Part shown: positions 1 to 64,000 of the stretch, in pieces
Layout of the letters: every line of letters starts with the position of its first letter
Numbering within the stretch: position 1 is the stretch's first letter
Source of the DNA: Pseudomonadaceae bacterium
Lineage (GTDB): Bacteria > Pseudomonadota > Gammaproteobacteria > Pseudomonadales > Azotimanducaceae
Reading direction: 5' to 3'
NCBI GenBank assembly: GCA_024743175.1
Contig: JANSXA010000002.1
Span: 124,001 to 188,000, forward strand
Length of the DNA: 64,000 nucleotides
Program-made: the position numbers and the translations under genes
The notes under the pieces: generated by a model
The model's input: only the letters and a program-made list of their open reading frames with translations
Database searches by the model: none
What the model was told of the DNA's origin: nothing

Positions 1-1
1 A

Positions 2-1615
2 CTCGAAGCCACAGGCTGGAGCGCTGAACATGGTCCTTGTGAGCGACGTATCGCCAGTCATTTTGGTTTAAGTGATGAAGGTCGCGCCGCAGATGCCTGG
101 ATTGCCAGCGCAGTGCGTACAACGTGGCGCGCCAAGTTATCGTTCTCTATTGAAGCAACCTTGTTTGGTGAATTGCGACAAACCGCCGAACAGGAAGCTA
201 TTCGGGTGTTTGCGCGGAACCTCGAAGACTTACTGTTGGCAGCTCCAGCAGGCCATCGTGCCACCCTCGGTCTTGACCCAGGGATACGCACGGGTGTGAA
301 GGTCGCAGTTGTGGATGGCACCGGCAAACTGCTGGATACCGCGACCATTTACCCGTTTGCACCAAAGCATGATGTAAGCGGCAGTGTTGCCACGCTACAG
401 AGCCTTGCCCGGAAATATGCTGTCGAACTCGTGGCAATTGGTAATGGCACCGGCTCCCGTGAAACGGAACAGCTCGTCAACCAGCTCAAGCAGGATCAGC
501 CTGGTTTAGGTCTGGTGCCAGTAGTCGTTTCAGAAGCTGGTGCGTCAGTTTATTCAGCGTCAGAATTTGCCGCGCGCGAATTCCCCACCCTGGATGTCAG
601 CCTGCGCGGCGCGGTCTCTATTGCCAGACGCTTACAGGACCCATTAGCCGAACTGGTTAAGATTGAGCCTAAGGCCATTGGTGTTGGACAATACCAGCAC
701 GATGTCAGCCAGACTTATCTGTCGCGTGCGCTGGACACTGTTGTAGAAGATTGTGTTAACCGCGTGGGCGTGGATGTGAATACCGCGTCTGCACCGTTGT
801 TATCGCGCATTGCGGGTTTAAGTTCGAGTCTGGCGGAAAATGTGGTCGCCCTGCGGGACAAGCAAGGTGTGTTCAGACGCCGCGAAGAACTGCTCAATGT
901 ACCGCGCCTGGGTCCAAAGGCTTTTGAGCAGGCTGCAGGGTTTTTAAGAATTGCTAACGGCGACAATCCACTGGATGCATCCGCCGTACACCCGGAAGCA
1001 TACCCGGTTGTTGAACGCATTTTGAAAGATCTGGCGACACCTGTCGATCAGGCCATGCGCAGCCCGGAGCTACTCAAAAAAATCGATCCGCAGAAATATA
1101 CTGATGACAAATTTGGCCTGCCAACGGTTCAGGACATTATTGCTGAACTGGAGAAGCCGGGACGAGATCCGCGCCCACAATTCAAGACCGCAACCTTCAA
1201 GGAAGGCGTTAATGAGTTAAAAGATCTTGCCGCCGATATGGTGCTGGAAGGTGTTGTCACCAATGTGACCAACTTCGGCGCCTTTGTTGACGTCGGCGTA
1301 CACCAGGATGGGCTTGTGCATATCTCAGCTCTGGCAGATAAGTTCGTGAAAGACCCTCATGAAGTTGTCAAAGCTGGTGATGTTGTGCGTGTTAAGGTCA
1401 TGGATGTTGATGTGTCGCGCAAACGCATCAGCCTGACGATGCGCCTGGGTGAGACCGTGGACAAAGCTCACACGCAGAAGCCACAGTTAGATCCATCATC
1501 CACCCGCAGGCGTAACAACAATCAGCGTAAGGACCGGCGTAAGGGGCAAGTCCCACAAACAAATAAACCCCAGGGCGCCATGGCAGATGCTTTTGCCAAA
1601 GCGCTTAAGAAGTAG
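2..1615 (+). CDS. tex: Tex family RNA-binding protein, 5' truncated by window edge
   Basis: This is the C-terminal 537 residues of Tex, a cytoplasmic nucleic-acid-binding protein implicated in transcription and RNA metabolism. The reading frame is open from base 2, so the N-terminal helical part lies outside the window. Visible domains in order: a YqgF/RNase H-like domain opening with [10 protein letters not shown] near fragment residue 90, helix-hairpin-helix segments near residues 275-318 ([28 protein letters not shown]), and an S1 RNA-binding domain near residues 414-480 ([16 protein letters not shown]). The tail is basic and rich in Arg, Asn and Gln, as is usual for Tex. The stop overlaps the end of the convergent MFS gene by 11 bp. 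The identity is secure; the start cannot be seen. Confidence 0.97.
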
Positions 1616-2801
1616 TTTGCGACTGCTGCCTTCCCCGCGCCCAAACAAGCGTAACCAGCATTAAAAACAAGGCCGGTGCTGTACTGATCAGCAGTACCGA
1701 CCAGCCGAAGTAAAAGAGCACAACGCCGGCAAGCAACGAGGCAGCCGCAGAAGCACTGAAGACACTGAAATCATTTAACGCCTGAGCGCGAAATCTTTCT
1801 GATGGGTGATAACTCTGCACCAGTTGAGTTGTCCCGCCGACAAACAGAAAATTCCAGCCTATTCCCAGCATCACCATAGAAAACCAGTAGTGCATCAGGT
1901 GATGACCTAAAAGCCCGATGCATAACGTGGCTGCCAACGTGATTGTGCCTAAAGCCATGACGCGAGACAGGCCAAGTCTGGTAATCAGCCATGGCGTCAT
2001 CAGAGAAGGCAGATACATGGCAATCACGTGCGCGCGTATCACCTCAGAAGCCTCCTGCAGGGAATAACCGATACCTACCGTCATACTCAACGGTGTTGCT
2101 GTCATGACATAAGTCATAACGCCCTGGCCTACAACGCCAGCCAGTACAGCGGTGAACAAAGCCGGGTAAAGCAACATTTGTACAATTTGCCGTGGTTGCT
2201 CATGCACGGGTGCTTGCTCAGTCGATAATTCGCGCGGCTTTAGTGCCAGCAACAAGGCCCCACTGGCCAGGTAGAGAATGATAAGACCATAGAAACCGAG
2301 GCCGTAGGGCGCCTGCGGATTGCGTGTAGCCGACAGGCTGACAAGCTCTGGTCCCAGGAAAGCCCCGCAGATTGATCCCAGTAGAATAAAAGACACCGCA
2401 TGACTGACCTTGTCCGGCGACACGCTTTCGGCAGCAGCAAAGCGAAACTGCTGGCTGAACCCCAGGCTGCTGCCCACCACCGTAGTTGCAAGGCAGAACA
2501 GTGTGAAGTCATTAACTTCTAGCGCCACTGTTGCCACCCAGGCACCACTCGCCGCAATGAGCGTGGCGATAAAAAAACCCCACTTACGGCCAAGACGCTG
2601 CATGGCAATGGCTGCCGGAATAGTGGAAACAGCTGTACCCACAACCATAAGTGCCACGGGCAATGTTGCCAACGAAGGATCTGAGGCGAGGGTATGACCG
2701 ACAATGCCACCAACGGTAACCAGCAGGATTGAGCCAGACACAAACACGATCTGGCAGGTAAACAACACCAGCAAATTTCGATTGATGAAACCCATTAGCA
2801 C
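1605..2801 (-). CDS. MFS transporter
   Basis: A 398-residue major facilitator superfamily membrane carrier with about 12 hydrophobic segments. The intracellular loop after the second helix pair reads QRLGRKWGF, a version of the MFS loop 2-3 motif, and AAESVSPDK marks the loop after helix 5. It diverges from the EthD-like gene across a 160-bp gap that holds three tandem 18-bp repeats, so the two genes may share control. It overlaps the end of tex by 11 bp. The substrate cannot be read from sequence. The overall pattern resembles drug, arsenite or riboflavin-type MFS proteins, but I would not choose among them. Met3 is an equally possible start. Confidence 0.85.
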
Positions 2802-2888
2802 ATCATAGGGTAGATTGTGAAACTATGGAGTGGAGATCATAACGGCTTTATCACTAAATGCTTTAAACCACGACAAATTGATCGGCCC

Positions 2889-2942
2889 AGTATCTTCAGA
2901 GAATAGAGTATCTTGAGAGGATAGAGTGTCATGAGGGAATAC
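2889..2942. repeat. Three tandem 18-bp repeats in a divergent promoter region
   Basis: Three head-to-tail 18-bp units lie with no gap at 2889-2906, 2907-2924 and 2925-2942. They read AGTATCTTCAGAGAATAG, AGTATCTTGAGAGGATAG and AGTGTCATGAGGGAATAC. The first two have a weak dyad of the form TAT...ATA. The array ends 20 bp before the EthD-like start and sits between two divergent genes, which suits an array of regulator-binding sites. That role is inferred. Confidence 0.6.
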
Positions 2943-2962
2943 AATGCAGCGGGAGAACACTG

Positions 2963-3538
2963 TTGAACAAGCATGAGAAACAGCACAGTACACAACTCGA
3001 GTTTGCGGCATGTACAAACAATCTGGGGGCCGCTCGCACCACTGCCTCCGCACTTGGCGGCACCCTGTACTGGGACCCGCGCGAACAGTTTTCGCACCTT
3101 CCATTTCGCGCACTCACTACATGTATCACTGACGATCTTAATCAACTGCAGGACGCCGCCGATATCGGCCTGTACGTTGTTTGTCGCCGGATCATCAAAC
3201 CCGGCGAGCCAAAGTATGTGGGCCTGTTTCCCCTGGTGCATCATCCGAAGCTTACACATGTACAAGCAGACGCACATTGGCGCGACCAGCATGCGCCGTT
3301 AACTTTCGAACACCATGCGGCTATGAGCCACTACAGCCAGCTGAGCGTGGTACATCGCCTTTCCGGACCTGAGATTGATGGCTTTGCCCTGTGCGGCTTT
3401 GACTCTCTCGAAGACCTGCGTGAGCGGTTTTACAGCCTGCCCGACAGCGCCAAAGTTATTGCAGCCGATATCCAGAAGTTCGCAGATACAAAAAAGTCTC
3501 CCCGGCGCCTGGTCGCAACGGTAGAGTCCTTTGTTTGA
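2963..3538 (+). CDS. EthD-like domain protein
   Basis: A 191-residue protein with the hallmarks of the EthD/dimeric alpha-beta barrel family. HWRDQHAPL near residue 109 corresponds to the family's conserved H-W-x-x-x-H-A-P-L signature, followed by a Tyr-rich stretch (HYSQLSVVHRL) and FDSLEDLRERFYS. EthD-like proteins are small accessory or catalytic proteins found beside oxygenase pathways, for example ether, polyketide or steroid degradation. The start is TTG, chosen because GGGAG lies about 7 bp upstream; no in-frame ATG fits the domain. It lies 88 bp before the monooxygenase gene on the same strand, so a shared transcript and pathway are likely. The N-terminal half also looks like a second, weaker alpha-beta barrel repeat. 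Confidence 0.72.
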   Translation: MNKHEKQHSTQLEFAACTNNLGAARTTASALGGTLYWDPREQFSHLPFRALTTCITDDLNQLQDAADIGLYVVCRRIIKPGEPKYVGLFPLVHHPKLTHVQADAHWRDQHAPLTFEHHAAMSHYSQLSVVHRLSGPEIDGFALCGFDSLEDLRERFYSLPDSAKVIAADIQKFADTKKSPRRLVATVESFV

Positions 3539-3626
3539 TGTGCGGGTTTGTAAAATTGCGAATTTGATCCCCTGCCAATCTTAGGTACATTAGGTTCATC
3601 ACGACACAGCTCAAGCGGAGTTCATT

Positions 3627-5339
3627 ATGGCAAAGACCCCAAAGCCTCAATCGTATTACGACGACATCAAAAAACGTTTTGCCGAAGAGCGTGATCTGCG
3701 CCTGGCCTATCGACCCGAGGGCACTACCCAATTCACTTCAGACCTGTCAGGAGAACTTGCGCAATACGCTGTAGACCCCTACTCAGGGCCTGTGGAAGAC
3801 AGGCAGCCGATAAATGATGCCGTTGAGGTACTGTTTATCGGCGGCGGTTTTTCAGCACTACTGACCTCTGCCCGACTACGGGAGAAAGGTGTAGAGAGCA
3901 TTCGCATTGTTGAGCGCGGTGGCGACGTTGGTGGCACCTGGTACTGGAATCGCTATCCCGGCGTCGCCTGCGACGTGGTCGGTTATGACTACCTGCCGCT
4001 ACTGGATGAAATGGACTACGTACCGGTCAATCACTATTCCAGAGGTCCGGAAATTTTTGCGCACTGCCAGGCCATCGCGAAAAAATATGAGCTGTACGAC
4101 CTGGCTGTTTTCAACACAACCGTCACCTCCACGATCTGGAATGAAGCAGACGGCTTGTGGCACATCACCACCGACCGTGGGGACAAAATGTCCGCACAAT
4201 TTGTCATCTGCGCCAATGGCACCTTGTCTAAACCGAAGCTGTCGCGTATCGAGGGTATGGATTCTTTTGCCGGGCATGCGTTCCACACTTCGCGATGGGA
4301 CTATGACTACACCGGCCAGGATCTGGAAAATCTGCAGGACAAGGTTGTTGGTATCATCGGTACCGGTGCCAGCGCGGTTCAGGCAGTGCCGGAACTGGGT
4401 AAGCAAGCCAAAGAACTCTACGTTTTTCAGCGCACGCCGTCCTCTATCGACATTCGAGATGATTGGCCCACAGATCCAAACTGGGCACGAAAGCTGAAAC
4501 CAGGCTGGCAGGCCAAGCGGCGCGAACGGGTGCTGGCCATGTCGGAACCCAGTGCCGAGCAAAAAGCCAAAAACGCAGCTCTGTCCCCTGAGGAAAAACT
4601 GCGCAAGCAGGAAAACGCCAATATCGACTACATGATGCGTATCCACAAACGTATAGAAAAAGAGGTCAAGGACCCCGAGGTGGCTGAGGCCCTGAAGCCC
4701 TGGTACATGTTCATGTGTAAACGACCGTGTTTTCACAATGAATATCTACCTACGTTTAACCGGCCTAACGTGCATCTTGTAGATACCCACGGCAAAGGAA
4801 TCACTGAAATCACCGCCGAGGGTCCCACTTTTGAAGGCACTCAATACAAGCTGGACCTGCTGATTTACGCAACCGGCTTTGAAGTTCAGAAAACCGGGAT
4901 CTACAACAAAATTGTTGGCAGGGATGGCATTGATCTGGATGACAAATATGCAGACGGTATACGCACACTATTGGGTATTCATACCCAGGGTTACCCCAAC
5001 CTCTTCATTATGGGTGGCTACCAGGCATCCTTTCAGTTCAATCTCACGGACATGTTGCAGACCCAGGGCGATCACATAGCGGCATGCATTGACTACGTGC
5101 GCAGCAATGGTCTGCACAGCATCGATCCTACAGAAGAAGCAGAAGAGTGGTGGGTGCAGGAAGTGATTGCTCATCGCGGTAAAACCAATCGCAATCAGGA
5201 GTGCACGCCGGGGTACTACAATTTCGAAGGTGAAGAAAACCGTCGACAGGACGGCAATTACAACGGCGGATTCTTACAGTACTTCAAACATCAGGGCGCA
5301 GTACGCGAGGACATGGCAAAAAACTTCAAGTTCACCTGA
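3627..5339 (+). CDS. Baeyer-Villiger-type flavin monooxygenase
   Basis: A 570-residue FAD- and NADPH-dependent monooxygenase that would insert oxygen next to a ketone carbonyl, giving an ester or lactone. The FAD Rossmann motif is at residues 72-77 (GGGFSA, a variant of GxGxxG). It is followed by GGTWYWNRYPGVACD, typical of class B flavoproteins, the BVMO fingerprint FAGHAFHTSRWD near residues 212-223, and the NADPH motif GTGASAV near 244. An N-terminal extension of about 65 residues precedes the FAD motif, as in longer BVMO subfamilies. It follows the EthD-like gene and converges on a dehydrogenase gene. A neighbouring SDR could supply the ketone from an alcohol, which is inference. The natural substrate is unknown. 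Confidence 0.92.
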   Translation: MAKTPKPQSYYDDIKKRFAEERDLRLAYRPEGTTQFTSDLSGELAQYAVDPYSGPVEDRQPINDAVEVLFIGGGFSALLTSARLREKGVESIRIVERGGDVGGTWYWNRYPGVACDVVGYDYLPLLDEMDYVPVNHYSRGPEIFAHCQAIAKKYELYDLAVFNTTVTSTIWNEADGLWHITTDRGDKMSAQFVICANGTLSKPKLSRIEGMDSFAGHAFHTSRWDYDYTGQDLENLQDKVVGIIGTGASAVQAVPELGKQAKELYVFQRTPSSIDIRDDWPTDPNWARKLKPGWQAKRRERVLAMSEPSAEQKAKNAALSPEEKLRKQENANIDYMMRIHKRIEKEVKDPEVAEALKPWYMFMCKRPCFHNEYLPTFNRPNVHLVDTHGKGITEITAEGPTFEGTQYKLDLLIYATGFEVQKTGIYNKIVGRDGIDLDDKYADGIRTLLGIHTQGYPNLFIMGGYQASFQFNLTDMLQTQGDHIAACIDYVRSNGLHSIDPTEEAEEWWVQEVIAHRGKTNRNQECTPGYYNFEGEENRRQDGNYNGGFLQYFKHQGAVREDMAKNFKFT

Positions 5340-5358
5340 CCCGTTAAACCCGGGTCAG
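5336..5358. terminator. Hairpin between convergent genes
   Basis: A perfect 8-bp inverted repeat, CTGACCCG and CGGGTCAG, flanks a 7-nt loop. It contains the stop codon of the monooxygenase and overlaps the stop of the convergent dehydrogenase. It sits where a two-way terminator would be expected, but neither side has a strong T-run, so intrinsic termination may be weak. Confidence 0.45.
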
Positions 5359-6171
5359 AGTTTGATCATCGCGCAGCGCATCCAGCTGTCGCTGCACACC
5401 TTTGGCCCAGTGGGGATGCGTCAGTATCCAGAATTTGTCGTTCTCAATGGCATTTGCCACCAGTTCGCCTACTTCATTCGGTTGCATACCCTGCTCCAGA
5501 CTCGCCTGTATGTTCTTGGCCAGCTTTCCTGAACGAGCGCCATCTGCTTTGGGTTTGGTTTGACCCGGGCGAAAGCTGACAGAGTTGCGGCTGATATTGG
5601 TGTTGATGGGCCCGGGACACAATACCGATGCGCGCACTGCGCTGTCGCGTGCTCGGAGTTCCCGCTCTAATGAAGCCATCAGCGCAATAACGCCGTGTTT
5701 GGCAACATTGTAAGCTCCCATCATCTGTGCGGCGAGCAGGCCCGCCATCGAGGACGTGGAACTGACGTGCCCTTCGTCCTGCGTTTCTATCAGCGGCAGA
5801 AAAACCTTTACGCCGTAAATGGGACCCCATAAATCGACATCGATTATCCACTTCCAATCCTCGAGCTTCATTTTGGTTGCGGACGTTGGCAGTCCGATAC
5901 CGGCGTTATTACACAACACGTGAACCGCGCCATAAGTCTCCATCGTGTAGTCCGCCAGTGCCTGAACCGAGTTGAGCTCGGCAACATTACAGGCGCGCCC
6001 GACCACCGACGTTGTTGTCGATAACTCAGCAACAGCGGCCGCCAGAGTTTCTTCATTGAGATCCGATAGCACCAGCTTCATACCCCGTGCCGCCAACGCC
6101 CGCGCTATGCCGAGACCGATACCACTGCCCGCTCCGGTTACCACCGCGACCCGATCATTGAATTCTTTCAT
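5344..6171 (-). CDS. SDR family oxidoreductase
   Basis: A 275-residue classical short-chain dehydrogenase/reductase. The NAD(P)-binding motif TGAGSGIG is at residues 12-19, NNAG at 88-91, and the catalytic set is Ser141, Tyr154 and Lys158 (YNVAK). Asp37 in VLSDLNE, at the end of the second strand, suggests preference for NAD over NADP. The family interconverts alcohols and ketones. It converges on the monooxygenase with only 4 bp between stops and faces the second SDR from the other side, so it could supply or use the ketone substrate. The C-terminal extension of about 25 residues after the core is a little longer than average. Confidence 0.92.
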   Translation of the reverse strand: MKEFNDRVAVVTGAGSGIGLGIARALAARGMKLVLSDLNEETLAAAVAELSTTTSVVGRACNVAELNSVQALADYTMETYGAVHVLCNNAGIGLPTSATKMKLEDWKWIIDVDLWGPIYGVKVFLPLIETQDEGHVSSTSSMAGLLAAQMMGAYNVAKHGVIALMASLERELRARDSAVRASVLCPGPINTNISRNSVSFRPGQTKPKADGARSGKLAKNIQASLEQGMQPNEVGELVANAIENDKFWILTHPHWAKGVQRQLDALRDDQTLTRV

Positions 6172-6221
6172 CTACCCCACCCATGCGCGTAATCGTTGAA
6201 TCTTATGGTTACCTAGACTAA

Positions 6222-6232
6222 TGACAATGTCA
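6222..6232. promoter_or_regulatory. Small dyad between divergent SDR genes
   Basis: TGACA-A-TGTCA is a perfect 11-bp inverted repeat about halfway between two divergent dehydrogenase genes. A second short dyad, TTATG...CATAA, lies at 6261-6275. Such dyads could be operators for a regulator of both genes. They are short, chance occurrence is possible, and no regulator gene is adjacent. Confidence 0.25.
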
Positions 6233-6296
6233 GGTGCATGCTAGCCTGCAAATCCCTGTGTTATGCCTAACATAAAGTACCAGGAAGCACTTAATT

Positions 6297-7058
6297 ATGA
6301 GCGTTTATAACCCCATTCAGGATGGCTATTTAGTCGTCACCGGTGCAGCCTCAGGCATTGGCCTGGCAGTGAGTGAAGCTGCAGCAAAAACAGGAGCGTG
6401 CGTGCTTGCTCTGGACATCGCAGATCGCGAGTCAGCTGGCGTGCAACGCTTGTTAAGCGCACCTAACGTTGACTTCCTGCAGTGTGATGTCAGTGATATC
6501 GAGGCCTGGAACGAAGTAGTTTCAGCGCTTGTAAAAAAACCCACTCATCTTTTCCTCAACGCCGGTATTCAGATCGCACCTCCGGATGCGCCTTTATCCG
6601 AATATCAATTTGATGCGTTGCGTCTTGACAGGTACAGGAAAATGATGGGTGTCAACGTCGATGGCGTTGTTTTTGGCCTGCACACATTATTGCCAAAGCT
6701 GCGCGATGGTGGCTCTGTAGTGGTTACCAGTTCTCTTGCGGGCATAACCCCTTATAGCGTAGATCCGCTGTATGCCATGAGCAAGCACGCAGTTGCTGGT
6801 CTGGTGCGGAGTCTCGGTCCCACATTGAAGTCACGGAACATCACGCTCAACGCATTGTGTCCTGGTGGTATTGATACCGGCATCATTCCCTTCGAGCAGA
6901 AATCCAACAGCCCAACGGGTGAGTTCATGACACCAGAGCATATTGCTGAAGAAGTGCTGGCTTTATTCGATGCTGAGGAAACGGGAAAAACGTGGGCAAA
7001 AGTTGCCCAGAACAAACCTGTGTTTATCGTCCGAGCGCCAGGTGATAAAAAGTCATAA
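6297..7058 (+). CDS. SDR family oxidoreductase
   Basis: A 253-residue classical short-chain dehydrogenase/reductase with TGAASGIG at residues 15-22, LNAG at 87-90 in place of the usual NNAG, and the catalytic residues Ser146, Tyr159 and Lys163 (YAMSK). Asp40 at the end of strand 2 (LALDIADR) points to NAD as cofactor. AGGAAG lies about 10 bp before the ATG. It diverges from the other SDR across 125 bp. The two are different SDR types rather than a recent duplication. Its role in an alcohol or ketone pathway with the nearby monooxygenase is inferred from position only. Confidence 0.92.
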   Translation: MSVYNPIQDGYLVVTGAASGIGLAVSEAAAKTGACVLALDIADRESAGVQRLLSAPNVDFLQCDVSDIEAWNEVVSALVKKPTHLFLNAGIQIAPPDAPLSEYQFDALRLDRYRKMMGVNVDGVVFGLHTLLPKLRDGGSVVVTSSLAGITPYSVDPLYAMSKHAVAGLVRSLGPTLKSRNITLNALCPGGIDTGIIPFEQKSNSPTGEFMTPEHIAEEVLALFDAEETGKTWAKVAQNKPVFIVRAPGDKKS

Positions 7059-7149
7059 ATGCGGCAACACAACACCCCTCAGGGATTAGGTTTTCTACCA
7101 CCAGATCACGCACTCAAATCCAGTAGTTCACGGCTCATAACAATCACAC

Positions 7150-10100
7150 TCACGACGAGACCGAAGCAAGCAGCGAGGCATTGCCACCTGCAGCAGTTGT
7201 GTCGATACATGTATGACGCTCGACAAAGCAATAGCTGGCTAAATCATTGCTGGCCACCACGGGCACAATCTTGCCCTGCCTTGCAGCCAGAGCTTTGCGC
7301 GCTGCCCGCAGGTCTTTGTCGTCACTGTTCAACGCCACCACCTCGATCCCCTCTAACAGGCTAAGATCACCGCGGTCGAGGAAACCATCGATACTGTCAG
7401 CACCTATCGCCCCAGGCACCACAATCAGAGACGGGCACCCCATCTGACGAGCAGCACCGGCTTGCGCGATGGCTTCCTGCGGGGTTGGGCCCAGACAAAG
7501 CACAAGGCCTCGGGGCCACAGCGTCAACCTGTTTGATTCTCCCGTCGCGCCGGGCATATCGAGTGTTTCCAACACCTGAGGTACATGCCAATCAAAAGCC
7601 TGTATTGCCGCCTGCACCTGTTGAAACGGTGCAGGTGCGCCGGAAACAGTTTCGCCGTAGACACGTTCTGGTTGCTCAAAGCGACGCACGTAATTCGGCC
7701 CTCCCGCCTTTGGTCCCGTTCCGGACAACCCTTCTCCACCGAAGGGTTGAGATTCAACTACTGCGCCAACCTGATTCCTGTTGACATAGATGTTACCCAT
7801 TTTCATCTGATCGGAAATTACTTTCGCTCGTTCGTCTATGCGGGTGTGTAAACCGAAGGTCAGACCAAAGCCTCGTCTATTGACTGCTGCCAGAACATCA
7901 TCAAACTCGTCCGCACCGAATCTCGCAACATGCAGTACGGGGCCGAACACTTCGTGCTCGAGATCATCAATACCGCCCACCTCGATGACCGATGGGCCAA
8001 CGAAATTGCCGAGGTCTGGTGCTTGCAGTTGTTTCAGCAACCGCCCGCTTTCCTGCGCATCGTCTACATATCGTTGCAGAGCACTTTGCGCCTGCGAAGA
8101 AATGATCGGACCAACATCTGTTTCAATATTCCATGGATTACCGAACTCAAGCTCGTCCATGGCGCCGAACAGCATCTCCAGGAAAGCATCAGCAACATCT
8201 TCCTGCACGTAGAGCACACGCAAGGCCGAGCAACGCTGACCCGCTGACTGGAACGCAGACGCAAGTGTGTCGCGCACCGCCTGTTCAGGTAATGCTGTTG
8301 AATCGACCACCGCAGCATTTATGCCACCTGTTTCAGCGATCAGCGGCGCATCCGGCGTCAGATGTTCAGCCATCACCTGATGAATAGCTTGTGCGGTAGC
8401 TGTGGATCCGGTGAAACAGACACCTTTTACCTCGGGTTGACTGACAAGGGTCTGGCCAACTTCAAGCCCATCGCCAGGCAGTAACTGCAGCACTTCTCGC
8501 GGCACACCGGCTGTGTGCAGAAGTTTCACCGCCGCTGCAGCAATCAGCGGGGTGGTTTCCGCTGGTTTGGCCAGGACGCCATTACCTGCGGCAAGCGCCG
8601 CTGCCAACTGGCCGGTGAAAATCGCAAGAGGGAAATTCCAGGGCGATATGCAGGTGATGATGCCTCTGGCTTGCGCCTCGGGATGCTCCTCGCCCTGGTT
8701 TGCGTAATAGCGCAGAAAATCCACTGCTTCGCGTAACTCAGCAACTGCGTCGACTGGGGTTTTGCCCGCCTCACGAGCCAGTAACGCGAACAGCTCAGCA
8801 TGGTTTTTCTCAAAGAGATCTGCTGCCCGACGCAAGGTGAAAGAGCGCTCCAACGCACCCGCCTGCTCCCAGTTCTTCGCGCTTTGTGCCGCACGCCTGC
8901 AATCTTCAGGCGATGCCTCGACAACTTCGCCAACTACCTCACCACTGACCGCAGGATTAAATATTTCCCGCTCAGCCTGACCAACAAACTCCCCTGCCAT
9001 TATCGGCTCAGCGTGCCAATGCTCGTGGAGATAGTGTCTTCTGGCAAGGTCCAGCTGTCTAACAACATCACTGTTTTGCAGATCCCAGCCTTGAGCGGCC
9101 TTACGCTCCGGCGCGTAAAGGTCTGCTGAAGACTGTAAACGCTCAGGCAGACCGGTTTGAATAACCGAAAGGCTGTCAAATGGATCTGCTGCAAGCGATG
9201 CAGCAGAGAATCGGGGGTCCACTACCTGATGCACAAAGGAAGAATTAGCGCCGTTCTCTAACAGCCGCCGGACCAGATAAGCCAGCAGATCTTTGTGTGG
9301 TCCAACAGGTGCATAGATTCTGCACCGCGCACCTTCGTCTTCAAGCAACTGGTTGTGCAGCGTTTCGCCCATACCATGTAAACGTTGGAATTCGTATGCA
9401 GTATGATCCTCAGCCATTTCAAGAATCGCCGCTGCAGTCTGCGCGTTATGCGTCGCAAACTGCGGGTATATTCTGTCGGTCATACGCAGCAACTTCGCAG
9501 CGCAGCAGGTATAAGAAATATCTGTTGCTACGCGCCGCGTGAAAACCGGATAACTTTCTGCGCCATCAACCTGCGCCTGCTTGATTTCAGAATCCCAGTA
9601 CGCACCTTTAACGAGACGTACCATCACACGGCGATCAAGTTTCGTGGCCAGCGCGTATAACCAGTCAATGATAGGCGCAGCGCGTTTGCCGTACGCCTGT
9701 ATAACCAGGCCAAAGCCGTCCCAACCCGCAAGCCTGGAGTCGCTTAATGCCGCCTTGAAAACATGCAGCAACGGCTCCAGGCGCCGAGCTTCTTCGGCAT
9801 CCACATTGAGTCCGAGGTTATACTTTTTCGCCAGTCGCGCCAGCGAGTTCAAACGCGGCGCCAGTTCCTTAAGCAAACGCTGGGACTTCGCGTATTCGAA
9901 ACGTGGATGCAGGGCGGACAATTTAACTGAAATACCGGGCTGGTCAGGCAGTGGACCGTCGGCGCTTGAAGCGCCGATTGCACGTATGGCGTCAGCGTAA
10001 GCTTCAAAGTACTCATCAGCATCCGCCTGGGTAAGAGCGGCTTCGCCCAGCATATCGTAAGAATAAAGAAATCCACGTTTAGTCTCCGCACGACCCCGCT

Positions 10101-10680
10101 CAAGAGCCTCTGCAATAGTCTGGCCCAGCACAAACTGGTTGCCCATTTCACGCATTGCCTGTTTCACCGCCATCCGTACAACAGGTTCACCCAGCCGCTT
10201 CACGGTGCGGTTGAGCAGTCCAGACACACTCGACGAGTTATCCTCATCAAGAATACGCCCTGTCAGCATGAGCGCCACAGTCGAAGCATTGACCACCGAA
10301 GAACCCGAGTGACCAAAATGCTCCTGCCAATCATAGGGTGCAATTTTGTCTTCGATCAGCGCATCGATGGTGCCCGCATCAGGGACACGCAGCAGCGCTT
10401 CAGCAAGACACATCAGCGCAATACCTTCATTAGTGGACAGTCCATATTCCGCCAGAAACATTTCCATCAATCCAGGCTGACCCGAGTTGCGAATGCGTTC
10501 AATAAGACCCACTGCTCGATCCTGAATCTGGCGCCGCTGACTATGATCAATTCTGGCGCTGCCGATCAGTGACGCCAGAATTTCACCTTCATCAGCAACA
10601 TGCATCGCCCGTATCGCGTTCAGTTCGTCATTTTCGACAGCGGTAAACGACTTGTGCTGAGGTTTTCCGACCAGATTCAT
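7150..10680 (-). CDS. putA: Bifunctional proline dehydrogenase / L-glutamate gamma-semialdehyde dehydrogenase
   Basis: PutA oxidises proline to glutamate in two steps, with FAD in the proline dehydrogenase barrel and NAD in the aldehyde dehydrogenase domain. With the ATG at 10680 the protein has 1176 residues. That start is chosen because AAGGAG lies about 8 bp upstream; a GTG 11 codons earlier lacks such a site. There is no N-terminal ribbon-helix-helix domain, so it should not repress its own operon as E. coli PutA does. The dehydrogenase barrel spans roughly residues 170-470. The aldehyde dehydrogenase part includes the catalytic Cys in GQRCSALR and the Glu in IAETGG. The C-terminal extension ends with TTAAGGNASLLA, the signature of the type B PutA C-terminal domain. 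It follows putP by 25 bp. Confidence 0.97.
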   Translation of the reverse strand: MNLVGKPQHKSFTAVENDELNAIRAMHVADEGEILASLIGSARIDHSQRRQIQDRAVGLIERIRNSGQPGLMEMFLAEYGLSTNEGIALMCLAEALLRVPDAGTIDALIEDKIAPYDWQEHFGHSGSSVVNASTVALMLTGRILDEDNSSSVSGLLNRTVKRLGEPVVRMAVKQAMREMGNQFVLGQTIAEALERGRAETKRGFLYSYDMLGEAALTQADADEYFEAYADAIRAIGASSADGPLPDQPGISVKLSALHPRFEYAKSQRLLKELAPRLNSLARLAKKYNLGLNVDAEEARRLEPLLHVFKAALSDSRLAGWDGFGLVIQAYGKRAAPIIDWLYALATKLDRRVMVRLVKGAYWDSEIKQAQVDGAESYPVFTRRVATDISYTCCAAKLLRMTDRIYPQFATHNAQTAAAILEMAEDHTAYEFQRLHGMGETLHNQLLEDEGARCRIYAPVGPHKDLLAYLVRRLLENGANSSFVHQVVDPRFSAASLAADPFDSLSVIQTGLPERLQSSADLYAPERKAAQGWDLQNSDVVRQLDLARRHYLHEHWHAEPIMAGEFVGQAEREIFNPAVSGEVVGEVVEASPEDCRRAAQSAKNWEQAGALERSFTLRRAADLFEKNHAELFALLAREAGKTPVDAVAELREAVDFLRYYANQGEEHPEAQARGIITCISPWNFPLAIFTGQLAAALAAGNGVLAKPAETTPLIAAAAVKLLHTAGVPREVLQLLPGDGLEVGQTLVSQPEVKGVCFTGSTATAQAIHQVMAEHLTPDAPLIAETGGINAAVVDSTALPEQAVRDTLASAFQSAGQRCSALRVLYVQEDVADAFLEMLFGAMDELEFGNPWNIETDVGPIISSQAQSALQRYVDDAQESGRLLKQLQAPDLGNFVGPSVIEVGGIDDLEHEVFGPVLHVARFGADEFDDVLAAVNRRGFGLTFGLHTRIDERAKVISDQMKMGNIYVNRNQVGAVVESQPFGGEGLSGTGPKAGGPNYVRRFEQPERVYGETVSGAPAPFQQVQAAIQAFDWHVPQVLETLDMPGATGESNRLTLWPRGLVLCLGPTPQEAIAQAGAARQMGCPSLIVVPGAIGADSIDGFLDRGDLSLLEGIEVVALNSDDKDLRAARKALAARQGKIVPVVASNDLASYCFVERHTCIDTTAAGGNASLLASVSS

Positions 10681-10705
10681 ACTCTTACTCCTTGGATTGC
10701 GCTGT

Positions 10706-12241
10706 TCAGACACGCGCTGTTGCCGGATCCGCTGCGGCAGGCGCGCCAGAATCCATCAACGCTTTCATGTCATCGTGCCGTGCGGTTACTGCAGCATCAG
10801 GTTGCGGCGTAAGCATAGTGACGGCGACCGCAGCCAGTGTGGCCAGCAGGAAACCGGGCACAATTTCATAAAGATAGGCCGGCAGAGATCCACCGGCGAT
10901 TTCGATAGGGGCGTAAATCCAGATGAGCACAACCAGAGCGCCAGTAATCATCCCCGCTAATGCACCTTGTCTGTTAAAGCGTCGCCAGAACAGGCTGAGC
11001 AGAATAATTGGACCGAACGCCGCGCCAAAGCCTGCCCAGGCATTGCTGACCAGGGACAGTATTGAGGCCGATCGATCAAGTGCCAGCCCTATTGCAACCA
11101 GCGACACTGCCAGCACCGAAAGTCTGCCAATCAGGACAAGCTCTTTCTGACTGGCTGCACGTCGGACAAAGGTTTTATAAAAATCTTCCGTGAGCGAGCT
11201 CGAAGAGACCAGCAACTGCGAAGAAATGGTGCTCATGATGGCTGCGAGAATAGCCGCCAGTAAAAAGCCACCCACCAGAGGGTGAAACAGAACTTGTGAC
11301 AAGAATATAAACACCGTTTCGGGGTCTGCCAGCGTAGCTTCAGTTGACGATATATAAGCGAGTCCAACAATACCGGTGGCAACGGCGCCAACCACCGTGA
11401 CCAGCATCCATCCCATACCGATGCGTCGCGCAACAGCGATATCAGGCAGCGATCTGATTGCCATGAATCTGACAATGATGTGTGGCTGCCCGAAATAGCC
11501 TAATCCCCAGGCCAGGCTGGAAACGAGACTCAGCGCCGTCAGACCACTCGACCAGCTCAATAAACTGACATCTACAGCAGCAACAGCAGCAGATACCTGC
11601 TCTACACCACCCAGCGTGGAGAATGCCACCACCGGCACCATGATCAAGGCGACAAACATGATGCAGCCTTGAACAAAATCCGTAAGGCTTACGGCGAGAA
11701 ACCCACCGAACAGCGTATAGGCGACCACAACACCCGCGGTCAGAAATATGCCCAACTCATAGCTTAGCCCGAAAGATGCTTCAAACAGCTTGCCACCAGC
11801 TACAACACCGGAAGATGTATACAGTGTGAAAAAGATCACGATAACAACTGAAGACAACACTCTTAAGGCGTGCGAACTATCCGAGAAACGTTTTTCAAAA
11901 AAATCCGGGATAGTGATTGCATCATTTGCAAGCTCTGTATAAACCCGCAGACGAGGGGCAACTAACAGATAGTTGAAGTAAGCACCTATGACAAGGCCCA
12001 CTGCGATCCAGGCCGCACTGAATCCTGTGATATAGACCGCGCCGGGCAGACCCATCAACATCCAGCCACTCATGTCTGAAGCGCCAGCTGAGAGCGCACC
12101 AACGGCAGGGTGTAGTTTGCGTCCACCAAGCATGTATTCAGAGACATCGCTGGTGGACTTTCGATAGGCATAAAAACCGATCGCCATCATCAGAACGAAG
12201 TAGCCGGTCAGAGAAATCAGTGCAGGATCGTTAATGCTCAT
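10706..12241 (-). CDS. putP: Sodium/proline symporter
   Basis: A 511-residue member of the sodium:solute symporter family with about 13 transmembrane segments, taking up proline with Na+ across the inner membrane. Family features include GGRKLHPAVGALSAGASDMSG in the first loops and the TISSQLLVSSSSLTEDFYK segment, which is typical of PutP around helix 8-9. It follows proA by 12 bp, with a GAGGA ribosome site lying within the end of proA, and precedes putA by 25 bp. It therefore very likely shares a message with both. The pairing with putA makes proline the expected substrate. Confidence 0.95.
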   Translation of the reverse strand: MSINDPALISLTGYFVLMMAIGFYAYRKSTSDVSEYMLGGRKLHPAVGALSAGASDMSGWMLMGLPGAVYITGFSAAWIAVGLVIGAYFNYLLVAPRLRVYTELANDAITIPDFFEKRFSDSSHALRVLSSVVIVIFFTLYTSSGVVAGGKLFEASFGLSYELGIFLTAGVVVAYTLFGGFLAVSLTDFVQGCIMFVALIMVPVVAFSTLGGVEQVSAAVAAVDVSLLSWSSGLTALSLVSSLAWGLGYFGQPHIIVRFMAIRSLPDIAVARRIGMGWMLVTVVGAVATGIVGLAYISSTEATLADPETVFIFLSQVLFHPLVGGFLLAAILAAIMSTISSQLLVSSSSLTEDFYKTFVRRAASQKELVLIGRLSVLAVSLVAIGLALDRSASILSLVSNAWAGFGAAFGPIILLSLFWRRFNRQGALAGMITGALVVLIWIYAPIEIAGGSLPAYLYEIVPGFLLATLAAVAVTMLTPQPDAAVTARHDDMKALMDSGAPAAADPATARV

Positions 12242-12253
12242 TCAGTGATGTCC

Positions 12254-13534
12254 TCAGGCGCGTATCTGGCCGCTACCATGCACCTCATACTTGAAGCTGG
12301 TGAGCTGTTCTAAACCTACAGGGCCTCGTGCGTGCAGCTTCCCGGTTGCGATACCGATCTCGGCGCCCATACCGAATTCACCCCCGTCCGAAAACTGAGT
12401 CGAGGCATTATGCATTACAACCGCTGAGTCGATGGCCTGCATAAACGCCCGGGCTGCAGCCGTGTCCTCGGTAAGAATTGCATCAGTGTGGCCTGACGAG
12501 TGAGCATCTACAAAAGCAATCGCCTGTTCCAGCCCGGAGACAACTTTCACGGAAACGATTTCCTCGAGATACTCAGTATCCCAGTCGCTATCTGTAGCTG
12601 GCTTGATGCGGTCGTCACACTCAACAGCAGTAGCATCCCCACGGACTTCACAGCCCTCTAATCGGTCTACAAGCTTTGGCAGCAGATCAGCAGAAATCGC
12701 TTCGTCAACCACCAGACTTTCCGTGGCGCCACAAATTCCGGGGCGGCGCAACTTGGCATTGCGAATAATTTCTATGGCCTTTTCGATATCTGCTGCAGCA
12801 TGGACATAGGTGTGGCAGTTACCATCGAGGTGCAGCAGCGTTGGAACACGCGCTTCGTCACGCACCAGTTCTACTAAACCGCGACCACCTCGAGGAATAA
12901 CAAGATCAACGTATTGTGTACAACGAAGCAGGTGCGCAACGGCGTCGCGATCAGTTGTATCAATAAACTGCACGCACGCTTCAGGCAGGCCGGCATCACG
13001 CAGGCCGTCCACAAGACAGGACACAATGACTCTGGTTGAATTCAGGCTTTCAGAGCCACCACGCAAGATGACTGCGTTACCCGACTTCAGACACAGTGCA
13101 CCCGCATCCGCACCAACATTGGGTCTTGATTCGTAGATCATGCCAACAACACCGATAGGGGTCGCGATCCGTCGAATGTGCAAACCGTTGGGACGCTCGT
13201 TCTCCATCAGCAGACGGCCAACCGGATCTGGCAGGGAAGCAATGTTTCGCAGCGCCTGTGCCATGTCTGCAACACGTTCAGCCGTTAAAGTCAGCCTGTC
13301 GATAAACGCGTCAGACTTGCCGGAACCCGCCACGCCATTGACGTCCAGCGCATTGGCCGAAAGCAGTTCGCCTGCTCGCTCTTCAAGAAAGCTGGCCGCC
13401 ACCTCCAGCGCCTGATTTTTCTGTTCGGTAGTTGCCACCGCAAGCTGCTTCGCAGCTGCGCTGGCCTGTTGACCGAGGTGATCAACGTAGTCTTGCGTCT
13501 GATTAACTGCAACTGCACTGGATGAAGATGCCAC
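12254..13534 (-). CDS. proA: Glutamate-5-semialdehyde dehydrogenase (gamma-glutamyl phosphate reductase)
   Basis: ProA reduces gamma-glutamyl phosphate with NADPH to glutamate semialdehyde, the second step of proline synthesis. The 426-residue length fits the family. [32 protein letters not shown], here only named by its ends (residues about 126-157), is the ProA cofactor-binding stretch, and [14 protein letters not shown] carries the active-site Cys. The start is GTG at 13534, preceded by AGGAGA about 6 bp upstream. proC lies 121 bp upstream on the same strand and putP 12 bp downstream. The close coupling to catabolic genes is unusual and is treated as a finding. Confidence 0.97.
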
Positions 13535-13655
13535 TGATTTCTCCTGATTCTATTAGATTTATGAAATGGGACAAACACCAGGGTGAAGGCCAGGCTGGTG
13601 CTTATGAATTATTGGAAGATGGATTCTCTCGAAAACGAGCCTTATGAATGGCGGA

Positions 13656-14447
13656 TCAGCGAAGCTCCACCGCTCGCGCATAAGCGGCTTCGACAGTTTG
13701 TTGTAAAAGCGCGTCCAGACTGGAATCTCGATTCAATGCCGACAGTCCTGCTGCGGTTGTACCGTTTTTGCTGACCACACCATCGCGAAGCTCACTTAAT
13801 GGCGCCTCGCTCGACAGAGCCAGTTCGACTGAGCCAGCAAGCGTTCTGAGCACCATTTCTCGTGCTTCAGGTTCGGAGAAGCCCAACGATTGGCCAGCCT
13901 GCATCCAACATCGAGCGATTTCAAAAACGTAACCAGGGCCGCTGCCTGCGATCGCAGTCAGGCGATCAATGTTGTCCTCGTTATCGACCCAGATCAGCTG
14001 CCCGGTGGTCGCCATCAATTCTGCGACGGTTTGCTGATGGCGTGTCGAGCAGTGGGGGTTTGCATACAGCGCACTCACCCCTTTACCAATCTGCACCGGC
14101 ATATTCGGCATAATCCGCACCAGCGCCTTTTCGCCCGTTATCGATTCGATAGATGCAGCAGCAAATCCTGCCGCCATCGAAATAAAACATCCATCAGCGG
14201 CCAGCAGGCCAGAGTATTGTGGTAGCACTGTTGGGATCACCTGGGGTTTAACCGCCAGGATGATAAGGTCAAATTCGACCCCTGCTAACTCCTCAGGACC
14301 GCCCACACACCTCACCTCATTCGGCATCTGTCGCCCCGAGGGTGATACAACTGTAAATTTGAAGTCGGCTTGATCAAGCCACCGAGCTAACAATGCGCCG
14401 CCCATCCTGCCGCAGCCTACCATCAGTACCCGCGTTTCTTTGCGCAA
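13656..14447 (-). CDS. proC: Pyrroline-5-carboxylate reductase
   Basis: ProC carries out the last step of proline synthesis, reducing pyrroline-5-carboxylate with NAD(P)H. The protein has 263 residues. The N-terminal Rossmann motif is MVGCGRMGGALL, the middle contains LVRIMPNMPVQIGKG, and the C-terminal dimerisation helix region contains TAIAGSGPGYVFE and KNGTTAAGLSAL; all are typical. The start appears to be TTG at 14447, with AAGGTG about 5 bp upstream, because no ATG precedes the Rossmann strand. It is transcribed toward proA, and diverges from proB across about 256 bp of AT-rich sequence. Confidence 0.95.
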   Translation of the reverse strand: MRKETRVLMVGCGRMGGALLARWLDQADFKFTVVSPSGRQMPNEVRCVGGPEELAGVEFDLIILAVKPQVIPTVLPQYSGLLAADGCFISMAAGFAAASIESITGEKALVRIMPNMPVQIGKGVSALYANPHCSTRHQQTVAELMATTGQLIWVDNEDNIDRLTAIAGSGPGYVFEIARCWMQAGQSLGFSEPEAREMVLRTLAGSVELALSSEAPLSELRDGVVSKNGTTAAGLSALNRDSSLDALLQQTVEAAYARAVELR

Positions 14448-14496
14448 GGGAACACCTTAAAAGTTAGTCATTTTTAAAATCGTCAGAGATACACCG

Positions 14497-14523
14497 TTGC
14501 ACCCAACGAATCCATACTATAAT
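14497..14523 (+). promoter_or_regulatory. Candidate sigma-70 promoter for proB
   Basis: Within the AT-rich 256-bp gap between divergent proC and proB, TTGCAC (14497-14502) is followed after 15 bp by a perfect TATAAT (14518-14523). The spacing is short for sigma-70; an alternative -10, TAATAT, gives 17 bp. A TATAAT in this position is suggestive but not proof. Confidence 0.4.
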
Positions 14524-14703
14524 ATTTAGACCACTAAGCATTCAACCCTCAAAGTAACTTTTATTTTCCTTTTCTATATTTGCCAAGCCCTATTTTAACC
14601 GGCTTGAACGGTCAGATATGAGTCTGCCTTATAAAAGAAGTGAGTATTATTACTTAGAGATCGAACCATAAAAACGGTAAACGAATAGCCTCGGAAGCAG
14701 ATA

Positions 14704-15912
14704 ATGACATCACGCGACAGCGAATTTTTTGAATCAAAAAACACCCCCCATGCCGCTCAAACCAAACAGCGCATCGTTGTAAAGGTGGGCTCAAGCCTGC
14801 TAGCCAGCGCCGAACACCTTAAACCGCGCTACGCCTTCATGCATGGTCTGCTCAGCGACATAGCTGAGCTCCAGCAGCGCGGCTTCGAGGTTGTACTGGC
14901 TTCTTCCGGCTCCGTGGCCCTCGGCCTGAACTCATTACACGCCGATGTTGAAAGCGCTGGTGTACAGGACAAACAGGCGGCGGCAGCCTGCGGCCAGCCA
15001 ATCCTGCTGAATGCCTACAAACAGATTGCCCTCGAGAACGGCTGCGACATTGCACAGGTGCTGGTCACCCTTGACGACCTGGAGGAGCGACGACGATTTC
15101 TGAACACAAAAAACACCGTTCATACGCTGCTCGAATATGGTGTGCTGCCGATTGTTAACGAGAACGACACGGTAACCACAGAAGAGATCAGAGTTGGAGA
15201 TAACGATCGACTTGCCGCCAAAGTTGCGCAGATGATCCAGGCACAGCATCTGATCATTCTCACCAGTGTTGATGGCCTCTATGATCGCGACCCGTCAGAA
15301 CCTGACGCACAGCTTGTCGAGACCGTAGAAGATGTGAGCGAGTATCTGGCGGTCACCAGCGGCACCAGCCAGCTCGGCAGCGGCGGCATGTTAACCAAGA
15401 TGCAGGCTGCAAACATGGCTCAGAATGCGGGATGCACGACGCTGATATCCCGCGGCGTTCTGGACCGCCCGGTGTCGTCTGTTCTTGCCGGGGAGCGACC
15501 TCACACCCGCTGCGTAGCGAAGTCCACACCTTCCTCCAGCTGGGCTATATGGCTGACCGACCGCTTGCAGATGGCTGGAAGCCTGGTCCTGAAGCAAGCC
15601 GCAGCTGATGCACTGGAAACAAACGAAGAGGGCATTTCCTGTCGCGATGTCGTTTCGTTACACAGCACTTTTCAAAAGGCAGACGTTCTGCATATCTACG
15701 ACGAACAAGGCGTTGAACGGGCACGTGGATTGTCTAACCTGTCATCGGATGAAGCCACCTTGATAGCGCAAAACCCAGACCGCTCGGGGAAGGAGCTGCT
15801 TGGTTATCAAACCGAGGGGCGACTTGTTAACTGGAACAACCTGGTGTTGCTTGAAGACCACCACCTGCCCTGGGAACAACCTGATAATCCACTGCGGGTA
15901 ATCACCCCATGA
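14704..15912 (+). CDS. proB: Glutamate 5-kinase
   Basis: ProB phosphorylates glutamate to start proline synthesis and is usually feedback-inhibited by proline. The 402-residue protein has the amino-acid kinase fold: VVKVGSSLLA near residue 26, a Ser-Gly-rich loop ASSGSVALG, the substrate motif NENDTVTTEEIRVGDNDRL near residues 152-170, and GTSQLGSGGMLTKMQAA. The last 110 residues form the PUA domain, poorly conserved here. A 20-residue polar N-terminal extension precedes the kinase core. AGCAG upstream of the ATG is a weak ribosome site. It is divergent from proC-proA and followed 43 bp later by a MarR regulator on the same strand. Confidence 0.96.
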   Translation: MTSRDSEFFESKNTPHAAQTKQRIVVKVGSSLLASAEHLKPRYAFMHGLLSDIAELQQRGFEVVLASSGSVALGLNSLHADVESAGVQDKQAAAACGQPILLNAYKQIALENGCDIAQVLVTLDDLEERRRFLNTKNTVHTLLEYGVLPIVNENDTVTTEEIRVGDNDRLAAKVAQMIQAQHLIILTSVDGLYDRDPSEPDAQLVETVEDVSEYLAVTSGTSQLGSGGMLTKMQAANMAQNAGCTTLISRGVLDRPVSSVLAGERPHTRCVAKSTPSSSWAIWLTDRLQMAGSLVLKQAAADALETNEEGISCRDVVSLHSTFQKADVLHIYDEQGVERARGLSNLSSDEATLIAQNPDRSGKELLGYQTEGRLVNWNNLVLLEDHHLPWEQPDNPLRVITP

Positions 15913-15955
15913 TGCGCCTGCACCCGGCCCATTCCGGCTGAAGCGATGAAAGCCA

Positions 15956-16429
15956 ATGAATGAGCTTCACGACCAGGTACTGGTGGCCCTGCGCAAAATA
16001 ATACGGGCTACCGACCTACACTCACGGAAACTCGGCAAAGAGACAGGGCTGACCACTCCTCAACTTGTTGTGATGCGAGCTGTCGAACAGCAGGAGCGGC
16101 CGGTGGCTACAGAAATTGCACACTCGGTAAGTCTGAGCCAGGCCACAGTCACCAACATTTTAAATCGACTGGAAAGCCATGGGCTGATCCAGCGATCACG
16201 CAGCGCCAGGGATAAGCGACGCATCAACATAAATCTGACCACCCAGGGCAAAAATCTGCTGGAAGCCGCCCCACAACCACTGCAGGAAGATTTCATTGAG
16301 CGTTTCGGCGCGCTCGAACTCTGGGAACGACATCAGCTGCTGGCCTCCCTGGAACGACTGGCATCAATGATGGATGCCGAACACCTGGACGCCGCTCCTG
16401 TGCTCACCGCAAGCGAGGAGATGCACTGA
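15956..16429 (+). CDS. MarR family transcriptional regulator
   Basis: A 157-residue winged-helix regulator. The recognition-helix region SLSQATVTNILNRLESHGLI and the wing RSARDKRRININLT are at residues about 62-98 and match the MarR pattern, including the conserved D-x-R of the wing. It lies 43 bp after proB on the same strand and may be cotranscribed. Some MarR proteins of halophiles and marine bacteria control compatible-solute genes, so an osmotic role is conceivable, but nothing here proves its target. A run of ten C bases (16431-16440) directly follows the stop. Confidence 0.92.
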   Translation: MNELHDQVLVALRKIIRATDLHSRKLGKETGLTTPQLVVMRAVEQQERPVATEIAHSVSLSQATVTNILNRLESHGLIQRSRSARDKRRININLTTQGKNLLEAAPQPLQEDFIERFGALELWERHQLLASLERLASMMDAEHLDAAPVLTASEEMH

Positions 16430-16491
16430 GCCCCCCCCCCTTAACCCTGTCGCTTTAGACTCTGTCGCTATCGCCATCTACCAACTGCACC

Positions 16492-16968
16492 CTATGCCTC
16501 CTCTAACATAGCGCGAAGCATCCAGGCCGTTTTTTCATGGATGCGCATGCGATCTGAGATCAGAGCCACGGAAGATTCGTCGTCGCCCGCCTGAGCTTTC
16601 ACGAGGGTCTCGCGACAGGTGCGCACCACCTGCTCGTGAGAGGCTTTCAGAATTTTCACCATATCCTGAGCAGAAGGAATGACATCAACCTCCGCGATAC
16701 TGCTTAACTGGGCAAACTGTTTGTAGGTGCCGGGCGCACTTACGCCGAGGGTGCGAATTCGCTCAGCAATATCGTCCACAGCAATTGCCAACTCCGTATA
16801 GTGCTCCTCGAACAGCAAGTGCAACTCGCGGAATTGTGGGCCTGTAACGTTCCAGTGAAAATTATGCGTCTGTAAGTACAAGGTATAGCTGTCCGCCAGA
16901 AGGCGCTTCAGACCTTGCGCGATCTCCTCTCGATGTTCCTGATCGATACCAATATTGACTGTTTCCAT
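16492..16968 (-). CDS. Dps family ferritin-like DNA-protection protein
   Basis: A 158-residue Dps/miniferritin that stores iron and protects DNA by using peroxide to oxidise Fe(II). The inter-subunit ferroxidase residues are visible: the His in [12 protein letters not shown] near residue 36-40, and the Asp and Glu of [18 protein letters not shown] near 54-71. The N-terminus (VNIGI) matches the common Dps start. AGGAAG immediately abuts the ATG, closer than ideal. The 5' region shared with the divergent small genes is AT-rich and holds an inverted repeat. Dps genes are usually induced by peroxide or in stationary phase. Confidence 0.93.
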
Positions 16969-17038
16969 CTTCCTGTTGCCTGTGTGATTACGTACTTCTA
17001 CCTTAACGCCAAATTAACTATCGTAAAATTTGATTGTT

Positions 17039-17055
17039 ACTATTTAATTAATAGT
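17039..17055. promoter_or_regulatory. AT-rich inverted repeat upstream of dps
   Basis: ACTATT-TAATT-AATAGT has perfect 6-bp arms around a 5-bp centre, located about 70 bp upstream of dps and about 190 bp upstream of the divergent small genes. Its position suits an operator or upstream promoter element for dps. It does not clearly match the Fur or OxyR consensus as I know them. Confidence 0.35.
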
Positions 17056-17241
17056 TTTTATCTATGAATGTTATCGGCGCCGAAAGCACTTTCAGCAACC
17101 GGTATCGTGAGATGCGAAGCCTTTTGTCGAGCTATTGTCTACTTAATGTCCATATATAGTTTGAATATTCTCAACATTATCTTGACAATCACCCCGTGTA
17201 GTCTTACTTTTGTCTCAACTAAGCAAGGATATTTTAGACAA

Positions 17242-17409
17242 ATGGATACCAAGACACCTCAGCGAAGCCGAAAAAGTCATGCCAAGAGTCACGCAATTGC
17301 CGTTGCCAACCAACAGGAGATCCGCCCCCTCGTGGCTGGCTCACTCGTCGCCGTTCTAGCAATCTGGTTAACTGCCGCAGCCGCCATCACTGCAATGGTC
17401 GCGTCATGA
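17242..17409 (+). CDS. Small single-span membrane protein, unknown function
   Basis: A 55-residue protein with a very basic, Lys/Arg/His-rich N-terminus (about residues 1-20) and one hydrophobic segment near residues 31-53 (LVAGSLVAVLAIWLTAAAAI). The basic side would remain in the cytoplasm. AAGGA lies about 12 bp before the ATG, and a TTGACA about 60 bp upstream could be a -35 box. An open frame extends further upstream but has no good start or coding character. Its stop overlaps the next gene in an ATGA arrangement, so the two are probably translationally coupled. I do not recognise the family. Confidence 0.6.
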   Translation: MDTKTPQRSRKSHAKSHAIAVANQQEIRPLVAGSLVAVLAIWLTAAAAITAMVAS

Positions 17410-17699
17410 CACCACGACAACTTAAACGGCTGGCGCTTCGCGAAGACGTACATGCTCACATCATCAGTGATGGCTGTCGGGATTACGTTGTCGAAATTAT
17501 TGCTGAAAACGGCGCCGGTCTGCTGCGCCGACGAGGCCAGCCCCTGCGCTTCCGCAGCCTCTCAGAAGCCCAGGGAAGGCTAAAGAAATGCCGCGTCAGC
17601 CGTGCAGTTCTGCGCCACCGCGTCGCTCATGACGAGGCGTGCACATTCCCGTACGAAATCGCCCGCTATGACGACCTTCCGCTGACTATGACAGGTTAA
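17406..17699 (+). CDS. Small conserved protein, DUF6482-like
   Basis: A 97-residue protein, Arg-rich and without membrane segments. Its pattern, an N-terminal helix (LKRLALRED), a short beta stretch (DYVVEIIAENG) and RRGQPLRFRSLSEAQGRL followed by a Cys/Arg-rich strand and HDEACTFP, resembles the small DUF6482 proteins of gammaproteobacteria. This is recognition from memory and is not certain. It starts within the stop of the small membrane protein (ATGA overlap). The pair sits opposite dps, so a stress-related role is possible, but this is only context. Confidence 0.6.
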   Translation: MTPRQLKRLALREDVHAHIISDGCRDYVVEIIAENGAGLLRRRGQPLRFRSLSEAQGRLKKCRVSRAVLRHRVAHDEACTFPYEIARYDDLPLTMTG

Positions 17700-17829
17700 A
17701 CGTTTCTACTCGAACGCCAATCACGCTACCTGACAGCAGCACCCATCGCTGGAAAGCCCTGGCTTATCAGCACGACCACTGGTTGTGAACAAGACAGACT
17801 CCAGAATACACATAAAGGTCGTCAACTAG

Positions 17830-18129
17830 CGTGGCGAAAATTGTGTTTCTGTCAGTTCAATGCAGGGCGGCGGCGCTGAGCGGGTCGCGGCATTGCTGCC
17901 AAACGAATGGACAGCTCGCAGACACGAAGTGCTGCAGGCCACCTTTGCACAGCCTTCCGCAGAACCAAAAGGTTGGCATCTGGTAGTGTTGGGAGAAGGT
18001 GACGAACACCAGCGCCTTGAAGCCCAGGCGACACAAATGGGAATGTCCTGTTGTGTCAGTATCGCAGGCACTATGTCACAGTGGAATCACCGCGCGCCGA
18101 ACCTGACCTGGCTCCGCTCAAACCGCTAG
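17830..18129 (+). pseudogene. Glycosyltransferase (GT4-like) remnant with internal deletion and frameshift
   Basis: The translated stretch from 17860 begins MQGGGAERVAALLPNEW, the typical N-terminal glycine-rich motif of GT4-type glycosyltransferases (GGAERV.. LANEW.. GHEV). After RRHEV it jumps directly to LQATFAQ..GWHLVVLGEGDE, which in intact family members lies about 170 residues later in the second Rossmann domain. The usual first strand (KIVFLS) is present in a different frame just upstream at 17830-17856, which implies a frameshift. The protein ends soon after VSIAGTMSQ, before the conserved E-x7-E donor-site region. It is thus a relic of about 90 codons. Its end abuts the stop of the convergent MFS gene. 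Confidence 0.7.
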
Positions 18130-19445
18130 CGACTTGTTGTGACGCCCTCGCCTTCTGCCCGAGCATCCAATTCCTGCCGGATCGTGGTTCCCGCCAACAG
18201 AAAGTGAGCACCCGCCCAAAAGTAAGCCAGGGTTGCAATCAGAATGGCGTACTGCAATGAGTCTGCGCCAAAACCGGGGCTCAACAGGTCGCTGAGAACA
18301 CCTACCAGAAAGGGACCCAGGCCAAGTCCGATAATGTTTAGCACAAACAGCAGCATCGCTGAGGCCATAGCCCGCATCGGTGCAGGCGCCAGGTTTTGAA
18401 TCGTGCCAAAGGCAGGTCCCAGCCATAATGAGTTGAGCAGGCTGGGCACCACAAAAATCGCTATCGCCAGGTAAGGGTTGGTAACCAGCATACCCACCGC
18501 GTAAAACGGAAACGCAATAAGCACTCCTGCCGCAGGGAGCCAGGTGTACCAACGACGATCCTTTATCGCCAGGCGATCAGCCAGGGTACCGCCGAGGAAG
18601 GTACCAATTGCACTGGCCACGCCAATAACCAGTCCGAAGTAGGTTGCCGTTTCGGCAATACCCAGTTCATGAATACGAATGAAGTAAGCTGGCAGCCACT
18701 GGCCAAGTCCATAGCCGACAAATGAGGTCAGTGCGCCACCCATGGCTATGTGTATCATTGCTTTACTGCGGCCGAGGGTTCGAAGCGAATCGCGTACCGG
18801 TGGTTGTGCGCTCGGCGCCGCTGAACCGAGGTCTGACATCCCCCGAACGGGTTCGCGGATTGAGAACTTGACAAGCACCGCCAGTGCAAGTCCAGGAATA
18901 CCCGCGACAAAAAAAGCCGTTCGCCAACCGTACAATTCAGCAACCCACCCGCCGATCAGATAACCCAGAATGCTGCCGATGGGTATCCCGAGGGCATAAA
19001 TCGACAGCGCAGACGCCCGCTCATGCGGCGGATAGTAGTCTGCGATAATTGAATGCGCAGGTGGCGAGCACCCGGCTTCTCCGACACCAACACCAATTCG
19101 CGCCGCCAGCATCTGCCAGAAATTCTGCGCGAGCCCGCACACCGCTGTCATGCCACTCCAGATTGTCAGCGCCGCGGTGATGATAGATACGCGGTTTGCG
19201 CGATCAGCCAGACGCGCCAGGGGAATACCGAGCACGGTGTAAAACACAGCAAAGGCCAGGCCGGTCATCAAGCCGATTTGAGTGTCGTTTAACCCAAGAT
19301 CAACTTTAATCGGTTCAGCAAGAATGGTGACTATCTGACGGTCCAGAAAGTTAAAGACATAAACCACAACAAGCACGCCCAGGACATAGGTGCGGTAACG
19401 TGTATCTGCCAGTGTGGAGTTAGCAGTTTCAGCGGTTGTCTGCAT
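18126..19445 (-). CDS. Spinster-like MFS transporter
   Basis: A 439-residue MFS carrier with 12 predicted membrane helices. Features typical of the bacterial spinster-like group are YVFNFLDRQIVTILAEPIK in helix 1 and the following loop, PLARLADRANRV in the loop between helices 2 and 3, and GVGEAGCSPPAHSIIADYYPPHERA in helices 4-5. Members are often next to lipid, steroid or aromatic catabolic genes; the substrate here is not known. It is divergent from the second Baeyer-Villiger-type monooxygenase across about 290 bp, which suggests it may transport that pathway's substrate or product. Confidence 0.9.
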   Translation of the reverse strand: MQTTAETANSTLADTRYRTYVLGVLVVVYVFNFLDRQIVTILAEPIKVDLGLNDTQIGLMTGLAFAVFYTVLGIPLARLADRANRVSIITAALTIWSGMTAVCGLAQNFWQMLAARIGVGVGEAGCSPPAHSIIADYYPPHERASALSIYALGIPIGSILGYLIGGWVAELYGWRTAFFVAGIPGLALAVLVKFSIREPVRGMSDLGSAAPSAQPPVRDSLRTLGRSKAMIHIAMGGALTSFVGYGLGQWLPAYFIRIHELGIAETATYFGLVIGVASAIGTFLGGTLADRLAIKDRRWYTWLPAAGVLIAFPFYAVGMLVTNPYLAIAIFVVPSLLNSLWLGPAFGTIQNLAPAPMRAMASAMLLFVLNIIGLGLGPFLVGVLSDLLSPGFGADSLQYAILIATLAYFWAGAHFLLAGTTIRQELDARAEGEGVTTSR

Positions 19446-19732
19446 CGGAATCGTTCCAGTTCGTTGATAGATAATCTTCTAATTGAAAATTCGATAACGG
19501 AAAGTCTGCCAATACTGCAGACATAGCCTGAACTCCCCGACCGAACCCTAAAATGGCACCAACTTCGCAACCATCTGGTAATCGCAGAACACGCCTACGG
19601 AAAATACGAATGAAGGGCTGACAATACTTTGCCAACTGTGATATTTGTTTAACCTAAATCAACCTCAGTTTGCTGAAACAGGCAGCCTTGGAGGCAGACT
19701 GAAGCAAAATTTCTTTAATAGGGGGGAGAAAG

Positions 19733-21343
19733 ATGCCACAGAAGTTCACGGCGGAATTGGATGTTGTGGTGGTTGGCGCAGGTTTTGCGGGTATGTACCT
19801 GATCCACAAACTGCGTGGACTTGGCTACTCCGTGCGCGCTTTTGATACGGCCAGCGATGTTGGCGGTACCTGGTACTGGAACCGTTACCCTGGCGCCCGC
19901 TGTGATGTGCGCAGCCTGGAGTATTCTTTCTCGTTCGACCCGGAGCTTGAGCAGAGCTGGGAGTGGAGTGAAAAGTTCTCCACCCAGCCGGAAATTCTTC
20001 GATACGCCAACCACATTGCTGACCGGTACAATCTGCGTCCGGATATTCAGTTCAATACACGCATCGAATCACAGATCTGGGATGATGAGCGAGCACGCTG
20101 GACTGTAACCACCAGCAATGGCGATGTTATCGACGCCCAGCATGTCGTGCTTGCCGTGGGCACATTGTCTGCTCCCAAGCTGCCGGAGATACCGGGCATC
20201 GAAACCTTCAAAGGCGAGTGGTACCAGACCCAGAAATTTCCCAAGGAAGGTGTTAACTTTTTCGGCAAACGTGTTGCGGTTATCGGCACAGGCTCTTCCG
20301 CAATACAGTGTATCCCTGAAATTGCCAAGACATGTGAGCAGCTCACGGTCTTTCAACGCACACCAAACTTCTCGTTTCCTGCGGGTAACCGACCTTTGGG
20401 CAGGCAGGAAGTGGATGCCACAAAATCTGATTACGCTGGTGTTCGACAGGAAGCCAGAGAGTCGTTTTTTGGCCAGACCGGGCCTGTAGCAACGCAATCG
20501 GCGCTGGAGGTGAGCGAGGAAGAGCGCACGCGAAAATATCAGGAGGGTTGGAACGACGGCCAGCTCATCAGCATTCTCGGCGCCTATGATGACCTCATCA
20601 CAAACAAAGAAGCCAACGATTCCGTTGCTGACTTTGTCCGCGACAAAATACGTGAAATTGTCAAGGATCCGGTTACAGCGGAGGCCCTTTGCCCTTACAA
20701 CCATCCCGTCGGCACCAAACGCCCCTGTCTTGATACCGGCTACTACAACACATTCAATATGCCGCATGTACGACTTGTTGACCTGCTCAAAAATGAGATC
20801 GTGGAGATCACTGAAACTTCTATCAGAACCACAGCCGAAGAAATCGAATTCGATATCATTATTTATGCCACCGGTTTCGACGCCATGACTGGCTCAATCG
20901 TCAATATTGATACCCATGGGCGTGACGGCGTTTCGCTGAAGGAACAGTGGAAGGATGGTCCAGCAACCTATCTCGGCCTGATGGTTGCCGGTTTCCCGAA
21001 CCTGTTCACAGTCACCGGGCCACAGAGCCCATCGGTGCTATCAAACATGATGGTTTCGATAGAACAGCACGTCGACTGGATCGCAGACTGTATTGACCAC
21101 CTGCGCAAACAGGGCCTTCGAACTATAGAGGCTACGCCTCAGGCTCAAAATGAATGGGTAGCTCATACCAACGAAGTTGCAGCCGAAACTTTATATCCAC
21201 TCGCCAACTCCTGGTACATGGGTGCGAATGTACCTGGCAAGCCCCAGGTATTCCTGCCCTACATCGGCGGCGTTGGACTTTATCGGGAAAAATGCGACGA
21301 GATCGTTGAAGCCGGCTACAAAGGATTTGCGTTATCCAACTGA
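19733..21343 (+). CDS. Baeyer-Villiger-type flavin monooxygenase, variant fingerprint
   Basis: A 536-residue class B flavoprotein monooxygenase. GAGFAGMYL near residue 13 binds FAD, GGTWYWNRYPGARCD follows, and GTGSSAIQC near residue 186 binds NADPH. The family fingerprint FxGxxxHTxxW is present as FKGEWYQTQKFP, so the usual His is Gln and the usual Trp is Phe. The rest, including NMMVSIEQHVDWIADCI and the C-terminal YIGGVGLYREKCDE, looks like cyclohexanone-monooxygenase relatives. A strong ribosome site (GGGGGAG) precedes the ATG. It shares only general family similarity with the other BVMO in this window, so the two are not a recent duplication. It converges on the amidase gene. Confidence 0.92.
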   Translation: MPQKFTAELDVVVVGAGFAGMYLIHKLRGLGYSVRAFDTASDVGGTWYWNRYPGARCDVRSLEYSFSFDPELEQSWEWSEKFSTQPEILRYANHIADRYNLRPDIQFNTRIESQIWDDERARWTVTTSNGDVIDAQHVVLAVGTLSAPKLPEIPGIETFKGEWYQTQKFPKEGVNFFGKRVAVIGTGSSAIQCIPEIAKTCEQLTVFQRTPNFSFPAGNRPLGRQEVDATKSDYAGVRQEARESFFGQTGPVATQSALEVSEEERTRKYQEGWNDGQLISILGAYDDLITNKEANDSVADFVRDKIREIVKDPVTAEALCPYNHPVGTKRPCLDTGYYNTFNMPHVRLVDLLKNEIVEITETSIRTTAEEIEFDIIIYATGFDAMTGSIVNIDTHGRDGVSLKEQWKDGPATYLGLMVAGFPNLFTVTGPQSPSVLSNMMVSIEQHVDWIADCIDHLRKQGLRTIEATPQAQNEWVAHTNEVAAETLYPLANSWYMGANVPGKPQVFLPYIGGVGLYREKCDEIVEAGYKGFALSN

Positions 21344-21350
21344 CAGGCGG

Positions 21351-22829
21351 CTACCCATAACCGGGGGGTGGCACAAAGCCGCCAATTTCCTGTGCCATCA
21401 GACGCGCAAATTCAATTGTTGTCCGGTCGCTGAATTCAGCGCCGATTGCCTGCAGGCCAATGGGTAAACCGCCTTTTGATAGCCCGGTAGGGAAAACTGT
21501 ACTCGGCAGATAACTCAACGTTGCAAGGCCTGCCCAGAATACCTGTTCAAAATATGGGCGCTGCTCTGAATTAATCAGAATTGTTCGAGTACCCAGAGCA
21601 CCCTGGTCCTGTTTGAAAGCCGGTGTTGCTGTGGTTGGACAGATCAGCACATCCCATTGCTTGAAAAAATTCTGCCAGGCCATACGCAACCCTCCGCGAT
21701 GGCCATCAAGTCTCTGATAGTCAAAAAACGTGAGCTTGCTGGCGGCGCCGGAAGTCATGCCATCGAGTATCCCCAGATAAGTTTCGTGAGCAGCTTTAAC
21801 CGCAAAGTCAGGTCTTGCCGTAGCTGAAACCTTTGCACCCAGGCTCGACAGCTGTGTACCGATCAGGTCGACCCGTTCAACAATTTCCTGACTGACCGGC
21901 GCCATCGTATCGTCGGGCCACAGGGCCACTCGCAACCCCTTTAGGGACTGCATTCGCGGCTCTGGTAACTCCAGCCGCCAGCCTGGCGACATCATTCGAT
22001 TAGCGCCGGCAACCACATCAAGAGCCATCGACAGATCATCCGCACTACGCGCCATGGGCCCCACTACCGCCAGATCAGGATGTTGGGGATTTGCAGGTAC
22101 GCCGGGCGGTTGATGCCCGCGAGACGGTACAATGCCAAGGGTCGGTTTATGTCCGTAAACACCACAGAAGTGCGAGGGGTTGCGAATAGATCCACCAATA
22201 TCAGATCCGCTGTCTAATCCGGTTAGGCCAGCAGCAAGCGCGGCTGCCGAACCGCCCGAAGAACCTCCCGGTGTACGGGTCAGATCCCAGGGGTTGTTAG
22301 TGGTCCCATAGATTTCGTTAAAACTCTGAAAATCGCCCAAATTGATGGGTACGTTTGTCTTGCCGAGAAAAAGGGCGCCAGCCGACTTAAATCGCTCTAC
22401 AACAGCTGCATCCGCAGACGCAATGTTCTGCGCAGCCTCAGGCACCCCCCAGGTCGTAGGGAGACCCGCAATATCGTAGGACTCTTTAATTGTCATCGGC
22501 AAACCGTGCAGAGGCCCGGCAATCGTGCCTTTAGCCATTAGACTGTCGGCTTTTCTGGCGGCTACAAGAGCGCGATCAAAATCCCGCACAACAATTGCGT
22601 TCAAGTTCTTGTCGTAGAGTTCGATGCGGGCAATAAAATATCGCGCAAGCTCCTCAGAACCGATCTCTTTATTGCGCAGCTTCGCTGCCAGTTCAACGGC
22701 TGACAGAAAACCGAGTTCGTCTGACGGTGTCGCAGCCAAAGTCGACAACGGCTGGGCCCCTATTGCTGTAGCTGCGGCAAACGCACCACCAGCTTGCAGG
22801 AATTTTCTTCTTGTTGCTTTTTGATCCAT
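21351..22829 (-). CDS. Amidase, Tat-exported
   Basis: A 492-residue amidase-signature hydrolase that would cleave amides or related acyl compounds in the periplasm. The start at 22829 is preferred over an upstream Met because AGGAGGGG lies about 8 bp before it and because the protein then opens with a twin-arginine signal (RRKFLQAGG). The Ser-cisSer-Lys triad is visible: Lys in MTIKESYD, Ser in GGSSGGSAAAL, and Ser in GSDIGGSIRNP. It converges on the monooxygenase gene with 7 bp between stops. Substrate cannot be predicted; an ester- or amide-cleaving role after the oxygenase is only a guess. Confidence 0.93.
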   Translation of the reverse strand: MDQKATRRKFLQAGGAFAAATAIGAQPLSTLAATPSDELGFLSAVELAAKLRNKEIGSEELARYFIARIELYDKNLNAIVVRDFDRALVAARKADSLMAKGTIAGPLHGLPMTIKESYDIAGLPTTWGVPEAAQNIASADAAVVERFKSAGALFLGKTNVPINLGDFQSFNEIYGTTNNPWDLTRTPGGSSGGSAAALAAGLTGLDSGSDIGGSIRNPSHFCGVYGHKPTLGIVPSRGHQPPGVPANPQHPDLAVVGPMARSADDLSMALDVVAGANRMMSPGWRLELPEPRMQSLKGLRVALWPDDTMAPVSQEIVERVDLIGTQLSSLGAKVSATARPDFAVKAAHETYLGILDGMTSGAASKLTFFDYQRLDGHRGGLRMAWQNFFKQWDVLICPTTATPAFKQDQGALGTRTILINSEQRPYFEQVFWAGLATLSYLPSTVFPTGLSKGGLPIGLQAIGAEFSDRTTIEFARLMAQEIGGFVPPPGYG

Positions 22830-22948
22830 GGCCTCCCCTCCTTGTGATCTAACAAACTGTAACAGCTGGGACGCTGTGCCTGGGTAGACAGTTAACCGCA
22901 TTCTTCAAGATCTTGCCATATTCCAGGACTCCTCGACATCGAAGTGTC

Positions 22949-23338
22949 CTAACCCTGCTCTCCACCCACATAGAGCCACCCCGTCTGCGCACGTCGAAAG
23001 CTGCTGATTTCATGCAAACGATGGCCCCGACCATCAATTTTGAAACGCGCAACAAATTCAACCAGGCCGTGTGCACAAGTCGCTGAACCAGCTTCGACAC
23101 GCCGTATCTTCAACCCCAGCCAACGTTGTCGGTCGTCTAAACGCAGTTCTGCTGGGCGCGTTTCCGGTGCCCAGGTTTCGAGCAGATATTTTGTGTTACC
23201 GGTCGCAAATGCACTGTAACGCGACCTCATCAGCGCCTGCGCCGTTTCTGCCCGGCGCTTTCCTTCTAAAAGCGGGCCACAACAGGACGCCATCAATTCA
23301 CCGCTGTCGCACAAACATTTCTCCTTGGACATTGTCAT
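22949..23338 (-). CDS. YchJ family SEC-C motif protein
   Basis: A 129-residue UPF0225/YchJ-type protein. The N-terminal Cys cluster CLCDSG..CCGPLL is the zinc-binding SEC-C motif, followed by ALMRSRYSAF, ETWAPETRP and the C-terminal FVARF..HEISSFRR, which match the family well. The biochemical function of the family is not firmly established. The gene lies upstream of the amidase on the same strand but is separated from it by about 120 bp with its own strong ribosome site, so cotranscription is possible but not required. Confidence 0.92.
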   Translation of the reverse strand: MTMSKEKCLCDSGELMASCCGPLLEGKRRAETAQALMRSRYSAFATGNTKYLLETWAPETRPAELRLDDRQRWLGLKIRRVEAGSATCAHGLVEFVARFKIDGRGHRLHEISSFRRAQTGWLYVGGEQG

Positions 23339-23454
23339 TGCGTTACTCTGGAACCCGGTTGACCAGATCTTATCAGTAAGCCAGGTGCATGTTGGAAACC
23401 GGTGAAGATCCCTGCCCCGAAGCCAGGAATGTTGCGTGTTAAAAAGGAGAGATC

Positions 23455-24327
23455 ATGAAAGTTGGACTAGCATTTGCCAGTAGTATCGCCCAGGACCATA
23501 AGCGTTCCATGGAACTCTGCCGCAGGGCAGAAGCCGCCGGATTCGAGTCCCTCTGGGGCGGCGAGCATGTCATCATGCCAGATGCCATTGTGTCTAAATA
23601 TCCGTATACACCAGATGGAAAAATTCCGGCTGAGCCGGAAACCCCTATTCCGGATCCGCTCATCTGGCTTGCTTTTGCAGCTGCAGCCGCACCTACCATG
23701 CGCCTCGGCACCTGCATCTTAATTGTTCCCCAGCGAAATCCACTTATTCTGGCCAAAGAGCTGGCGACACTGGACCAACTGTCCGGGGGAAGAGTGGAAC
23801 TGGGGCTCGGCGTAGGCTGGATGCAGGAAGAATTTGATGCGTTAGGTATACCGTGGGAGCGACGCGGCGCACGCAACGACGAGTACATTGAAGCCATGCG
23901 CGCACTTTGGGCTGGCCCGCATGCGGAATATCACGGCGATTTTGTCAATTTTGAACCCGCAACCTGCAGCCCCAGACCCGTAAACGGTGACATCCCGGTC
24001 ATCGTTGGTGGTGATTCTGAAGCAGCAGTACGCCGCGCCGCGCGTATTGCTGACGGCTACTTCCCCGGCGAAGGTGATGCCGATCGACTGGCTGGATTAA
24101 TTACGCGGGTAAAGCAGGCAACAGAAGATGCTGGTCGCAACCCAGCTAAACTTGAGATAAACGCCATGTTTGGTACTCAGTTTGCTGACCCTGAAGCAGG
24201 GGTAGAGCAAATGGACAGCCTGGGCGTTGACAGAATTATGGTCCCTGCGTTTTTCTTTGCCGGTGACGGTGGATTGGACCGCATGGAAAAGTTTGCAGAA
24301 ACCGTTATGCCACTGACCCGGAGTTGA
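23455..24327 (+). CDS. LLM class flavin-dependent oxidoreductase (F420-type)
   Basis: A 290-residue luciferase-like TIM-barrel oxidoreductase. Features include the start KVGLAFASS, RRAEAAGFESLWGGEHV, a mid-barrel ELATLDQLSGGRVELGLGVGW, the insertion after it (EEFDALGIPWERRGARNDEYIEAMRALW), and PVIVGGDSEAAVRRAARIADGYFP near residue 180. It resembles the group annotated as F420-dependent, though gammaproteobacteria commonly use FMN, so the cofactor is open. AAGGAG lies 7 bp before the ATG. It converges on the D-aminoacylase-type gene with 11 bp between stops. Confidence 0.9.
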   Translation: MKVGLAFASSIAQDHKRSMELCRRAEAAGFESLWGGEHVIMPDAIVSKYPYTPDGKIPAEPETPIPDPLIWLAFAAAAAPTMRLGTCILIVPQRNPLILAKELATLDQLSGGRVELGLGVGWMQEEFDALGIPWERRGARNDEYIEAMRALWAGPHAEYHGDFVNFEPATCSPRPVNGDIPVIVGGDSEAAVRRAARIADGYFPGEGDADRLAGLITRVKQATEDAGRNPAKLEINAMFGTQFADPEAGVEQMDSLGVDRIMVPAFFFAGDGGLDRMEKFAETVMPLTRS

Positions 24328-24338
24328 AGCCCACTTCA

Positions 24339-26039
24339 CTAGCCACGGACAAATTCCCGGATCACGCTGCCTGGTCGCACACCCGTGTGATCGCCGTTTT
24401 CGATAATGACCTGACCGCCAACAAGAGTTGCATCATAACCTCTGGCTTTGACAACAAACCGCCCACCGCCGTGCGGAAAGTCGTTGACGTATTCCGGGTG
24501 GCAGGTGCTCAGGTTGTCATAATCGATAACATTGATATCAGCATGCCACCCTTCTTTGAGCTGACCGCGTTCTTTTAAGCCAATGATCTCCGCAGACTTA
24601 CCCGTAATTCTGTAAATGGCCTCGGGTAGCGTATAAACGCCCTGCTTGCGTGTCAGCTCACTCAACAAAACCGTCGGCGAATCTGTGTCGGTAAAGAAAC
24701 CAACGTGCGCGCCTGCATCGCCCAGCATCGGTACCACATTGGGCAGTTGCATGTATTTCCACTGGTTTTCGAGGTTCCCGCCGAACATCCAGAAATTAAA
24801 AAACTCTCTGCCTTCTGAGGCGAGCAGACGTTCAACATAAACTTCCACCGGATCTTTACCAGCAGCTTCTGCGAGCTGCTTCAGGCTTGCCTCGCGTGCA
24901 AAGTCGAGATCTGGCGTTTCACCATTGCCAAACGGATGCAGCATATGCGCCAACCCATCCATATCACCCGCTTCGATACCCTCGGCAATCAGCCTGGCAC
25001 GCTGAATATCGTCGCGCAGCACATCCACTCGATCAGCAATTGTGGGTAGTGCCATGAGTTCTTTCCAAGCACTGGACTTTTTGGTAAACGGCGATAGCTG
25101 GGCCAAGCCAAAAAAAGCACCACTGGGACGCGTGTGACAGATGCTGGCTAAGCGTCTGCCACCTTCATTGTGCTGTTCGAGGAACTCACCCCAGCGTGAC
25201 ACACCACCATCGCCCTGAGCACCCGTGCCACCAGAGAACAGAACCTGACAACCCAGTTCTGTGCCGTCGCGGAACATCTGTAGTTCAGTTTCATAGCGTG
25301 TCTGCATGTCGTTTGCAGATTGAAAAAGAGCGCCAGTACCGCCGCCGGCAATTACCGCCTCCTGAATAGCTTTCGTTTCGCGCAGGTCTGCCCAGGTTCC
25401 CGGCGTGCAGCGACCGTCCGGAACTGTATGCAGGAGGAAGCGTGAAGTTGAGAATCCAACCGCACCTTCTTCAACTGACTGCTTAACCATTTGAGCGATG
25501 TGTTCAAGCTCTTTATCAGAAGGCTGAGCACCCTCGTCCATGCTGCGATCACCCATCGCTTCATAACGTATCGCTGAATGACCTGCCAGACCAACCACAT
25601 TCAAAGCCGGTCGTAAGGCCTGCACGGAATCCAGATACTCACCGTAGCTGGTCCAGTCCCAGGGGAGCCCGTCCATGATCGCATCCGCGGCAATGTCTTC
25701 CACAGATTCCATCAGCTCCGCTAAGTAGCGTCTGTTTTTGGGGCTGCAAGGCGCAAAAGTGACACCACAATTACCAATCATCGCGGTGGTAACACCATGA
25801 TAAGAACTGGAACTCATAAGCGGATCCCAACCTACCTGGGCATCCAGGTGTGTATGCAGATCAACAAATCCAGGGGTGACCACTTTACCAGTGGCATCAA
25901 TGGTTCGCGCAGCGCTCGCGCCACTTAAGTCGCCTATCCGCGCAATGCGCCCGTTAGAAACTGCAATATCTGCCTGAACCGCATCTGCACCGCTGCCATC
26001 AACAACAGTGCCGCCAGAAACAATCAAATCGTATTCCAC
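24339..26039 (-). CDS. N-acyl-D-amino-acid deacylase family amidohydrolase
   Basis: A 566-residue amidohydrolase-superfamily enzyme with the D-aminoacylase layout. The N-terminal beta domain contains SGGTVVDGSGADAVQADIAV, followed by metal site HTHLDAQ near residue 61-67 and GNCGVTFAPC, whose Cys is a zinc ligand in characterised D-aminoacylases. The C-terminal part ends with INVIDYDNL and FVVKARGYDATLVGG..ENGDHTG, typical of the family. It would deacylate N-acyl-D-amino acids, but many family members act on other amides. It is divergent from the DUF3081-like gene across 185 bp that hold a perfect 18-bp palindrome. Confidence 0.92.
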   Translation of the reverse strand: MEYDLIVSGGTVVDGSGADAVQADIAVSNGRIARIGDLSGASAARTIDATGKVVTPGFVDLHTHLDAQVGWDPLMSSSSYHGVTTAMIGNCGVTFAPCSPKNRRYLAELMESVEDIAADAIMDGLPWDWTSYGEYLDSVQALRPALNVVGLAGHSAIRYEAMGDRSMDEGAQPSDKELEHIAQMVKQSVEEGAVGFSTSRFLLHTVPDGRCTPGTWADLRETKAIQEAVIAGGGTGALFQSANDMQTRYETELQMFRDGTELGCQVLFSGGTGAQGDGGVSRWGEFLEQHNEGGRRLASICHTRPSGAFFGLAQLSPFTKKSSAWKELMALPTIADRVDVLRDDIQRARLIAEGIEAGDMDGLAHMLHPFGNGETPDLDFAREASLKQLAEAAGKDPVEVYVERLLASEGREFFNFWMFGGNLENQWKYMQLPNVVPMLGDAGAHVGFFTDTDSPTVLLSELTRKQGVYTLPEAIYRITGKSAEIIGLKERGQLKEGWHADINVIDYDNLSTCHPEYVNDFPHGGGRFVVKARGYDATLVGGQVIIENGDHTGVRPGSVIREFVRG

Positions 26040-26143
26040 TGCCTTCTCCCCTGCCTGAATAATTCATCTTGAATGATTTGTATCTCGATAACCTTCTTCA
26101 GGTCAAGTTTGGTCGGCCCACGATACTTTGACGGGCATTTCAC

Positions 26144-26161
26144 AAGGCTATCGATAGCCTT
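26144..26161. promoter_or_regulatory. Perfect 18-bp palindrome
   Basis: AAGGCTATCGATAGCCTT is a perfect self-complementary 18-mer in the gap between the divergent deacylase and the DUF3081-like/ubiG genes. It could be an operator for a dimeric regulator. As a hairpin it would have no real loop, so a DNA-level role is more likely than a terminator. Confidence 0.45.
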
Positions 26162-26224
26162 CTTCCTGGCTGGTTATTTTCGTCAGCAGGAAGATTTAAA
26201 CGCCTGATCAGAGCAACTCACTCA

Positions 26225-26497
26225 ATGAAACCAGAAGACCGTAAAGTAGACATCGCCCTGGCACTTCGCGCCTATCAGACCGTGCTGGACAACGGTGAGC
26301 GTGAGGAGGAAGGCTTTGTTTACAAGGGTCTCAAAGCAAGTACGGACTTCGACGGCTACACGGTTACTCTGAGCGATGGAACCATCAATCTGCGAATCTA
26401 TTTCCACAATCGGTTTGCTATTGAACCCAACAACGGCCGAGCGGTTGACCGCTTCCTTGCACTACTGCATCGCGTGGCAGACGCAGACAACGCGTGA
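26225..26497 (+). CDS. Small conserved protein, DUF3081-like
   Basis: A 90-residue soluble protein. The central pattern GFVYKGLKASTDFDGYTVTL..GTINLRIYFHNRF looks like the small DUF3081 family of marine gammaproteobacteria, in which a D-G-Y-x-V segment is followed by a beta strand and FHN. The recognition is from memory and moderately sure. It is 12 bp upstream of ubiG on the same strand and probably shares its transcript. No function is known to me; no membrane segment or signal peptide is present. Confidence 0.65.
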   Translation: MKPEDRKVDIALALRAYQTVLDNGEREEEGFVYKGLKASTDFDGYTVTLSDGTINLRIYFHNRFAIEPNNGRAVDRFLALLHRVADADNA

Positions 26498-26509
26498 TTC
26501 GTCACAATT

Positions 26510-27241
26510 ATGACTAAAACCGTCAACGCTTCAGAAATACAAAGATTCGAGCTGTTAGCCGAAACCTGGTGGCAGGAAGACGGCCCTATGTGGCCGCTGC
26601 ACAAGCTCAACGATCTGCGCGCACCTTACGTTATCAAACAGATCTGTACCCACCTCGCAATTGAGCTAACAGGGCCACAGCCCCTCGCAGGACTTTCGGT
26701 TCTGGATATCGGTTGCGGCGCTGGGCTGCTTTCTGAAGCCATGGCGAAGCGTGGTGCAGAGGTTACCGCCATAGACCCTGCCGAGCGCAACATCGCTATT
26801 GCACAGACTCACGCAAAGAGTCGGGGATTAGCCATCGACTACAGGGTGGGTAGTGTTGATGCGCTGCATTCCTTCGAACAGTTTGATGTTGTCCTTAACA
26901 TGGAGGTGGTCGAACACGTCGATAATTTGCCAGGTTTCCTCGCCAGCTGCTGCGCCCATACCCGCCCCGGAGGTCTGCAGTTCATTGCCACCATCAATCG
27001 CACGTTCATATCCTGGGCAGTCGCAATCATTGGCGCTGAGTACATTCTGCGCTGGTTACCGAAAGGTACACATCAATGGCGTAAGTTTGTCAGACCCGCG
27101 GAAATCAGCGCTCTGCTTGAGCAGCACAGGCATACAACCCTGGTGCAAACGGGCGTATCTATAAACCCACTGACCAGACATTATCGCCTGGCTGATTATC
27201 TGGGCGTGAACTATATGCTGGCAGCCAGACGTGAAAGCTGA
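26510..27241 (+). CDS. ubiG: Ubiquinone biosynthesis O-methyltransferase
   Basis: UbiG performs both O-methylations of ubiquinone synthesis using S-adenosylmethionine. The 243-residue protein opens with FELLAETWWQEDGPMWPLHKLNDLR, split here as two family marks (residues about 12-24 and 25-36), then the SAM motif VLDIGCGAGLLSEAMA near residue 65, and NMEVVEHVDNLPGFL and IATINRTFISW, all diagnostic of UbiG. It overlaps coq7 by 11 bp, so the two ubiquinone genes are coupled. The DUF3081-like gene precedes it by 12 bp. Confidence 0.96.
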   Translation: MTKTVNASEIQRFELLAETWWQEDGPMWPLHKLNDLRAPYVIKQICTHLAIELTGPQPLAGLSVLDIGCGAGLLSEAMAKRGAEVTAIDPAERNIAIAQTHAKSRGLAIDYRVGSVDALHSFEQFDVVLNMEVVEHVDNLPGFLASCCAHTRPGGLQFIATINRTFISWAVAIIGAEYILRWLPKGTHQWRKFVRPAEISALLEQHRHTTLVQTGVSINPLTRHYRLADYLGVNYMLAARRES

Positions 27242-27770
27242 AACGCTTGCCCTGCCTGCTTTTGAAACGCTAGAGCTGCCTGCGCAGTTGCGTCGCGATT
27301 TGCGATCGGACCATGCCGGAGAAACCGGAGCAGTTTTTATCTATCGCGGCATCCTTAAGAACACTACGTGCCCTGACGTCATCGAGTTCGCAGAGGAACA
27401 CCTGGCCACCGAGACCGAACACCTGCACATACTCGACACATGGCTACCCGCCACCTGTCGGTCGCGACTGTTACCATTATGGCGTTGTTCAGGATGGCTG
27501 TTGGGCATGTTTGCCGCCAGACTGGGATGTCACTTCACCTTCGCCACCATTAAAGCTGTGGAACAATTTGTCGTTGCTCACTATGAGGCACAAATAGTTC
27601 AAACATCTGGCGCGCTGCAGGCACTACTCATCACCCTGCAGAGTGACGAGGAAGCTCATCGTGACGACGCCGCTGCGCGCTTGCCATCGTCAAATCCGGG
27701 GCACGCGCTCTGGTCCGTTCTTGTAAAAAGCGGATCCGCGTCCGCAGTATATCTTGCCCGTTGGGTGTAA
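27231..27770 (+). CDS. coq7: Demethoxyubiquinone hydroxylase Coq7
   Basis: Coq7 is the membrane-associated diiron monooxygenase that hydroxylates demethoxyubiquinone. All six ligands expected of the family are present: Glu31 (HAGETGA), Glu61 and His64 (ETEHL), a Glu in KAVEQFVVAHYEAQ, and the Glu-x-x-His pair in SDEEAHRDD. The protein has 179 residues, shorter than the usual 210 or so because the N-terminus and the loop around residue 45 are reduced. The start is GTG at 27231 inside the end of ubiG. With UbiG it covers the last steps of ring modification: UbiG methylates the product of Coq7. Confidence 0.93.
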   Translation: MKAETLALPAFETLELPAQLRRDLRSDHAGETGAVFIYRGILKNTTCPDVIEFAEEHLATETEHLHILDTWLPATCRSRLLPLWRCSGWLLGMFAARLGCHFTFATIKAVEQFVVAHYEAQIVQTSGALQALLITLQSDEEAHRDDAAARLPSSNPGHALWSVLVKSGSASAVYLARWV

Positions 27771-27906
27771 GCGTTCTTATCGCCAGAGGTTAGACACCAA
27801 AGCAGGTTCACCTGTGACAAGCAGGCGGGTAGCACCACAAGCAAGAGGCCGCTACACTTCGGCTTTTGCCTTCTTCTGGCAAACGTGGAGATAAGTTCAG
27901 GTTTCT

Positions 27907-29259
27907 ATGCTGAAGACTCGCGACATGGTGCTGTACTCGCTACCGGCAGCCGCAGCAGGTTACATGTTGTCCCTCCTGGGCTTGTACGTCATGAAGTATT
28001 CTACCGACGTGCTGCTGATCGCGCCGGCGATCATGGGTACGATCTTTGGCCTTTCACGTATCTGGGATGCAGTCACCGACCCATTGGTAGGTTACCTCAG
28101 TGACAAAACCCGCCTGGACTTCGGTCGTCGTCGCAGTTGGATCCTGGTAGGCGCAATCCCTGCTGCGCTGGCTTACTACATGCTGTTCGCCAGCCCGGCG
28201 GACCTCAGTGAAACTGAATCCGCAATATGGATGGGTGTCGCGGTATTTGCCTTCTATACGGCGATGACCTCAATCATGGTGCCGCAACTGTCCTGGGGTG
28301 CAGAACTTTCGAAAGATTATTTTGAACGCAATAAGATCTATGGCATCCGCCAGGCGGCGATTGTGGTGGGCGGAATTTTCGGCCTGCTCACGGTGGGCTG
28401 GCTGACTTCAGTGGAAACCAGCGACTTGAACGCAGTTCGAGCGCTTGCCCCGTCCATCGCCATCTATGCGGGCATCGCCTTGATCGTGCTGTGCAGTGCC
28501 ACCGTATTTATGCTGAAAGAGAACACAGACCACGTTCAACCACCTTCTCGCGGCATATTCGGCGCTGGATCAGATGTCAGTAAAAACCGCTACGCGCGTA
28601 TCCTGTTTGCCGTTACTTTCATTGAAAACATCGGCGGAGCTGCAATTGGTGCGGCGGCTTTGTATGTGGCGCAATACGTCATGGGTATGGTGGAAATTGC
28701 GCCTTATTCCATCATCACGTACATGATCACCTCGACCCTGGCCATTCCGATTTGGGTGCGCCTGGCGAAACGCTTCGGTAAAGTCAAACTATGGTTCTGG
28801 GCCATGATCGGCACAGCATTTTCCTTCAGTGGCATGTTTGCTCTGGCATTTATTGAAACGACGACAGCTCAGGTTACCTGGCTGATGTTCCTGTCTGTCA
28901 TGTGCGGAATATTTGCCGGCTGCGGCAACACCATTGGCCCCTCGGTCGCCAGTGACGTCATCGACTACGACGAGTTGTTGACCGGCGAGCGAAAAGAGGG
29001 AGTCTACTTCGCTGTGTGGAATTTCGCACTGAAAAGCGCAAGTGGCGTCACACTGATGTTTACCGGCTTTGTTCTCAGTGCTGCGGGATTTATACCCAAC
29101 GAGGAACAAACGCGGGTAGTAGAACTGGCCATGTGCGCGCTTCTGGGATTGTTTCCGCTGGCATGTTACCTGATAGGCGCTGCGATGTTCACTCGATTTG
29201 ATTTAGATGAAGCTGCGCATGCAGAGATTCGCGCGCAACTTGACGCCCGCGCTGGTTAA
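27907..29259 (+). CDS. MFS transporter, GPH (sugar:cation symporter) type
   Basis: A 450-residue carrier of the glycoside-pentoside-hexuronide group within MFS. The diagnostic loop GLSRIWDAVTDPLVGYLSDKTR..FGRRRSWILVGAIP is split over residues about 50-85, and a related pattern DVIDYDELLTGERKEGVYFAVWNF occurs near residues 352-375. Twelve membrane helices are visible. The group usually moves sugars or glycosides with Na+ or H+, but many marine members have unknown substrates. It ends 4 bp into the convergent HlyD-type gene. No catabolic sugar genes are adjacent. Confidence 0.9.
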   Translation: MLKTRDMVLYSLPAAAAGYMLSLLGLYVMKYSTDVLLIAPAIMGTIFGLSRIWDAVTDPLVGYLSDKTRLDFGRRRSWILVGAIPAALAYYMLFASPADLSETESAIWMGVAVFAFYTAMTSIMVPQLSWGAELSKDYFERNKIYGIRQAAIVVGGIFGLLTVGWLTSVETSDLNAVRALAPSIAIYAGIALIVLCSATVFMLKENTDHVQPPSRGIFGAGSDVSKNRYARILFAVTFIENIGGAAIGAAALYVAQYVMGMVEIAPYSIITYMITSTLAIPIWVRLAKRFGKVKLWFWAMIGTAFSFSGMFALAFIETTTAQVTWLMFLSVMCGIFAGCGNTIGPSVASDVIDYDELLTGERKEGVYFAVWNFALKSASGVTLMFTGFVLSAAGFIPNEEQTRVVELAMCALLGLFPLACYLIGAAMFTRFDLDEAAHAEIRAQLDARAG

Positions 29260-30311
29260 GTGGTCACTGGTATTATTATCGTCTCGCCACTTGTCAGCCC
29301 GCTGCGCACCTCAACAAGATCGGCATGCCGGTTGCCTAAACGCACAAACCGCCGTTGGTCCTCGCCTGCCTGGCGCACGTAAACAAAGCTGAGTTGCCCG
29401 GCGCGCTGCACTGCATTTGCAGGAACCCATATACTCTCCACCGCCGCTACAGGGATAAACAACCTGGCGAACATACCGGGAAACAGGCCAGTGGCATTGG
29501 CGAGACGGGCTTTGAGAACAAACGTCCTCGAGGTTGGATCTGCTGCGGGAACAATTTCTTCGACCACCGCTGTCATCTTCTCATCCACCGCATCAATCTG
29601 CGCATCAAGCTCAGTGCCTAGCTGGACATACTGGATTAAAGATTCCCGGACCGTGGCTTCTACCCTCATCTGCCCGGGATTGAAGAGCTTCAGAAGCGGC
29701 TGACCCGGGGATGCCATATCACCGGCCTCAGCATAGTGTTCAACAACCGTGCCCGTCATCGGCGCACGTATCAGCGAATAATTCATCGCTGCGTTGGCTT
29801 CCGCTACCGCACGTTGCGCGCGCTCTTCGAGGGCTATCGCTCGCCGGGTAGCAGTGAGCGCCTGGTCGAGTGCTGCTGCAGACACACTGCCCTGCTCACG
29901 CAGTGATGTAATTCGAGATTGATTCAGCTGCGCCTCTTCCAACGCAGCTCCGGCGGCCTCAGCTTCCTGCACGCGCTGTTCACGCACAGCCACCAGAGCT
30001 TCGTCGTCCAGCTCAATCAATACGTCCTGCGCGGTCACTGCGTCGCCTGCGCGAACGTTGACGCGAAGAATGGTTGCCATAATGCGCGATGCCAACATCG
30101 TATCGTTGGTAGCCTGGACAGTACCCGCTACCTGTTCAACTGCGGGCATTGATTGCGCTGCGACGACCACAGCAGTGCCCGGAAGCTGCATTGTGTGATT
30201 ATCTTTTGTCGCTGAAATTTTGTCATGGAATACACCGGCAAAGTAAGCCAGCAGCACAGCAAGCCCCAGGATTGCGAGCGCCAACATAAGATATCTAACG
30301 CTTTTACTCAT
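29256..30311 (-). CDS. RND efflux periplasmic adaptor (HlyD/MFP family)
   Basis: A 351-residue membrane-fusion protein that would link an RND pump to an outer-membrane channel. The start at 30311 is chosen because it overlaps the stop of the RND gene in an ATGA arrangement and gives an N-terminal membrane anchor (YLMLALAILGLAVLLAYFAG). Family features are the barrel-sandwich half-motifs (IMATILRVNVRAGDAVTAQDVLIELD and YSLIRAPMTGTVVEHYAEAGDMASPGQPLLKL, given by ends) and a coiled-coil hairpin between residues about 100-190. No outer-membrane factor gene is adjacent, so a TolC-like protein elsewhere would be needed. Confidence 0.93.
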   Translation of the reverse strand: MSKSVRYLMLALAILGLAVLLAYFAGVFHDKISATKDNHTMQLPGTAVVVAAQSMPAVEQVAGTVQATNDTMLASRIMATILRVNVRAGDAVTAQDVLIELDDEALVAVREQRVQEAEAAGAALEEAQLNQSRITSLREQGSVSAAALDQALTATRRAIALEERAQRAVAEANAAMNYSLIRAPMTGTVVEHYAEAGDMASPGQPLLKLFNPGQMRVEATVRESLIQYVQLGTELDAQIDAVDEKMTAVVEEIVPAADPTSRTFVLKARLANATGLFPGMFARLFIPVAAVESIWVPANAVQRAGQLSFVYVRQAGEDQRRFVRLGNRHADLVEVRSGLTSGETIIIPVTT

Positions 30312-33300
30312 ACCTTGTCTCCATAAACAAGCTGATAAACCACGGGCACAATGAACAGGGTAAAAGCTGTGGATGCAAGCACGCCAAATATCACCGCCCA
30401 TGCAAGCCCGCTGAAAATAGGATCCAATGTAATCACAAGGTTACCCAACATCGTTGTGCCTGCAGTCAGCAAAACAGGACGTGCGCGCGCAAGACCTGAA
30501 TTGACAAGTGCTTCTGTGAGCGGCGCGCCTCGCGTCAGATCCTGCTGCACAAACTCAACCAGCATCAGCGAATTTCGAACAACAATACCCGCAAGCGCTA
30601 TCATTCCGATCATGGCTGTAGCCGTGAAAAGAACCGGGTCAGCGTATTCTCCAACCTGACCCGATGCCAGCATGTTCAGAATCCAGAACCCGGGCATGAT
30701 ACCTACCGCGGTTAAAGGGATGGATAACATGATGATACCTGTGAGGGTCGCCAAACCAGTTTGCAGACGCACCACAATAAAAATACCCAGTATGGCTACG
30801 CCGAAGGCGATGCCTAAATCGCGAAATACCCGCAGGGTTATATTCCATTCGCCTTCGCCAGCCCATGACAACGTGACATCAGCGGGCAGTTGCCAGGCCT
30901 GACCACCGCCGGAGTTAAAAAACGTGCGACCTTCGAGGGGACGTGTCTGATTTATTGCAGCATCTGACAAATCACGGTCGGCATCAATGTCGTAAATGAC
31001 AGCTGCGGGCACACGCCCTGCAACCTCAGCAAATGTATAAGCCACGCGTTGCAGATCCTTGTGATACACAGGCTGGTCACGAGTGACACTGTGCAAAGTG
31101 CCCAATTCACCCAACGCAACCATTGGCGTTGGCGCATTAGTCACACCACCTCGAGCGCGAACTTTTGCAATACCAGGCAAACCCTCGACATGCAGGGACA
31201 TCAGTTCATCACGTTGCGCAAACGGCACACGTACAACAACGGGCAGTGGGTTCACTTCATCCTCGACCCCCGCATAGCTTGCGGTACGGCCATTAATCGC
31301 CACCTCCAATGTCGTTGCGATTGTTTGCGCGCTGATACCCGATAAAGCCGCTTTCTCCTGATCTGGCACAAATATCAGCCTCTGCGACGGATCCGCGGCA
31401 CTGATGTCCACGTCAACCACACCAGGTTCTCTAGACAACCTCGCTGCGGTTGATGCAGAGGCATCAATCAGAGTTTGATAAGCGGTTGTCGGCGTGCCGT
31501 AATGCTCTGCGACCAGAGTGGCAACAACGGGCGGCCCGGGTGGCACTTCCACGAGTTTTACGTTGACACCGTTCTCCTCGGCAATGGACGCCAGTTCAGG
31601 CCGCAGGCGCAGAATAAGGGCATGAGACTGATCTTCGCGCGCCAGCTTATCAGCCAGCGTTACCCGCAGCTCAGCCTCGTTAGACCGCCCACGCAGATAG
31701 TAATGCCGCACCAGGCCGTTAAAATCCATCGGCGAATGTGATGCGCTGAAGGTGCTCACCGTACTTACCTCAGGCACACTCTGTAAGAACGTCGCGATTT
31801 TTGAAACTATCGCCTCAGTGCCTTCCAACGTCATCGTTTCGGGGGCATCTATGACCACTTGAAATTCGTTTTTGTTGTCATAAGGCAGCAGCTTTAAAGG
31901 CACTAATCGCAGCAGCGGCAACGACAGAGCAAGCAGGAACAGGAGTGCAGTCAGGCCAAGGAATATCCAGGATTTCCTGCGGTTCTCTAACATCGGTCGT
32001 AAAACGCGCTCGTAAACGCCATACAGCCCGTCGTGGCTGAGCGGCTGGCCACCAGATTTTGATTTTAACAACAGGCTGCCCAGCCATGGTGTGACCAGAA
32101 AAGCTACCGCGGTGCTCATGACCACTGCCACCGGCACGTTAAATGCCATAGGGGACATGTAAGGACCCATCATGCCGGTTATGAAAGACATGGGCGCAAA
32201 CGCAATGATCACCGCCAGCGTAGACATCAGCAGTGGCATGCGAATCTCGTATATCGCATTACTGATATCTGAGTCAGCAGATGTACTTCGTCCAAGGTGG
32301 CGTTCAATATTGTCGACCCCGGTAATTGGGTCATCGACAAGCAGCCCAAGCGCCAGAATAAGTGCGAACAAAGTTACCCGGTTAATGGTGTATCCGGCAA
32401 AATAACCCAGAGTAAGCGTTAGGCCGTAACAGATAGGCACAGCAAGCGCGACTACCAGTGCTGCCCGCCACCCAAGGACAAAACCAATTAAAACCACCAC
32501 CGTTGCCACTGCCACGCCAAGACTTCCAACAAGGTCACCTATTTTCTGATCTGCCGTAGCGCCATAGTCGCGCGTGGTTTCTACGAATACCCCTGCGGGG
32601 AAAAGGTCCCTGCCTGCTTTTTCCAGATGGATGGCAAGCTCTTGCGCTACCGTGACAGCATTACTGCCTTTTTTCTTCGCGATCGCAATATGTACGGCCG
32701 GATAGCGCTGCATACCATGGCGTGCATGAGCAGGTCCAAAGCCAATCCAGTGATAGCTTGCTGGAGCGGGAGGGCCGTCAATTACATCAGCGACATCATC
32801 CAGGGGTACAGGCACGCCGTCGAGTACATTAACTGTAAGCTGGGCCAGTGCATCGATATCCTGAATACGCGCGTCGACCTCAACGCGGATTTCCTGATTC
32901 GCCAGTTGCAGACTACCGGCCGGGTGCCGGATATTGGAGGCCGAAAGCGCAAACAGAATGTCCGCAATATCCGTTTGCCGCGCAACCATGGCGGTAGGGT
33001 CCAGATTGACTCTGAATTGCCGCGTGCGCCCTCCAATGACTTCAATACGATTGGTATCCGTGACAGTTTGCAGCGAAATAGCCAATTCATCAGCCAGGCG
33101 GCGTAATTCGTAATCGTCGACTGCCGGTGCCTCACTCCACAACGTCGCAATTACAATGGGCACATCGTCAATTTCGACGGGTTTTACCACCCAACTTGTG
33201 ACCGCTTGCGGAATGATGTCCTGATTGGAGAGTATTTTGTTATACAGCTTCACCAGTGAATCTTCGCGATCTTCACCAACAAAAAATTGGGTTGTCACAA

Positions 33301-33589
33301 CAGCACCACCAACTTCCGAGGTGGAATAAACGTGTTCAACACCATCAATCTGGGTGAGCACTTTCTCCAACGGCGTAGTGACAAGCCGCTCCACCTGACG
33401 GGCGCTGAGCGTTGGTGCCGAAATTAAAATATCCGACATAGGCACAACAATCTGCGGCTCTTCTTCACGTGGTGTTTGCAGCAAAGCAAAACTTCCCACG
33501 CCTAAAGCCAGGATCAGAATCAAAACAGGCAGCCCGCCGCTCAAGCTGGCAGATACCACCTGGGAAAGAAAACCTTTGTCGTCAGCCAT
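30308..33589 (-). CDS. RND efflux pump inner-membrane subunit (AcrB/HAE1-like)
   Basis: A proton-driven RND transporter of about 1093 residues with two repeats, each with a first helix, a large periplasmic loop and five further helices. Helix 4 contains the proton-relay Asp pair in the LGLLVDDPITGVDNIERH stretch. The first repeat begins GGLPVLILILALGVGSFAL and the porter region contains RQVERLVTTPLEKVLTQIDGV. I prefer Met24 of the longest frame (33589), since this gives the usual short cytoplasmic N-terminus; the longest frame starts at 33658 and no clear ribosome site decides. Its stop overlaps the adaptor start. Substrates unknown. Confidence 0.93.
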   Translation of the reverse strand: MADDKGFLSQVVSASLSGGLPVLILILALGVGSFALLQTPREEEPQIVVPMSDILISAPTLSARQVERLVTTPLEKVLTQIDGVEHVYSTSEVGGAVVTTQFFVGEDREDSLVKLYNKILSNQDIIPQAVTSWVVKPVEIDDVPIVIATLWSEAPAVDDYELRRLADELAISLQTVTDTNRIEVIGGRTRQFRVNLDPTAMVARQTDIADILFALSASNIRHPAGSLQLANQEIRVEVDARIQDIDALAQLTVNVLDGVPVPLDDVADVIDGPPAPASYHWIGFGPAHARHGMQRYPAVHIAIAKKKGSNAVTVAQELAIHLEKAGRDLFPAGVFVETTRDYGATADQKIGDLVGSLGVAVATVVVLIGFVLGWRAALVVALAVPICYGLTLTLGYFAGYTINRVTLFALILALGLLVDDPITGVDNIERHLGRSTSADSDISNAIYEIRMPLLMSTLAVIIAFAPMSFITGMMGPYMSPMAFNVPVAVVMSTAVAFLVTPWLGSLLLKSKSGGQPLSHDGLYGVYERVLRPMLENRRKSWIFLGLTALLFLLALSLPLLRLVPLKLLPYDNKNEFQVVIDAPETMTLEGTEAIVSKIATFLQSVPEVSTVSTFSASHSPMDFNGLVRHYYLRGRSNEAELRVTLADKLAREDQSHALILRLRPELASIAEENGVNVKLVEVPPGPPVVATLVAEHYGTPTTAYQTLIDASASTAARLSREPGVVDVDISAADPSQRLIFVPDQEKAALSGISAQTIATTLEVAINGRTASYAGVEDEVNPLPVVVRVPFAQRDELMSLHVEGLPGIAKVRARGGVTNAPTPMVALGELGTLHSVTRDQPVYHKDLQRVAYTFAEVAGRVPAAVIYDIDADRDLSDAAINQTRPLEGRTFFNSGGGQAWQLPADVTLSWAGEGEWNITLRVFRDLGIAFGVAILGIFIVVRLQTGLATLTGIIMLSIPLTAVGIMPGFWILNMLASGQVGEYADPVLFTATAMIGMIALAGIVVRNSLMLVEFVQQDLTRGAPLTEALVNSGLARARPVLLTAGTTMLGNLVITLDPIFSGLAWAVIFGVLASTAFTLFIVPVVYQLVYGDKV

Positions 33590-33730
33590 AGCCGTATAAA
33601 GGGGGTAAAAGCAGAAGCCGAACGCTAGCATACTTGTCGCATCAGAGAGACTAAGCATATTCCACGAGAAGCATCAGCGGTGATGCAGGCGTATTTTAAG
33701 AACGTCACAATCAGCGTGAGAATAAACACC

Positions 33731-34168
33731 ATGCAACCGCTCCCACACCACTATCAGGTTCAAGCCACTGGCCATAGCTCTGACTCCGTCACTTTATCCA
33801 GCGAGGGCTTGACTGATATTCAAAGCGCTCCGCCTGCAGAGTTTGATGGACCCGGGGATCAGTGGTCACCAGAAACACTGTTGCTGGCCGCCGTGAGCGA
33901 TTGTTTCATTTTGTCTTTTCGTGCAGTTGCTGCAGCTTCCGATTTCACGTTCACATCGCTGGACTGTGTCACAAAGGGAACACTGGACAGAGTGGATCGC
34001 ACCACTCGATTTACCGAAATCGTCAACACGGTAACGCTGACAATGCCAGCAGACGGTTCCGATACACTCGCACACCGGCTGCTTGAGAAGGCCGAAGAAG
34101 TCTGCCTGATCAGCAATTCACTCAGTGCCAGGATTGAACTGGTCGCCAAGGTTGTGCACGCCGACTGA
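33731..34168 (+). CDS. OsmC family protein
   Basis: A 145-residue OsmC/Ohr-fold protein. The two redox-active cysteines of the family are in AAVSDCFILSF and EKAEEVCLISNSL, and GPGDQWSPETLL is the conserved loop before the first. Such proteins reduce organic hydroperoxides. The ATG at 33731 is preferred because the fold begins there (HYQVQATG); an open frame 17 codons longer exists. It is divergent from the RND pump genes and precedes the DUF2256/photolyase-like pair on the same strand, which together suggest an oxidative- or light-stress group. Confidence 0.9.
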   Translation: MQPLPHHYQVQATGHSSDSVTLSSEGLTDIQSAPPAEFDGPGDQWSPETLLLAAVSDCFILSFRAVAAASDFTFTSLDCVTKGTLDRVDRTTRFTEIVNTVTLTMPADGSDTLAHRLLEKAEEVCLISNSLSARIELVAKVVHAD

Positions 34169-34237
34169 CGGGACAATCTGCTCGAGAGCTGGCATCGATT
34201 GACAAGCTTTTCACGATGAGTGTGATGTCCTGTCCGC

Positions 34238-34426
34238 GTGAAAAACACTCGAAACAAACAAGCCGCCCACGGAGAACACACACGCAAGAGTGATCTGCCG
34301 CGCAAAGTCTGTCTCGCATGCGACAGACCATTCACCTGGCGTCGAAAATGGAAAAACGTCTGGGACGACGTTCGATATTGCTCCGAACGTTGCCGACGGC
34401 AGCGTCGTCGACCGGTTGGAGTCTGA
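34238..34426 (+). CDS. DUF2256 small zinc-binding protein
   Basis: A 62-residue protein with four cysteines arranged as KVCLACDRPFTWRRKWKNVW and YCSERCRR, the signature of DUF2256. The pattern CxxC...CxxxC suggests one structural zinc. The start is GTG at 34238. It ends 1 bp before the photolyase-like gene; DUF2256 genes are known to sit beside cryptochrome/photolyase-family genes, so the pairing supports both calls. The molecular role is unknown. Confidence 0.9.
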   Translation: MKNTRNKQAAHGEHTRKSDLPRKVCLACDRPFTWRRKWKNVWDDVRYCSERCRRQRRRPVGV

Positions 34427-34427
34427 G

Positions 34428-35693
34428 ATGAATTGGACACCAACGCGCGCAGCCGCACTCACTCGGCTGGCCGAATTTGCGCCTTTAGCAGGTCAACACT
34501 ATCGCGCTGGACGCAACGAAGATCGCGGAGTGGGACAACACGTGCAGGTCTCAGGTCTCTCTCCTTACCTGCGTCACCGGTTGCTGCTGGATCAGGAGGT
34601 TGTGCAAGCCGTGATCTTGCGACATGAGCCGAATACGGCGGCCAAATTTATCGAAGAGGTGTTGTGGCGCAGCTATTTCAAAGGCTGGCTCGAACATCAT
34701 CCAGGCGTCTGGACAAATTACATCAATGACTGCGCGCGATTGCGTAAGTCTGTCGCTGACGACAAGCTGTTGCGTGCGGCATACAGCGAAGCGATCTATG
34801 CACGGACAGGCATCGCACCGTTTGACGCCTGGGTCAGAGAACTGCGTGCCACCGGATATCTGCACAATCACGCACGCATGTGGTTTGCCAGTATCTGGAT
34901 ATTTACCTTGGGCCTGCCCTGGCAACTCGGTGCACAATGGTTTCACTACCACCTGCTTGATGGCGATGCCGCCTCTAACACGCTCAGTTGGCGGTGGGTG
35001 GCGGGGCTGCACACCAGGGGTAAAACGTACCTGGCCAGAGCAGACAATATCAAACGTTATACCGCGCAGCGTTTTGCCGGCGATCGTGGTCCTGACTCGT
35101 ATGCAGGTCTTGAGCGACTTGCCTCCAGCGCACCAGCATTGACAGAGGATCCAGCCGTTACCGAGCAGCACACACCCAACTGGCCTGAGCATCACACGCC
35201 GCAGCCTGGCGGCAGGGTTGGTCTGCTTCTGCACGACGAAGACATGGCACTGCATGCGCCCATCCAACCTGTTGCCGTTGGCATGCTGGCACCGCAGAGA
35301 GTCGGAAGGCGAAGAGCTTCTCGACTTGTCTCACGATTCGGACTGCAGGCAGCCAGCAGTACCCTGACAGAAGCAAACCAGAAACTTCAGTTGAAAAATG
35401 CACCCACGCTGTTGCGAACCAGGTCTGCAACGCGACATTGGATGCAGGAAACAAAGTTAGATCGTTTAATGGTGCCCTATATGCCAATTGGACCATCTTT
35501 TCACCGCATGCAGTGGGTGTTAAACCAGGCTGCGGAGCTGGGTATCGAAACAGAAGTTTTGTTTCGGGATATCGACGGCCTGGCTTGGCCCCACGCCAGG
35601 CGGGGCTTTTTTGCACTACGCAAGCATATACCCGACATTCTTGAACAATTGCACTTAAAAACGCCAGTCCAGACGGAATTGATACCTGTCTGA
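34428..35693 (+). CDS. Photolyase/cryptochrome-family FAD-binding protein with reversed domain order
   Basis: A 421-residue protein. The first 220 residues are the helical FAD-binding domain of photolyases and cryptochromes: SGLSPYLRHRLL, EEVLWRSYFKGWLEHHPGVW, FDAWVRELRATGYLHNHARMW, and LDGDAASNTLSWRWVAG. The usual N-terminal alpha/beta antenna domain is absent. Instead about 190 residues follow, opening with GRVGLLLHDEDMALH and ending DGLAWPHARRGFFALRKHIP, which look alpha/beta in character. The ATG at 34428 is preferred because GGAG is 7 bp upstream and the domain begins there. It is in tandem with DUF2256. Whether it repairs DNA or senses light cannot be told. Confidence 0.85.
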   Translation: MNWTPTRAAALTRLAEFAPLAGQHYRAGRNEDRGVGQHVQVSGLSPYLRHRLLLDQEVVQAVILRHEPNTAAKFIEEVLWRSYFKGWLEHHPGVWTNYINDCARLRKSVADDKLLRAAYSEAIYARTGIAPFDAWVRELRATGYLHNHARMWFASIWIFTLGLPWQLGAQWFHYHLLDGDAASNTLSWRWVAGLHTRGKTYLARADNIKRYTAQRFAGDRGPDSYAGLERLASSAPALTEDPAVTEQHTPNWPEHHTPQPGGRVGLLLHDEDMALHAPIQPVAVGMLAPQRVGRRRASRLVSRFGLQAASSTLTEANQKLQLKNAPTLLRTRSATRHWMQETKLDRLMVPYMPIGPSFHRMQWVLNQAAELGIETEVLFRDIDGLAWPHARRGFFALRKHIPDILEQLHLKTPVQTELIPV

Positions 35694-35724
35694 CGCTCAA
35701 TAAGACATCGACTGGAACCGCGAG

Positions 35725-37092
35725 TTAAACGTCAGCGAGATCGGTTCCCCGGGTTTCTGTAAGCATCCACACTGAAATCAATGTCAACACCGATGCCAGA
35801 GCGATGTAGGCGGAAATGTAAATGACCCCGAACTCGCCCCACAGGATAGTGGCAACAGTTGGCGCTAACGCACCACCGAGGATGGCGCCGAGCTGGTAGC
35901 CCAACGATGCCCCTGAGTATCTAACCTGGACACTGAACAATTCCGAAAGAAAGGCGGCCTGCGGACCATACATCATGGCCAGGAATATCTGTCCTCCCGC
36001 AAGACCTACGGTAATCCAGAGAAACTCACCCGTTTCCATTAACGGGAACAAGGCAAAAGCCCAGACCCCCAGCAGGACAGCGCCAGCCATGTAAACCCCT
36101 CTGCGGCCGTGCCGATCCGACCATGCAGCGGCCAGAAACAACGCTGGCAGTTGCGCTGCCGTGGAAATCAGAACCGCCATTAACATCACATCCCTGGAGA
36201 GTCCCAGCCCTGAGGAACTACTGCCGTAAGCGACTACCCAGGCAACCAGAATGTAGAAGCTGACCTGTACAGAGAGAAAAGCCCCCGCGGCGAGAACAAT
36301 CTGTTTGGGATACAGAACCAAGGCTTCGATAATAGGTGAGCGGCTGGCAGTTAGCGCTTCTTCGACTACCGCGGGGTTTGTTGGATTAGCACTCTCTTTT
36401 GCCTGTTTGGCTTCCTGTAAACGTTTGAATGCTGGCGTATCTTCCAGCGTGATCTGCACATAAATACTGACGCCAATCAGCACCACACTCGCCAGGAACG
36501 GGATGCGCCATCCCCACGACATAAATTGTTCGTCGGACAACATCGCACTGACGCCCAGAAAAGCAAGATTCGCCAGAATCAGACCAACTGCGGCACCGGC
36601 CTGGGCGTACGCACCATAGTATCCACGTTTGTCTTTTGGAGCATTCTCTGTCACCAGCAACATGGCACCACCCCACTGTCCACCGACAGCAAGCCCCTGG
36701 ATGAAACGGAGGATCACCAGCAGCACAGGCGCCAGCGCACCAATGGTTGCGTAGGTTGGCAACATACCAATAAGTGTTGTTGCAATGCCCATCATCATCA
36801 GCGCTGTCACCAGCGCGGCTTTACGGCCTACCCGATCACCATAGTGACCGAAAATGATACCGCCGATCGGCCGGGCCAGAAATCCAACGGCAAAAGTGCC
36901 GAAGGCTGCAATCAGGGCTACGGTCTCAGACATGCCGGATGAGAAAAAAGCAGTGGGGAAAACCAGGGCAGCCGCGGTACCGTAGATAAAGAAGTCATAC
37001 CATTCGATGCTGGTACCAGCGAGGGCCGTGAGGGCCACGCGCCGCATGCTTTGCTCAACGCCTGCTTCTGCGTCAGGTATCTGGTCGGACAT
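35725..37092 (-). CDS. MFS transporter, metabolite:H+ symporter type
   Basis: A 455-residue MFS carrier of the MHS group (ProP, KgtP, ShiA relatives). Diagnostic features are ALAGTSIEWYDFFIYGTAAALVF (by ends) in helix 1, RPIGGIIFGHYGDRVGRKAAL after helix 2, and RFIQGLAVGGQWGGAMLL in helix 4. The long cytoplasmic loop near residues 220-255 contains EDTPAFKRLQEAK. AGGGGAG precedes the ATG. Substrates of the group include betaine, proline and dicarboxylates; none can be chosen here. Confidence 0.93.
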   Translation of the reverse strand: MSDQIPDAEAGVEQSMRRVALTALAGTSIEWYDFFIYGTAAALVFPTAFFSSGMSETVALIAAFGTFAVGFLARPIGGIIFGHYGDRVGRKAALVTALMMMGIATTLIGMLPTYATIGALAPVLLVILRFIQGLAVGGQWGGAMLLVTENAPKDKRGYYGAYAQAGAAVGLILANLAFLGVSAMLSDEQFMSWGWRIPFLASVVLIGVSIYVQITLEDTPAFKRLQEAKQAKESANPTNPAVVEEALTASRSPIIEALVLYPKQIVLAAGAFLSVQVSFYILVAWVVAYGSSSSGLGLSRDVMLMAVLISTAAQLPALFLAAAWSDRHGRRGVYMAGAVLLGVWAFALFPLMETGEFLWITVGLAGGQIFLAMMYGPQAAFLSELFSVQVRYSGASLGYQLGAILGGALAPTVATILWGEFGVIYISAYIALASVLTLISVWMLTETRGTDLADV

Positions 37093-37250
37093 GTGAACTC
37101 CCCTTTTTATTTATAATGCCTAGATTCTCGAGCGATGCCAAATGACAAAATGGCGAACACGCGGGGATAAAGTCTGGCCAGCATACGTAGAACCGGCTAC
37201 TCCAATTCAGCTGAAGATTCGATTATTCTTTCGATTCAGGGAGATAAACC

Positions 37251-37886
37251 ATGCCTAACATCAGATTTAATAAGAAGCACAAACCTGAGGCGCTCCGTTT
37301 CTGGTCCTGGCGAGCCTTAAATCGCCGCGTACAAACCACTAAAGCAGCTGATGAGGCTCATGCGCAGGCGTTTGCCGAGCGCGCTCAGGAAATGCGGGAA
37401 GAGCTCGAGTTCCTCCTGAGCGCCGGATTGTCTGAAGGTGCTGAGCAGTCTCTTAATGCTCTGGCGGAAGAAGATATGAGCGACTTCTGCATTATGGTCG
37501 ACCTGGCCGAACCCATCGAAATTCCTGGCGTTACGCCGCTTAAAGAAGACACACGCAAGCATCTGCATAATTTTCTCGACGGCGAGCCGTGGCATTCTTT
37601 AGCCATCGATAACGACATTACCGTGGCGCTGGCATCTCTTGACGCTATAGGCGCCTCGGAGTCGGACCGCCCCTGGTACGATGAAGTACCGCACCTGATT
37701 GAGATGATCGCGCGACTGTTGGACCAGGTGAACAAGGAGCAGTTACTTCGACTTGTCGGGGAATACAACGTCCTCGCTACGCGCGATAACCTTCATTTAC
37801 CGAAAGAACTCGGTGCAACATTTGAAGCTCTGGTGCACAGTGCAACACAGCGTCTGGGCATACCGATGCAGGACATCCAGAAATAA
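37251..37886 (+). CDS. Hypothetical soluble protein
   Basis: A 211-residue, mostly helical, acidic protein that I do not recognise. The first 25 residues are basic (RFNKKHKPEALRFWSWRALNRR). It contains paired helical stretches rich in Glu and Leu (EEMREELEFLL-like segment near residues 45-55; HLIEMIARLLDQVNKEQLLRLVGEYN, by ends, near 145-170). There is no signal peptide, membrane segment or cysteine motif beyond single Cys. AGGGAG precedes the ATG by about 8 bp, which supports the start. It is divergent from the MHS transporter and convergent with the HtaA-like gene. Confidence 0.75.
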   Translation: MPNIRFNKKHKPEALRFWSWRALNRRVQTTKAADEAHAQAFAERAQEMREELEFLLSAGLSEGAEQSLNALAEEDMSDFCIMVDLAEPIEIPGVTPLKEDTRKHLHNFLDGEPWHSLAIDNDITVALASLDAIGASESDRPWYDEVPHLIEMIARLLDQVNKEQLLRLVGEYNVLATRDNLHLPKELGATFEALVHSATQRLGIPMQDIQK

Positions 37887-37907
37887 GAAGAGATAGTGCC
37901 ATAGCGA

Positions 37908-38366
37908 TCAGTCCAGCCGCACTAGATCCAATGCTGTACCCGGCGGGTAGTTGTCGGCAATCTGATACATGCCATCAACAGTGATTTCGGCCTCCAGAGT
38001 AACAGCGTCATCTTCATCGACGGTAACCGGACCGAGCTTGGCAATCGCACAGCGGTCTGTGTTCATCGGCGCGTCAAGAACAGTAAGCACAAGCCCATCG
38101 GCGCCGGCTTCCAGACCGAGTTCTGCCAAAGTAGCTTTGAGCATTCCGCCGTGGGCTTCAAACGTGACCGTGCCCTGAAATCTCATCGCTCCCGTTGCAC
38201 TGCCGTCCGGTTCAATAGACAGATCACCGCCTGGCAACGCATTGAAAACAAAGGTGCCATCGTCATTTTTGGTCGCACCGTCACTTAATGTAATGGTTCC
38301 TTCTGCGGCCTCGACGTAAGCTCTGAAGCTGGCCTTCACCCCCCAGGTTAATCTGTTGAAACTCAT
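37908..38366 (-). CDS. HtaA-type domain protein, leaderless
   Basis: A 152-residue single-domain protein. LTWGVKASFRAYVEAAEGTITLSDGA, named by ends (residues 6-31), and FQGTVTFEAHGGMLKATLAEL near residue 63-83 match the HtaA heme-binding domain of actinobacterial heme-uptake proteins. The Tyr in FRAYV and the His in EAHGG fall where heme ligands lie in HtaA. No signal peptide or anchor is present, unlike secreted HtaA proteins, so the protein is predicted cytoplasmic. GGAG lies about 7 bp upstream of the ATG. It could also be a structural relative that does not bind heme. Confidence 0.7.
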   Translation of the reverse strand: MSFNRLTWGVKASFRAYVEAAEGTITLSDGATKNDDGTFVFNALPGGDLSIEPDGSATGAMRFQGTVTFEAHGGMLKATLAELGLEAGADGLVLTVLDAPMNTDRCAIAKLGPVTVDEDDAVTLEAEITVDGMYQIADNYPPGTALDLVRLD

Positions 38367-38567
38367 AACTGCTCCGTTTAAGACAAAGCGCGAGGATGGC
38401 CCAATCAGATTGAAAATGCACCTGCATCAATAATCGAGAACACATCTGTTTTGACCAGATCTTTGTGTATTGCAAAGGTGTTCATCCCGACATTCCCATG
38501 ATGGTGCCGCCTGGGGCTTACGCACGTCTAGCGATTGCCAGGCTTTGTGCGCATGAGTTGAATCACT

Positions 38568-40313
38568 TCACGATGCTCTGGCGGCGACATAACCTTTCCA
38601 GCCGCCGAAGGCTGTAATCTCTGTCGAGCCGGTTGTTGAAAGTGGTTCAGCGATGAACCCATTGACCCAGTTGCCATCGGAAAGCTCAACTGAACCGATG
38701 CCGAGCGGTGGCAGAACCCCTTGCATAAAACTTCCTACCGTGTGTGTCGGAACCGACCACACTTCCACTTCGATAGACTGACCGTTTTCCGTATCACGGA
38801 TTAGTGCCGGGCGCTTGTTATCCGGTAGCGCGTAGAGACGGTAGTTGTCACTTGTTGTACCTCGCCGCACCAGGTAGCCGCCTCGGTCGCTCAGTTGTGC
38901 ATTCAAGGGCTGACCTTGTAGATGTGCACCGCATACTGCGAGCAGAAACTCTCCTGGACGCGCGTGCAGATCTGCACCTGGTGTCACGTCTTTGTTGCCG
39001 GCAGTAAGCGACTCGGCGAGATCCAAAAGCGCATGGTCACGCCCTGCCATGGTCACCAGCGTCACCCCGAAGGGCATACCGTCGGCTAAGTTATCTGCAG
39101 GAATCGCAATGGCGCACAAATCCAGCAGATTTACGAAATTGGTATACACACCAAGGTGGGCATTTGTGCTGAGTGGATTCTGCTGGACTTCCTCAATCAG
39201 ATAATTTGTGGGTATCGATGGCAGGACCAGAACATCGATGTCGGTAAACAGTTCTTCAGTCCGGCGGCGCAAATCCGCCAGCCTGTATTGCGCGGCAAAT
39301 GCCTCGGCTGCGCTGAAACGCGCACCACCTTCGATGATACCCAACGTTGTCGGCAGTAGGCTCTGACGATTCGAGTTCAGGAAATCTGATAGTCCCACAT
39401 AACGCTCTGCCAGCCACGGACCTTGATAAAGCAGTTCGGCAGCTTCAAAAAGAAATGCTGTCTCGCAGGTATTGGCCTGGGACAGCTGCCTCGAAAAGGA
39501 ATCATATGCGCTCTTGTGGGCTTCATCACAAGCTTGTAGCGCTACGTCGTCAAGTAGACCATAGCGTGGCTTCAAGGTATCAAAACCGCTGAAGGTAATC
39601 TGCCGTGCATAAGCATCGTTGGCATCAAAACCAGCCGCTAGATTCGCAACCATTCGCGCCTCGCCAACACTGTTGGCAAAAACAGACACACAGTCTAACG
39701 TCCGGCAGGCTGGCACAACGCCACTGGTCGACAACCAGCCACGTGTGGGTTTAAAACCAACTAAACCGTTCAATGCGGCGGGCACACGGCCAGAACCCGC
39801 GGTATCAGTCCCGAGGGAGAAACTGCAGAGCCCTAGTTTCAAAGCAACTGCGGACCCCGCGCTACTGCCACCTGAAACCATATCGGGGTTTATCGCGTTG
39901 TGTGTCGGTCCGTAAGGTGAACGCGTGCCTACAAGCCCTGTGGCAAACTGATCCAGATTAGTTTTACCAATCGGAATGGCCCCCGCATCAATGAGCCTGG
40001 CAACAACCGTGGCCGATTTGTCCGGTACATAACTGAAGTCAGGACAAGCCGCTGTTGTTGGAATACCGGCCAGATCGATATTGTCCTTGATCGCAAAAGG
40101 AACGCCCCAGAGTGGTAAAGCCTCGGAATCGATGGAGGCCAGGCGCTTGATATAAGGCTGCACTTCATCATCGCTTAGAACGTGTATCCAGGCGTTGTAT
40201 TGTCTGGTTTCAGCAATACGTTCTTTTATCTGTGAGATTACTTCTGCTGGTGTGCAGCTTTTTTCGGCATACGCGCGGCTCAATGCTGCGACATCAAGAT
40301 CCAGTACGGTCAA
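38568..40313 (-). CDS. atzF: Allophanate hydrolase
   Basis: A 581-residue enzyme that splits allophanate into ammonia and CO2. The amidase-signature domain (residues 1-440) has Lys in FAIKDNIDLAG, Ser in GGSSAGSAVAL and Ser in GTDTAGSGRVPA, the Ser-cisSer-Lys triad. The C-terminal 120 residues (LLAVCGAHLQGQPLNAQL to GWKGYVAA) are the small AtzF C-terminal domain, related to gamma-glutamylcyclotransferases. It is the last gene of the seven-gene operon, 34 bp after the carboxylase whose product it would use. Together they form the urea amidolyase pair as separate proteins, as in bacteria. Confidence 0.96.
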   Translation of the reverse strand: MTVLDLDVAALSRAYAEKSCTPAEVISQIKERIAETRQYNAWIHVLSDDEVQPYIKRLASIDSEALPLWGVPFAIKDNIDLAGIPTTAACPDFSYVPDKSATVVARLIDAGAIPIGKTNLDQFATGLVGTRSPYGPTHNAINPDMVSGGSSAGSAVALKLGLCSFSLGTDTAGSGRVPAALNGLVGFKPTRGWLSTSGVVPACRTLDCVSVFANSVGEARMVANLAAGFDANDAYARQITFSGFDTLKPRYGLLDDVALQACDEAHKSAYDSFSRQLSQANTCETAFLFEAAELLYQGPWLAERYVGLSDFLNSNRQSLLPTTLGIIEGGARFSAAEAFAAQYRLADLRRRTEELFTDIDVLVLPSIPTNYLIEEVQQNPLSTNAHLGVYTNFVNLLDLCAIAIPADNLADGMPFGVTLVTMAGRDHALLDLAESLTAGNKDVTPGADLHARPGEFLLAVCGAHLQGQPLNAQLSDRGGYLVRRGTTSDNYRLYALPDNKRPALIRDTENGQSIEVEVWSVPTHTVGSFMQGVLPPLGIGSVELSDGNWVNGFIAEPLSTTGSTEITAFGGWKGYVAARAS

Positions 40314-40347
40314 ATCTCATCTCCTTGCAATGTGCATAAATCAGCAC

Positions 40348-43300
40348 CTACTCTGGCTGCAGAACTGCCAGGGTTTGTCCTGCCTGAACCTGCTGGCCTG
40401 CACTCACCACAATTTCCAGCTGGCCCGCGAAGGGTGCACGAACCTCAAACTCCGACTTCATCGCTTCGATGACAACCAGAGTCTCGTTACCCTCAACACG
40501 CGCCATATGTTCAGCTGGCAGGGACCAGACCGAGCCACTCATCGGGCTGTCGACGGCAACGGCGCCGGGAGGCATTGCTATTGATTCAGGCGGCGTTGCC
40601 TGGCCCAGATCGGTTTCAAAGCTCAACAGGCCTTGTTCACGCCAACTTGCCAGCTCGGCATCAAAGGCGCGTTGACGCTGTTCTGTAAACGTTCGAATAC
40701 TGTCTTCTTCGCGTTGTAAAAAACCCTGGTATTCACTGGCATCAAACTGGATTGGTTGTATATCCACACAAGGTTCACCTCGCGCGAATTGCTCGCGCAT
40801 CTCAAGCAACGTCTGCGCATCAACCGGATAAAACTGCAGTTGATCAAAAGGACGTAGAAGCCACGGTTCAGAAAACGCGTCGCCACGCTTTTGGGTACTC
40901 CAGACCTGCAGGGTACGCCCAACAAACTGATAACCTCCGGGCCCTTCCATCCCGTAGATACACAAGTAGGAGCCACCAATACCCACAGAATTTTCCGCGG
41001 TCCAGGTGCGCGCCGGATTGTATTTGGTTGTGACCAGACGATGACGAGGATCCAGAGGTGTAGCCACTGGCGCACCGAGATAGACATCGCCCAGGCCCAT
41101 GACGAGGTAGCGCGCATCAAACACAATGCGTTTGACATCGTCTTTGCTTGAAAGACCGTTGATACGCCGAATGAACTCAACATTGTCCGGGCACCAGGGT
41201 GCGTCGCTGCGCACACCCTTCACATATTTATCAACCGCCTCAAGGCAAGCTGGATCTTCCCAGGACAAAGGCAGCCGAACCAGCCGGGACTCGATGACCC
41301 CATTCTCAGCTTCGGGTACCGCGTCAAGTAAAGCGTTTAACCGTTGGCGAAGTGTTACCGCACTCCATACCTGGATATCGTATCGAATCTGGAGAGAACG
41401 AATGCCTGGCGTCATTTCAACGATACCTTCGATGCCATCCGTTTCTATGAGCGTTTTGAGCGCATGAACCTTCAAATGCAATTCAACATCAAGCACTACC
41501 GGACCGAACTCGACCAGCAACCACTCCTGGCCGGCACGCCGGATCGTAATATCGCTCATCGCCAGTGCGGACGGGTTGGTTAGGGAGGCTGGGGAAAGAA
41601 TTACCGGCGATTCGCGTTTCTCAGAGGAATTGTCTTGCGGCTTGATCAGTGTTCGAACGTAGTCTTCGCGCAGGCGGCTGGCAACACCAGCGTCATCTTC
41701 CGTGGTCGCAACAAAACGGATCTGATCACCCGGCACAAGCTGCCCCAGCTTCCAACGATCGGCGTTGATAACTACAGCAGGACAAACAAATCCTCCCAGA
41801 CTGGGGCCGTCCGGACCGAGAATAACCGGCATATCACCCGTAAAATCCACGCTGCCAAAAGCGTAGGCGTTGTCGTGAATATTCGACGGATGTAAGCCAG
41901 CTTCTCCACCGTCAGGTCTGGCCCAATCAGGGTGTGGACCCGTCAACCGTACCCCGGTGCGACTGGAATTGTAGTGGACTGTCCACTGACTTGTTAAAAA
42001 GTTGTCTATGTCGCTTTCAGTGAAAAAATCCGGCGCAACGTGAGGACCTAACATCACACGAATCTGATGGCGATCCTCTAAAACAGGTTGATGAGCTGGA
42101 CTCAATTCAAATTCATTGAAAGCCTCTGCAGCACTGAGGCCCAACGGGTTTACACACAGGCCGAGCACATCACCCGTACGCAAGGCTTCGCCAGTGCAAC
42201 CGCCCATGGCGCCCAAAGTAAACGTTGCACTGGACCCGAGCTGAATCGGTGTATCAATGCCATTCTTGAACAACACATAAGCCCGCAGGCCACCGGCTAC
42301 ACTACCCAGCGACAGGGTCTGACCAGCCGCCACTTTAAACGTCTTCCAAAGTGAAACGGGCTCGCCGTCAATATCCGCCTGTATATCTGCTCCCGTAATC
42401 ACACATTGAGCCGTAGTATTGAAATGCAGACGCGGTCCATTAAGTACTATTTCAATACCGGCAGCATCAGACGGGTTTCCCAGCAGACGGTTGCCGAGAC
42501 GAAAGCTGAGGTCATCCATAGGACCCGATGGTGGCACCCCGACTGACCAGTAACCTTGTCGACCGGGAAACGACTGTATCGTACTGCTCGCACCGCCTGA
42601 GAGCACATCAATGGTTGACGCCTGATACCGCAGTTCGCCCAGCGTTGCTGTGGTCATACGTGCTTCGACGAAGGCAGGCATTTTTATGGCCTGACGTAAA
42701 TATCGGGTATTGGTCTCGATCCCGTAAATCCGCGTCGCAGCCAGTGCCTCGTCAAGTGCGACAAGGGCTTGAACACGATCCGAACCCAGAGCAATCACTT
42801 TCGCGATCATAGGATCGAATTGAAAGGGTACGCGTGCACCCGCTTGAATCCAGGTATCCACCCGGATACTCGGGTCCGGGGGAAATTCTACTTCGGTGAT
42901 TTTTCCAGGTGTTGGACGGAAATCATGGTTGGGATCTTCGGCATATACCCTGGCCTGCACAGCGTGCCCGGACGCACTGAGGCCTTCCAGTGCCTGCAGA
43001 GACTCAACATCTCCGCTGGCTTGTCTGACCATCCAGGCAACCAGATCCACGTTGTACACCAGTTCGGTTACGCCATGCTCCACCTGGAGCCGTGTATTGA
43101 CTTCGAGGAAGTAAAATTCCTCGTCGGCTGCATCATAAAGAAATTCAACGGTACCAGCGCTCTCGTAGTTTACCGACTGGAGCAACACCCGCGCCTGTTC
43201 ATGCAGGCGCTCGCGCACCTCATATGGTATGTTAGGCGCAGGACACTCTTCAATCACTTTCTGATGGCGCCGTTGCAGTGAGCAATCACGATCGCCAATG

Positions 43301-43965
43301 ATTGCAACATTGCCGCACCCATCACCAAAAGCCTGTACTTCAACATGGCGCGGCGCGCCCAGATACTTCTCCAGAAACAACTCTGCGTTACCGAAATTGC
43401 CCTTGGCCAACCGGCTGACTGCGGCAAAAGAATCTCTGAGATCCTGTTCTGAGTTACAGCGTTGCATGCCGATACCACCACCACCGGCTGTACTCTTGAG
43501 CATTACCGGATAGCCAATGGCTTCAGCAGTGGTCAGAGCCTGTTCCACATCGACCAGAATGTCACTGCCGGGAACCAGATTAACCGCAGAGGCTTGCGCT
43601 AGAAGTCTGGCTTCATGCTTCAAACCAAACTGTTTAAGGTGTGCGGGTTGCGGGCCGATAAAAGCAATGCCTTGAGTCGCAAGTCTTTCCGCGAAAGCTT
43701 CATTCTCGCTGAGAAATCCGTAACCCGGATGCACAGCCTGCGCATCGCACACTTTAATAATCGACAAGATCTTCTGCTGATTCAGGTAAGTGTCCGTGGC
43801 ACTGCCAGAACCCAGAGAATACGCCTCATCTGCGGCAGAAATATGCAGTGAATCCCGATCTTCGTCTGCGTAAACAGCAACCGATAAAGCGCCCAGATCG
43901 CGCAGCGTGCGTATGATGCGCACGGCAATAGCGCCTCTGTTTGCGACCAATACCTTGGCAAACAC
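40348..43965 (-). CDS. uca: Biotin-dependent urea/guanidine carboxylase
   Basis: A 1205-residue ATP- and biotin-dependent carboxylase. Residues 1-450 are a biotin carboxylase (FLEVNTRLQVEHGVTE; GGGGIGMQRC). Residues about 465-790 are the KipA-like part (FPGRQGYWSVGVPPSGPMDD) and about 825-1060 the KipI-like part (LGDVYLGAPVATPLDPRHRL), together the carboxyltransferase region. The C-terminus carries the biotinyl Lys1170 in EAMKSEF. In bacteria, such enzymes clustered with two associated proteins and an ABC importer have been shown to carboxylate guanidine in preference to urea. Here that context is complete, so guanidine is the likelier substrate, but the deciding residues were not assessed. 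Confidence 0.95.
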   Translation of the reverse strand: MFAKVLVANRGAIAVRIIRTLRDLGALSVAVYADEDRDSLHISAADEAYSLGSGSATDTYLNQQKILSIIKVCDAQAVHPGYGFLSENEAFAERLATQGIAFIGPQPAHLKQFGLKHEARLLAQASAVNLVPGSDILVDVEQALTTAEAIGYPVMLKSTAGGGGIGMQRCNSEQDLRDSFAAVSRLAKGNFGNAELFLEKYLGAPRHVEVQAFGDGCGNVAIIGDRDCSLQRRHQKVIEECPAPNIPYEVRERLHEQARVLLQSVNYESAGTVEFLYDAADEEFYFLEVNTRLQVEHGVTELVYNVDLVAWMVRQASGDVESLQALEGLSASGHAVQARVYAEDPNHDFRPTPGKITEVEFPPDPSIRVDTWIQAGARVPFQFDPMIAKVIALGSDRVQALVALDEALAATRIYGIETNTRYLRQAIKMPAFVEARMTTATLGELRYQASTIDVLSGGASSTIQSFPGRQGYWSVGVPPSGPMDDLSFRLGNRLLGNPSDAAGIEIVLNGPRLHFNTTAQCVITGADIQADIDGEPVSLWKTFKVAAGQTLSLGSVAGGLRAYVLFKNGIDTPIQLGSSATFTLGAMGGCTGEALRTGDVLGLCVNPLGLSAAEAFNEFELSPAHQPVLEDRHQIRVMLGPHVAPDFFTESDIDNFLTSQWTVHYNSSRTGVRLTGPHPDWARPDGGEAGLHPSNIHDNAYAFGSVDFTGDMPVILGPDGPSLGGFVCPAVVINADRWKLGQLVPGDQIRFVATTEDDAGVASRLREDYVRTLIKPQDNSSEKRESPVILSPASLTNPSALAMSDITIRRAGQEWLLVEFGPVVLDVELHLKVHALKTLIETDGIEGIVEMTPGIRSLQIRYDIQVWSAVTLRQRLNALLDAVPEAENGVIESRLVRLPLSWEDPACLEAVDKYVKGVRSDAPWCPDNVEFIRRINGLSSKDDVKRIVFDARYLVMGLGDVYLGAPVATPLDPRHRLVTTKYNPARTWTAENSVGIGGSYLCIYGMEGPGGYQFVGRTLQVWSTQKRGDAFSEPWLLRPFDQLQFYPVDAQTLLEMREQFARGEPCVDIQPIQFDASEYQGFLQREEDSIRTFTEQRQRAFDAELASWREQGLLSFETDLGQATPPESIAMPPGAVAVDSPMSGSVWSLPAEHMARVEGNETLVVIEAMKSEFEVRAPFAGQLEIVVSAGQQVQAGQTLAVLQPE

Positions 43966-43966
43966 C

Positions 43967-44611
43967 TCAGGACGCCCAGATCGCTATTTCAACGGGCGTC
44001 GGATTATAACCGTTGCAGGGATTATTTAGTTGTGGGCAGTTGGAGATGAGCAGCAGAACGTTCATATGTGCGACGAGCTCAACGTACTTTCCTGCATCAC
44101 TGATGCCATCTTCAAACGTCAGTCCACCTTGTTCGGTGACCGGAACATTCATAAAGAAATTGATATTGTGGGTAAGGTCGCGTTTGGTCAGACCCAGGTG
44201 AGCGTATTCATCGGCAATCGCAAGCAGCCAGCTGTCACGGCACGAATGCATGGTCTTTTTCTCAAGCGCATAACGAACCGTATTGCTCTCCCCTGCGCAC
44301 GCACCACCCAGGGTGTCGTGTCGACCACAGGTATCCGCCACAATCTCGAGCATTGGATTGCCTTCGTCTGAAAGCAGCACACTGTTTGTCGTGAGATACA
44401 GATTGCCTTGTTCACGAATCGTATCAAACGCGCTGTATCTCTCATGGGGGTGTTCGCTATTGAAAAACAGCGTATCAACTGCCTGGTTACCTTCGAGATC
44501 AGTAATCCGCAGCACCTCCCCTGCAGTGACCGGGTAAACCCAATAGTCACCCGCCAGAACTTTCGCCACATGACGAGCAGATGCTGTGTTCCGTTGACTT
44601 TCTTTTAACAT
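43967..44611 (-). CDS. Urea carboxylase-associated protein 2 / carboxyguanidine deiminase subunit
   Basis: A 214-residue DUF1989 protein of the UAAP2 type. Family marks are [29 protein letters not shown] (by ends) near residues 28-56, [20 protein letters not shown]-like residues near 92-110 (here [20 protein letters not shown]), and [19 protein letters not shown]. The Cys and His residues fit metal binding. With its neighbour it is expected to form the two-component deiminase that turns carboxyguanidine into allophanate and ammonia. It starts 1 bp after the first subunit ends and is followed 1 bp later by the carboxylase, so translation is tightly coupled. Confidence 0.9.
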
Positions 44612-45349
44612 CTATCCGTTTCCCAGCGCATACAGTTGTGTGTTGATCAAACCACGTCTGTTCTCGTCCCTGGAAAGCAGGCAGACATCATCATCGGTCA
44701 GCGGCTCGGCCAGGGAGAGGTGGAACTTTATGGGTTGACGTGGATAGCTTGCTGCAGTTCGCAGCGGGTGTGGGCAACTGTGCATAATCACCAGGGTGTC
44801 CATTTCGAAGCGCAAGGTAACTGCAGCACCCGGCTCAGAATTATCGTCAGCAAGTTGCATCACACCATCTGTTGATACATCTACACGACTGAACCAATTC
44901 ATGTTGGCCGCCAGATCGCGCTTACCCAGTCCATATTTCGCAAGCTCGATCAGGAAGTTGTCCCGGCCGTTGCGGATAACGTCATTACGTAGATCCTGGT
45001 AGGTGGTCGTGCCCCACTTACGTTCAACCAACGCTTTGTTACAGGTGCCGCTGGCAGCATCATGCCAGCCCACATCATCCTGAACGACCGAGCAGAAGAC
45101 TCGCCCCATATCCGAATAGAGACAATGCCCCGCAGTAATTTTGAAGGTATGCTGGCATTTCAATGAATCAGGTAAGTTTAGACGTTCTAACGGATTTCCT
45201 GGGTTATAAAGCAGCATGCCCAGGTTACCCCCACCTTGAACATCCGAAAGGGTCAGATTGACACCGCGCCTGACCAGCATCGACCAGTGACGACCACCGG
45301 GAAGCGTGTCTTCATATTCAACTGTTCGCATTTCGAATCCTAAAAACAA
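44612..45349 (-). CDS. Urea carboxylase-associated protein 1 / carboxyguanidine deiminase subunit
   Basis: A 245-residue DUF1989 protein of the UAAP1 type, paralogous to the next gene. It has LPGGRHWSMLVRRGVNLTLSD near residues 16-36, DDVGWHDAASGTCNK near 111-125 (corresponding to the Cys-His region of its partner), and LAANMNWFSRVDVSTDG. The pair is established as carboxyguanidine deiminase in bacteria that use guanidine. Placed between the ABC importer (18 bp upstream) and the partner subunit, it fits the order import, carboxylation, deimination, hydrolysis. Confidence 0.9.
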   Translation of the reverse strand: MFLGFEMRTVEYEDTLPGGRHWSMLVRRGVNLTLSDVQGGGNLGMLLYNPGNPLERLNLPDSLKCQHTFKITAGHCLYSDMGRVFCSVVQDDVGWHDAASGTCNKALVERKWGTTTYQDLRNDVIRNGRDNFLIELAKYGLGKRDLAANMNWFSRVDVSTDGVMQLADDNSEPGAAVTLRFEMDTLVIMHSCPHPLRTAASYPRQPIKFHLSLAEPLTDDDVCLLSRDENRRGLINTQLYALGNG

Positions 45350-45367
45350 TTGTTCGTCGCAACATCT

Positions 45368-46168
45368 CTAGACCATCAGTGCTTGGGTGTTCGCGTCATG
45401 GCTGCACTGTGTTTCCTGCGAATCTATTTGAGTGGTCGATTCCGTCGACAGGCTGTTCAGCCGCAGGTCGTAGGTAATGTTTGCGCCGTACAGATTTGGT
45501 GCCTGAGGGTCGACACGGGTCTTGTCGAACACCAGCAACCGCGTACCCAGCTGAAAACCTTCTGCTAAATCATGAGTAATCATGATGACGGTCAACCCGA
45601 GCTCACGATGCAGCTGCCTCACCAGGCTTTGCATATCCTTGCGTATGCCTGGGTCCAGAGCCCCAAAGGGTTCGTCCAGCAGCAGTATTTTCGGAGCTGC
45701 AATCAAAGCCTGACAAAGCGCAAGACGTTGCTGCATGCCACCGGATAATGCTGACGGATACTGATCTTTCGCATCAGTTAAACCTACCCGCTCCAGCATC
45801 TGCTGTGAGCGCTTTACCTGTTCTTTGCGCCTGGCACCAAAACTCCGGCATAGATATTTTGCATGGCTCATCTCCAATGCAAGCAGCACATTACCCAATA
45901 CTGTGAGGTGAGGAAAAACCGAATAACGCTGAAACACAATGCCTCGAGCAGACGAGGGCTCCGGCTGCAAAGCTTCACCGTCAATGTCTATGCTGCCGCG
46001 TGATGGCTGCTCTTCTCCAAGGATCATGCGCAGGAAAGTAGTTTTGCCACACCCTGATGCACCCACTATCGAGACAAAGTCGCCGTGATCGATCGATAGA
46101 TTCAGGTTTTCCAGAACGACGTTGCTGTCGTAGGATTTCCACAGATTGTGTATATCGATACGGCTCAT
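45368..46168 (-). CDS. ABC transporter ATP-binding protein (NitT/TauT type)
   Basis: A 266-residue ABC ATPase for nutrient import. The Walker A motif is GASGCGKTTF near residue 36, the signature LSGGMQQRLA near 139, Walker B LLLDEPFGALDP near 163, and the switch His is in ITHDLAEG. The last 40 residues are a poorly conserved Ser/Thr-rich tail beyond the usual nucleotide-binding domain. It overlaps the permease gene by 4 bp (ATGA). In this operon type the importer is expected to carry guanidine or a related nitrogen compound. Confidence 0.93.
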   Translation of the reverse strand: MSRIDIHNLWKSYDSNVVLENLNLSIDHGDFVSIVGASGCGKTTFLRMILGEEQPSRGSIDIDGEALQPEPSSARGIVFQRYSVFPHLTVLGNVLLALEMSHAKYLCRSFGARRKEQVKRSQQMLERVGLTDAKDQYPSALSGGMQQRLALCQALIAAPKILLLDEPFGALDPGIRKDMQSLVRQLHRELGLTVIMITHDLAEGFQLGTRLLVFDKTRVDPQAPNLYGANITYDLRLNSLSTESTTQIDSQETQCSHDANTQALMV

Positions 46169-46980
46169 TTACTCGTTCCGTACCAGGGAAACAACCAGGA
46201 TGTCATGCGGCGAAACAGGTAATCGACAGCAAACGCTAACAGTGTAATCCACATGACATAAGGAAGGATTACATCCATGGCCAGGTACCGACGCACGAGG
46301 AATATGCGATAACCAAGACCTTCTGTGGATGCGATCGCTTCGGCGGCAATCAGGAACAGCCAGGCTGCGCCTAACGATAGTCTTACGGCGTCAACCAACC
46401 GCGGCAGCACCTGAGGCAGTACGACGCGTACAATGATTTGCCAGGTATTCGCATCAAGCGTCTGCGCTTTGATCAGTTGCTCTGGGGGTAACTCACGCAC
46501 ACGCTGCTCTATGTCACGCGCAATAAAAGGCGCCGTGCCAAACACTATCAATACGTATTTCGATAGTTCACCCAAACCAAAGGTGATAAACAGTATCGGC
46601 AGTACGGCCATGGGTGGAATCATAGACAGCACCCGTACAAAGGGAGAACCCCCTGCAGCGACCCAGGGTATGAGTCCATTCAATACACCCAGCCACAATC
46701 CAAGCAGAGCACTGATCGACATACCAATGGCCAACCGCTGCAGGCTCGCTAGAGTATCCACCCACAGCAGAAACTCACCTGTTCGCTTGCTGGGTGTGAA
46801 GGCCATGCGCTGCACAGCATCAACAAAGCTGGACACACCTGGCAATAGTTTGTCGTCGGGATTCGCGGTTAAGCGGATGTCCGAAAAAACGGCGTACAGC
46901 ACAATGAGCACTACAAACGGCAGAAGCGCTATGCTGAAGTTTGCGACACGACTTGCTGGTCGTCGATTGATAATCCTCAC
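46165..46980 (-). CDS. ABC transporter permease (NitT/TauT type)
   Basis: A 271-residue inner-membrane permease with about six helices. The cytoplasmic loop that contacts the ATPase contains EQLIKAQTLDANTWQIIVRVVLP, followed by AEAIASTEGLGYRIFL, both typical of SsuC/TauC relatives. It lies 21 bp after the substrate-binding protein and overlaps the ATPase by 4 bp. A single permease gene implies a homodimer. Confidence 0.93.
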   Translation of the reverse strand: MRIINRRPASRVANFSIALLPFVVLIVLYAVFSDIRLTANPDDKLLPGVSSFVDAVQRMAFTPSKRTGEFLLWVDTLASLQRLAIGMSISALLGLWLGVLNGLIPWVAAGGSPFVRVLSMIPPMAVLPILFITFGLGELSKYVLIVFGTAPFIARDIEQRVRELPPEQLIKAQTLDANTWQIIVRVVLPQVLPRLVDAVRLSLGAAWLFLIAAEAIASTEGLGYRIFLVRRYLAMDVILPYVMWITLLAFAVDYLFRRMTSWLFPWYGTSK

Positions 46981-47001
46981 GCTGATACCCCGATACGAAC
47001 C

Positions 47002-48060
47002 CTAAAGCTCACCCCGTGCGGCCAGGTTCATATAGGTGTCATCAAAGCGCAGTTTTACATTCTGAGAGGAGCCGGAAATTTTGCCTGAGGGGTAGGCAAT
47101 TCCTACAACGCCACTGTCGGGCGCACCATCACCCAGCAAGCCATGGTCGAAGGAGAACTCGGCAACCTTTTCCATCGTCGCCTGAACAACGGGCGATCGA
47201 ACAAATTCGACGGCCGGAGCCGGGTCATAAAACATCTGTGTCGCAGCAAGTTGCGCTTCATAACCGGCAAGGTCGGTTCCGGACGCCTCAGCCATCGCGG
47301 TTTTTGCGTTCTCAGCAGCATCACCACCACTCGCCATCAGCGCCATCGTTTCATACCAGGCTCCTGTTAGCGCTTTACCCAGGCGTGGGTCAGCCCGGGC
47401 AGTTTCTGTATTTATAACCATCAGGTCGATGATCTCGCCAGGTATCATCGACGAATCGAAAACTGTGTTCGCTCCGGGCATTGATGTCACTTCGCCGAGC
47501 AAAGGATTCCACGTGACTACAGCGGTCACATCCGAACTGGTGAATGCGGCGACCATATCCGCATCAGAGGTGTTTACCACTCGAACATCGCGCTCGGACA
47601 GTCCAACCGTCGACAACGCCCGCGCCAGCACATAATGCGAAACAGACAATTCAACAAGATTCACGTTCTGGCCTTTGATATCGGCAAGGGACTGCGCGTC
47701 CTTTAAAACAATGGCATCGTTGCCGTTTGAAAAATCACCAACAATAAGTGCTGTTGAGTCGACGCCACCCGCGGCAGGAATGGTGAGCGCATCCATGTTG
47801 GTCATAGTGCATCCGTCAAATTCTCCCGCGGTATACTGATTAATCGACTCAACATAGTCGTTAAACTGAACAAGCTCGATCTCAATGCCGTACTTGGATG
47901 CCCACTTGTCTACGATGCCTGCATCCTGTGCATAACCCCATGGCATCCAACCCACGTAAATGCTCCAGGCAATCTTATAGCTGTCTTGAGCGTGCACCTG
48001 TCCGCAGAGCAGAACCGATAACGCAAGGGTAATAACAGTTACCGTTCGGTGAAATGTCAT
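47002..48060 (-). CDS. ABC transporter substrate-binding protein
   Basis: A 352-residue periplasmic binding protein with a Sec signal peptide (residues about 1-24, ending GQVHAQ). It resembles NitT/TauT binding proteins, with YVGWMPWGYAQDAGIVDKW near residue 36, GCTMTNMDALTIPAAGG near 79 and NLVELSVSHYVLARAL. It is the first gene of the operon, and its leader is about 125 nt from a predicted sigma-54 promoter. The bound compound is inferred from context to be guanidine or urea; related proteins in such operons were long labelled urea or taurine binders. Confidence 0.93.
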   Translation of the reverse strand: MTFHRTVTVITLALSVLLCGQVHAQDSYKIAWSIYVGWMPWGYAQDAGIVDKWASKYGIEIELVQFNDYVESINQYTAGEFDGCTMTNMDALTIPAAGGVDSTALIVGDFSNGNDAIVLKDAQSLADIKGQNVNLVELSVSHYVLARALSTVGLSERDVRVVNTSDADMVAAFTSSDVTAVVTWNPLLGEVTSMPGANTVFDSSMIPGEIIDLMVINTETARADPRLGKALTGAWYETMALMASGGDAAENAKTAMAEASGTDLAGYEAQLAATQMFYDPAPAVEFVRSPVVQATMEKVAEFSFDHGLLGDGAPDSGVVGIAYPSGKISGSSQNVKLRFDDTYMNLAARGEL

Positions 48061-48194
48061 AGCGCTTCCTAAATTTCAGGTAGTAAAGATGGAAACACAT
48101 TGAAGCAGCAAACCCGCTTTGCTAGCCGAGGATATTTTTCTTCTTTGGAGTCCGGCTATGCGTTCTGTGTTTTTCCACTCCTGATAAATCAACT

Positions 48195-48210
48195 AGCATT
48201 TATCGTGCCA
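48195..48210 (-). promoter_or_regulatory. Sigma-54 promoter of the guanidine/urea operon
   Basis: On the minus strand the sequence TGGCACGATAAATGCT fits the sigma-54 consensus TGGCAC-N5-TTGCW with one mismatch (A for the first T of TTGC). GG and GC are spaced exactly as required. It lies about 135 bp before the substrate-binding gene, giving a leader of roughly 125 nt. The 7-bp inverted repeat GATAAAT...ATTTATC (48183-48204) overlaps its -12 side. Confidence 0.7.
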
Positions 48211-48241
48211 CCCTGGTGCTGATGGCAAGGCAGCCAGAAAA

Positions 48242-48259
48242 GGCCCGGAGACAGGGCTC
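48242..48259 (-). terminator. Candidate terminator downstream of the small lipoprotein gene
   Basis: On the minus strand GCCC-TGTCTCC-GGGC is followed by CTTTTC. The stem is only 4-5 bp and the T-run has 4 bases, so it is weak, but it would insulate the sigma-54 promoter just downstream from transcription of the lipoprotein gene. Confidence 0.35.
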
Positions 48260-48337
48260 ATGAACATAAAACTGGAATTGGATGCAGGAAAGAACGACCC
48301 GCAGTGGGTCACAATGAACCAGAGAGCAATGCGCTGC

Positions 48338-48352
48338 GCACCGAATCAGTGC
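48338..48352. promoter_or_regulatory. NtrC enhancer-binding site
   Basis: GCACC-GAATC-AGTGC matches the NtrC site form GCACY-N5-RGTGC at every fixed position. It is about 130 bp upstream of the sigma-54 promoter, the normal distance for NtrC enhancers. The 418-bp gap 48061-48478 otherwise holds only this, the promoter, a weak hairpin and no convincing gene. Confidence 0.6.
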
Positions 48353-48478
48353 GAGCGCAGTGTTTAACGACACAGCGCTGCACGTACGGGTCCAGATAAC
48401 AGACCCGCTCTCAGTAATCATTCGATTGGCGGCCGTGACCAGTGCATCGAGCACTGCTGGCGCACCAATTTAGACGCC

Positions 48479-48712
48479 TCAGGCGCCGATCAACGCCCTC
48501 ACATGCCGTGGCGACGTACATCGACATCCAACGCTTTTGCGGCGATCGCAAACTCTCATCTGACCAGTAGGACACTCATGCGCCGCCTGACGCGCACGAT
48601 GATCAAACTGACCGGCTTGAGATAGTGCAGGATCTAAGCCGGTGCACCCTGATAGCAGTACAACCGAACCGCACAGCAACAAACGTCTACTCCAAACGTA
48701 TAGTTGAACCAT
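48479..48712 (-). CDS. Small Cys-rich lipoprotein, unknown function
   Basis: A 77-residue protein with a lipoprotein signal peptide: basic start, hydrophobic core and lipobox LLSGC, so the mature protein would begin at Cys22. The mature part is Cys-rich, with CPTGQMRVCDRRKSVGCRC, a spacing that I have the impression of seeing in small gammaproteobacterial lipoproteins. AGAGGAGA lies about 7 bp before the ATG, a strong ribosome site that supports it being real. It is separate from the guanidine operon that follows on the same strand after 418 bp. Confidence 0.6.
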   Translation of the reverse strand: MVQLYVWSRRLLLCGSVVLLSGCTGLDPALSQAGQFDHRARQAAHECPTGQMRVCDRRKSVGCRCTSPRHVRALIGA

Positions 48713-48861
48713 GTTGTATCTCCTCTCTCTCTTACAGAGTCTAGAGGAAAATACAAAAGAGTCACCTGCTTAATCTGATGGCGTGATAAGTAGCCCAAAA
48801 ACTGCTCAGCAGTCTCAAGCGGAATCCGAAGACAAGGTTGAGTCTGCTGAGCAAATCAGAT

Positions 48862-51800
48862 TTACAAGGCTACAGTTACCCCCATGTAGAAGTAACGACC
48901 GATAGGACTAACGGGGTAGGCTCGTTCAGAAACGAAGGGTTCTTCATCAGTGACATTATTCACGCCACCGAAAACCGTGTAATTTTCTTGCGAATATGAT
49001 CCGCGGAAATCATGGATGAACGTGCTCGAATCTGTAAATGCGCTGGGTCCATAGTTGGCCAGCGCAGTTTCGATTTCTGCACCATCTTCATAAGTTAACA
49101 GTTGCTTGTCCAGATACTGGGTTGTCCAACTGAACGCAAAGGGGCCTCGTACAGCTGACAGTGTTGCCAACGCTGCGTCACTGGGCCGGCGCATCTCACC
49201 GAGCTCATCGTCTACTGAGTCGGGTTCACCTGCGCCGCCTGTCTCAATAAGCTCAAGCGTTTTCACATGCGTCCAGGTCACACCGGCAGAGAAGTTAGTC
49301 TCAAACGCAGCAAAGTCGTACTGCAGAGTGATGTCATAACCTTCATAATTGGCCGAGCCAAAATTCAACTGAACCTGGCGCAGAAAATCCAGACCACCGG
49401 ACTGAGCGGAAGCTGAGTCATCGTTTCGGCTGATTAAAGGACAAAAAGAGTTATTCAGCGACGGCGAGTCATAACACCGATTCACAATATTCTGAGCTGA
49501 CACTTCAAGAATGGCATCCTCAATCTCAATTTCGATGTAATCAACGCTGAGCACGAGACCATCCAGGAATCCAGGCGTGAACACAAAGCCATAGCTTGTT
49601 GTCTCACCAGTTTCTGGAACCAGGTCCTCGTTACCACCAATCGCGCCCGGGAATCCTGCTGACAGTGGGTCTTCAAACGCATAGTTGCCTTGGCTATCGA
49701 ATATGTTTGCTGCATCTACACCATTGGCTTGAAGATCGAGGATACAGTTCGCTTCGCGCAGACCTGGATCAGCAGCGGCACCGACGTTTGCCGACGCACA
49801 GGGATCATCCGGTCTGAATCGCGCACCCTGCTCTGGTGAGAAGAGTTCAAACAGATTGGGTACACGAGTGGCTTCGCTGAAGGTATAACGGAATGTGACA
49901 TCATTAACCGGCGTCCAGACCAGGCCGTACTTATAAGTGTCGTTAGATCCAAAGACCGAGTTGTCACTGTTGCGATAGGCCAGATCAGCATAAAGCTCCT
50001 GCGCACCAGGCATATCAGAAAGTAGTGGCACGGAGACTTCCAGAAAATAGTCGAAAAAGTCGTACTCGGAGGAGCTCGGCAGCAAACGGGTTGCTGGCGC
50101 TGGTCCAAGGCTGGCGGCTTCGCTGACTGATCCCACCCAGTCACCGGCAGAAAAAGCCAGCCCTTCTGAAGTGATACCAGACACTGGCAGGATGCCCTGG
50201 TCGAAACGACCAAAGTCCTGACTGGTCTTTTCTTCCCGATATTCCAGGCCAACCACCAGGCCGATGGGCCCTGCGGGCAACTCAAACCAGGGTGAAGAAT
50301 CGCCTGAAATGAAACCGGAAAATACCGTTTGTTCAATGGTCTCGCTGACTTCTCGGTCGTAAGTTACAAAGTCGATGGACTCCTGCGACATGGCGCGTCT
50401 TCCGCCCCAGATGTCCATTGGCTGACACTGGCCATCACCTGGCGTGAAGGTAAAGAAAGAAGAATCCACACCACCACCCACAAACTGAAAGATGTTGAAC
50501 GGTGTTGTGTGCGGATACGCCGTCGAATCCAGGTCAGAGCGGCACACTGCCTCACCTGTTACCGGGTCAGCTACCGCATCTATCGCTGCAAAAAAGCGGT
50601 CCGCAATCATCTCTTCCCGGTCCACCATGTCCCGCTGGAACTTGCCATAGTTGCCGCTGATCTCGTAGCTGAAGACGTCATTAAAAGCGCCTTCCAGACC
50701 CAACACAAAACGCATCGTCTCCCGCTCGTTAGTGGTTACGTTAGAGCCCCAGTCGTCTGCATCTCGAGATATGTGCAGACCGCCGTCTATACCTGCAAAG
50801 CCAAGGCCTGAGTTGTTTATAAATGCAGAGAGCTCATCAGGTAAGAACGGGTTATCCGGCGCACCGTAAAGCAAGTCGGTAAAGTTGTGATATTGCTCAA
50901 CAGCCTCAATTTCCTGATAAATATATTTTGACTCCCAGAAGACTGACATCTGTTCTGTAATATCGAAGTGTCCGTTGACGTCTATAGACCACTGCTTGCG
51001 CTCAGGTATCGCTGAGGTTCTATTCGGGCGTATGTAACTCTGATCTGCACCAAACTGGTTAAAAGATCCTGCCACAAGACCATCTTCGTAAGGCACAAGG
51101 TTACCGTCTGCATCAATTGCCCAGCACCCACCGGCAATACCAAACGAACCAGCGCCATCCAACGAACTGTTATAGCCGTTAAAACTCTGCAGACAGTCAG
51201 TGGTGCCATCACCATCTAAATCCGGTTCCGAACCGAGGGGGAATTCAACCCCGAAATCACCTATAGCCACGACGCCGTAGGGTGACGTGATGTTAAATGT
51301 ACGGCCTTGCAGAATAGCCCGAGGAAACGCGTTTGCACCACGGTCCAACAAATCCAGCTCTGCCTGCGTCAACGTCGGAGCAACCCCGAATTCGGCGGTG
51401 TAATCTGCAATAAACGTGTCAGCGGAGGGAATACGCAAGCCCCAGGGAAATAATCCTGTGGTGTCAAAATCATAGTAAGCAGAAAAATTTGGCGTATTTG
51501 AAGGTGCCAGATCACCAATCTGAAAACGCAATGCGGGGTTAGCATCATCATCAAAAAGACCATTCTGCGCTAAAAAGTCCCGGTCACCCAGGTCCAATCC
51601 GGTATCGTTTTCGTACTGCAAAGCGAAAGTCACATTGCCGCGCCCGGATGCAAAATTACGCCCACCAACAACAGAAAACTTTCCGGCGGAGTTATCCCCC
51701 TGGTCAGCTGTACCGCCCTGCAGGGAAAACTCCAGCCCTTCAAAGTTGTCTTTGAGAATAATGTTCACAACACCTGTCACCGCGTCTGACCCGTAGACCG

Positions 51801-52305
51801 CCGATGCACCGCCGGACAGAACATCAATTCGCTCAATCAGGGCAGTGGGAATTGTACTGATATCAACTGCAGCTGTGCCTTCAATACCCGAAACGTGGCG
51901 TCTGCCGTTGACCAGAGTCAGCGTACGTTTATCACCCAGCCCACGCAGATCAAGACTGGATCCGCCAAAATTCTGCGTACTGGCTTGATCAAGGTTTGAT
52001 GCCACACCATCCAGCGAATTGGTCGATGAGACACTGTTTAAGAGCGGTGGCGCATCATTCAGAATCTCACTCAAGTCAAATTGCCCACCCTGAGAAATCA
52101 CTTCCTCACCCACGCTTGTCACCGGTTGCGACGAATTGGCATTCGACTTGATTCGCGTCCCCGTGACCACAACTTCTTCTATTGCCGCACCGTCTGTCGC
52201 TGCGTCTTCAGCTGCAGCGTATGCAGGGCTAAGGCCCAGCAACACATAACAAACCCACAAACACAATCTGGCTGTCAGAGTGCGCCTTTTTGTAATATCA
52301 CTCAT
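48862..52305 (-). CDS. TonB-dependent receptor
   Basis: A 1147-residue outer-membrane receptor with a signal peptide (cleavage near AYAAAED). A TonB box-like segment IEEVVVTGTRIK is near residue 35, then the plug domain (ILNDAPPLLNSV..LRGLGDKRTLTLVNGRRHV and ERIDVLSGGASAVYGSDAVTGVVNIILK, by ends), then a long beta-barrel ending in the aromatic YFYMGVTVAL. The length, about 1150, and many Asp/Gly-rich loops suggest a large-substrate receptor of the kind common in marine bacteria. The start at 52305 is chosen over an upstream Met because AGGGAT precedes it and it gives the signal peptide directly. Substrate unknown. Confidence 0.94.
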   Translation of the reverse strand: MSDITKRRTLTARLCLWVCYVLLGLSPAYAAAEDAATDGAAIEEVVVTGTRIKSNANSSQPVTSVGEEVISQGGQFDLSEILNDAPPLLNSVSSTNSLDGVASNLDQASTQNFGGSSLDLRGLGDKRTLTLVNGRRHVSGIEGTAAVDISTIPTALIERIDVLSGGASAVYGSDAVTGVVNIILKDNFEGLEFSLQGGTADQGDNSAGKFSVVGGRNFASGRGNVTFALQYENDTGLDLGDRDFLAQNGLFDDDANPALRFQIGDLAPSNTPNFSAYYDFDTTGLFPWGLRIPSADTFIADYTAEFGVAPTLTQAELDLLDRGANAFPRAILQGRTFNITSPYGVVAIGDFGVEFPLGSEPDLDGDGTTDCLQSFNGYNSSLDGAGSFGIAGGCWAIDADGNLVPYEDGLVAGSFNQFGADQSYIRPNRTSAIPERKQWSIDVNGHFDITEQMSVFWESKYIYQEIEAVEQYHNFTDLLYGAPDNPFLPDELSAFINNSGLGFAGIDGGLHISRDADDWGSNVTTNERETMRFVLGLEGAFNDVFSYEISGNYGKFQRDMVDREEMIADRFFAAIDAVADPVTGEAVCRSDLDSTAYPHTTPFNIFQFVGGGVDSSFFTFTPGDGQCQPMDIWGGRRAMSQESIDFVTYDREVSETIEQTVFSGFISGDSSPWFELPAGPIGLVVGLEYREEKTSQDFGRFDQGILPVSGITSEGLAFSAGDWVGSVSEAASLGPAPATRLLPSSSEYDFFDYFLEVSVPLLSDMPGAQELYADLAYRNSDNSVFGSNDTYKYGLVWTPVNDVTFRYTFSEATRVPNLFELFSPEQGARFRPDDPCASANVGAAADPGLREANCILDLQANGVDAANIFDSQGNYAFEDPLSAGFPGAIGGNEDLVPETGETTSYGFVFTPGFLDGLVLSVDYIEIEIEDAILEVSAQNIVNRCYDSPSLNNSFCPLISRNDDSASAQSGGLDFLRQVQLNFGSANYEGYDITLQYDFAAFETNFSAGVTWTHVKTLELIETGGAGEPDSVDDELGEMRRPSDAALATLSAVRGPFAFSWTTQYLDKQLLTYEDGAEIETALANYGPSAFTDSSTFIHDFRGSYSQENYTVFGGVNNVTDEEPFVSERAYPVSPIGRYFYMGVTVAL

Positions 52306-52718
52306 GTTGTATATCCCTAACTGGCTACTTCTTTTTATAAGAATTAAATATCGGACCCAAGCCAACTAGCAAAATGGATGCCAAGTTTGAGAAGCCGCGA
52401 GAAACAAACGTTTCGAGCAGTGCGCCAGGTTAAAGGCGCACTTTCTTGGGGATTTACGGACAGCGAGAAGATCATTTTTGGGCATTTCTAACAGGTCAGA
52501 AATGGGGCGCGGCCAATAAACGCACCAAAATGGAATTCTGAAGGCACCAACAAGAATTCTTTGCCCTCTCCTATTTAGAGCGTTCGACAAGTTTTTGCAT
52601 CGCATTGGTGCAACATACGTATCAGAAATTGCACTGATACCCGCCATACCTTCTTAACAAGCCGTCGTAACGAACCCACTGGCGCGAAAGACCCCTTTGG
52701 CATCGTTCTTGTATAGCA
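52306..52718. other. 413-bp intergenic region with an inverted repeat
   Basis: The gap separates divergent genes for the TonB receptor and the HupE-like protein, so it should hold promoters for both. It contains TGCGCC-AGGTTAAA-GGCGCA at 52421-52440, a perfect 6-bp inverted repeat with an 8-nt loop, lying in the expected leader or promoter region of the TonB receptor. A 93-codon open frame on the minus strand has no coding character. I see no other feature. Confidence 0.4.
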
Positions 52719-53912
52719 ATGAGTAAACGACATGTAAGAATGAAAATGCACATGCGGAAACATCCGCGGCGTTACCTGTTTCGCCTCACTTTTGTCCTGG
52801 CCGCTTTGGCATTCACCAACATCGCCAGCGCACACATGCTGAACATGACGCACATAGAAGTGCAGACACAGGAAATAGAACCGACGAAAATTACGCTGCG
52901 GATAGATCTGGGGCAGTCTTTGATGTCCGCCGATGAATACTGGACGCTGGCAAACGCACCATCCGCGGAGCAAGCCATGCTCATGCGAAACGTCAAAGAG
53001 CAGCTGGACGCTGGTTTACGCTTCGAAGTAGATGGGACAACTGCATCTCCCACACTACAATCCTGGGATTTTCCGGCAGTGTCGCTGGCAGCCATCGAGA
53101 ACCCTTTAACCCCGCAGATGGCAACCCTGACGTATCACTTGAGTGCCATTCCTCGCGACAGCATCGGCGTGAGCCTGGCCGACGACTTCGCTGTGCCATG
53201 GCCCTGCCTCGTACGCCTGGACATAGCCGGTCGGGAGCTACCTGTCTCACGCCTGCTCACGTCTTATGATCGCAACAGCGGCAGCGTCGCTCTCCACGGT
53301 GCAACAACCGGTGAGGACGTTGATATCGGCGCGCTCATGGTCTCTGCATCCCAGGACTGGCTGCCGAGCTTGAGCTGGGTGGTGATCGGCTTCCAGCACA
53401 TCATTCCCCGCGGTCTGGATCATATTGCCTTTGTATTGGGTTTGTTTTTCCTCTCCACCGGTTTGCGTCCCCTGCTTTTACAGGTCACCGGTTTCACAAT
53501 CGCTCACTCCCTCACTTTAGGCCTGGCGATGTACGGATTCGTCAGTGTACCTGCGGCTATCGTAGAGCCGCTTATCGCCGCTTCAATTGTATACGTGGCC
53601 CTGGACAATTTATATGCCAGCCACTTAGCGCCATTTCGCATGTTAGTGGTTTGCGCGTTCGGCTTGCTGCATGGGTTGGGGTTTGCCGCAGTACTGCAGG
53701 AGATCCACATGCCCCAGGAAAGTTTTGCGCAGGCATTGCTGCTGTTCAATGTTGGCGTTGAACTGGGTCAGATTGCAGTCATTGCAGGCGCTTTTGCACT
53801 GGTGGGCGCGTTCCGCAGTCGCTCCTGGTACAGCTCAGGAATTGCACACCCAGCAACCATGGGGATCGCCGGCGTGGGCGCTTACTGGCTGTTGAAGCGG
53901 ACCATTTTTTAG
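52719..53912 (+). CDS. HupE/UreJ-like membrane protein
   Basis: A 397-residue protein with an N-terminal signal sequence (residues about 20-40, ending IASAH), a periplasmic domain of about 170 residues, and a C-terminal HupE/UreJ-type membrane domain with about six helices. The latter contains GFQHIIPRGLDHIAFVLGLF, FTIAHSLTLGLAMYG and GLLHGLGFAAVLQE, with the conserved His residues typical of this family. Related proteins are associated with metal (nickel/cobalt) uptake, but this double-domain version is of uncertain role. The first Met is not certain; Met9 is possible. It heads an apparent operon with two MBL-fold genes and an NTF2-like gene. Confidence 0.85.
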   Translation: MSKRHVRMKMHMRKHPRRYLFRLTFVLAALAFTNIASAHMLNMTHIEVQTQEIEPTKITLRIDLGQSLMSADEYWTLANAPSAEQAMLMRNVKEQLDAGLRFEVDGTTASPTLQSWDFPAVSLAAIENPLTPQMATLTYHLSAIPRDSIGVSLADDFAVPWPCLVRLDIAGRELPVSRLLTSYDRNSGSVALHGATTGEDVDIGALMVSASQDWLPSLSWVVIGFQHIIPRGLDHIAFVLGLFFLSTGLRPLLLQVTGFTIAHSLTLGLAMYGFVSVPAAIVEPLIAASIVYVALDNLYASHLAPFRMLVVCAFGLLHGLGFAAVLQEIHMPQESFAQALLLFNVGVELGQIAVIAGAFALVGAFRSRSWYSSGIAHPATMGIAGVGAYWLLKRTIF

Positions 53913-53929
53913 TCATCACGGAGCACTTA

Positions 53930-54916
53930 ATGACACCAGAACCTACCAAACAATGGAAAAGTCTGCTGGGCATTGCCGCGATCACAGCGACACTGTTTGG
54001 CATGGAAACAGCGACCTCAATGGTGGTGCCCGATGATCTCGTTTTCGATGTAAACAGCCGCGTTGAAGGCGTCTTCCCTGAAACGTGGATACACGGGTCC
54101 AAGTCCGCTATGGACAACACCGACCCCGCTGTCCAGGTGCACCGCTATAACGCGCACACGTACATTCTTCGCGAGAATAAGGCGATTAATTACGAAGGTG
54201 CGTTCATGTACCTGTTTTTCGGCAATCAAAAAGCTTTGCTCATTGATCAGGGCTCGACCTCCTCCCCCGCCCTGTTTCCGCTACGCGATGTGGTAGATGG
54301 CATCATCACCGCCTGGGAAAAAGCTCATCAACGCACCAACACCCAACTGATTGTGGCGAACAGTCACCTGCACGGTGACCACTACGCTGCATGGAATCAG
54401 TTTGTCGATCGTCCTGATACCCTTATGGTGGGACTCACCCACGAAGAGGTTATGGCGTACTGGGGTTTCGATGACTACCCGGAACAGCGTGTAACCTATG
54501 ATCTGGGTGGCAGACAATTCATCGTAACAGGGACGCCCGGGCATCAGAGCTCAGAAATCGCCCTCTACGACACCTGGACTGATTTACTCTACACCGGCGA
54601 TATGCTGTATCGCGGCCGACTTTATCTGGAAGACTGGCAGGCCTGGAAAGCCAGCATCAAACGTTTGCGGGACATGGCGGATGATTATCCGGTTGCGCAC
54701 CTGGTGAACAACCATATTGAGATGACCGCAACCCCCACCATCGATTATCCAATTGGCACTACCTGGCAACCCGATGAGCCACCGATGCAGATGACGCTGG
54801 ATATGCTCAATACTGCAGTCAGTGCAAGCACAGAAATAGAGCGGCCCGGGATCTACAAATACGACCATTTCCTCATCTACAACGAAGTCCCCTGGGCATA
54901 CACCACGGACCCATAG
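53930..54916 (+). CDS. Exported metallo-beta-lactamase-fold hydrolase
   Basis: A 328-residue MBL-fold enzyme with an N-terminal membrane/signal segment (residues about 10-30). All metal ligands are present: His146, His148, Asp150 and His151 in SHLHGDHYA, His205 in TPGHQSSE, Asp224 in TGDMLY and His262 in NNHIEM. The seven-ligand set suits a dinuclear Zn hydrolase. The substrate is unknown; the chemistry could be lactone, ester, amide or phosphodiester cleavage. It lies 17 bp after the HupE-like gene, with ACGGAG before the ATG, and 11 bp before its degenerate paralogue. Confidence 0.92.
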   Translation: MTPEPTKQWKSLLGIAAITATLFGMETATSMVVPDDLVFDVNSRVEGVFPETWIHGSKSAMDNTDPAVQVHRYNAHTYILRENKAINYEGAFMYLFFGNQKALLIDQGSTSSPALFPLRDVVDGIITAWEKAHQRTNTQLIVANSHLHGDHYAAWNQFVDRPDTLMVGLTHEEVMAYWGFDDYPEQRVTYDLGGRQFIVTGTPGHQSSEIALYDTWTDLLYTGDMLYRGRLYLEDWQAWKASIKRLRDMADDYPVAHLVNNHIEMTATPTIDYPIGTTWQPDEPPMQMTLDMLNTAVSASTEIERPGIYKYDHFLIYNEVPWAYTTDP

Positions 54917-54927
54917 GGATATCTACT

Positions 54928-55941
54928 ATGAAATCAATTTCTATGCCTCGTCTATTGCGCTACCTGTCGAGTCTGGCACTGCTACTTGGAGCAACTGCAC
55001 CACTGCAGGCGCAGATCGATTTTCAGCGCGATGACGCAGCCCCTGGCAATCTGCGCTTTGCCTGGATAAATGGCAGTCTTTCTGCAAAAGCCAATACCGA
55101 CGTGCGCGTGCAGGTGCATCGCTACAACGAGCACACTTATATTCTGCGCCAGAACCCAGCTGTGCATTGGGAAGCCCCCTTCATGTACCTGTTATTTGGC
55201 AATGACCGCGCGGTACTCCTCGATGCAGGCGCCACCGCAGAAACAGAATACTTTCCTCTCGCCGAGGTGGTTGAAGCTGTCATCACACGCTGGCTGAGCG
55301 CTAATGGTAAAGACAGCCTGCAATTGCTGGTTGTACCCACCGGGGATGATTACTCTCAAACTCAGGCACTGGAGCAGTTTGCAGATCGACCGAATACCCA
55401 GATCATCGAACCGACGCTGTCGTCGCGGCGAAGTATGCTGGGTTTTGAAAACTGGCCAGAAGAAAACAGCACGTTAGACCTCGGCGGTCGCATGCTTACG
55501 CTAGTGCCCACACCGGGCCTCAACAAAAACGCTTTCAGCGTTTATGACCCGTGGTCAGATCTCCTGCTGACTGGTAACACTTTGTATGCCGGACGCCTGG
55601 TTATACGAGAATTTGAAGCCTACCGAGCCAGTCTTCGACGTCTTCTCGAACTGAAGGCTGCACAACCGATAGCATGGGTCATGGGTGGACGCATTGAAAT
55701 GACCGCGCATCCAGGCATGGATTACCGCTTGCGCGCCAACTATCGACCGTTAGAACACGCATTGCAGTTACCGGCAGCATCGCTGCAGGAGGCTTACCAG
55801 ATAGTCCAGCTGATCAATGCCAGGGAGGATATTCGGATACATGACGATTTTATTGTCATGCACGGCGTCGGACGTGGGGCACGGGATTATGGCTGGCCGG
55901 TGTTTATTCCTGAGCAGTTTCGCGAAGTACGCGTGCGATGA
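54928..55941 (+). CDS. MBL-fold paralogue lacking metal ligands (predicted pseudoenzyme)
   Basis: A 337-residue exported protein with a signal peptide (to about residue 27, LQAQ) that aligns along its whole length with the preceding MBL hydrolase: VQVHRYNEHTYILRQNPAVHWEAPFMYLLFG and DLGGR, LYAGRL and RIEMTAHP are shared. Every ligand position is changed: the four of HxHxDH read G139, D141, S143, Q144; the His of TPGH is Leu, the Asp of TGD is Asn and the His of NNH is Arg. The frame is intact, AGGGAT precedes the ATG, and the fold residues are kept, so the gene seems to be maintained by selection without zinc chemistry. A binding or partner role for its neighbour is plausible. Confidence 0.85.
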   Translation: MKSISMPRLLRYLSSLALLLGATAPLQAQIDFQRDDAAPGNLRFAWINGSLSAKANTDVRVQVHRYNEHTYILRQNPAVHWEAPFMYLLFGNDRAVLLDAGATAETEYFPLAEVVEAVITRWLSANGKDSLQLLVVPTGDDYSQTQALEQFADRPNTQIIEPTLSSRRSMLGFENWPEENSTLDLGGRMLTLVPTPGLNKNAFSVYDPWSDLLLTGNTLYAGRLVIREFEAYRASLRRLLELKAAQPIAWVMGGRIEMTAHPGMDYRLRANYRPLEHALQLPAASLQEAYQIVQLINAREDIRIHDDFIVMHGVGRGARDYGWPVFIPEQFREVRVR

Positions 55942-55983
55942 GCAGGCTGCATGAACCAAAAAATACACATAGGGGTTTTTCAA

Positions 55984-57072
55984 ATGTCACAACCGAGACT
56001 ATTCATACTCGCGCTGACCACAGCGATTACCGCAATCTGCGCGCCTGGCCATTCAGCTGCCATGAATGATTCAGAGATTATCAAGCAGAACCTTGCAACT
56101 GCGGAAGACATGATCGATGCATTCTATTCTTTCGACCCGGAGCAGCTGAGCCAGTTTCTTACCCACGCGGAACAATCGGCGAAATCGATTCTCTACTATC
56201 AAGGCTGGGCTGAAGGGGGCAACTACAAAATTGTTAAACGCGGGGCGTGCAAACCCACTTCGAACCAACAGATCAGCTGCGCAATAACCGTCGAGGATGA
56301 CCCGGTAATGGCATTGCAGACAGACTTTAAGGTAACAGACACCTTTACCCTGACTTTTGAGGGGACCCATATTACCGCGATTGAGACAAGCTCCAATGAT
56401 CAGCCTGTTTACTACGAAGCGCGGGACTGGGTGCTTGAGAATATGCCGGAAATCATGGACGGACCGTGTCAGGGTTTCTTCGATGGCGGATCAACCCCAG
56501 GTGATTGCGCCCGCGCCATGACTGAGGGTTATCGACAGTTTTATGCCGCGCAAAAAGCTCAGAGTCCAATCGAACCTGCAGATACAGACTCCGCTTCATT
56601 TATCCCTGACGATTTCTCTCCACCGGTTCTGGTAGAAGGCAATAACTTCAAACTCGTGCCTCTGGGACCGGAGTTAGTGAAAATCGACTACGACGCCTAT
56701 ATGTCCTCAATAGAACACCTGCAAAAAACATTTACCCGCAGTACCAGTTGGCCAACAACAGGTATAACAGACGAAGATGCCATGCAGGATATGCTCAACG
56801 AACAACGCCGCTTCCAGAATCGTGAATCTTTTGCCTATGCGGTGCTGACACCCGATGGCAAGCGGGAACGCGGCTGCATCTATGTGCAACCAAGTACTGC
56901 CGCCGGCTTTGATGCGGTTGTGAAGATGTGGGTCACCCAGTCAGAGTATGATGCCGGCTTTGATGCAGAGCTTTATGCGTGGGCCACCCAGTGGATCAGT
57001 GAAGAATGGCCGTTCGAGCAGGTTGCTTACCCGGGGCGCGCAATCGCGTGGGACGAATGGGATTCACTCTAA
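55984..57072 (+). CDS. Exported NTF2-like and GNAT-like fusion protein
   Basis: A 362-residue protein. The start at 55984 is preferred, since it gives a clear signal peptide (about residues 1-26, to HSAA), with AGGGG upstream. Residues about 30-200 form an NTF2-like domain (FYSFDPEQL, ILYYQGWAEGGNYK, DDPVMALQTDF, NDQPVYYEARDWV, STPGDCARAMTEGYR). Residues about 215-362 (FKLVPLGPELVKIDYDAYMSS, NREAFAYAVLTPDGKR-like, RGCIYVQPS, EEWPFEQV) resemble a GNAT-type acetyltransferase domain. The combination with a secretion signal is unusual, because GNAT enzymes need cytoplasmic acetyl-CoA. It is the fourth gene of the HupE/MBL operon and ends 4 bp into its convergent paralogue. Confidence 0.75.
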   Translation: MSQPRLFILALTTAITAICAPGHSAAMNDSEIIKQNLATAEDMIDAFYSFDPEQLSQFLTHAEQSAKSILYYQGWAEGGNYKIVKRGACKPTSNQQISCAITVEDDPVMALQTDFKVTDTFTLTFEGTHITAIETSSNDQPVYYEARDWVLENMPEIMDGPCQGFFDGGSTPGDCARAMTEGYRQFYAAQKAQSPIEPADTDSASFIPDDFSPPVLVEGNNFKLVPLGPELVKIDYDAYMSSIEHLQKTFTRSTSWPTTGITDEDAMQDMLNEQRRFQNRESFAYAVLTPDGKRERGCIYVQPSTAAGFDAVVKMWVTQSEYDAGFDAELYAWATQWISEEWPFEQVAYPGRAIAWDEWDSL

Positions 57073-57656
57073 AGTGAGTACGCGTCGCTGGCCGCAAAAC
57101 GACGGTAACCTTCCGTCATGGCGCGGGCACAGTCACCTGGCGTAGAGCCAGCGGTGCCACGATCCTTGCAGGGGCCTGCCATTACCTCAGGCATTTCGCG
57201 CTCAACCCATGCACGCGCTTCATAGTAGATAGGTTGGTCATTGGAACTGGTTTCCACCTTTACGATCTCCCCGTTGGCAAAGGTGAGGGTAAACGTATCG
57301 GTGACGTTGAACCCGGTATTCAATGCCATGACGGGATCATCCTGCACGGTTATAGGGCAACTGATCAATTTGTTCTCATCAACGGCACACGCACCACGTT
57401 CTAATACTTTGTAGTTACCCCCTTCTGCCCAACCCTGGTAATACAGAATAGATTGCGCAGATTCGGGTGCAGCCATCAACATCGGGCGCAGCCGCTCAGG
57501 GTCAAATGAATAGAAGGCATCGATAAACGCCTCCGCCTTAGAAAGATTGGGAGCCTGAGCATCTGAGGTTTCAACCGTTGCCAGCGGCTCTGACGTATCA
57601 GTGCACGCTCCCAACAGTATAAGTAAGATCGAACCGGCAGCGAAGCGTGCGAACAT
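57069..57656 (-). CDS. NTF2-like lipoprotein, paralogue of the convergent gene
   Basis: A 195-residue lipoprotein (lipobox LLGAC, mature Cys18) that matches the N-terminal half of the facing gene almost residue by residue: FIDAFYSFDPE, SILYYQGWAEGGNYK, DDPVMAL, VTDTFTLTF, ETSSNDQP, YYEAR and GSTPGDCARAMTEGYR. Two Cys residues in PCKDRGTAGSTPGDC and the pair CAVDENKLISC may form disulfides. It lacks the GNAT-like part. The stops overlap by 4 bp in a tail-to-tail arrangement, so the pair is an inverted duplication. Function unknown. Confidence 0.8.
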   Translation of the reverse strand: MFARFAAGSILLILLGACTDTSEPLATVETSDAQAPNLSKAEAFIDAFYSFDPERLRPMLMAAPESAQSILYYQGWAEGGNYKVLERGACAVDENKLISCPITVQDDPVMALNTGFNVTDTFTLTFANGEIVKVETSSNDQPIYYEARAWVEREMPEVMAGPCKDRGTAGSTPGDCARAMTEGYRRFAASDAYSL

Positions 57657-58037
57657 ATGTTGAATCCTGTGTCTGGTTAATGGGTATTGTGAGATTCAGG
57701 GGTCGGTTAGTTTTTATTTGTGAACACTCGCTCATCCACCTCATTTTTTACCTGTCGCCCTCTCCTCTCCTAGGAGTACGAGCAAGATTTATGCCACGAA
57801 GTTAACACCCATCAATACAACCTGACTTGCGGTGTCCCACGTTACGAGCAACGCCCTGGAAGTGCAAAAATAGCGCATGCTGGTACCTGCAAGCCCCAGA
57901 AGTGGGCGATGCAATTCGGTGACAAACGTAGCAACGCAAACGAGAAATGGTGGCTCAAGCCAGTGTGTACCTGAATAGCGCCATCTGGCATGGATCCTGC
58001 TGTCCACAGATGCACTTTGAAACAGTTTAGGAATCAC
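57657..58037. other. 381-bp intergenic region
   Basis: The gap between the NTF2-like lipoprotein and the Rieske oxygenase holds promoters for both. A 10-bp perfect palindrome CTCCTAGGAG lies at 57767-57776. An 82-codon minus-strand frame here has no coding character. I see no RNA gene or repeat. Confidence 0.3.
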
Positions 58038-59141
58038 ATGAACCTGCCCAAATCACCGCTCAGGACATTACAGCCTGGCAACGGATATCGTCTGCCGGCA
58101 GAAGCCTACTACGATCAGGACTGGTTCATTCGCGAACAAAAACAGCTGTTCAGACGCAGTTGGAACTTTGTCTGCGAGACCCGCGACATTAAAGAACCTG
58201 GCGACTACCTCACGGCAACTATCGGCGGTGAACCGATTGTGGTGGTTCGCGACGAATCAGGGCGGGTACGCGCATTTCATAATATCTGTCGTCATCGGGG
58301 GGCAAAGCTGTTGGATGACCAGGGCAACTGCAACAAAATTGTCTGTCCCTATCACCGCTGGCAATATCAGCTCGACGGCAGCCTCAGAAATGTGCCACAG
58401 CAGGTTAAACAACTGCCAGATTTAGATCTTGATGATTGGGGCCTGGTACCTGTAGCGCTGGCAAACTGGCAAGGTTTACTGTTTGTTAATCCCGATGGTC
58501 AGGCGGCAGCATTTGACGACTGGTTGGCGGACATACCTGATTTGCTGGATGCATTTGAGCCCAGCCGATTGCAGGTGTTGTGCGAAGGCACTTTTGAGTT
58601 TTCTGCCAACTGGAAGTTCTACATAGAGAACCACGTTGACTGGTATCACCTGTGGTACACACACCCGGAGACATTGCGCATGTGGGGGCATCACAAGGGT
58701 CAGATGTTGCAGACAGGTTCACACTGGGCTTCTTTTGAACCTTTGCGTCCCGGGCATCCCAGCATGACGCCCGACCTTGAGGCTATAAACGGTCTGTCCG
58801 AGCGCCAGCAACAGAACGGCGCACACTTGCTGTTTCCGAACCTGACCCTGTTCACCGGCGCGACCTACTTTGCGACCGGGGTGGTCATACCGCTGGCACC
58901 GGACCGCACACAAATGCGGTTCAGGGCACTGGTCGAGCCAAACCAGGAAATACCTGCAGACATTGCACAGATCATGTTGCAGGCATTCCAGGAAATCACT
59001 GAAGTCGAAGACGCGGGTATGACCGAGCGGCTCCAGGCTACGGTACAGTCTGATGCATTTTCGGTGGGCCCAATGACTCTGGATCACGAGGCACCCATTG
59101 CTCACCTGCATGATGCATATCTGGCGGTGTTCACTAGATAA
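58038..59141 (+). CDS. Rieske-type aromatic ring-hydroxylating oxygenase, large subunit
   Basis: A 367-residue non-haem iron oxygenase subunit. The [2Fe-2S] ligands are in CRHRGAKLL (C-x-H) and CPYHRW (C-x2-H), near residues 85-110. The catalytic iron motif is NHVDWYHLWYTHPET near residues 196-210, with the bridging Asp and two His. The ATG at 58038 is preferred over an earlier frame start because AGGA lies 8 bp upstream. Related enzymes hydroxylate or demethylate aromatics, betaines or steroids. No ferredoxin or reductase gene is adjacent, so electron donors must be encoded elsewhere. Confidence 0.93.
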   Translation: MNLPKSPLRTLQPGNGYRLPAEAYYDQDWFIREQKQLFRRSWNFVCETRDIKEPGDYLTATIGGEPIVVVRDESGRVRAFHNICRHRGAKLLDDQGNCNKIVCPYHRWQYQLDGSLRNVPQQVKQLPDLDLDDWGLVPVALANWQGLLFVNPDGQAAAFDDWLADIPDLLDAFEPSRLQVLCEGTFEFSANWKFYIENHVDWYHLWYTHPETLRMWGHHKGQMLQTGSHWASFEPLRPGHPSMTPDLEAINGLSERQQQNGAHLLFPNLTLFTGATYFATGVVIPLAPDRTQMRFRALVEPNQEIPADIAQIMLQAFQEITEVEDAGMTERLQATVQSDAFSVGPMTLDHEAPIAHLHDAYLAVFTR

Positions 59142-59350
59142 ACAAACTTTCAGGCGGTCGATTGAACCAGTCAATGTTTAACTGAAACGACCTGTCTGCT
59201 CTCCGTCAATCGAGCTTCCAAAGCTGAGAGCTGGAATACTCTACCTGTTGTACAAGCATCCCTGATAGAGTGTGATCCTCAGCGGACCTCTCCTGAAATT
59301 CTCAATGGGTAACAGCAGATGCCGGTGAACCAGTTTAGAAAGGCTTTCCT

Positions 59351-60187
59351 ATGCAAAGAATCATATTGTTACTTGTAGCTTTTGCCGGTGCCGTTCACAC
59401 CACTGCTGAACAATTGCAGATCGTTACCGCACTGGACGTGGATTATCTTCCAACCGCTGACTACGCCGATGCTAAGGACAAGTTGGATATCTACATGCCG
59501 TTGGGCGCGACCAATGCTCCCGTGGTTGTGTATTTTCATGGTGGAGGTCTGATGTATGGTGACAAAAGCCTGGCGCAAGTGGTCGCCAAACGGCTATTGG
59601 CAAAGGGTATCGGTTTAGTGTCGGCCAACTACCGACTCTCACCAGGGGTGATGCATCCTGCACATGTCCAGGATGCGGCATCTGCCACCGCCTGGGTGCA
59701 CCAAAACATTGCCGAATACGGCGGTGACCCACAATACCTATATGTTGGTGGGCATTCTGCCGGCGCCTATCTGGCCGCCCTGCTGGCTTTGGATCCTCAA
59801 CATCTGCAGCAGCATGAAATGACGTTGTCCGATATTCGAGGCGCCATTCCGATCAGCCCTTTTCTTTACGTGGAAGAGACTGCCGAGGATCGGCCGAAGT
59901 CGATTTGGGGTCAAGTACCCCTGGATTGGCTGGCAGCCTCAGTTACTCCACACATCGCTGCAGGCAAACCACCCATGCTGCTTATCTACGCCGACGGTGA
60001 CGATTCATGGCGACGCGCTCAGAACGAGCAGTTAGCAAAAGAACTCACTATGATTGGCAACGAAGCTGTCAGAGCAGTCAAGGTACCTGATCGAGACCAC
60101 ACGTCCCTGATTTCTGAGATTGATGCTACGGACGATCAGGTTGGCGAGCTTCTGGCGACCTTCATCGCCGAGCAGATGCACGACTGA
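59351..60187 (+). CDS. Secreted alpha/beta hydrolase
   Basis: A 278-residue esterase/lipase-like enzyme with a signal peptide (to about residue 20). The oxyanion-hole motif HGGG is in VVYFHGGGLMYGD, the nucleophile Ser in GGHSAGAYLAAL, Asp in LIYADGDDSWRRAQNEQ and His in PDRDHTSL. It belongs to the hormone-sensitive-lipase/carboxylesterase type. It is 209 bp after the Rieske gene on the same strand and opposite the PQQ-type dehydrogenase. The substrate is not known. Confidence 0.93.
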   Translation: MQRIILLLVAFAGAVHTTAEQLQIVTALDVDYLPTADYADAKDKLDIYMPLGATNAPVVVYFHGGGLMYGDKSLAQVVAKRLLAKGIGLVSANYRLSPGVMHPAHVQDAASATAWVHQNIAEYGGDPQYLYVGGHSAGAYLAALLALDPQHLQQHEMTLSDIRGAIPISPFLYVEETAEDRPKSIWGQVPLDWLAASVTPHIAAGKPPMLLIYADGDDSWRRAQNEQLAKELTMIGNEAVRAVKVPDRDHTSLISEIDATDDQVGELLATFIAEQMHD

Positions 60188-60317
60188 TCCCAGCAAAATC
60201 TCCACATTTATTTTGACCGATCGAGCTTGGACCCGAACCATCTTCATGAACACCCGCCAGCGGATTAAGCTGATTCAGTCAGGCATTCTCGGGTTCTGCG
60301 GGAAAGTGGATTGTGGC

Positions 60318-62564
60318 CTACAGTCCGTCAATCCACGTGCCGATAATTTCAACACCTGCTTCATCTACAACATGTGTAGATAGGGGCGGCATTCGATTGC
60401 CGTCCAGCTGCTGCATTCTCAACCACAGAACGCTCCGAGATTTATCCCCCACCGCAATAATGCGGGCATCCTGCAACCCTAACGTGCCAGCCTGGGGCAT
60501 CACATCAACAGCGTTCATTGATGCGAGCGCTGTCTCCGCCCGCAGATCCAGGTTGGTAGGCGCAGTAGAATTGGGTCTATGACACTGGCTGCAATTGATA
60601 TCGAGATAGGCTCGTGCTTTATCTTCCGTACTGGCAGCGACGTCGTCCAGAGCCGGAAACTGCCCGTACTGATCAGCCGTGCCTATATCACGGTCGAACC
60701 AAGAGATGTTGTTTAAACTACGCAGCTGGTTATCAATAACGCCTGCGTAGTCGAAGTTCGTATTCAACTGGCGGGTCTCCAGCCCGAGGACAAATCCCGC
60801 CTGTTCTGTATGACAGCCCAGGCAATCTACCCGGCTGGGATATTCGTAGGTCTGAGAGACCACACTACCATTGGCCCGGGTAATGTTCAGGGTCTCGGTT
60901 TCCCTGCTAGCTAACAACGTTGCATCTGTCTGCGCCTGATTCCATCGATAAGTAAAGCCCTGCCAGCCCTGGCTGGTATGCAGAAACACCCTGGTTTCCA
61001 ATCGTCGGGTTGACGACGCATCATTTGCGTTCAGATCTACTTCAAAATGTTTGACTGTCACGGTGCCTTCAGGAAACGACCAGTCCAGAGCCGTGAAATC
61101 CACCTGCTCATTGTCCGGCACACCAACCCACCTGCGTTTGTCCACACCATCAGACCAGAATGGCTGACTGGGCTCATATTCGATCAGCCCGCTTGCAGGC
61201 GTCAGATTGACAAGATCAGTGAAAATGCCTGTTTGCGAGAGCAGTGTCGGTATCTGACCGCCACCCCCGCCTGAAGGTTGCAGATCAAACAAAGTCCCAC
61301 CCTGCCCGACCAGCAATAACTCGCCATTGTTCTTTTCTCCAAAGCTGGTGAAGTTCTGGGTGGTGCTTACAATCACATCATTGCTGACAACCTGGGAACC
61401 GTCCCAGGCGAGGGCCCATATGGATCCGCCTAAAAAGTCGGTGTACAGGTAGCGGCCAAAAAGAGCGCCAAACTGACTGCCACGATAGACGTACCCACCG
61501 ATAACGGCGATCCCTTCACTGCGTCCGTAGTCGATAACCGGCGAAGTAAACGCGCTAAGTGGCAGTGTATTCTGGGAATCATCGAATGGAAGATTGCCTT
61601 CTCGAACACGCCAACCATAGTTGTTTCCCGCTTCAATGATATTGATTTCTTCACGCTGGGTCTGGCCCACATCCCCCAGCCACAGGTCACCAGTCTGGCG
61701 ATCGAACGAAAAACGAAAGGGGTTGCGTAACCCGATGGCATAAATTCTAGAATCCACGGCAGAATCATTTACAAACGGATTATCTGCAGGCACATCGTAA
61801 GGGTCGTTGGGATTCAGCGGATGTACATCAATGCGCAGCATTTTGCCGAGAAGCGTAGTTGTATTCTGCGCCAGATTGTTTGGATCGCCACCGCTGCCAC
61901 CATCTCCCATACCAATATAGAGGTGTCCGTCAGGCCCAAATGTGAGCATGCCCCCGTTATGGTTGGTGAATGGTTGATCGATCACCAGGATCGTTTTTTC
62001 ACTGGCTGGTTGGATGAGGTCTGCGCTTTCGTTCCAGGTCATTCTTGCGATGACAGATCGCAGCGGCGCATCCAGAGAATAGTGCATATAGACGTAGCGA
62101 TTCTGCTGAAAATCCGGATCAAACGCCAACCCCAGCAGCCCTGACTCACCGCCGGAAAGTACACGCCCGGATATATCCAACAGCGTTCGTGCACTGGTTA
62201 CTGTTGGGGAATCCTCAAACGCCAGAATCCTGCCGTTCTGTTCCACCACCACCAGGCGGTTTTCGCCTGGCACCCCGGCAGCATACAGTGCTGTGTCAAA
62301 TCGCAGGTTCGGGAACGCATTCACTAAATCGAATGAGGCGGCACCGCTGCCTTGTGTTGGCAGAGTGAAACTGGCCAGAGAGGGCCGCGCATTCAGTCCA
62401 AAAGGGTCTGCGCCACCTCCAGGGGGAGGTGACGGCGGTGGTGCTGGTACTGGCGGCGGATTCGAACCGGCATTCCCACTGCCCCCGCTGCTGCCCCCTC
62501 CCCCGCAGCCGGATAAGGCAAAAACGAGGCAAAAGACAGAGGTTGAGATAAAACTCGCACGCAT
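60318..62564 (-). CDS. PQQ-type sugar dehydrogenase fused to a diheme c-type cytochrome domain
   Basis: A 748-residue lipoprotein (lipobox LSGC, followed by a Gly/Pro-rich linker). Residues about 65-430 form a six-bladed propeller of the soluble glucose dehydrogenase type (DISGRVLSGGESGLLGLAFDP, NHNGGMLTFGPDGHLYIGMGDGG, GLRNPFRFSFD). Residues about 450-748 are a cytochrome domain with two haem-binding motifs, CLGCH near residue 580 and CSQCH near 658, plus MPPL near the end, matching a known family of proteins (TIGR03806-like). The fusion is typical: periplasmic oxidation of a sugar or alcohol with electrons passed to the attached haems. The natural substrate is unknown. Confidence 0.92.
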   Translation of the reverse strand: MRASFISTSVFCLVFALSGCGGGGSSGGSGNAGSNPPPVPAPPPSPPPGGGADPFGLNARPSLASFTLPTQGSGAASFDLVNAFPNLRFDTALYAAGVPGENRLVVVEQNGRILAFEDSPTVTSARTLLDISGRVLSGGESGLLGLAFDPDFQQNRYVYMHYSLDAPLRSVIARMTWNESADLIQPASEKTILVIDQPFTNHNGGMLTFGPDGHLYIGMGDGGSGGDPNNLAQNTTTLLGKMLRIDVHPLNPNDPYDVPADNPFVNDSAVDSRIYAIGLRNPFRFSFDRQTGDLWLGDVGQTQREEINIIEAGNNYGWRVREGNLPFDDSQNTLPLSAFTSPVIDYGRSEGIAVIGGYVYRGSQFGALFGRYLYTDFLGGSIWALAWDGSQVVSNDVIVSTTQNFTSFGEKNNGELLLVGQGGTLFDLQPSGGGGGQIPTLLSQTGIFTDLVNLTPASGLIEYEPSQPFWSDGVDKRRWVGVPDNEQVDFTALDWSFPEGTVTVKHFEVDLNANDASSTRRLETRVFLHTSQGWQGFTYRWNQAQTDATLLASRETETLNITRANGSVVSQTYEYPSRVDCLGCHTEQAGFVLGLETRQLNTNFDYAGVIDNQLRSLNNISWFDRDIGTADQYGQFPALDDVAASTEDKARAYLDINCSQCHRPNSTAPTNLDLRAETALASMNAVDVMPQAGTLGLQDARIIAVGDKSRSVLWLRMQQLDGNRMPPLSTHVVDEAGVEIIGTWIDGL

Positions 62565-62716
62565 GATGGACTACTCAAATGCAACAAACTACATACTCTC
62601 AGATGTTCAAGCGCATTTTATTAACCGGCTGGCATAAGTGGACCGTTGGCTCATCAAGCTACATTCTTATTAAACACTGACTTATACTCGCGAATTGCCA
62701 ATTCCCAGGTAGTCCA

Positions 62717-64000
62717 ATGATCGATAAATCGGCGTCCCTATTAATTGGCGTAATCTTTGTTGCTTTTCTTTTTCCATTGAACGTTCTGGCCCAATCCGAG
62801 GAGCAAATCGTTGAAGAGATTGTGGTTGTCGGCGAGTTAATTGGCGAACTTGGATTATCCCAACCTTCCAGCGCAGGCAGTCGACTCGGCCTGACGCTGC
62901 TGGAAACACCCGCGACAGTCGAGACGATCAGCAGTTCAATCATTCGCGCCCGCGGCTATCAGCAGATCTCGGACGCGGTGGCAAGTTTGCCGGGCGTCGT
63001 TTCCGGCGAATCGCCAGCGGCACCTTCGACCTTTTCGATGCGCGGTTTCACCCGTTCCCAAATTACGGTCTTGCGCGACGGTCTCTGGGTTGGACCCGCA
63101 AACATGGTGATGCGTCCGCAAAACACGTTCAATCTCGACCGTATTGAAGTATTGCGCGGCCCTTCTTCTGTTTTAAACGGTCAGGGTGCTGTGGCTGGAA
63201 CAATAAATGCGATCAGTCGAAGCGCGGAAGCCGAGCAGTCTCAATCTGTTGACGTGCTGGCCTCTTATGGCCGATATGACAGCTATCAACTGGGCGTCGG
63301 TGCGGGTGGTGCCCTGAGTGATTCCACCTGGTACCGAGTCGATGTTAGCCAGCGTGAATCCTCAGGGTACGTCGACCGCATGGACCCAGAGTCGTTTAAC
63401 GCAACCGCCAGCGTCCTGTTCCAACCCAGCGAACAGTTCTCCATCAAGCTGAGTGCTGACTACCTGGACGACGACCTGGCGGACTACTGGGGCACACCTT
63501 TAGTACCTACATCAGCTGCCCGCCGACCAATGAATGATGTAATTTCTACACGCACGGGCGAAACGATTGACGCACGATCTCGATTCAGGAACTACAACGT
63601 CGCTGATAGCCGTGCCGAATCGGATCAGTTGTTTCTTCGTGCCGATCTCACCTGGATGCCAAACGAAAGATTTACACTAAAAAACACAACCTACAAATTT
63701 GATGCCGACCGAGAATGGCTCAACGCAGAGGGATACGTTTATTGCAATGCCGTCGTCGACGTTTGTACGCAAACGGGTGTCATCCAGCGCTACTATGGCT
63801 ACTTTTTCGTCTTCCATGACCAGGACCTCATCGGCAACCGACTCACCGGACAGTACGATTTTGACGTCAGTGGTATGGACAACCGTCTACTGATCGGTAC
63901 AGAAATTACAGATCTGGATTTTGAGCGGGCGCGGGGATTCAGACGCAGCGCGCCCTTGGCACCGGGTGACGCGGTTGATCTCTTCAGCCCAGTTCCCGGG
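62717..64000 (+). CDS. TonB-dependent receptor, 3' truncated by window edge
   Basis: The first 428 residues of a TonB-dependent receptor, open to the window end. It begins with a signal peptide (about residues 1-25, to VLAQ), a TonB-box-like segment VEEIVVVGELIG, and a plug domain with ETPATVETISSSIIRARGYQQ and NLDRIEVLRGPSSVLNGQGAVAGTIN. The early beta-barrel then follows. The pattern is closest to FpvA/FhuE-type siderophore receptors. It diverges from the PQQ-type dehydrogenase across 152 bp. Confidence 0.92.
   Translation, partial: MIDKSASLLIGVIFVAFLFPLNVLAQSEEQIVEEIVVVGELIGELGLSQPSSAGSRLGLTLLETPATVETISSSIIRARGYQQISDAVASLPGVVSGESPAAPSTFSMRGFTRSQITVLRDGLWVGPANMVMRPQNTFNLDRIEVLRGPSSVLNGQGAVAGTINAISRSAEAEQSQSVDVLASYGRYDSYQLGVGAGGALSDSTWYRVDVSQRESSGYVDRMDPESFNATASVLFQPSEQFSIKLSADYLDDDLADYWGTPLVPTSAARRPMNDVISTRTGETIDARSRFRNYNVADSRAESDQLFLRADLTWMPNERFTLKNTTYKFDADREWLNAEGYVYCNAVVDVCTQTGVIQRYYGYFFVFHDQDLIGNRLTGQYDFDVSGMDNRLLIGTEITDLDFERARGFRRSAPLAPGDAVDLFSPVPG

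Follow-up and report, generated by a model that had tools for sequence, protein, structure and literature searches.

Predicted NtrC/sigma-54 control of a guanidine carboxylase operon whose leader lacks the guanidine-I aptamer common among its relatives

Guanidine as a poison or as food for bacteria is treated as an open question of the field in passages of PMC12186494, which also describe a specificity position occupied by Asp in guanidine carboxylases and by Asn in urea carboxylases. As for regulation, passages of a study of a Burkholderia cenocepacia ntrC mutant (PMC5491218) report that the urea carboxylase BCAS0272 was down 6.0-fold and that BCAS0269 and BCAS0271 had zero reads; the word "riboswitch" is absent from the main text of that paper. 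In addition, COG3665 genes are assigned to a predicted sigma-54 regulon in passages of PMC12316311, which make no tie to guanidine or to a riboswitch (the string "guanidin" does not appear in its main text). No paper that connects a sigma-54 promoter to the guanidine-I riboswitch was found in the literature searched, subscription papers being outside its scope, and no claim of priority is made.

In the window, i.e., the whole 64 kb stretch of DNA that was analysed, seven genes of the guanidine carboxylase set occupy the minus strand from 48060 down to 38568, according to the list of open reading frames and a profile search (Table 1). The carboxylase, both UAAP subunits, and the allophanate hydrolase are found together in one operon, the combination by which the pathway is recognised. 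Following the literature, UAAP1 and UAAP2 are taken here to be the two subunits of carboxyguanidine deiminase. The permease and the ATPase are above no equivalog cut-off among the matches listed. The seven-gene set for guanidine use, which had been proposed from the sequence alone, was borne out by the TIGR family matches. A TonB receptor gene lies upstream in the same direction as the operon and ends ~800 bp from it.

Table 1. Predicted features of the operon and of its upstream region (positions in the window).
Feature	Coordinates	Strand	Evidence or remark
ABC substrate-binding protein, carboxylase-linked transporter	47002..48060	-	TIGR03427 560.7 bits, cut-off 333.9
ABC permease	46165..46980	-	gene order shared with orthologues of relatives
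ABC ATPase	45368..46168	-	gene order shared with orthologues of relatives
UAAP1, one carboxyguanidine deiminase subunit	44612..45349	-	TIGR03425 303.5 bits, cut-off 205.95
UAAP2, other carboxyguanidine deiminase subunit	43967..44611	-	TIGR03424 318.2 bits, cut-off 284.7
Guanidine (formerly urea) carboxylase	40348..43965	-	TIGR02712 1665.5 bits, cut-off 1303.85; Asp707
Allophanate hydrolase	38568..40313	-	TIGR02713 689.3 bits, cut-off 511.05
Predicted 124-nt leader without recognisable aptamer	48061..48184	-	no Rfam or own-model match; 5' end predicted
Sigma-54 type -24/-12 promoter TGGCACGATAAATGCT	48195..48210 (read 48210 to 48195)	-	11/12 consensus positions
NtrC-type palindrome GCACC-N5-AGTGC, probable enhancer	48338..48352	.	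0 mismatches to GCACYNNNNNRGTGC

The putative sigma-54 promoter, TGGCACGATAAATGCT, retains both the GG and the GC, 10 bases apart, in a TGGCAC-N5-TTGC context, and its single mismatch is a T to A change in the -12 box; the score is a simple count over the 12 positions of a consensus, not that of a trained matrix. The predicted transcript start is at 48184. A simple scan of 47950-48900 found no sigma-70-like promoter. The looser sigma-54 pattern TGGCAYNNNNNWTGCW occurs at 41 places in the genome versus 10 for a control pattern, and the genome encodes one copy of RpoN (PF04552, 226.4 bits) as well as NtrC (TIGR01818, 717.9 bits, cut-off 558.6).

The palindrome is the only mismatch-free NtrC site upstream of the operon, and its centre is 149 bp from the -12 GC. 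With a period of 10.5 bp, this distance is in phase with the sites of relatives; with 11.0 bp, which fits the relatives better, it is off by 2.6, a quarter turn. The pattern GCACYNNNNNRGTGC was found at 28 places in the genome versus 13 for the reversed control pattern, and only two of the 28, one of them at this operon, are followed within 320 bp by a correctly oriented sigma-54 site of at least 11/12. Among the 30 loci of the sigma-54 pattern that were examined, out of 41, a perfect NtrC site is present at only two, namely, this operon and a locus before a 94-aa ORF; the NtrC sites of the genome thus served poorly as a list of known targets. Dinucleotide shuffling of 48061-48480 (20,000 shuffles) gave 156 sequences with a sigma-54 site of at least 11 positions and 54 with a perfect NtrC site, but none with both at a spacing of 60-250. 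Both sites had been proposed in the original prediction, the former with one mismatch and the latter at normal enhancer distance, and both claims agree with these results. Separately, near ntrC, a sigma-54 site and two NtrC-like sites with two mismatches each accompany a glutamine-synthetase-like ORF.

As for the leader, Rfam at the gathering threshold gave no matches across the window, and at E values of up to 10 the region 48000-48870 gave two matches, neither of them to a guanidine family; guanidine-IV was covered by the scans of the window. An aptamer model of our own, built from close relatives, was run with filters off on 38000-52500. Its best match, at 5.3 bits (E 2.4), was a fragment upstream of the predicted start, whereas relatives matched at 45.9-112.1 bits; a decayed aptamer in the leader was rejected on these scores. 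The conserved aptamer blocks of the relatives are absent from the leader, and alignment with one relative's locus (L002) gave no useful match across it. The original prediction that the leader contains no recognisable guanidine riboswitch held in the Rfam scans and with our model. In the assembly, no matches were obtained for RF00442 (guanidine-I; 100 of 186 first-look candidates scored), RF01068 (150 of 231), or RF01763 (150 of 546), and guanidine-II or -III in place of guanidine-I was rejected on the candidates scored for these families. The predicted fold of the leader consists of three helices inside a closing stem, with a z-score of -1.37, and a weak terminator-like hairpin is located at 48119-48103 (two such matches in the region versus 0.9 in shuffles). 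A new structured leader RNA was rejected as a candidate, since 17 of 200 shuffles fold equally well.

The upstream regions of related operons were then compared. Of at least 578 loci encoding a relative, the 80 best make up the named set, and an upstream aptamer was found in 77 of 79 of them (L042 has no upstream sequence). Family loci were obtained from 30 of the 31 other genomes with a match, G159 having no locus; the named and unnamed sets overlap. After near-duplicates and L042 had been dropped, the 117 loci gave 102 distinct upstream regions. A sigma-54 site of at least 10/12 lies within 300 bases before the aptamer in 66 of 85 distinct aptamer regions, compared with a mean of 2.9 and a maximum of 8 in 30 shuffle sets and with 4 on the opposite strand. 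An NtrC site with at most one mismatch is present in 42 of the 85 (shuffles: mean 3.6, maximum 9). Such sigma-54 and NtrC sites are also found in 11 and 9, respectively, of the 16 aptamer-less regions other than that of the window (12 and 10 of 17 when the latter is included; shuffles 0.5 and 0.9). The exceptions are 19 aptamer regions without the sigma-54 site and 43 without the NtrC site; the latter include those of alphaproteobacterial relatives, which keep the sigma-54 site and lack the NtrC match. Since sigma-54 site and aptamer usually occur together in relatives, nitrogen control appears to be the rule, and only the missing aptamer is special here. The original prediction had placed the sigma-54 and NtrC sites instead of a riboswitch; the absence of the aptamer stood, whereas the two elements are not alternatives, and, judging from these regions, sigma-54 control is usually no alternative to the riboswitch in guanidine operons.

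In the own family of the organism, the upstream aptamer is absent in 15 of 30 other members examined, of which 11 have the sigma-54 site; this makes loss of the aptamer likelier than a late gain, though not proven over it. A quick tree was constructed for 107 binding proteins (those of the 117 loci minus L004, L042, L137, L138, and six duplicates). The protein of the window grouped with five others (SH-aLRT 94), four of which belong to loci with the aptamer. On this tree, the aptamer label needs nine changes, three of them forced by well-supported branches.

The missing guanidine riboswitch would also be accounted for if urea, not guanidine, were the substrate of the operon, which we consider very unlikely. 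According to passages of PMC12186494, specificity for urea is predicted for most carboxylases that lack a riboswitch. The library family names of the operon proteins likewise say urea. However, Asp707 of the carboxylase aligns with Asn1330 of the yeast urea carboxylase (5i8i), which we take to be the specificity position; urea specificity was rejected on this residue, and the operon contains both UAAP genes. The Asp is kept in 14 of 14 carboxylases found in the regions of 16 relatives, including all nine from operons without an upstream aptamer that had a carboxylase in the fetched region. Absence of the riboswitch is not enough by itself to make such an enzyme a urea carboxylase, which corrects a possible misreading. 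The operon is, as its genes predict, one for guanidine assimilation, with predicted activity of the enzyme on guanidine. Sensing of guanidine or of a similar compound by the leader, by way of an RNA outside current models such as a heavily diverged aptamer or one of a new class, is improbable: 124 nt would give room enough for an aptamer, and the helices and the hairpin would suit one, but the fold is matched by 17 of 200 shuffles, and neither our model nor the conserved blocks of the relatives find a counterpart there.

As for the promoter, ten NtrC-family matches in the genome cover the central domain, so another activator is possible. That the sigma-54 site is used by such a protein, perhaps a sensor of a guanidino compound, would fit the alphaproteobacterial regions, but we regard it as unlikely given the perfect palindrome at the usual distance, the NtrC-like sites of the other aptamer-less regions, and the NtrC dependence of the homologous B. 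cenocepacia operon according to passages of PMC5491218. Consensus matches alone are no proof, and both sites could in principle be due to chance, with transcription of the operon coming from an undetected promoter or running through from the co-directional TonB receptor gene. This is extremely unlikely, considering the shuffles of the site pair, the promoter layout shared by relatives, and the result of the sigma-70 scan.

It is therefore likely that this guanidine operon is under NtrC/sigma-54 nitrogen-starvation control without the aptamer of its relatives. Under nitrogen shortage, NtrC would bind the palindrome and activate the sigma-54 polymerase at the promoter, with transcription beginning near 48184. 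Most relatives combine this type of promoter with a guanidine-I aptamer inside the resulting transcript, which should proceed past the aptamer only with guanidine bound, so that both conditions would be required. The usual arrangement resembles an AND gate, with nitrogen shortage to start transcription and guanidine to let it proceed. In the operon under study, the first gate is predicted to be present and a recognisable second one is absent: the aptamer would be gone, which is the likelier case, or would never have arrived, and the response would be to nitrogen shortage alone. NtrC as the activator and the use of the sigma-54 site are predictions. Of the original prediction of a switch by nitrogen starvation rather than by the ligand, the part on nitrogen starvation is supported indirectly, by RpoN and NtrC in the genome and by the place of the homologous B. 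cenocepacia operon in the measured NtrC regulon of that species, and expression independent of guanidine can fairly be inferred.

More broadly, we lean slightly towards the view that, in many proteobacteria, guanidine operons work as AND gates of two stages, in which a sigma-54 promoter, in gammaproteobacteria mostly with NtrC, begins the transcript just before a guanidine-I aptamer, and that several lineages, this one included, lost the sensor and kept the starvation switch. If so, the aptamer-less lineages would be natural aptamer-deletion mutants, in which guanidine is taken up and ATP burnt whenever nitrogen is short, and their operons would be natural controls for the contribution of the riboswitch. 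The nested layout of promoter and aptamer predicts a strict two-signal response, and a starvation promoter before the riboswitch suggests that guanidine is treated as food in these operons.

According to passages of the respective papers, the guanidine-I riboswitch operons of Vreelandella boliviensis (PMC12508155) and of Raoultella and Klebsiella (PMC12186494) share with the present one the importer, carboxylase, deiminase, hydrolase, and Asp; unlike in these, the guanidine-I aptamer is absent here from the leader and, as far as searched, from the genome. The genes BCAS0269-0272 of B. cenocepacia H111 form a like kind of operon, whose expression, in the passages of PMC5491218, was lowered in the ntrC mutant under nitrogen limitation; NtrC control was thus measured in that strain and is predicted for the operon described here.

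Seven closely spaced genes make up the guanidine operon on the minus strand of contig C14 (658,920 bases), which belongs to a 4.72 Mb assembly of 18 contigs with a tool-rated completeness of 98%. Homologues in the same order, as a whole or partial set, were found in the 16 stretches of relatives compared, some of which (loci L143, L151 and L157) are truncated by contig ends or hold a partial set; the gene order is interrupted in L145 and L157, and the hydrolase of L150 is encoded on the other strand. An in-frame TGA near the start of the binding-protein gene in L002 (G045:C59) is either a sequencing error or the mark of a broken gene.

As for the substrate, Asp 707 of the carboxylase aligns with asparagine 1330 of Kluyveromyces urea amidolyase (5i8i), and a review names this aspartate as a hallmark of guanidine carboxylases (PMC12186494). 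The aspartate was present in all 14 carboxylases detected in the 16 stretches, nine of them from operons without an upstream aptamer; therefore, judged by sequence, the missing riboswitch would not imply urea specificity of the window operon. The window carboxylase shows 61–62% identity to its counterparts in other genera of the family versus 51% to the ones in two same-genus genomes (comparison with L154, L155, L142, L152, L153 and L156), which hints at operon exchange or separate operon lineages.

The original prediction placed a sigma-54 promoter and an NtrC site before the operon in place of a recognisable riboswitch. Rfam scans gave no match in the window at the gathering threshold and no guanidine family around the leader up to E 10. 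The approach works on operons of this kind, since with it guanidine-I was detected ahead of the corresponding gene in 9 of 13 relatives. A model derived from these nine aptamers, run with filters off over 38000-52500, reached a top score of 5.3 bits. RF00442 had no match in the window's own assembly (100 of 186 first-look candidates scored) but was detected in 8 of 25 genomes selected for that search.

Both promoter sites were as predicted. In 20,000 shuffles, the sigma-54 site alone arose in 156 and the NtrC site alone in 54, so either could occur separately by chance; both at normal spacing arose in none. RpoN and NtrC are both encoded in the genome. The NtrC pattern occurs at 28 places, against 13 for the reversed control pattern, so roughly half of these places may be chance matches; only two of the 28 have a strong sigma-54 site downstream. 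One of the two is the site before the guanidine operon; the other (L025, G000:C4:63611-63700; perfect NtrC pattern, sigma-54 12/12, normal distance) precedes a 94-aa lipoprotein-like ORF.

Guanidine operon, its predicted control sites and other sigma-54-like sites in the window
Feature	Position	Strand	Remark
Sigma-54 site	48195-48210	-	
NtrC-type palindrome	48338-48352		
Guanidine operon	48060-38568	-	binding protein, permease, ATPase, UAAP1, UAAP2, carboxylase, allophanate hydrolase
TonB-dependent receptor gene	48862-52305	-	directly upstream of guanidine operon
Sigma-54-like site TGGCATCCATTTTGCT	52368-52383	-	~63 bases before probable ATG of receptor gene
195-aa ORF	57069-57656	-	no Pfam or NCBIfam match
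Sigma-54-like site TGGCATAAATCTTGCT	57781-57796	-	precedes 195-aa ORF

A homologue of the TonB-dependent receptor (60% identity) was found near the guanidine operon in L150, the only locus with one among the 96 searched.

Upstream regions of relatives were taken from 117 loci as the 300 bases that precede the aptamer; where no aptamer was detected, the 300 bases preceding the matched start of the binding-protein gene were used instead. Removal of near-duplicates and short regions left 102, 85 with an aptamer and 17 without (window included). Sigma-54 sites matching at least 10, at least 11 and all 12 of 12 consensus positions occurred in 66, 51 and 12 aptamer regions (shuffle means 2.9, 0.5 and 0.03) and in 12, 7 and 4 aptamer-less regions (0.5, 0 and 0). 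NtrC matches with at most one mismatch were found in 42 of 85 and 10 of 17, with shuffle means of 3.6 and 0.9. In 12 distinct alphaproteobacterial regions, which had no NtrC match at this threshold, the 16-base sigma-54 site ends 4–12 bases before the aptamer, which would thus start at about the transcript start; the gammaproteobacterial gap is mostly 30–80 bases. This co-occurrence and layout indicate that promoter and riboswitch are probably two stages of a single control in most of these operons. NtrC-like to sigma-54 distances are clustered with a period of ~11 bp (51 distances from non-independent sequences, R 0.55 excluding the window; best of four periods).

Among the best 80 of at least 578 named loci, the aptamer lies upstream in 77 of the 79 with upstream sequence, and in the window's own family in 15 of 30 other members. 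Eleven of the 15 aptamer-less members have a sigma-54 site of at least 10/12; the four without one all belong to genus g8. In a rapid phylogeny of 107 binding proteins, in effect unrooted and with weak forks and some long branches, the aptamer label needs nine changes, three forced by well-supported branches, and the window groups with five rows, four of them with an aptamer (SH-aLRT 94). Frequencies, label changes and grouping together favour repeated loss. In genome G241 (L145), the first-gene promoter has sigma-54 and NtrC sites without an aptamer, and an insert of ~2.2 kb (11360-13580) separates the permease and ATPase genes; it ends in a guanidine-I aptamer with a 12/12 sigma-54 site of its own, both within the operon and ahead of the ATPase gene.

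Under nitrogen shortage, NtrC and sigma-54 would most likely initiate the transcript; NtrC control was measured for a homologous operon in B. cenocepacia (PMC5491218). In relatives, the guanidine-I RNA would then determine whether the transcript goes on, as riboswitches of this class let transcription proceed only when guanidine is present (PMC11410670). In the window operon, a guanidine-dependent second step would have no recognisable part. It is improbable that the leader carries a sensor of an unrecognised kind: the predicted 124-nt leader holds one weak terminator-like hairpin, but its fold does not stand out from chance expectation (z -1.37).

In the literature searched, with key subscription papers outside it, no account was found that treats both controls as a single nested system. 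This type of operon and its riboswitch have been described before, as has control of one homologue by NtrC, and 102 COG3665 genes appear in a sigma-54 survey (PMC12316311).
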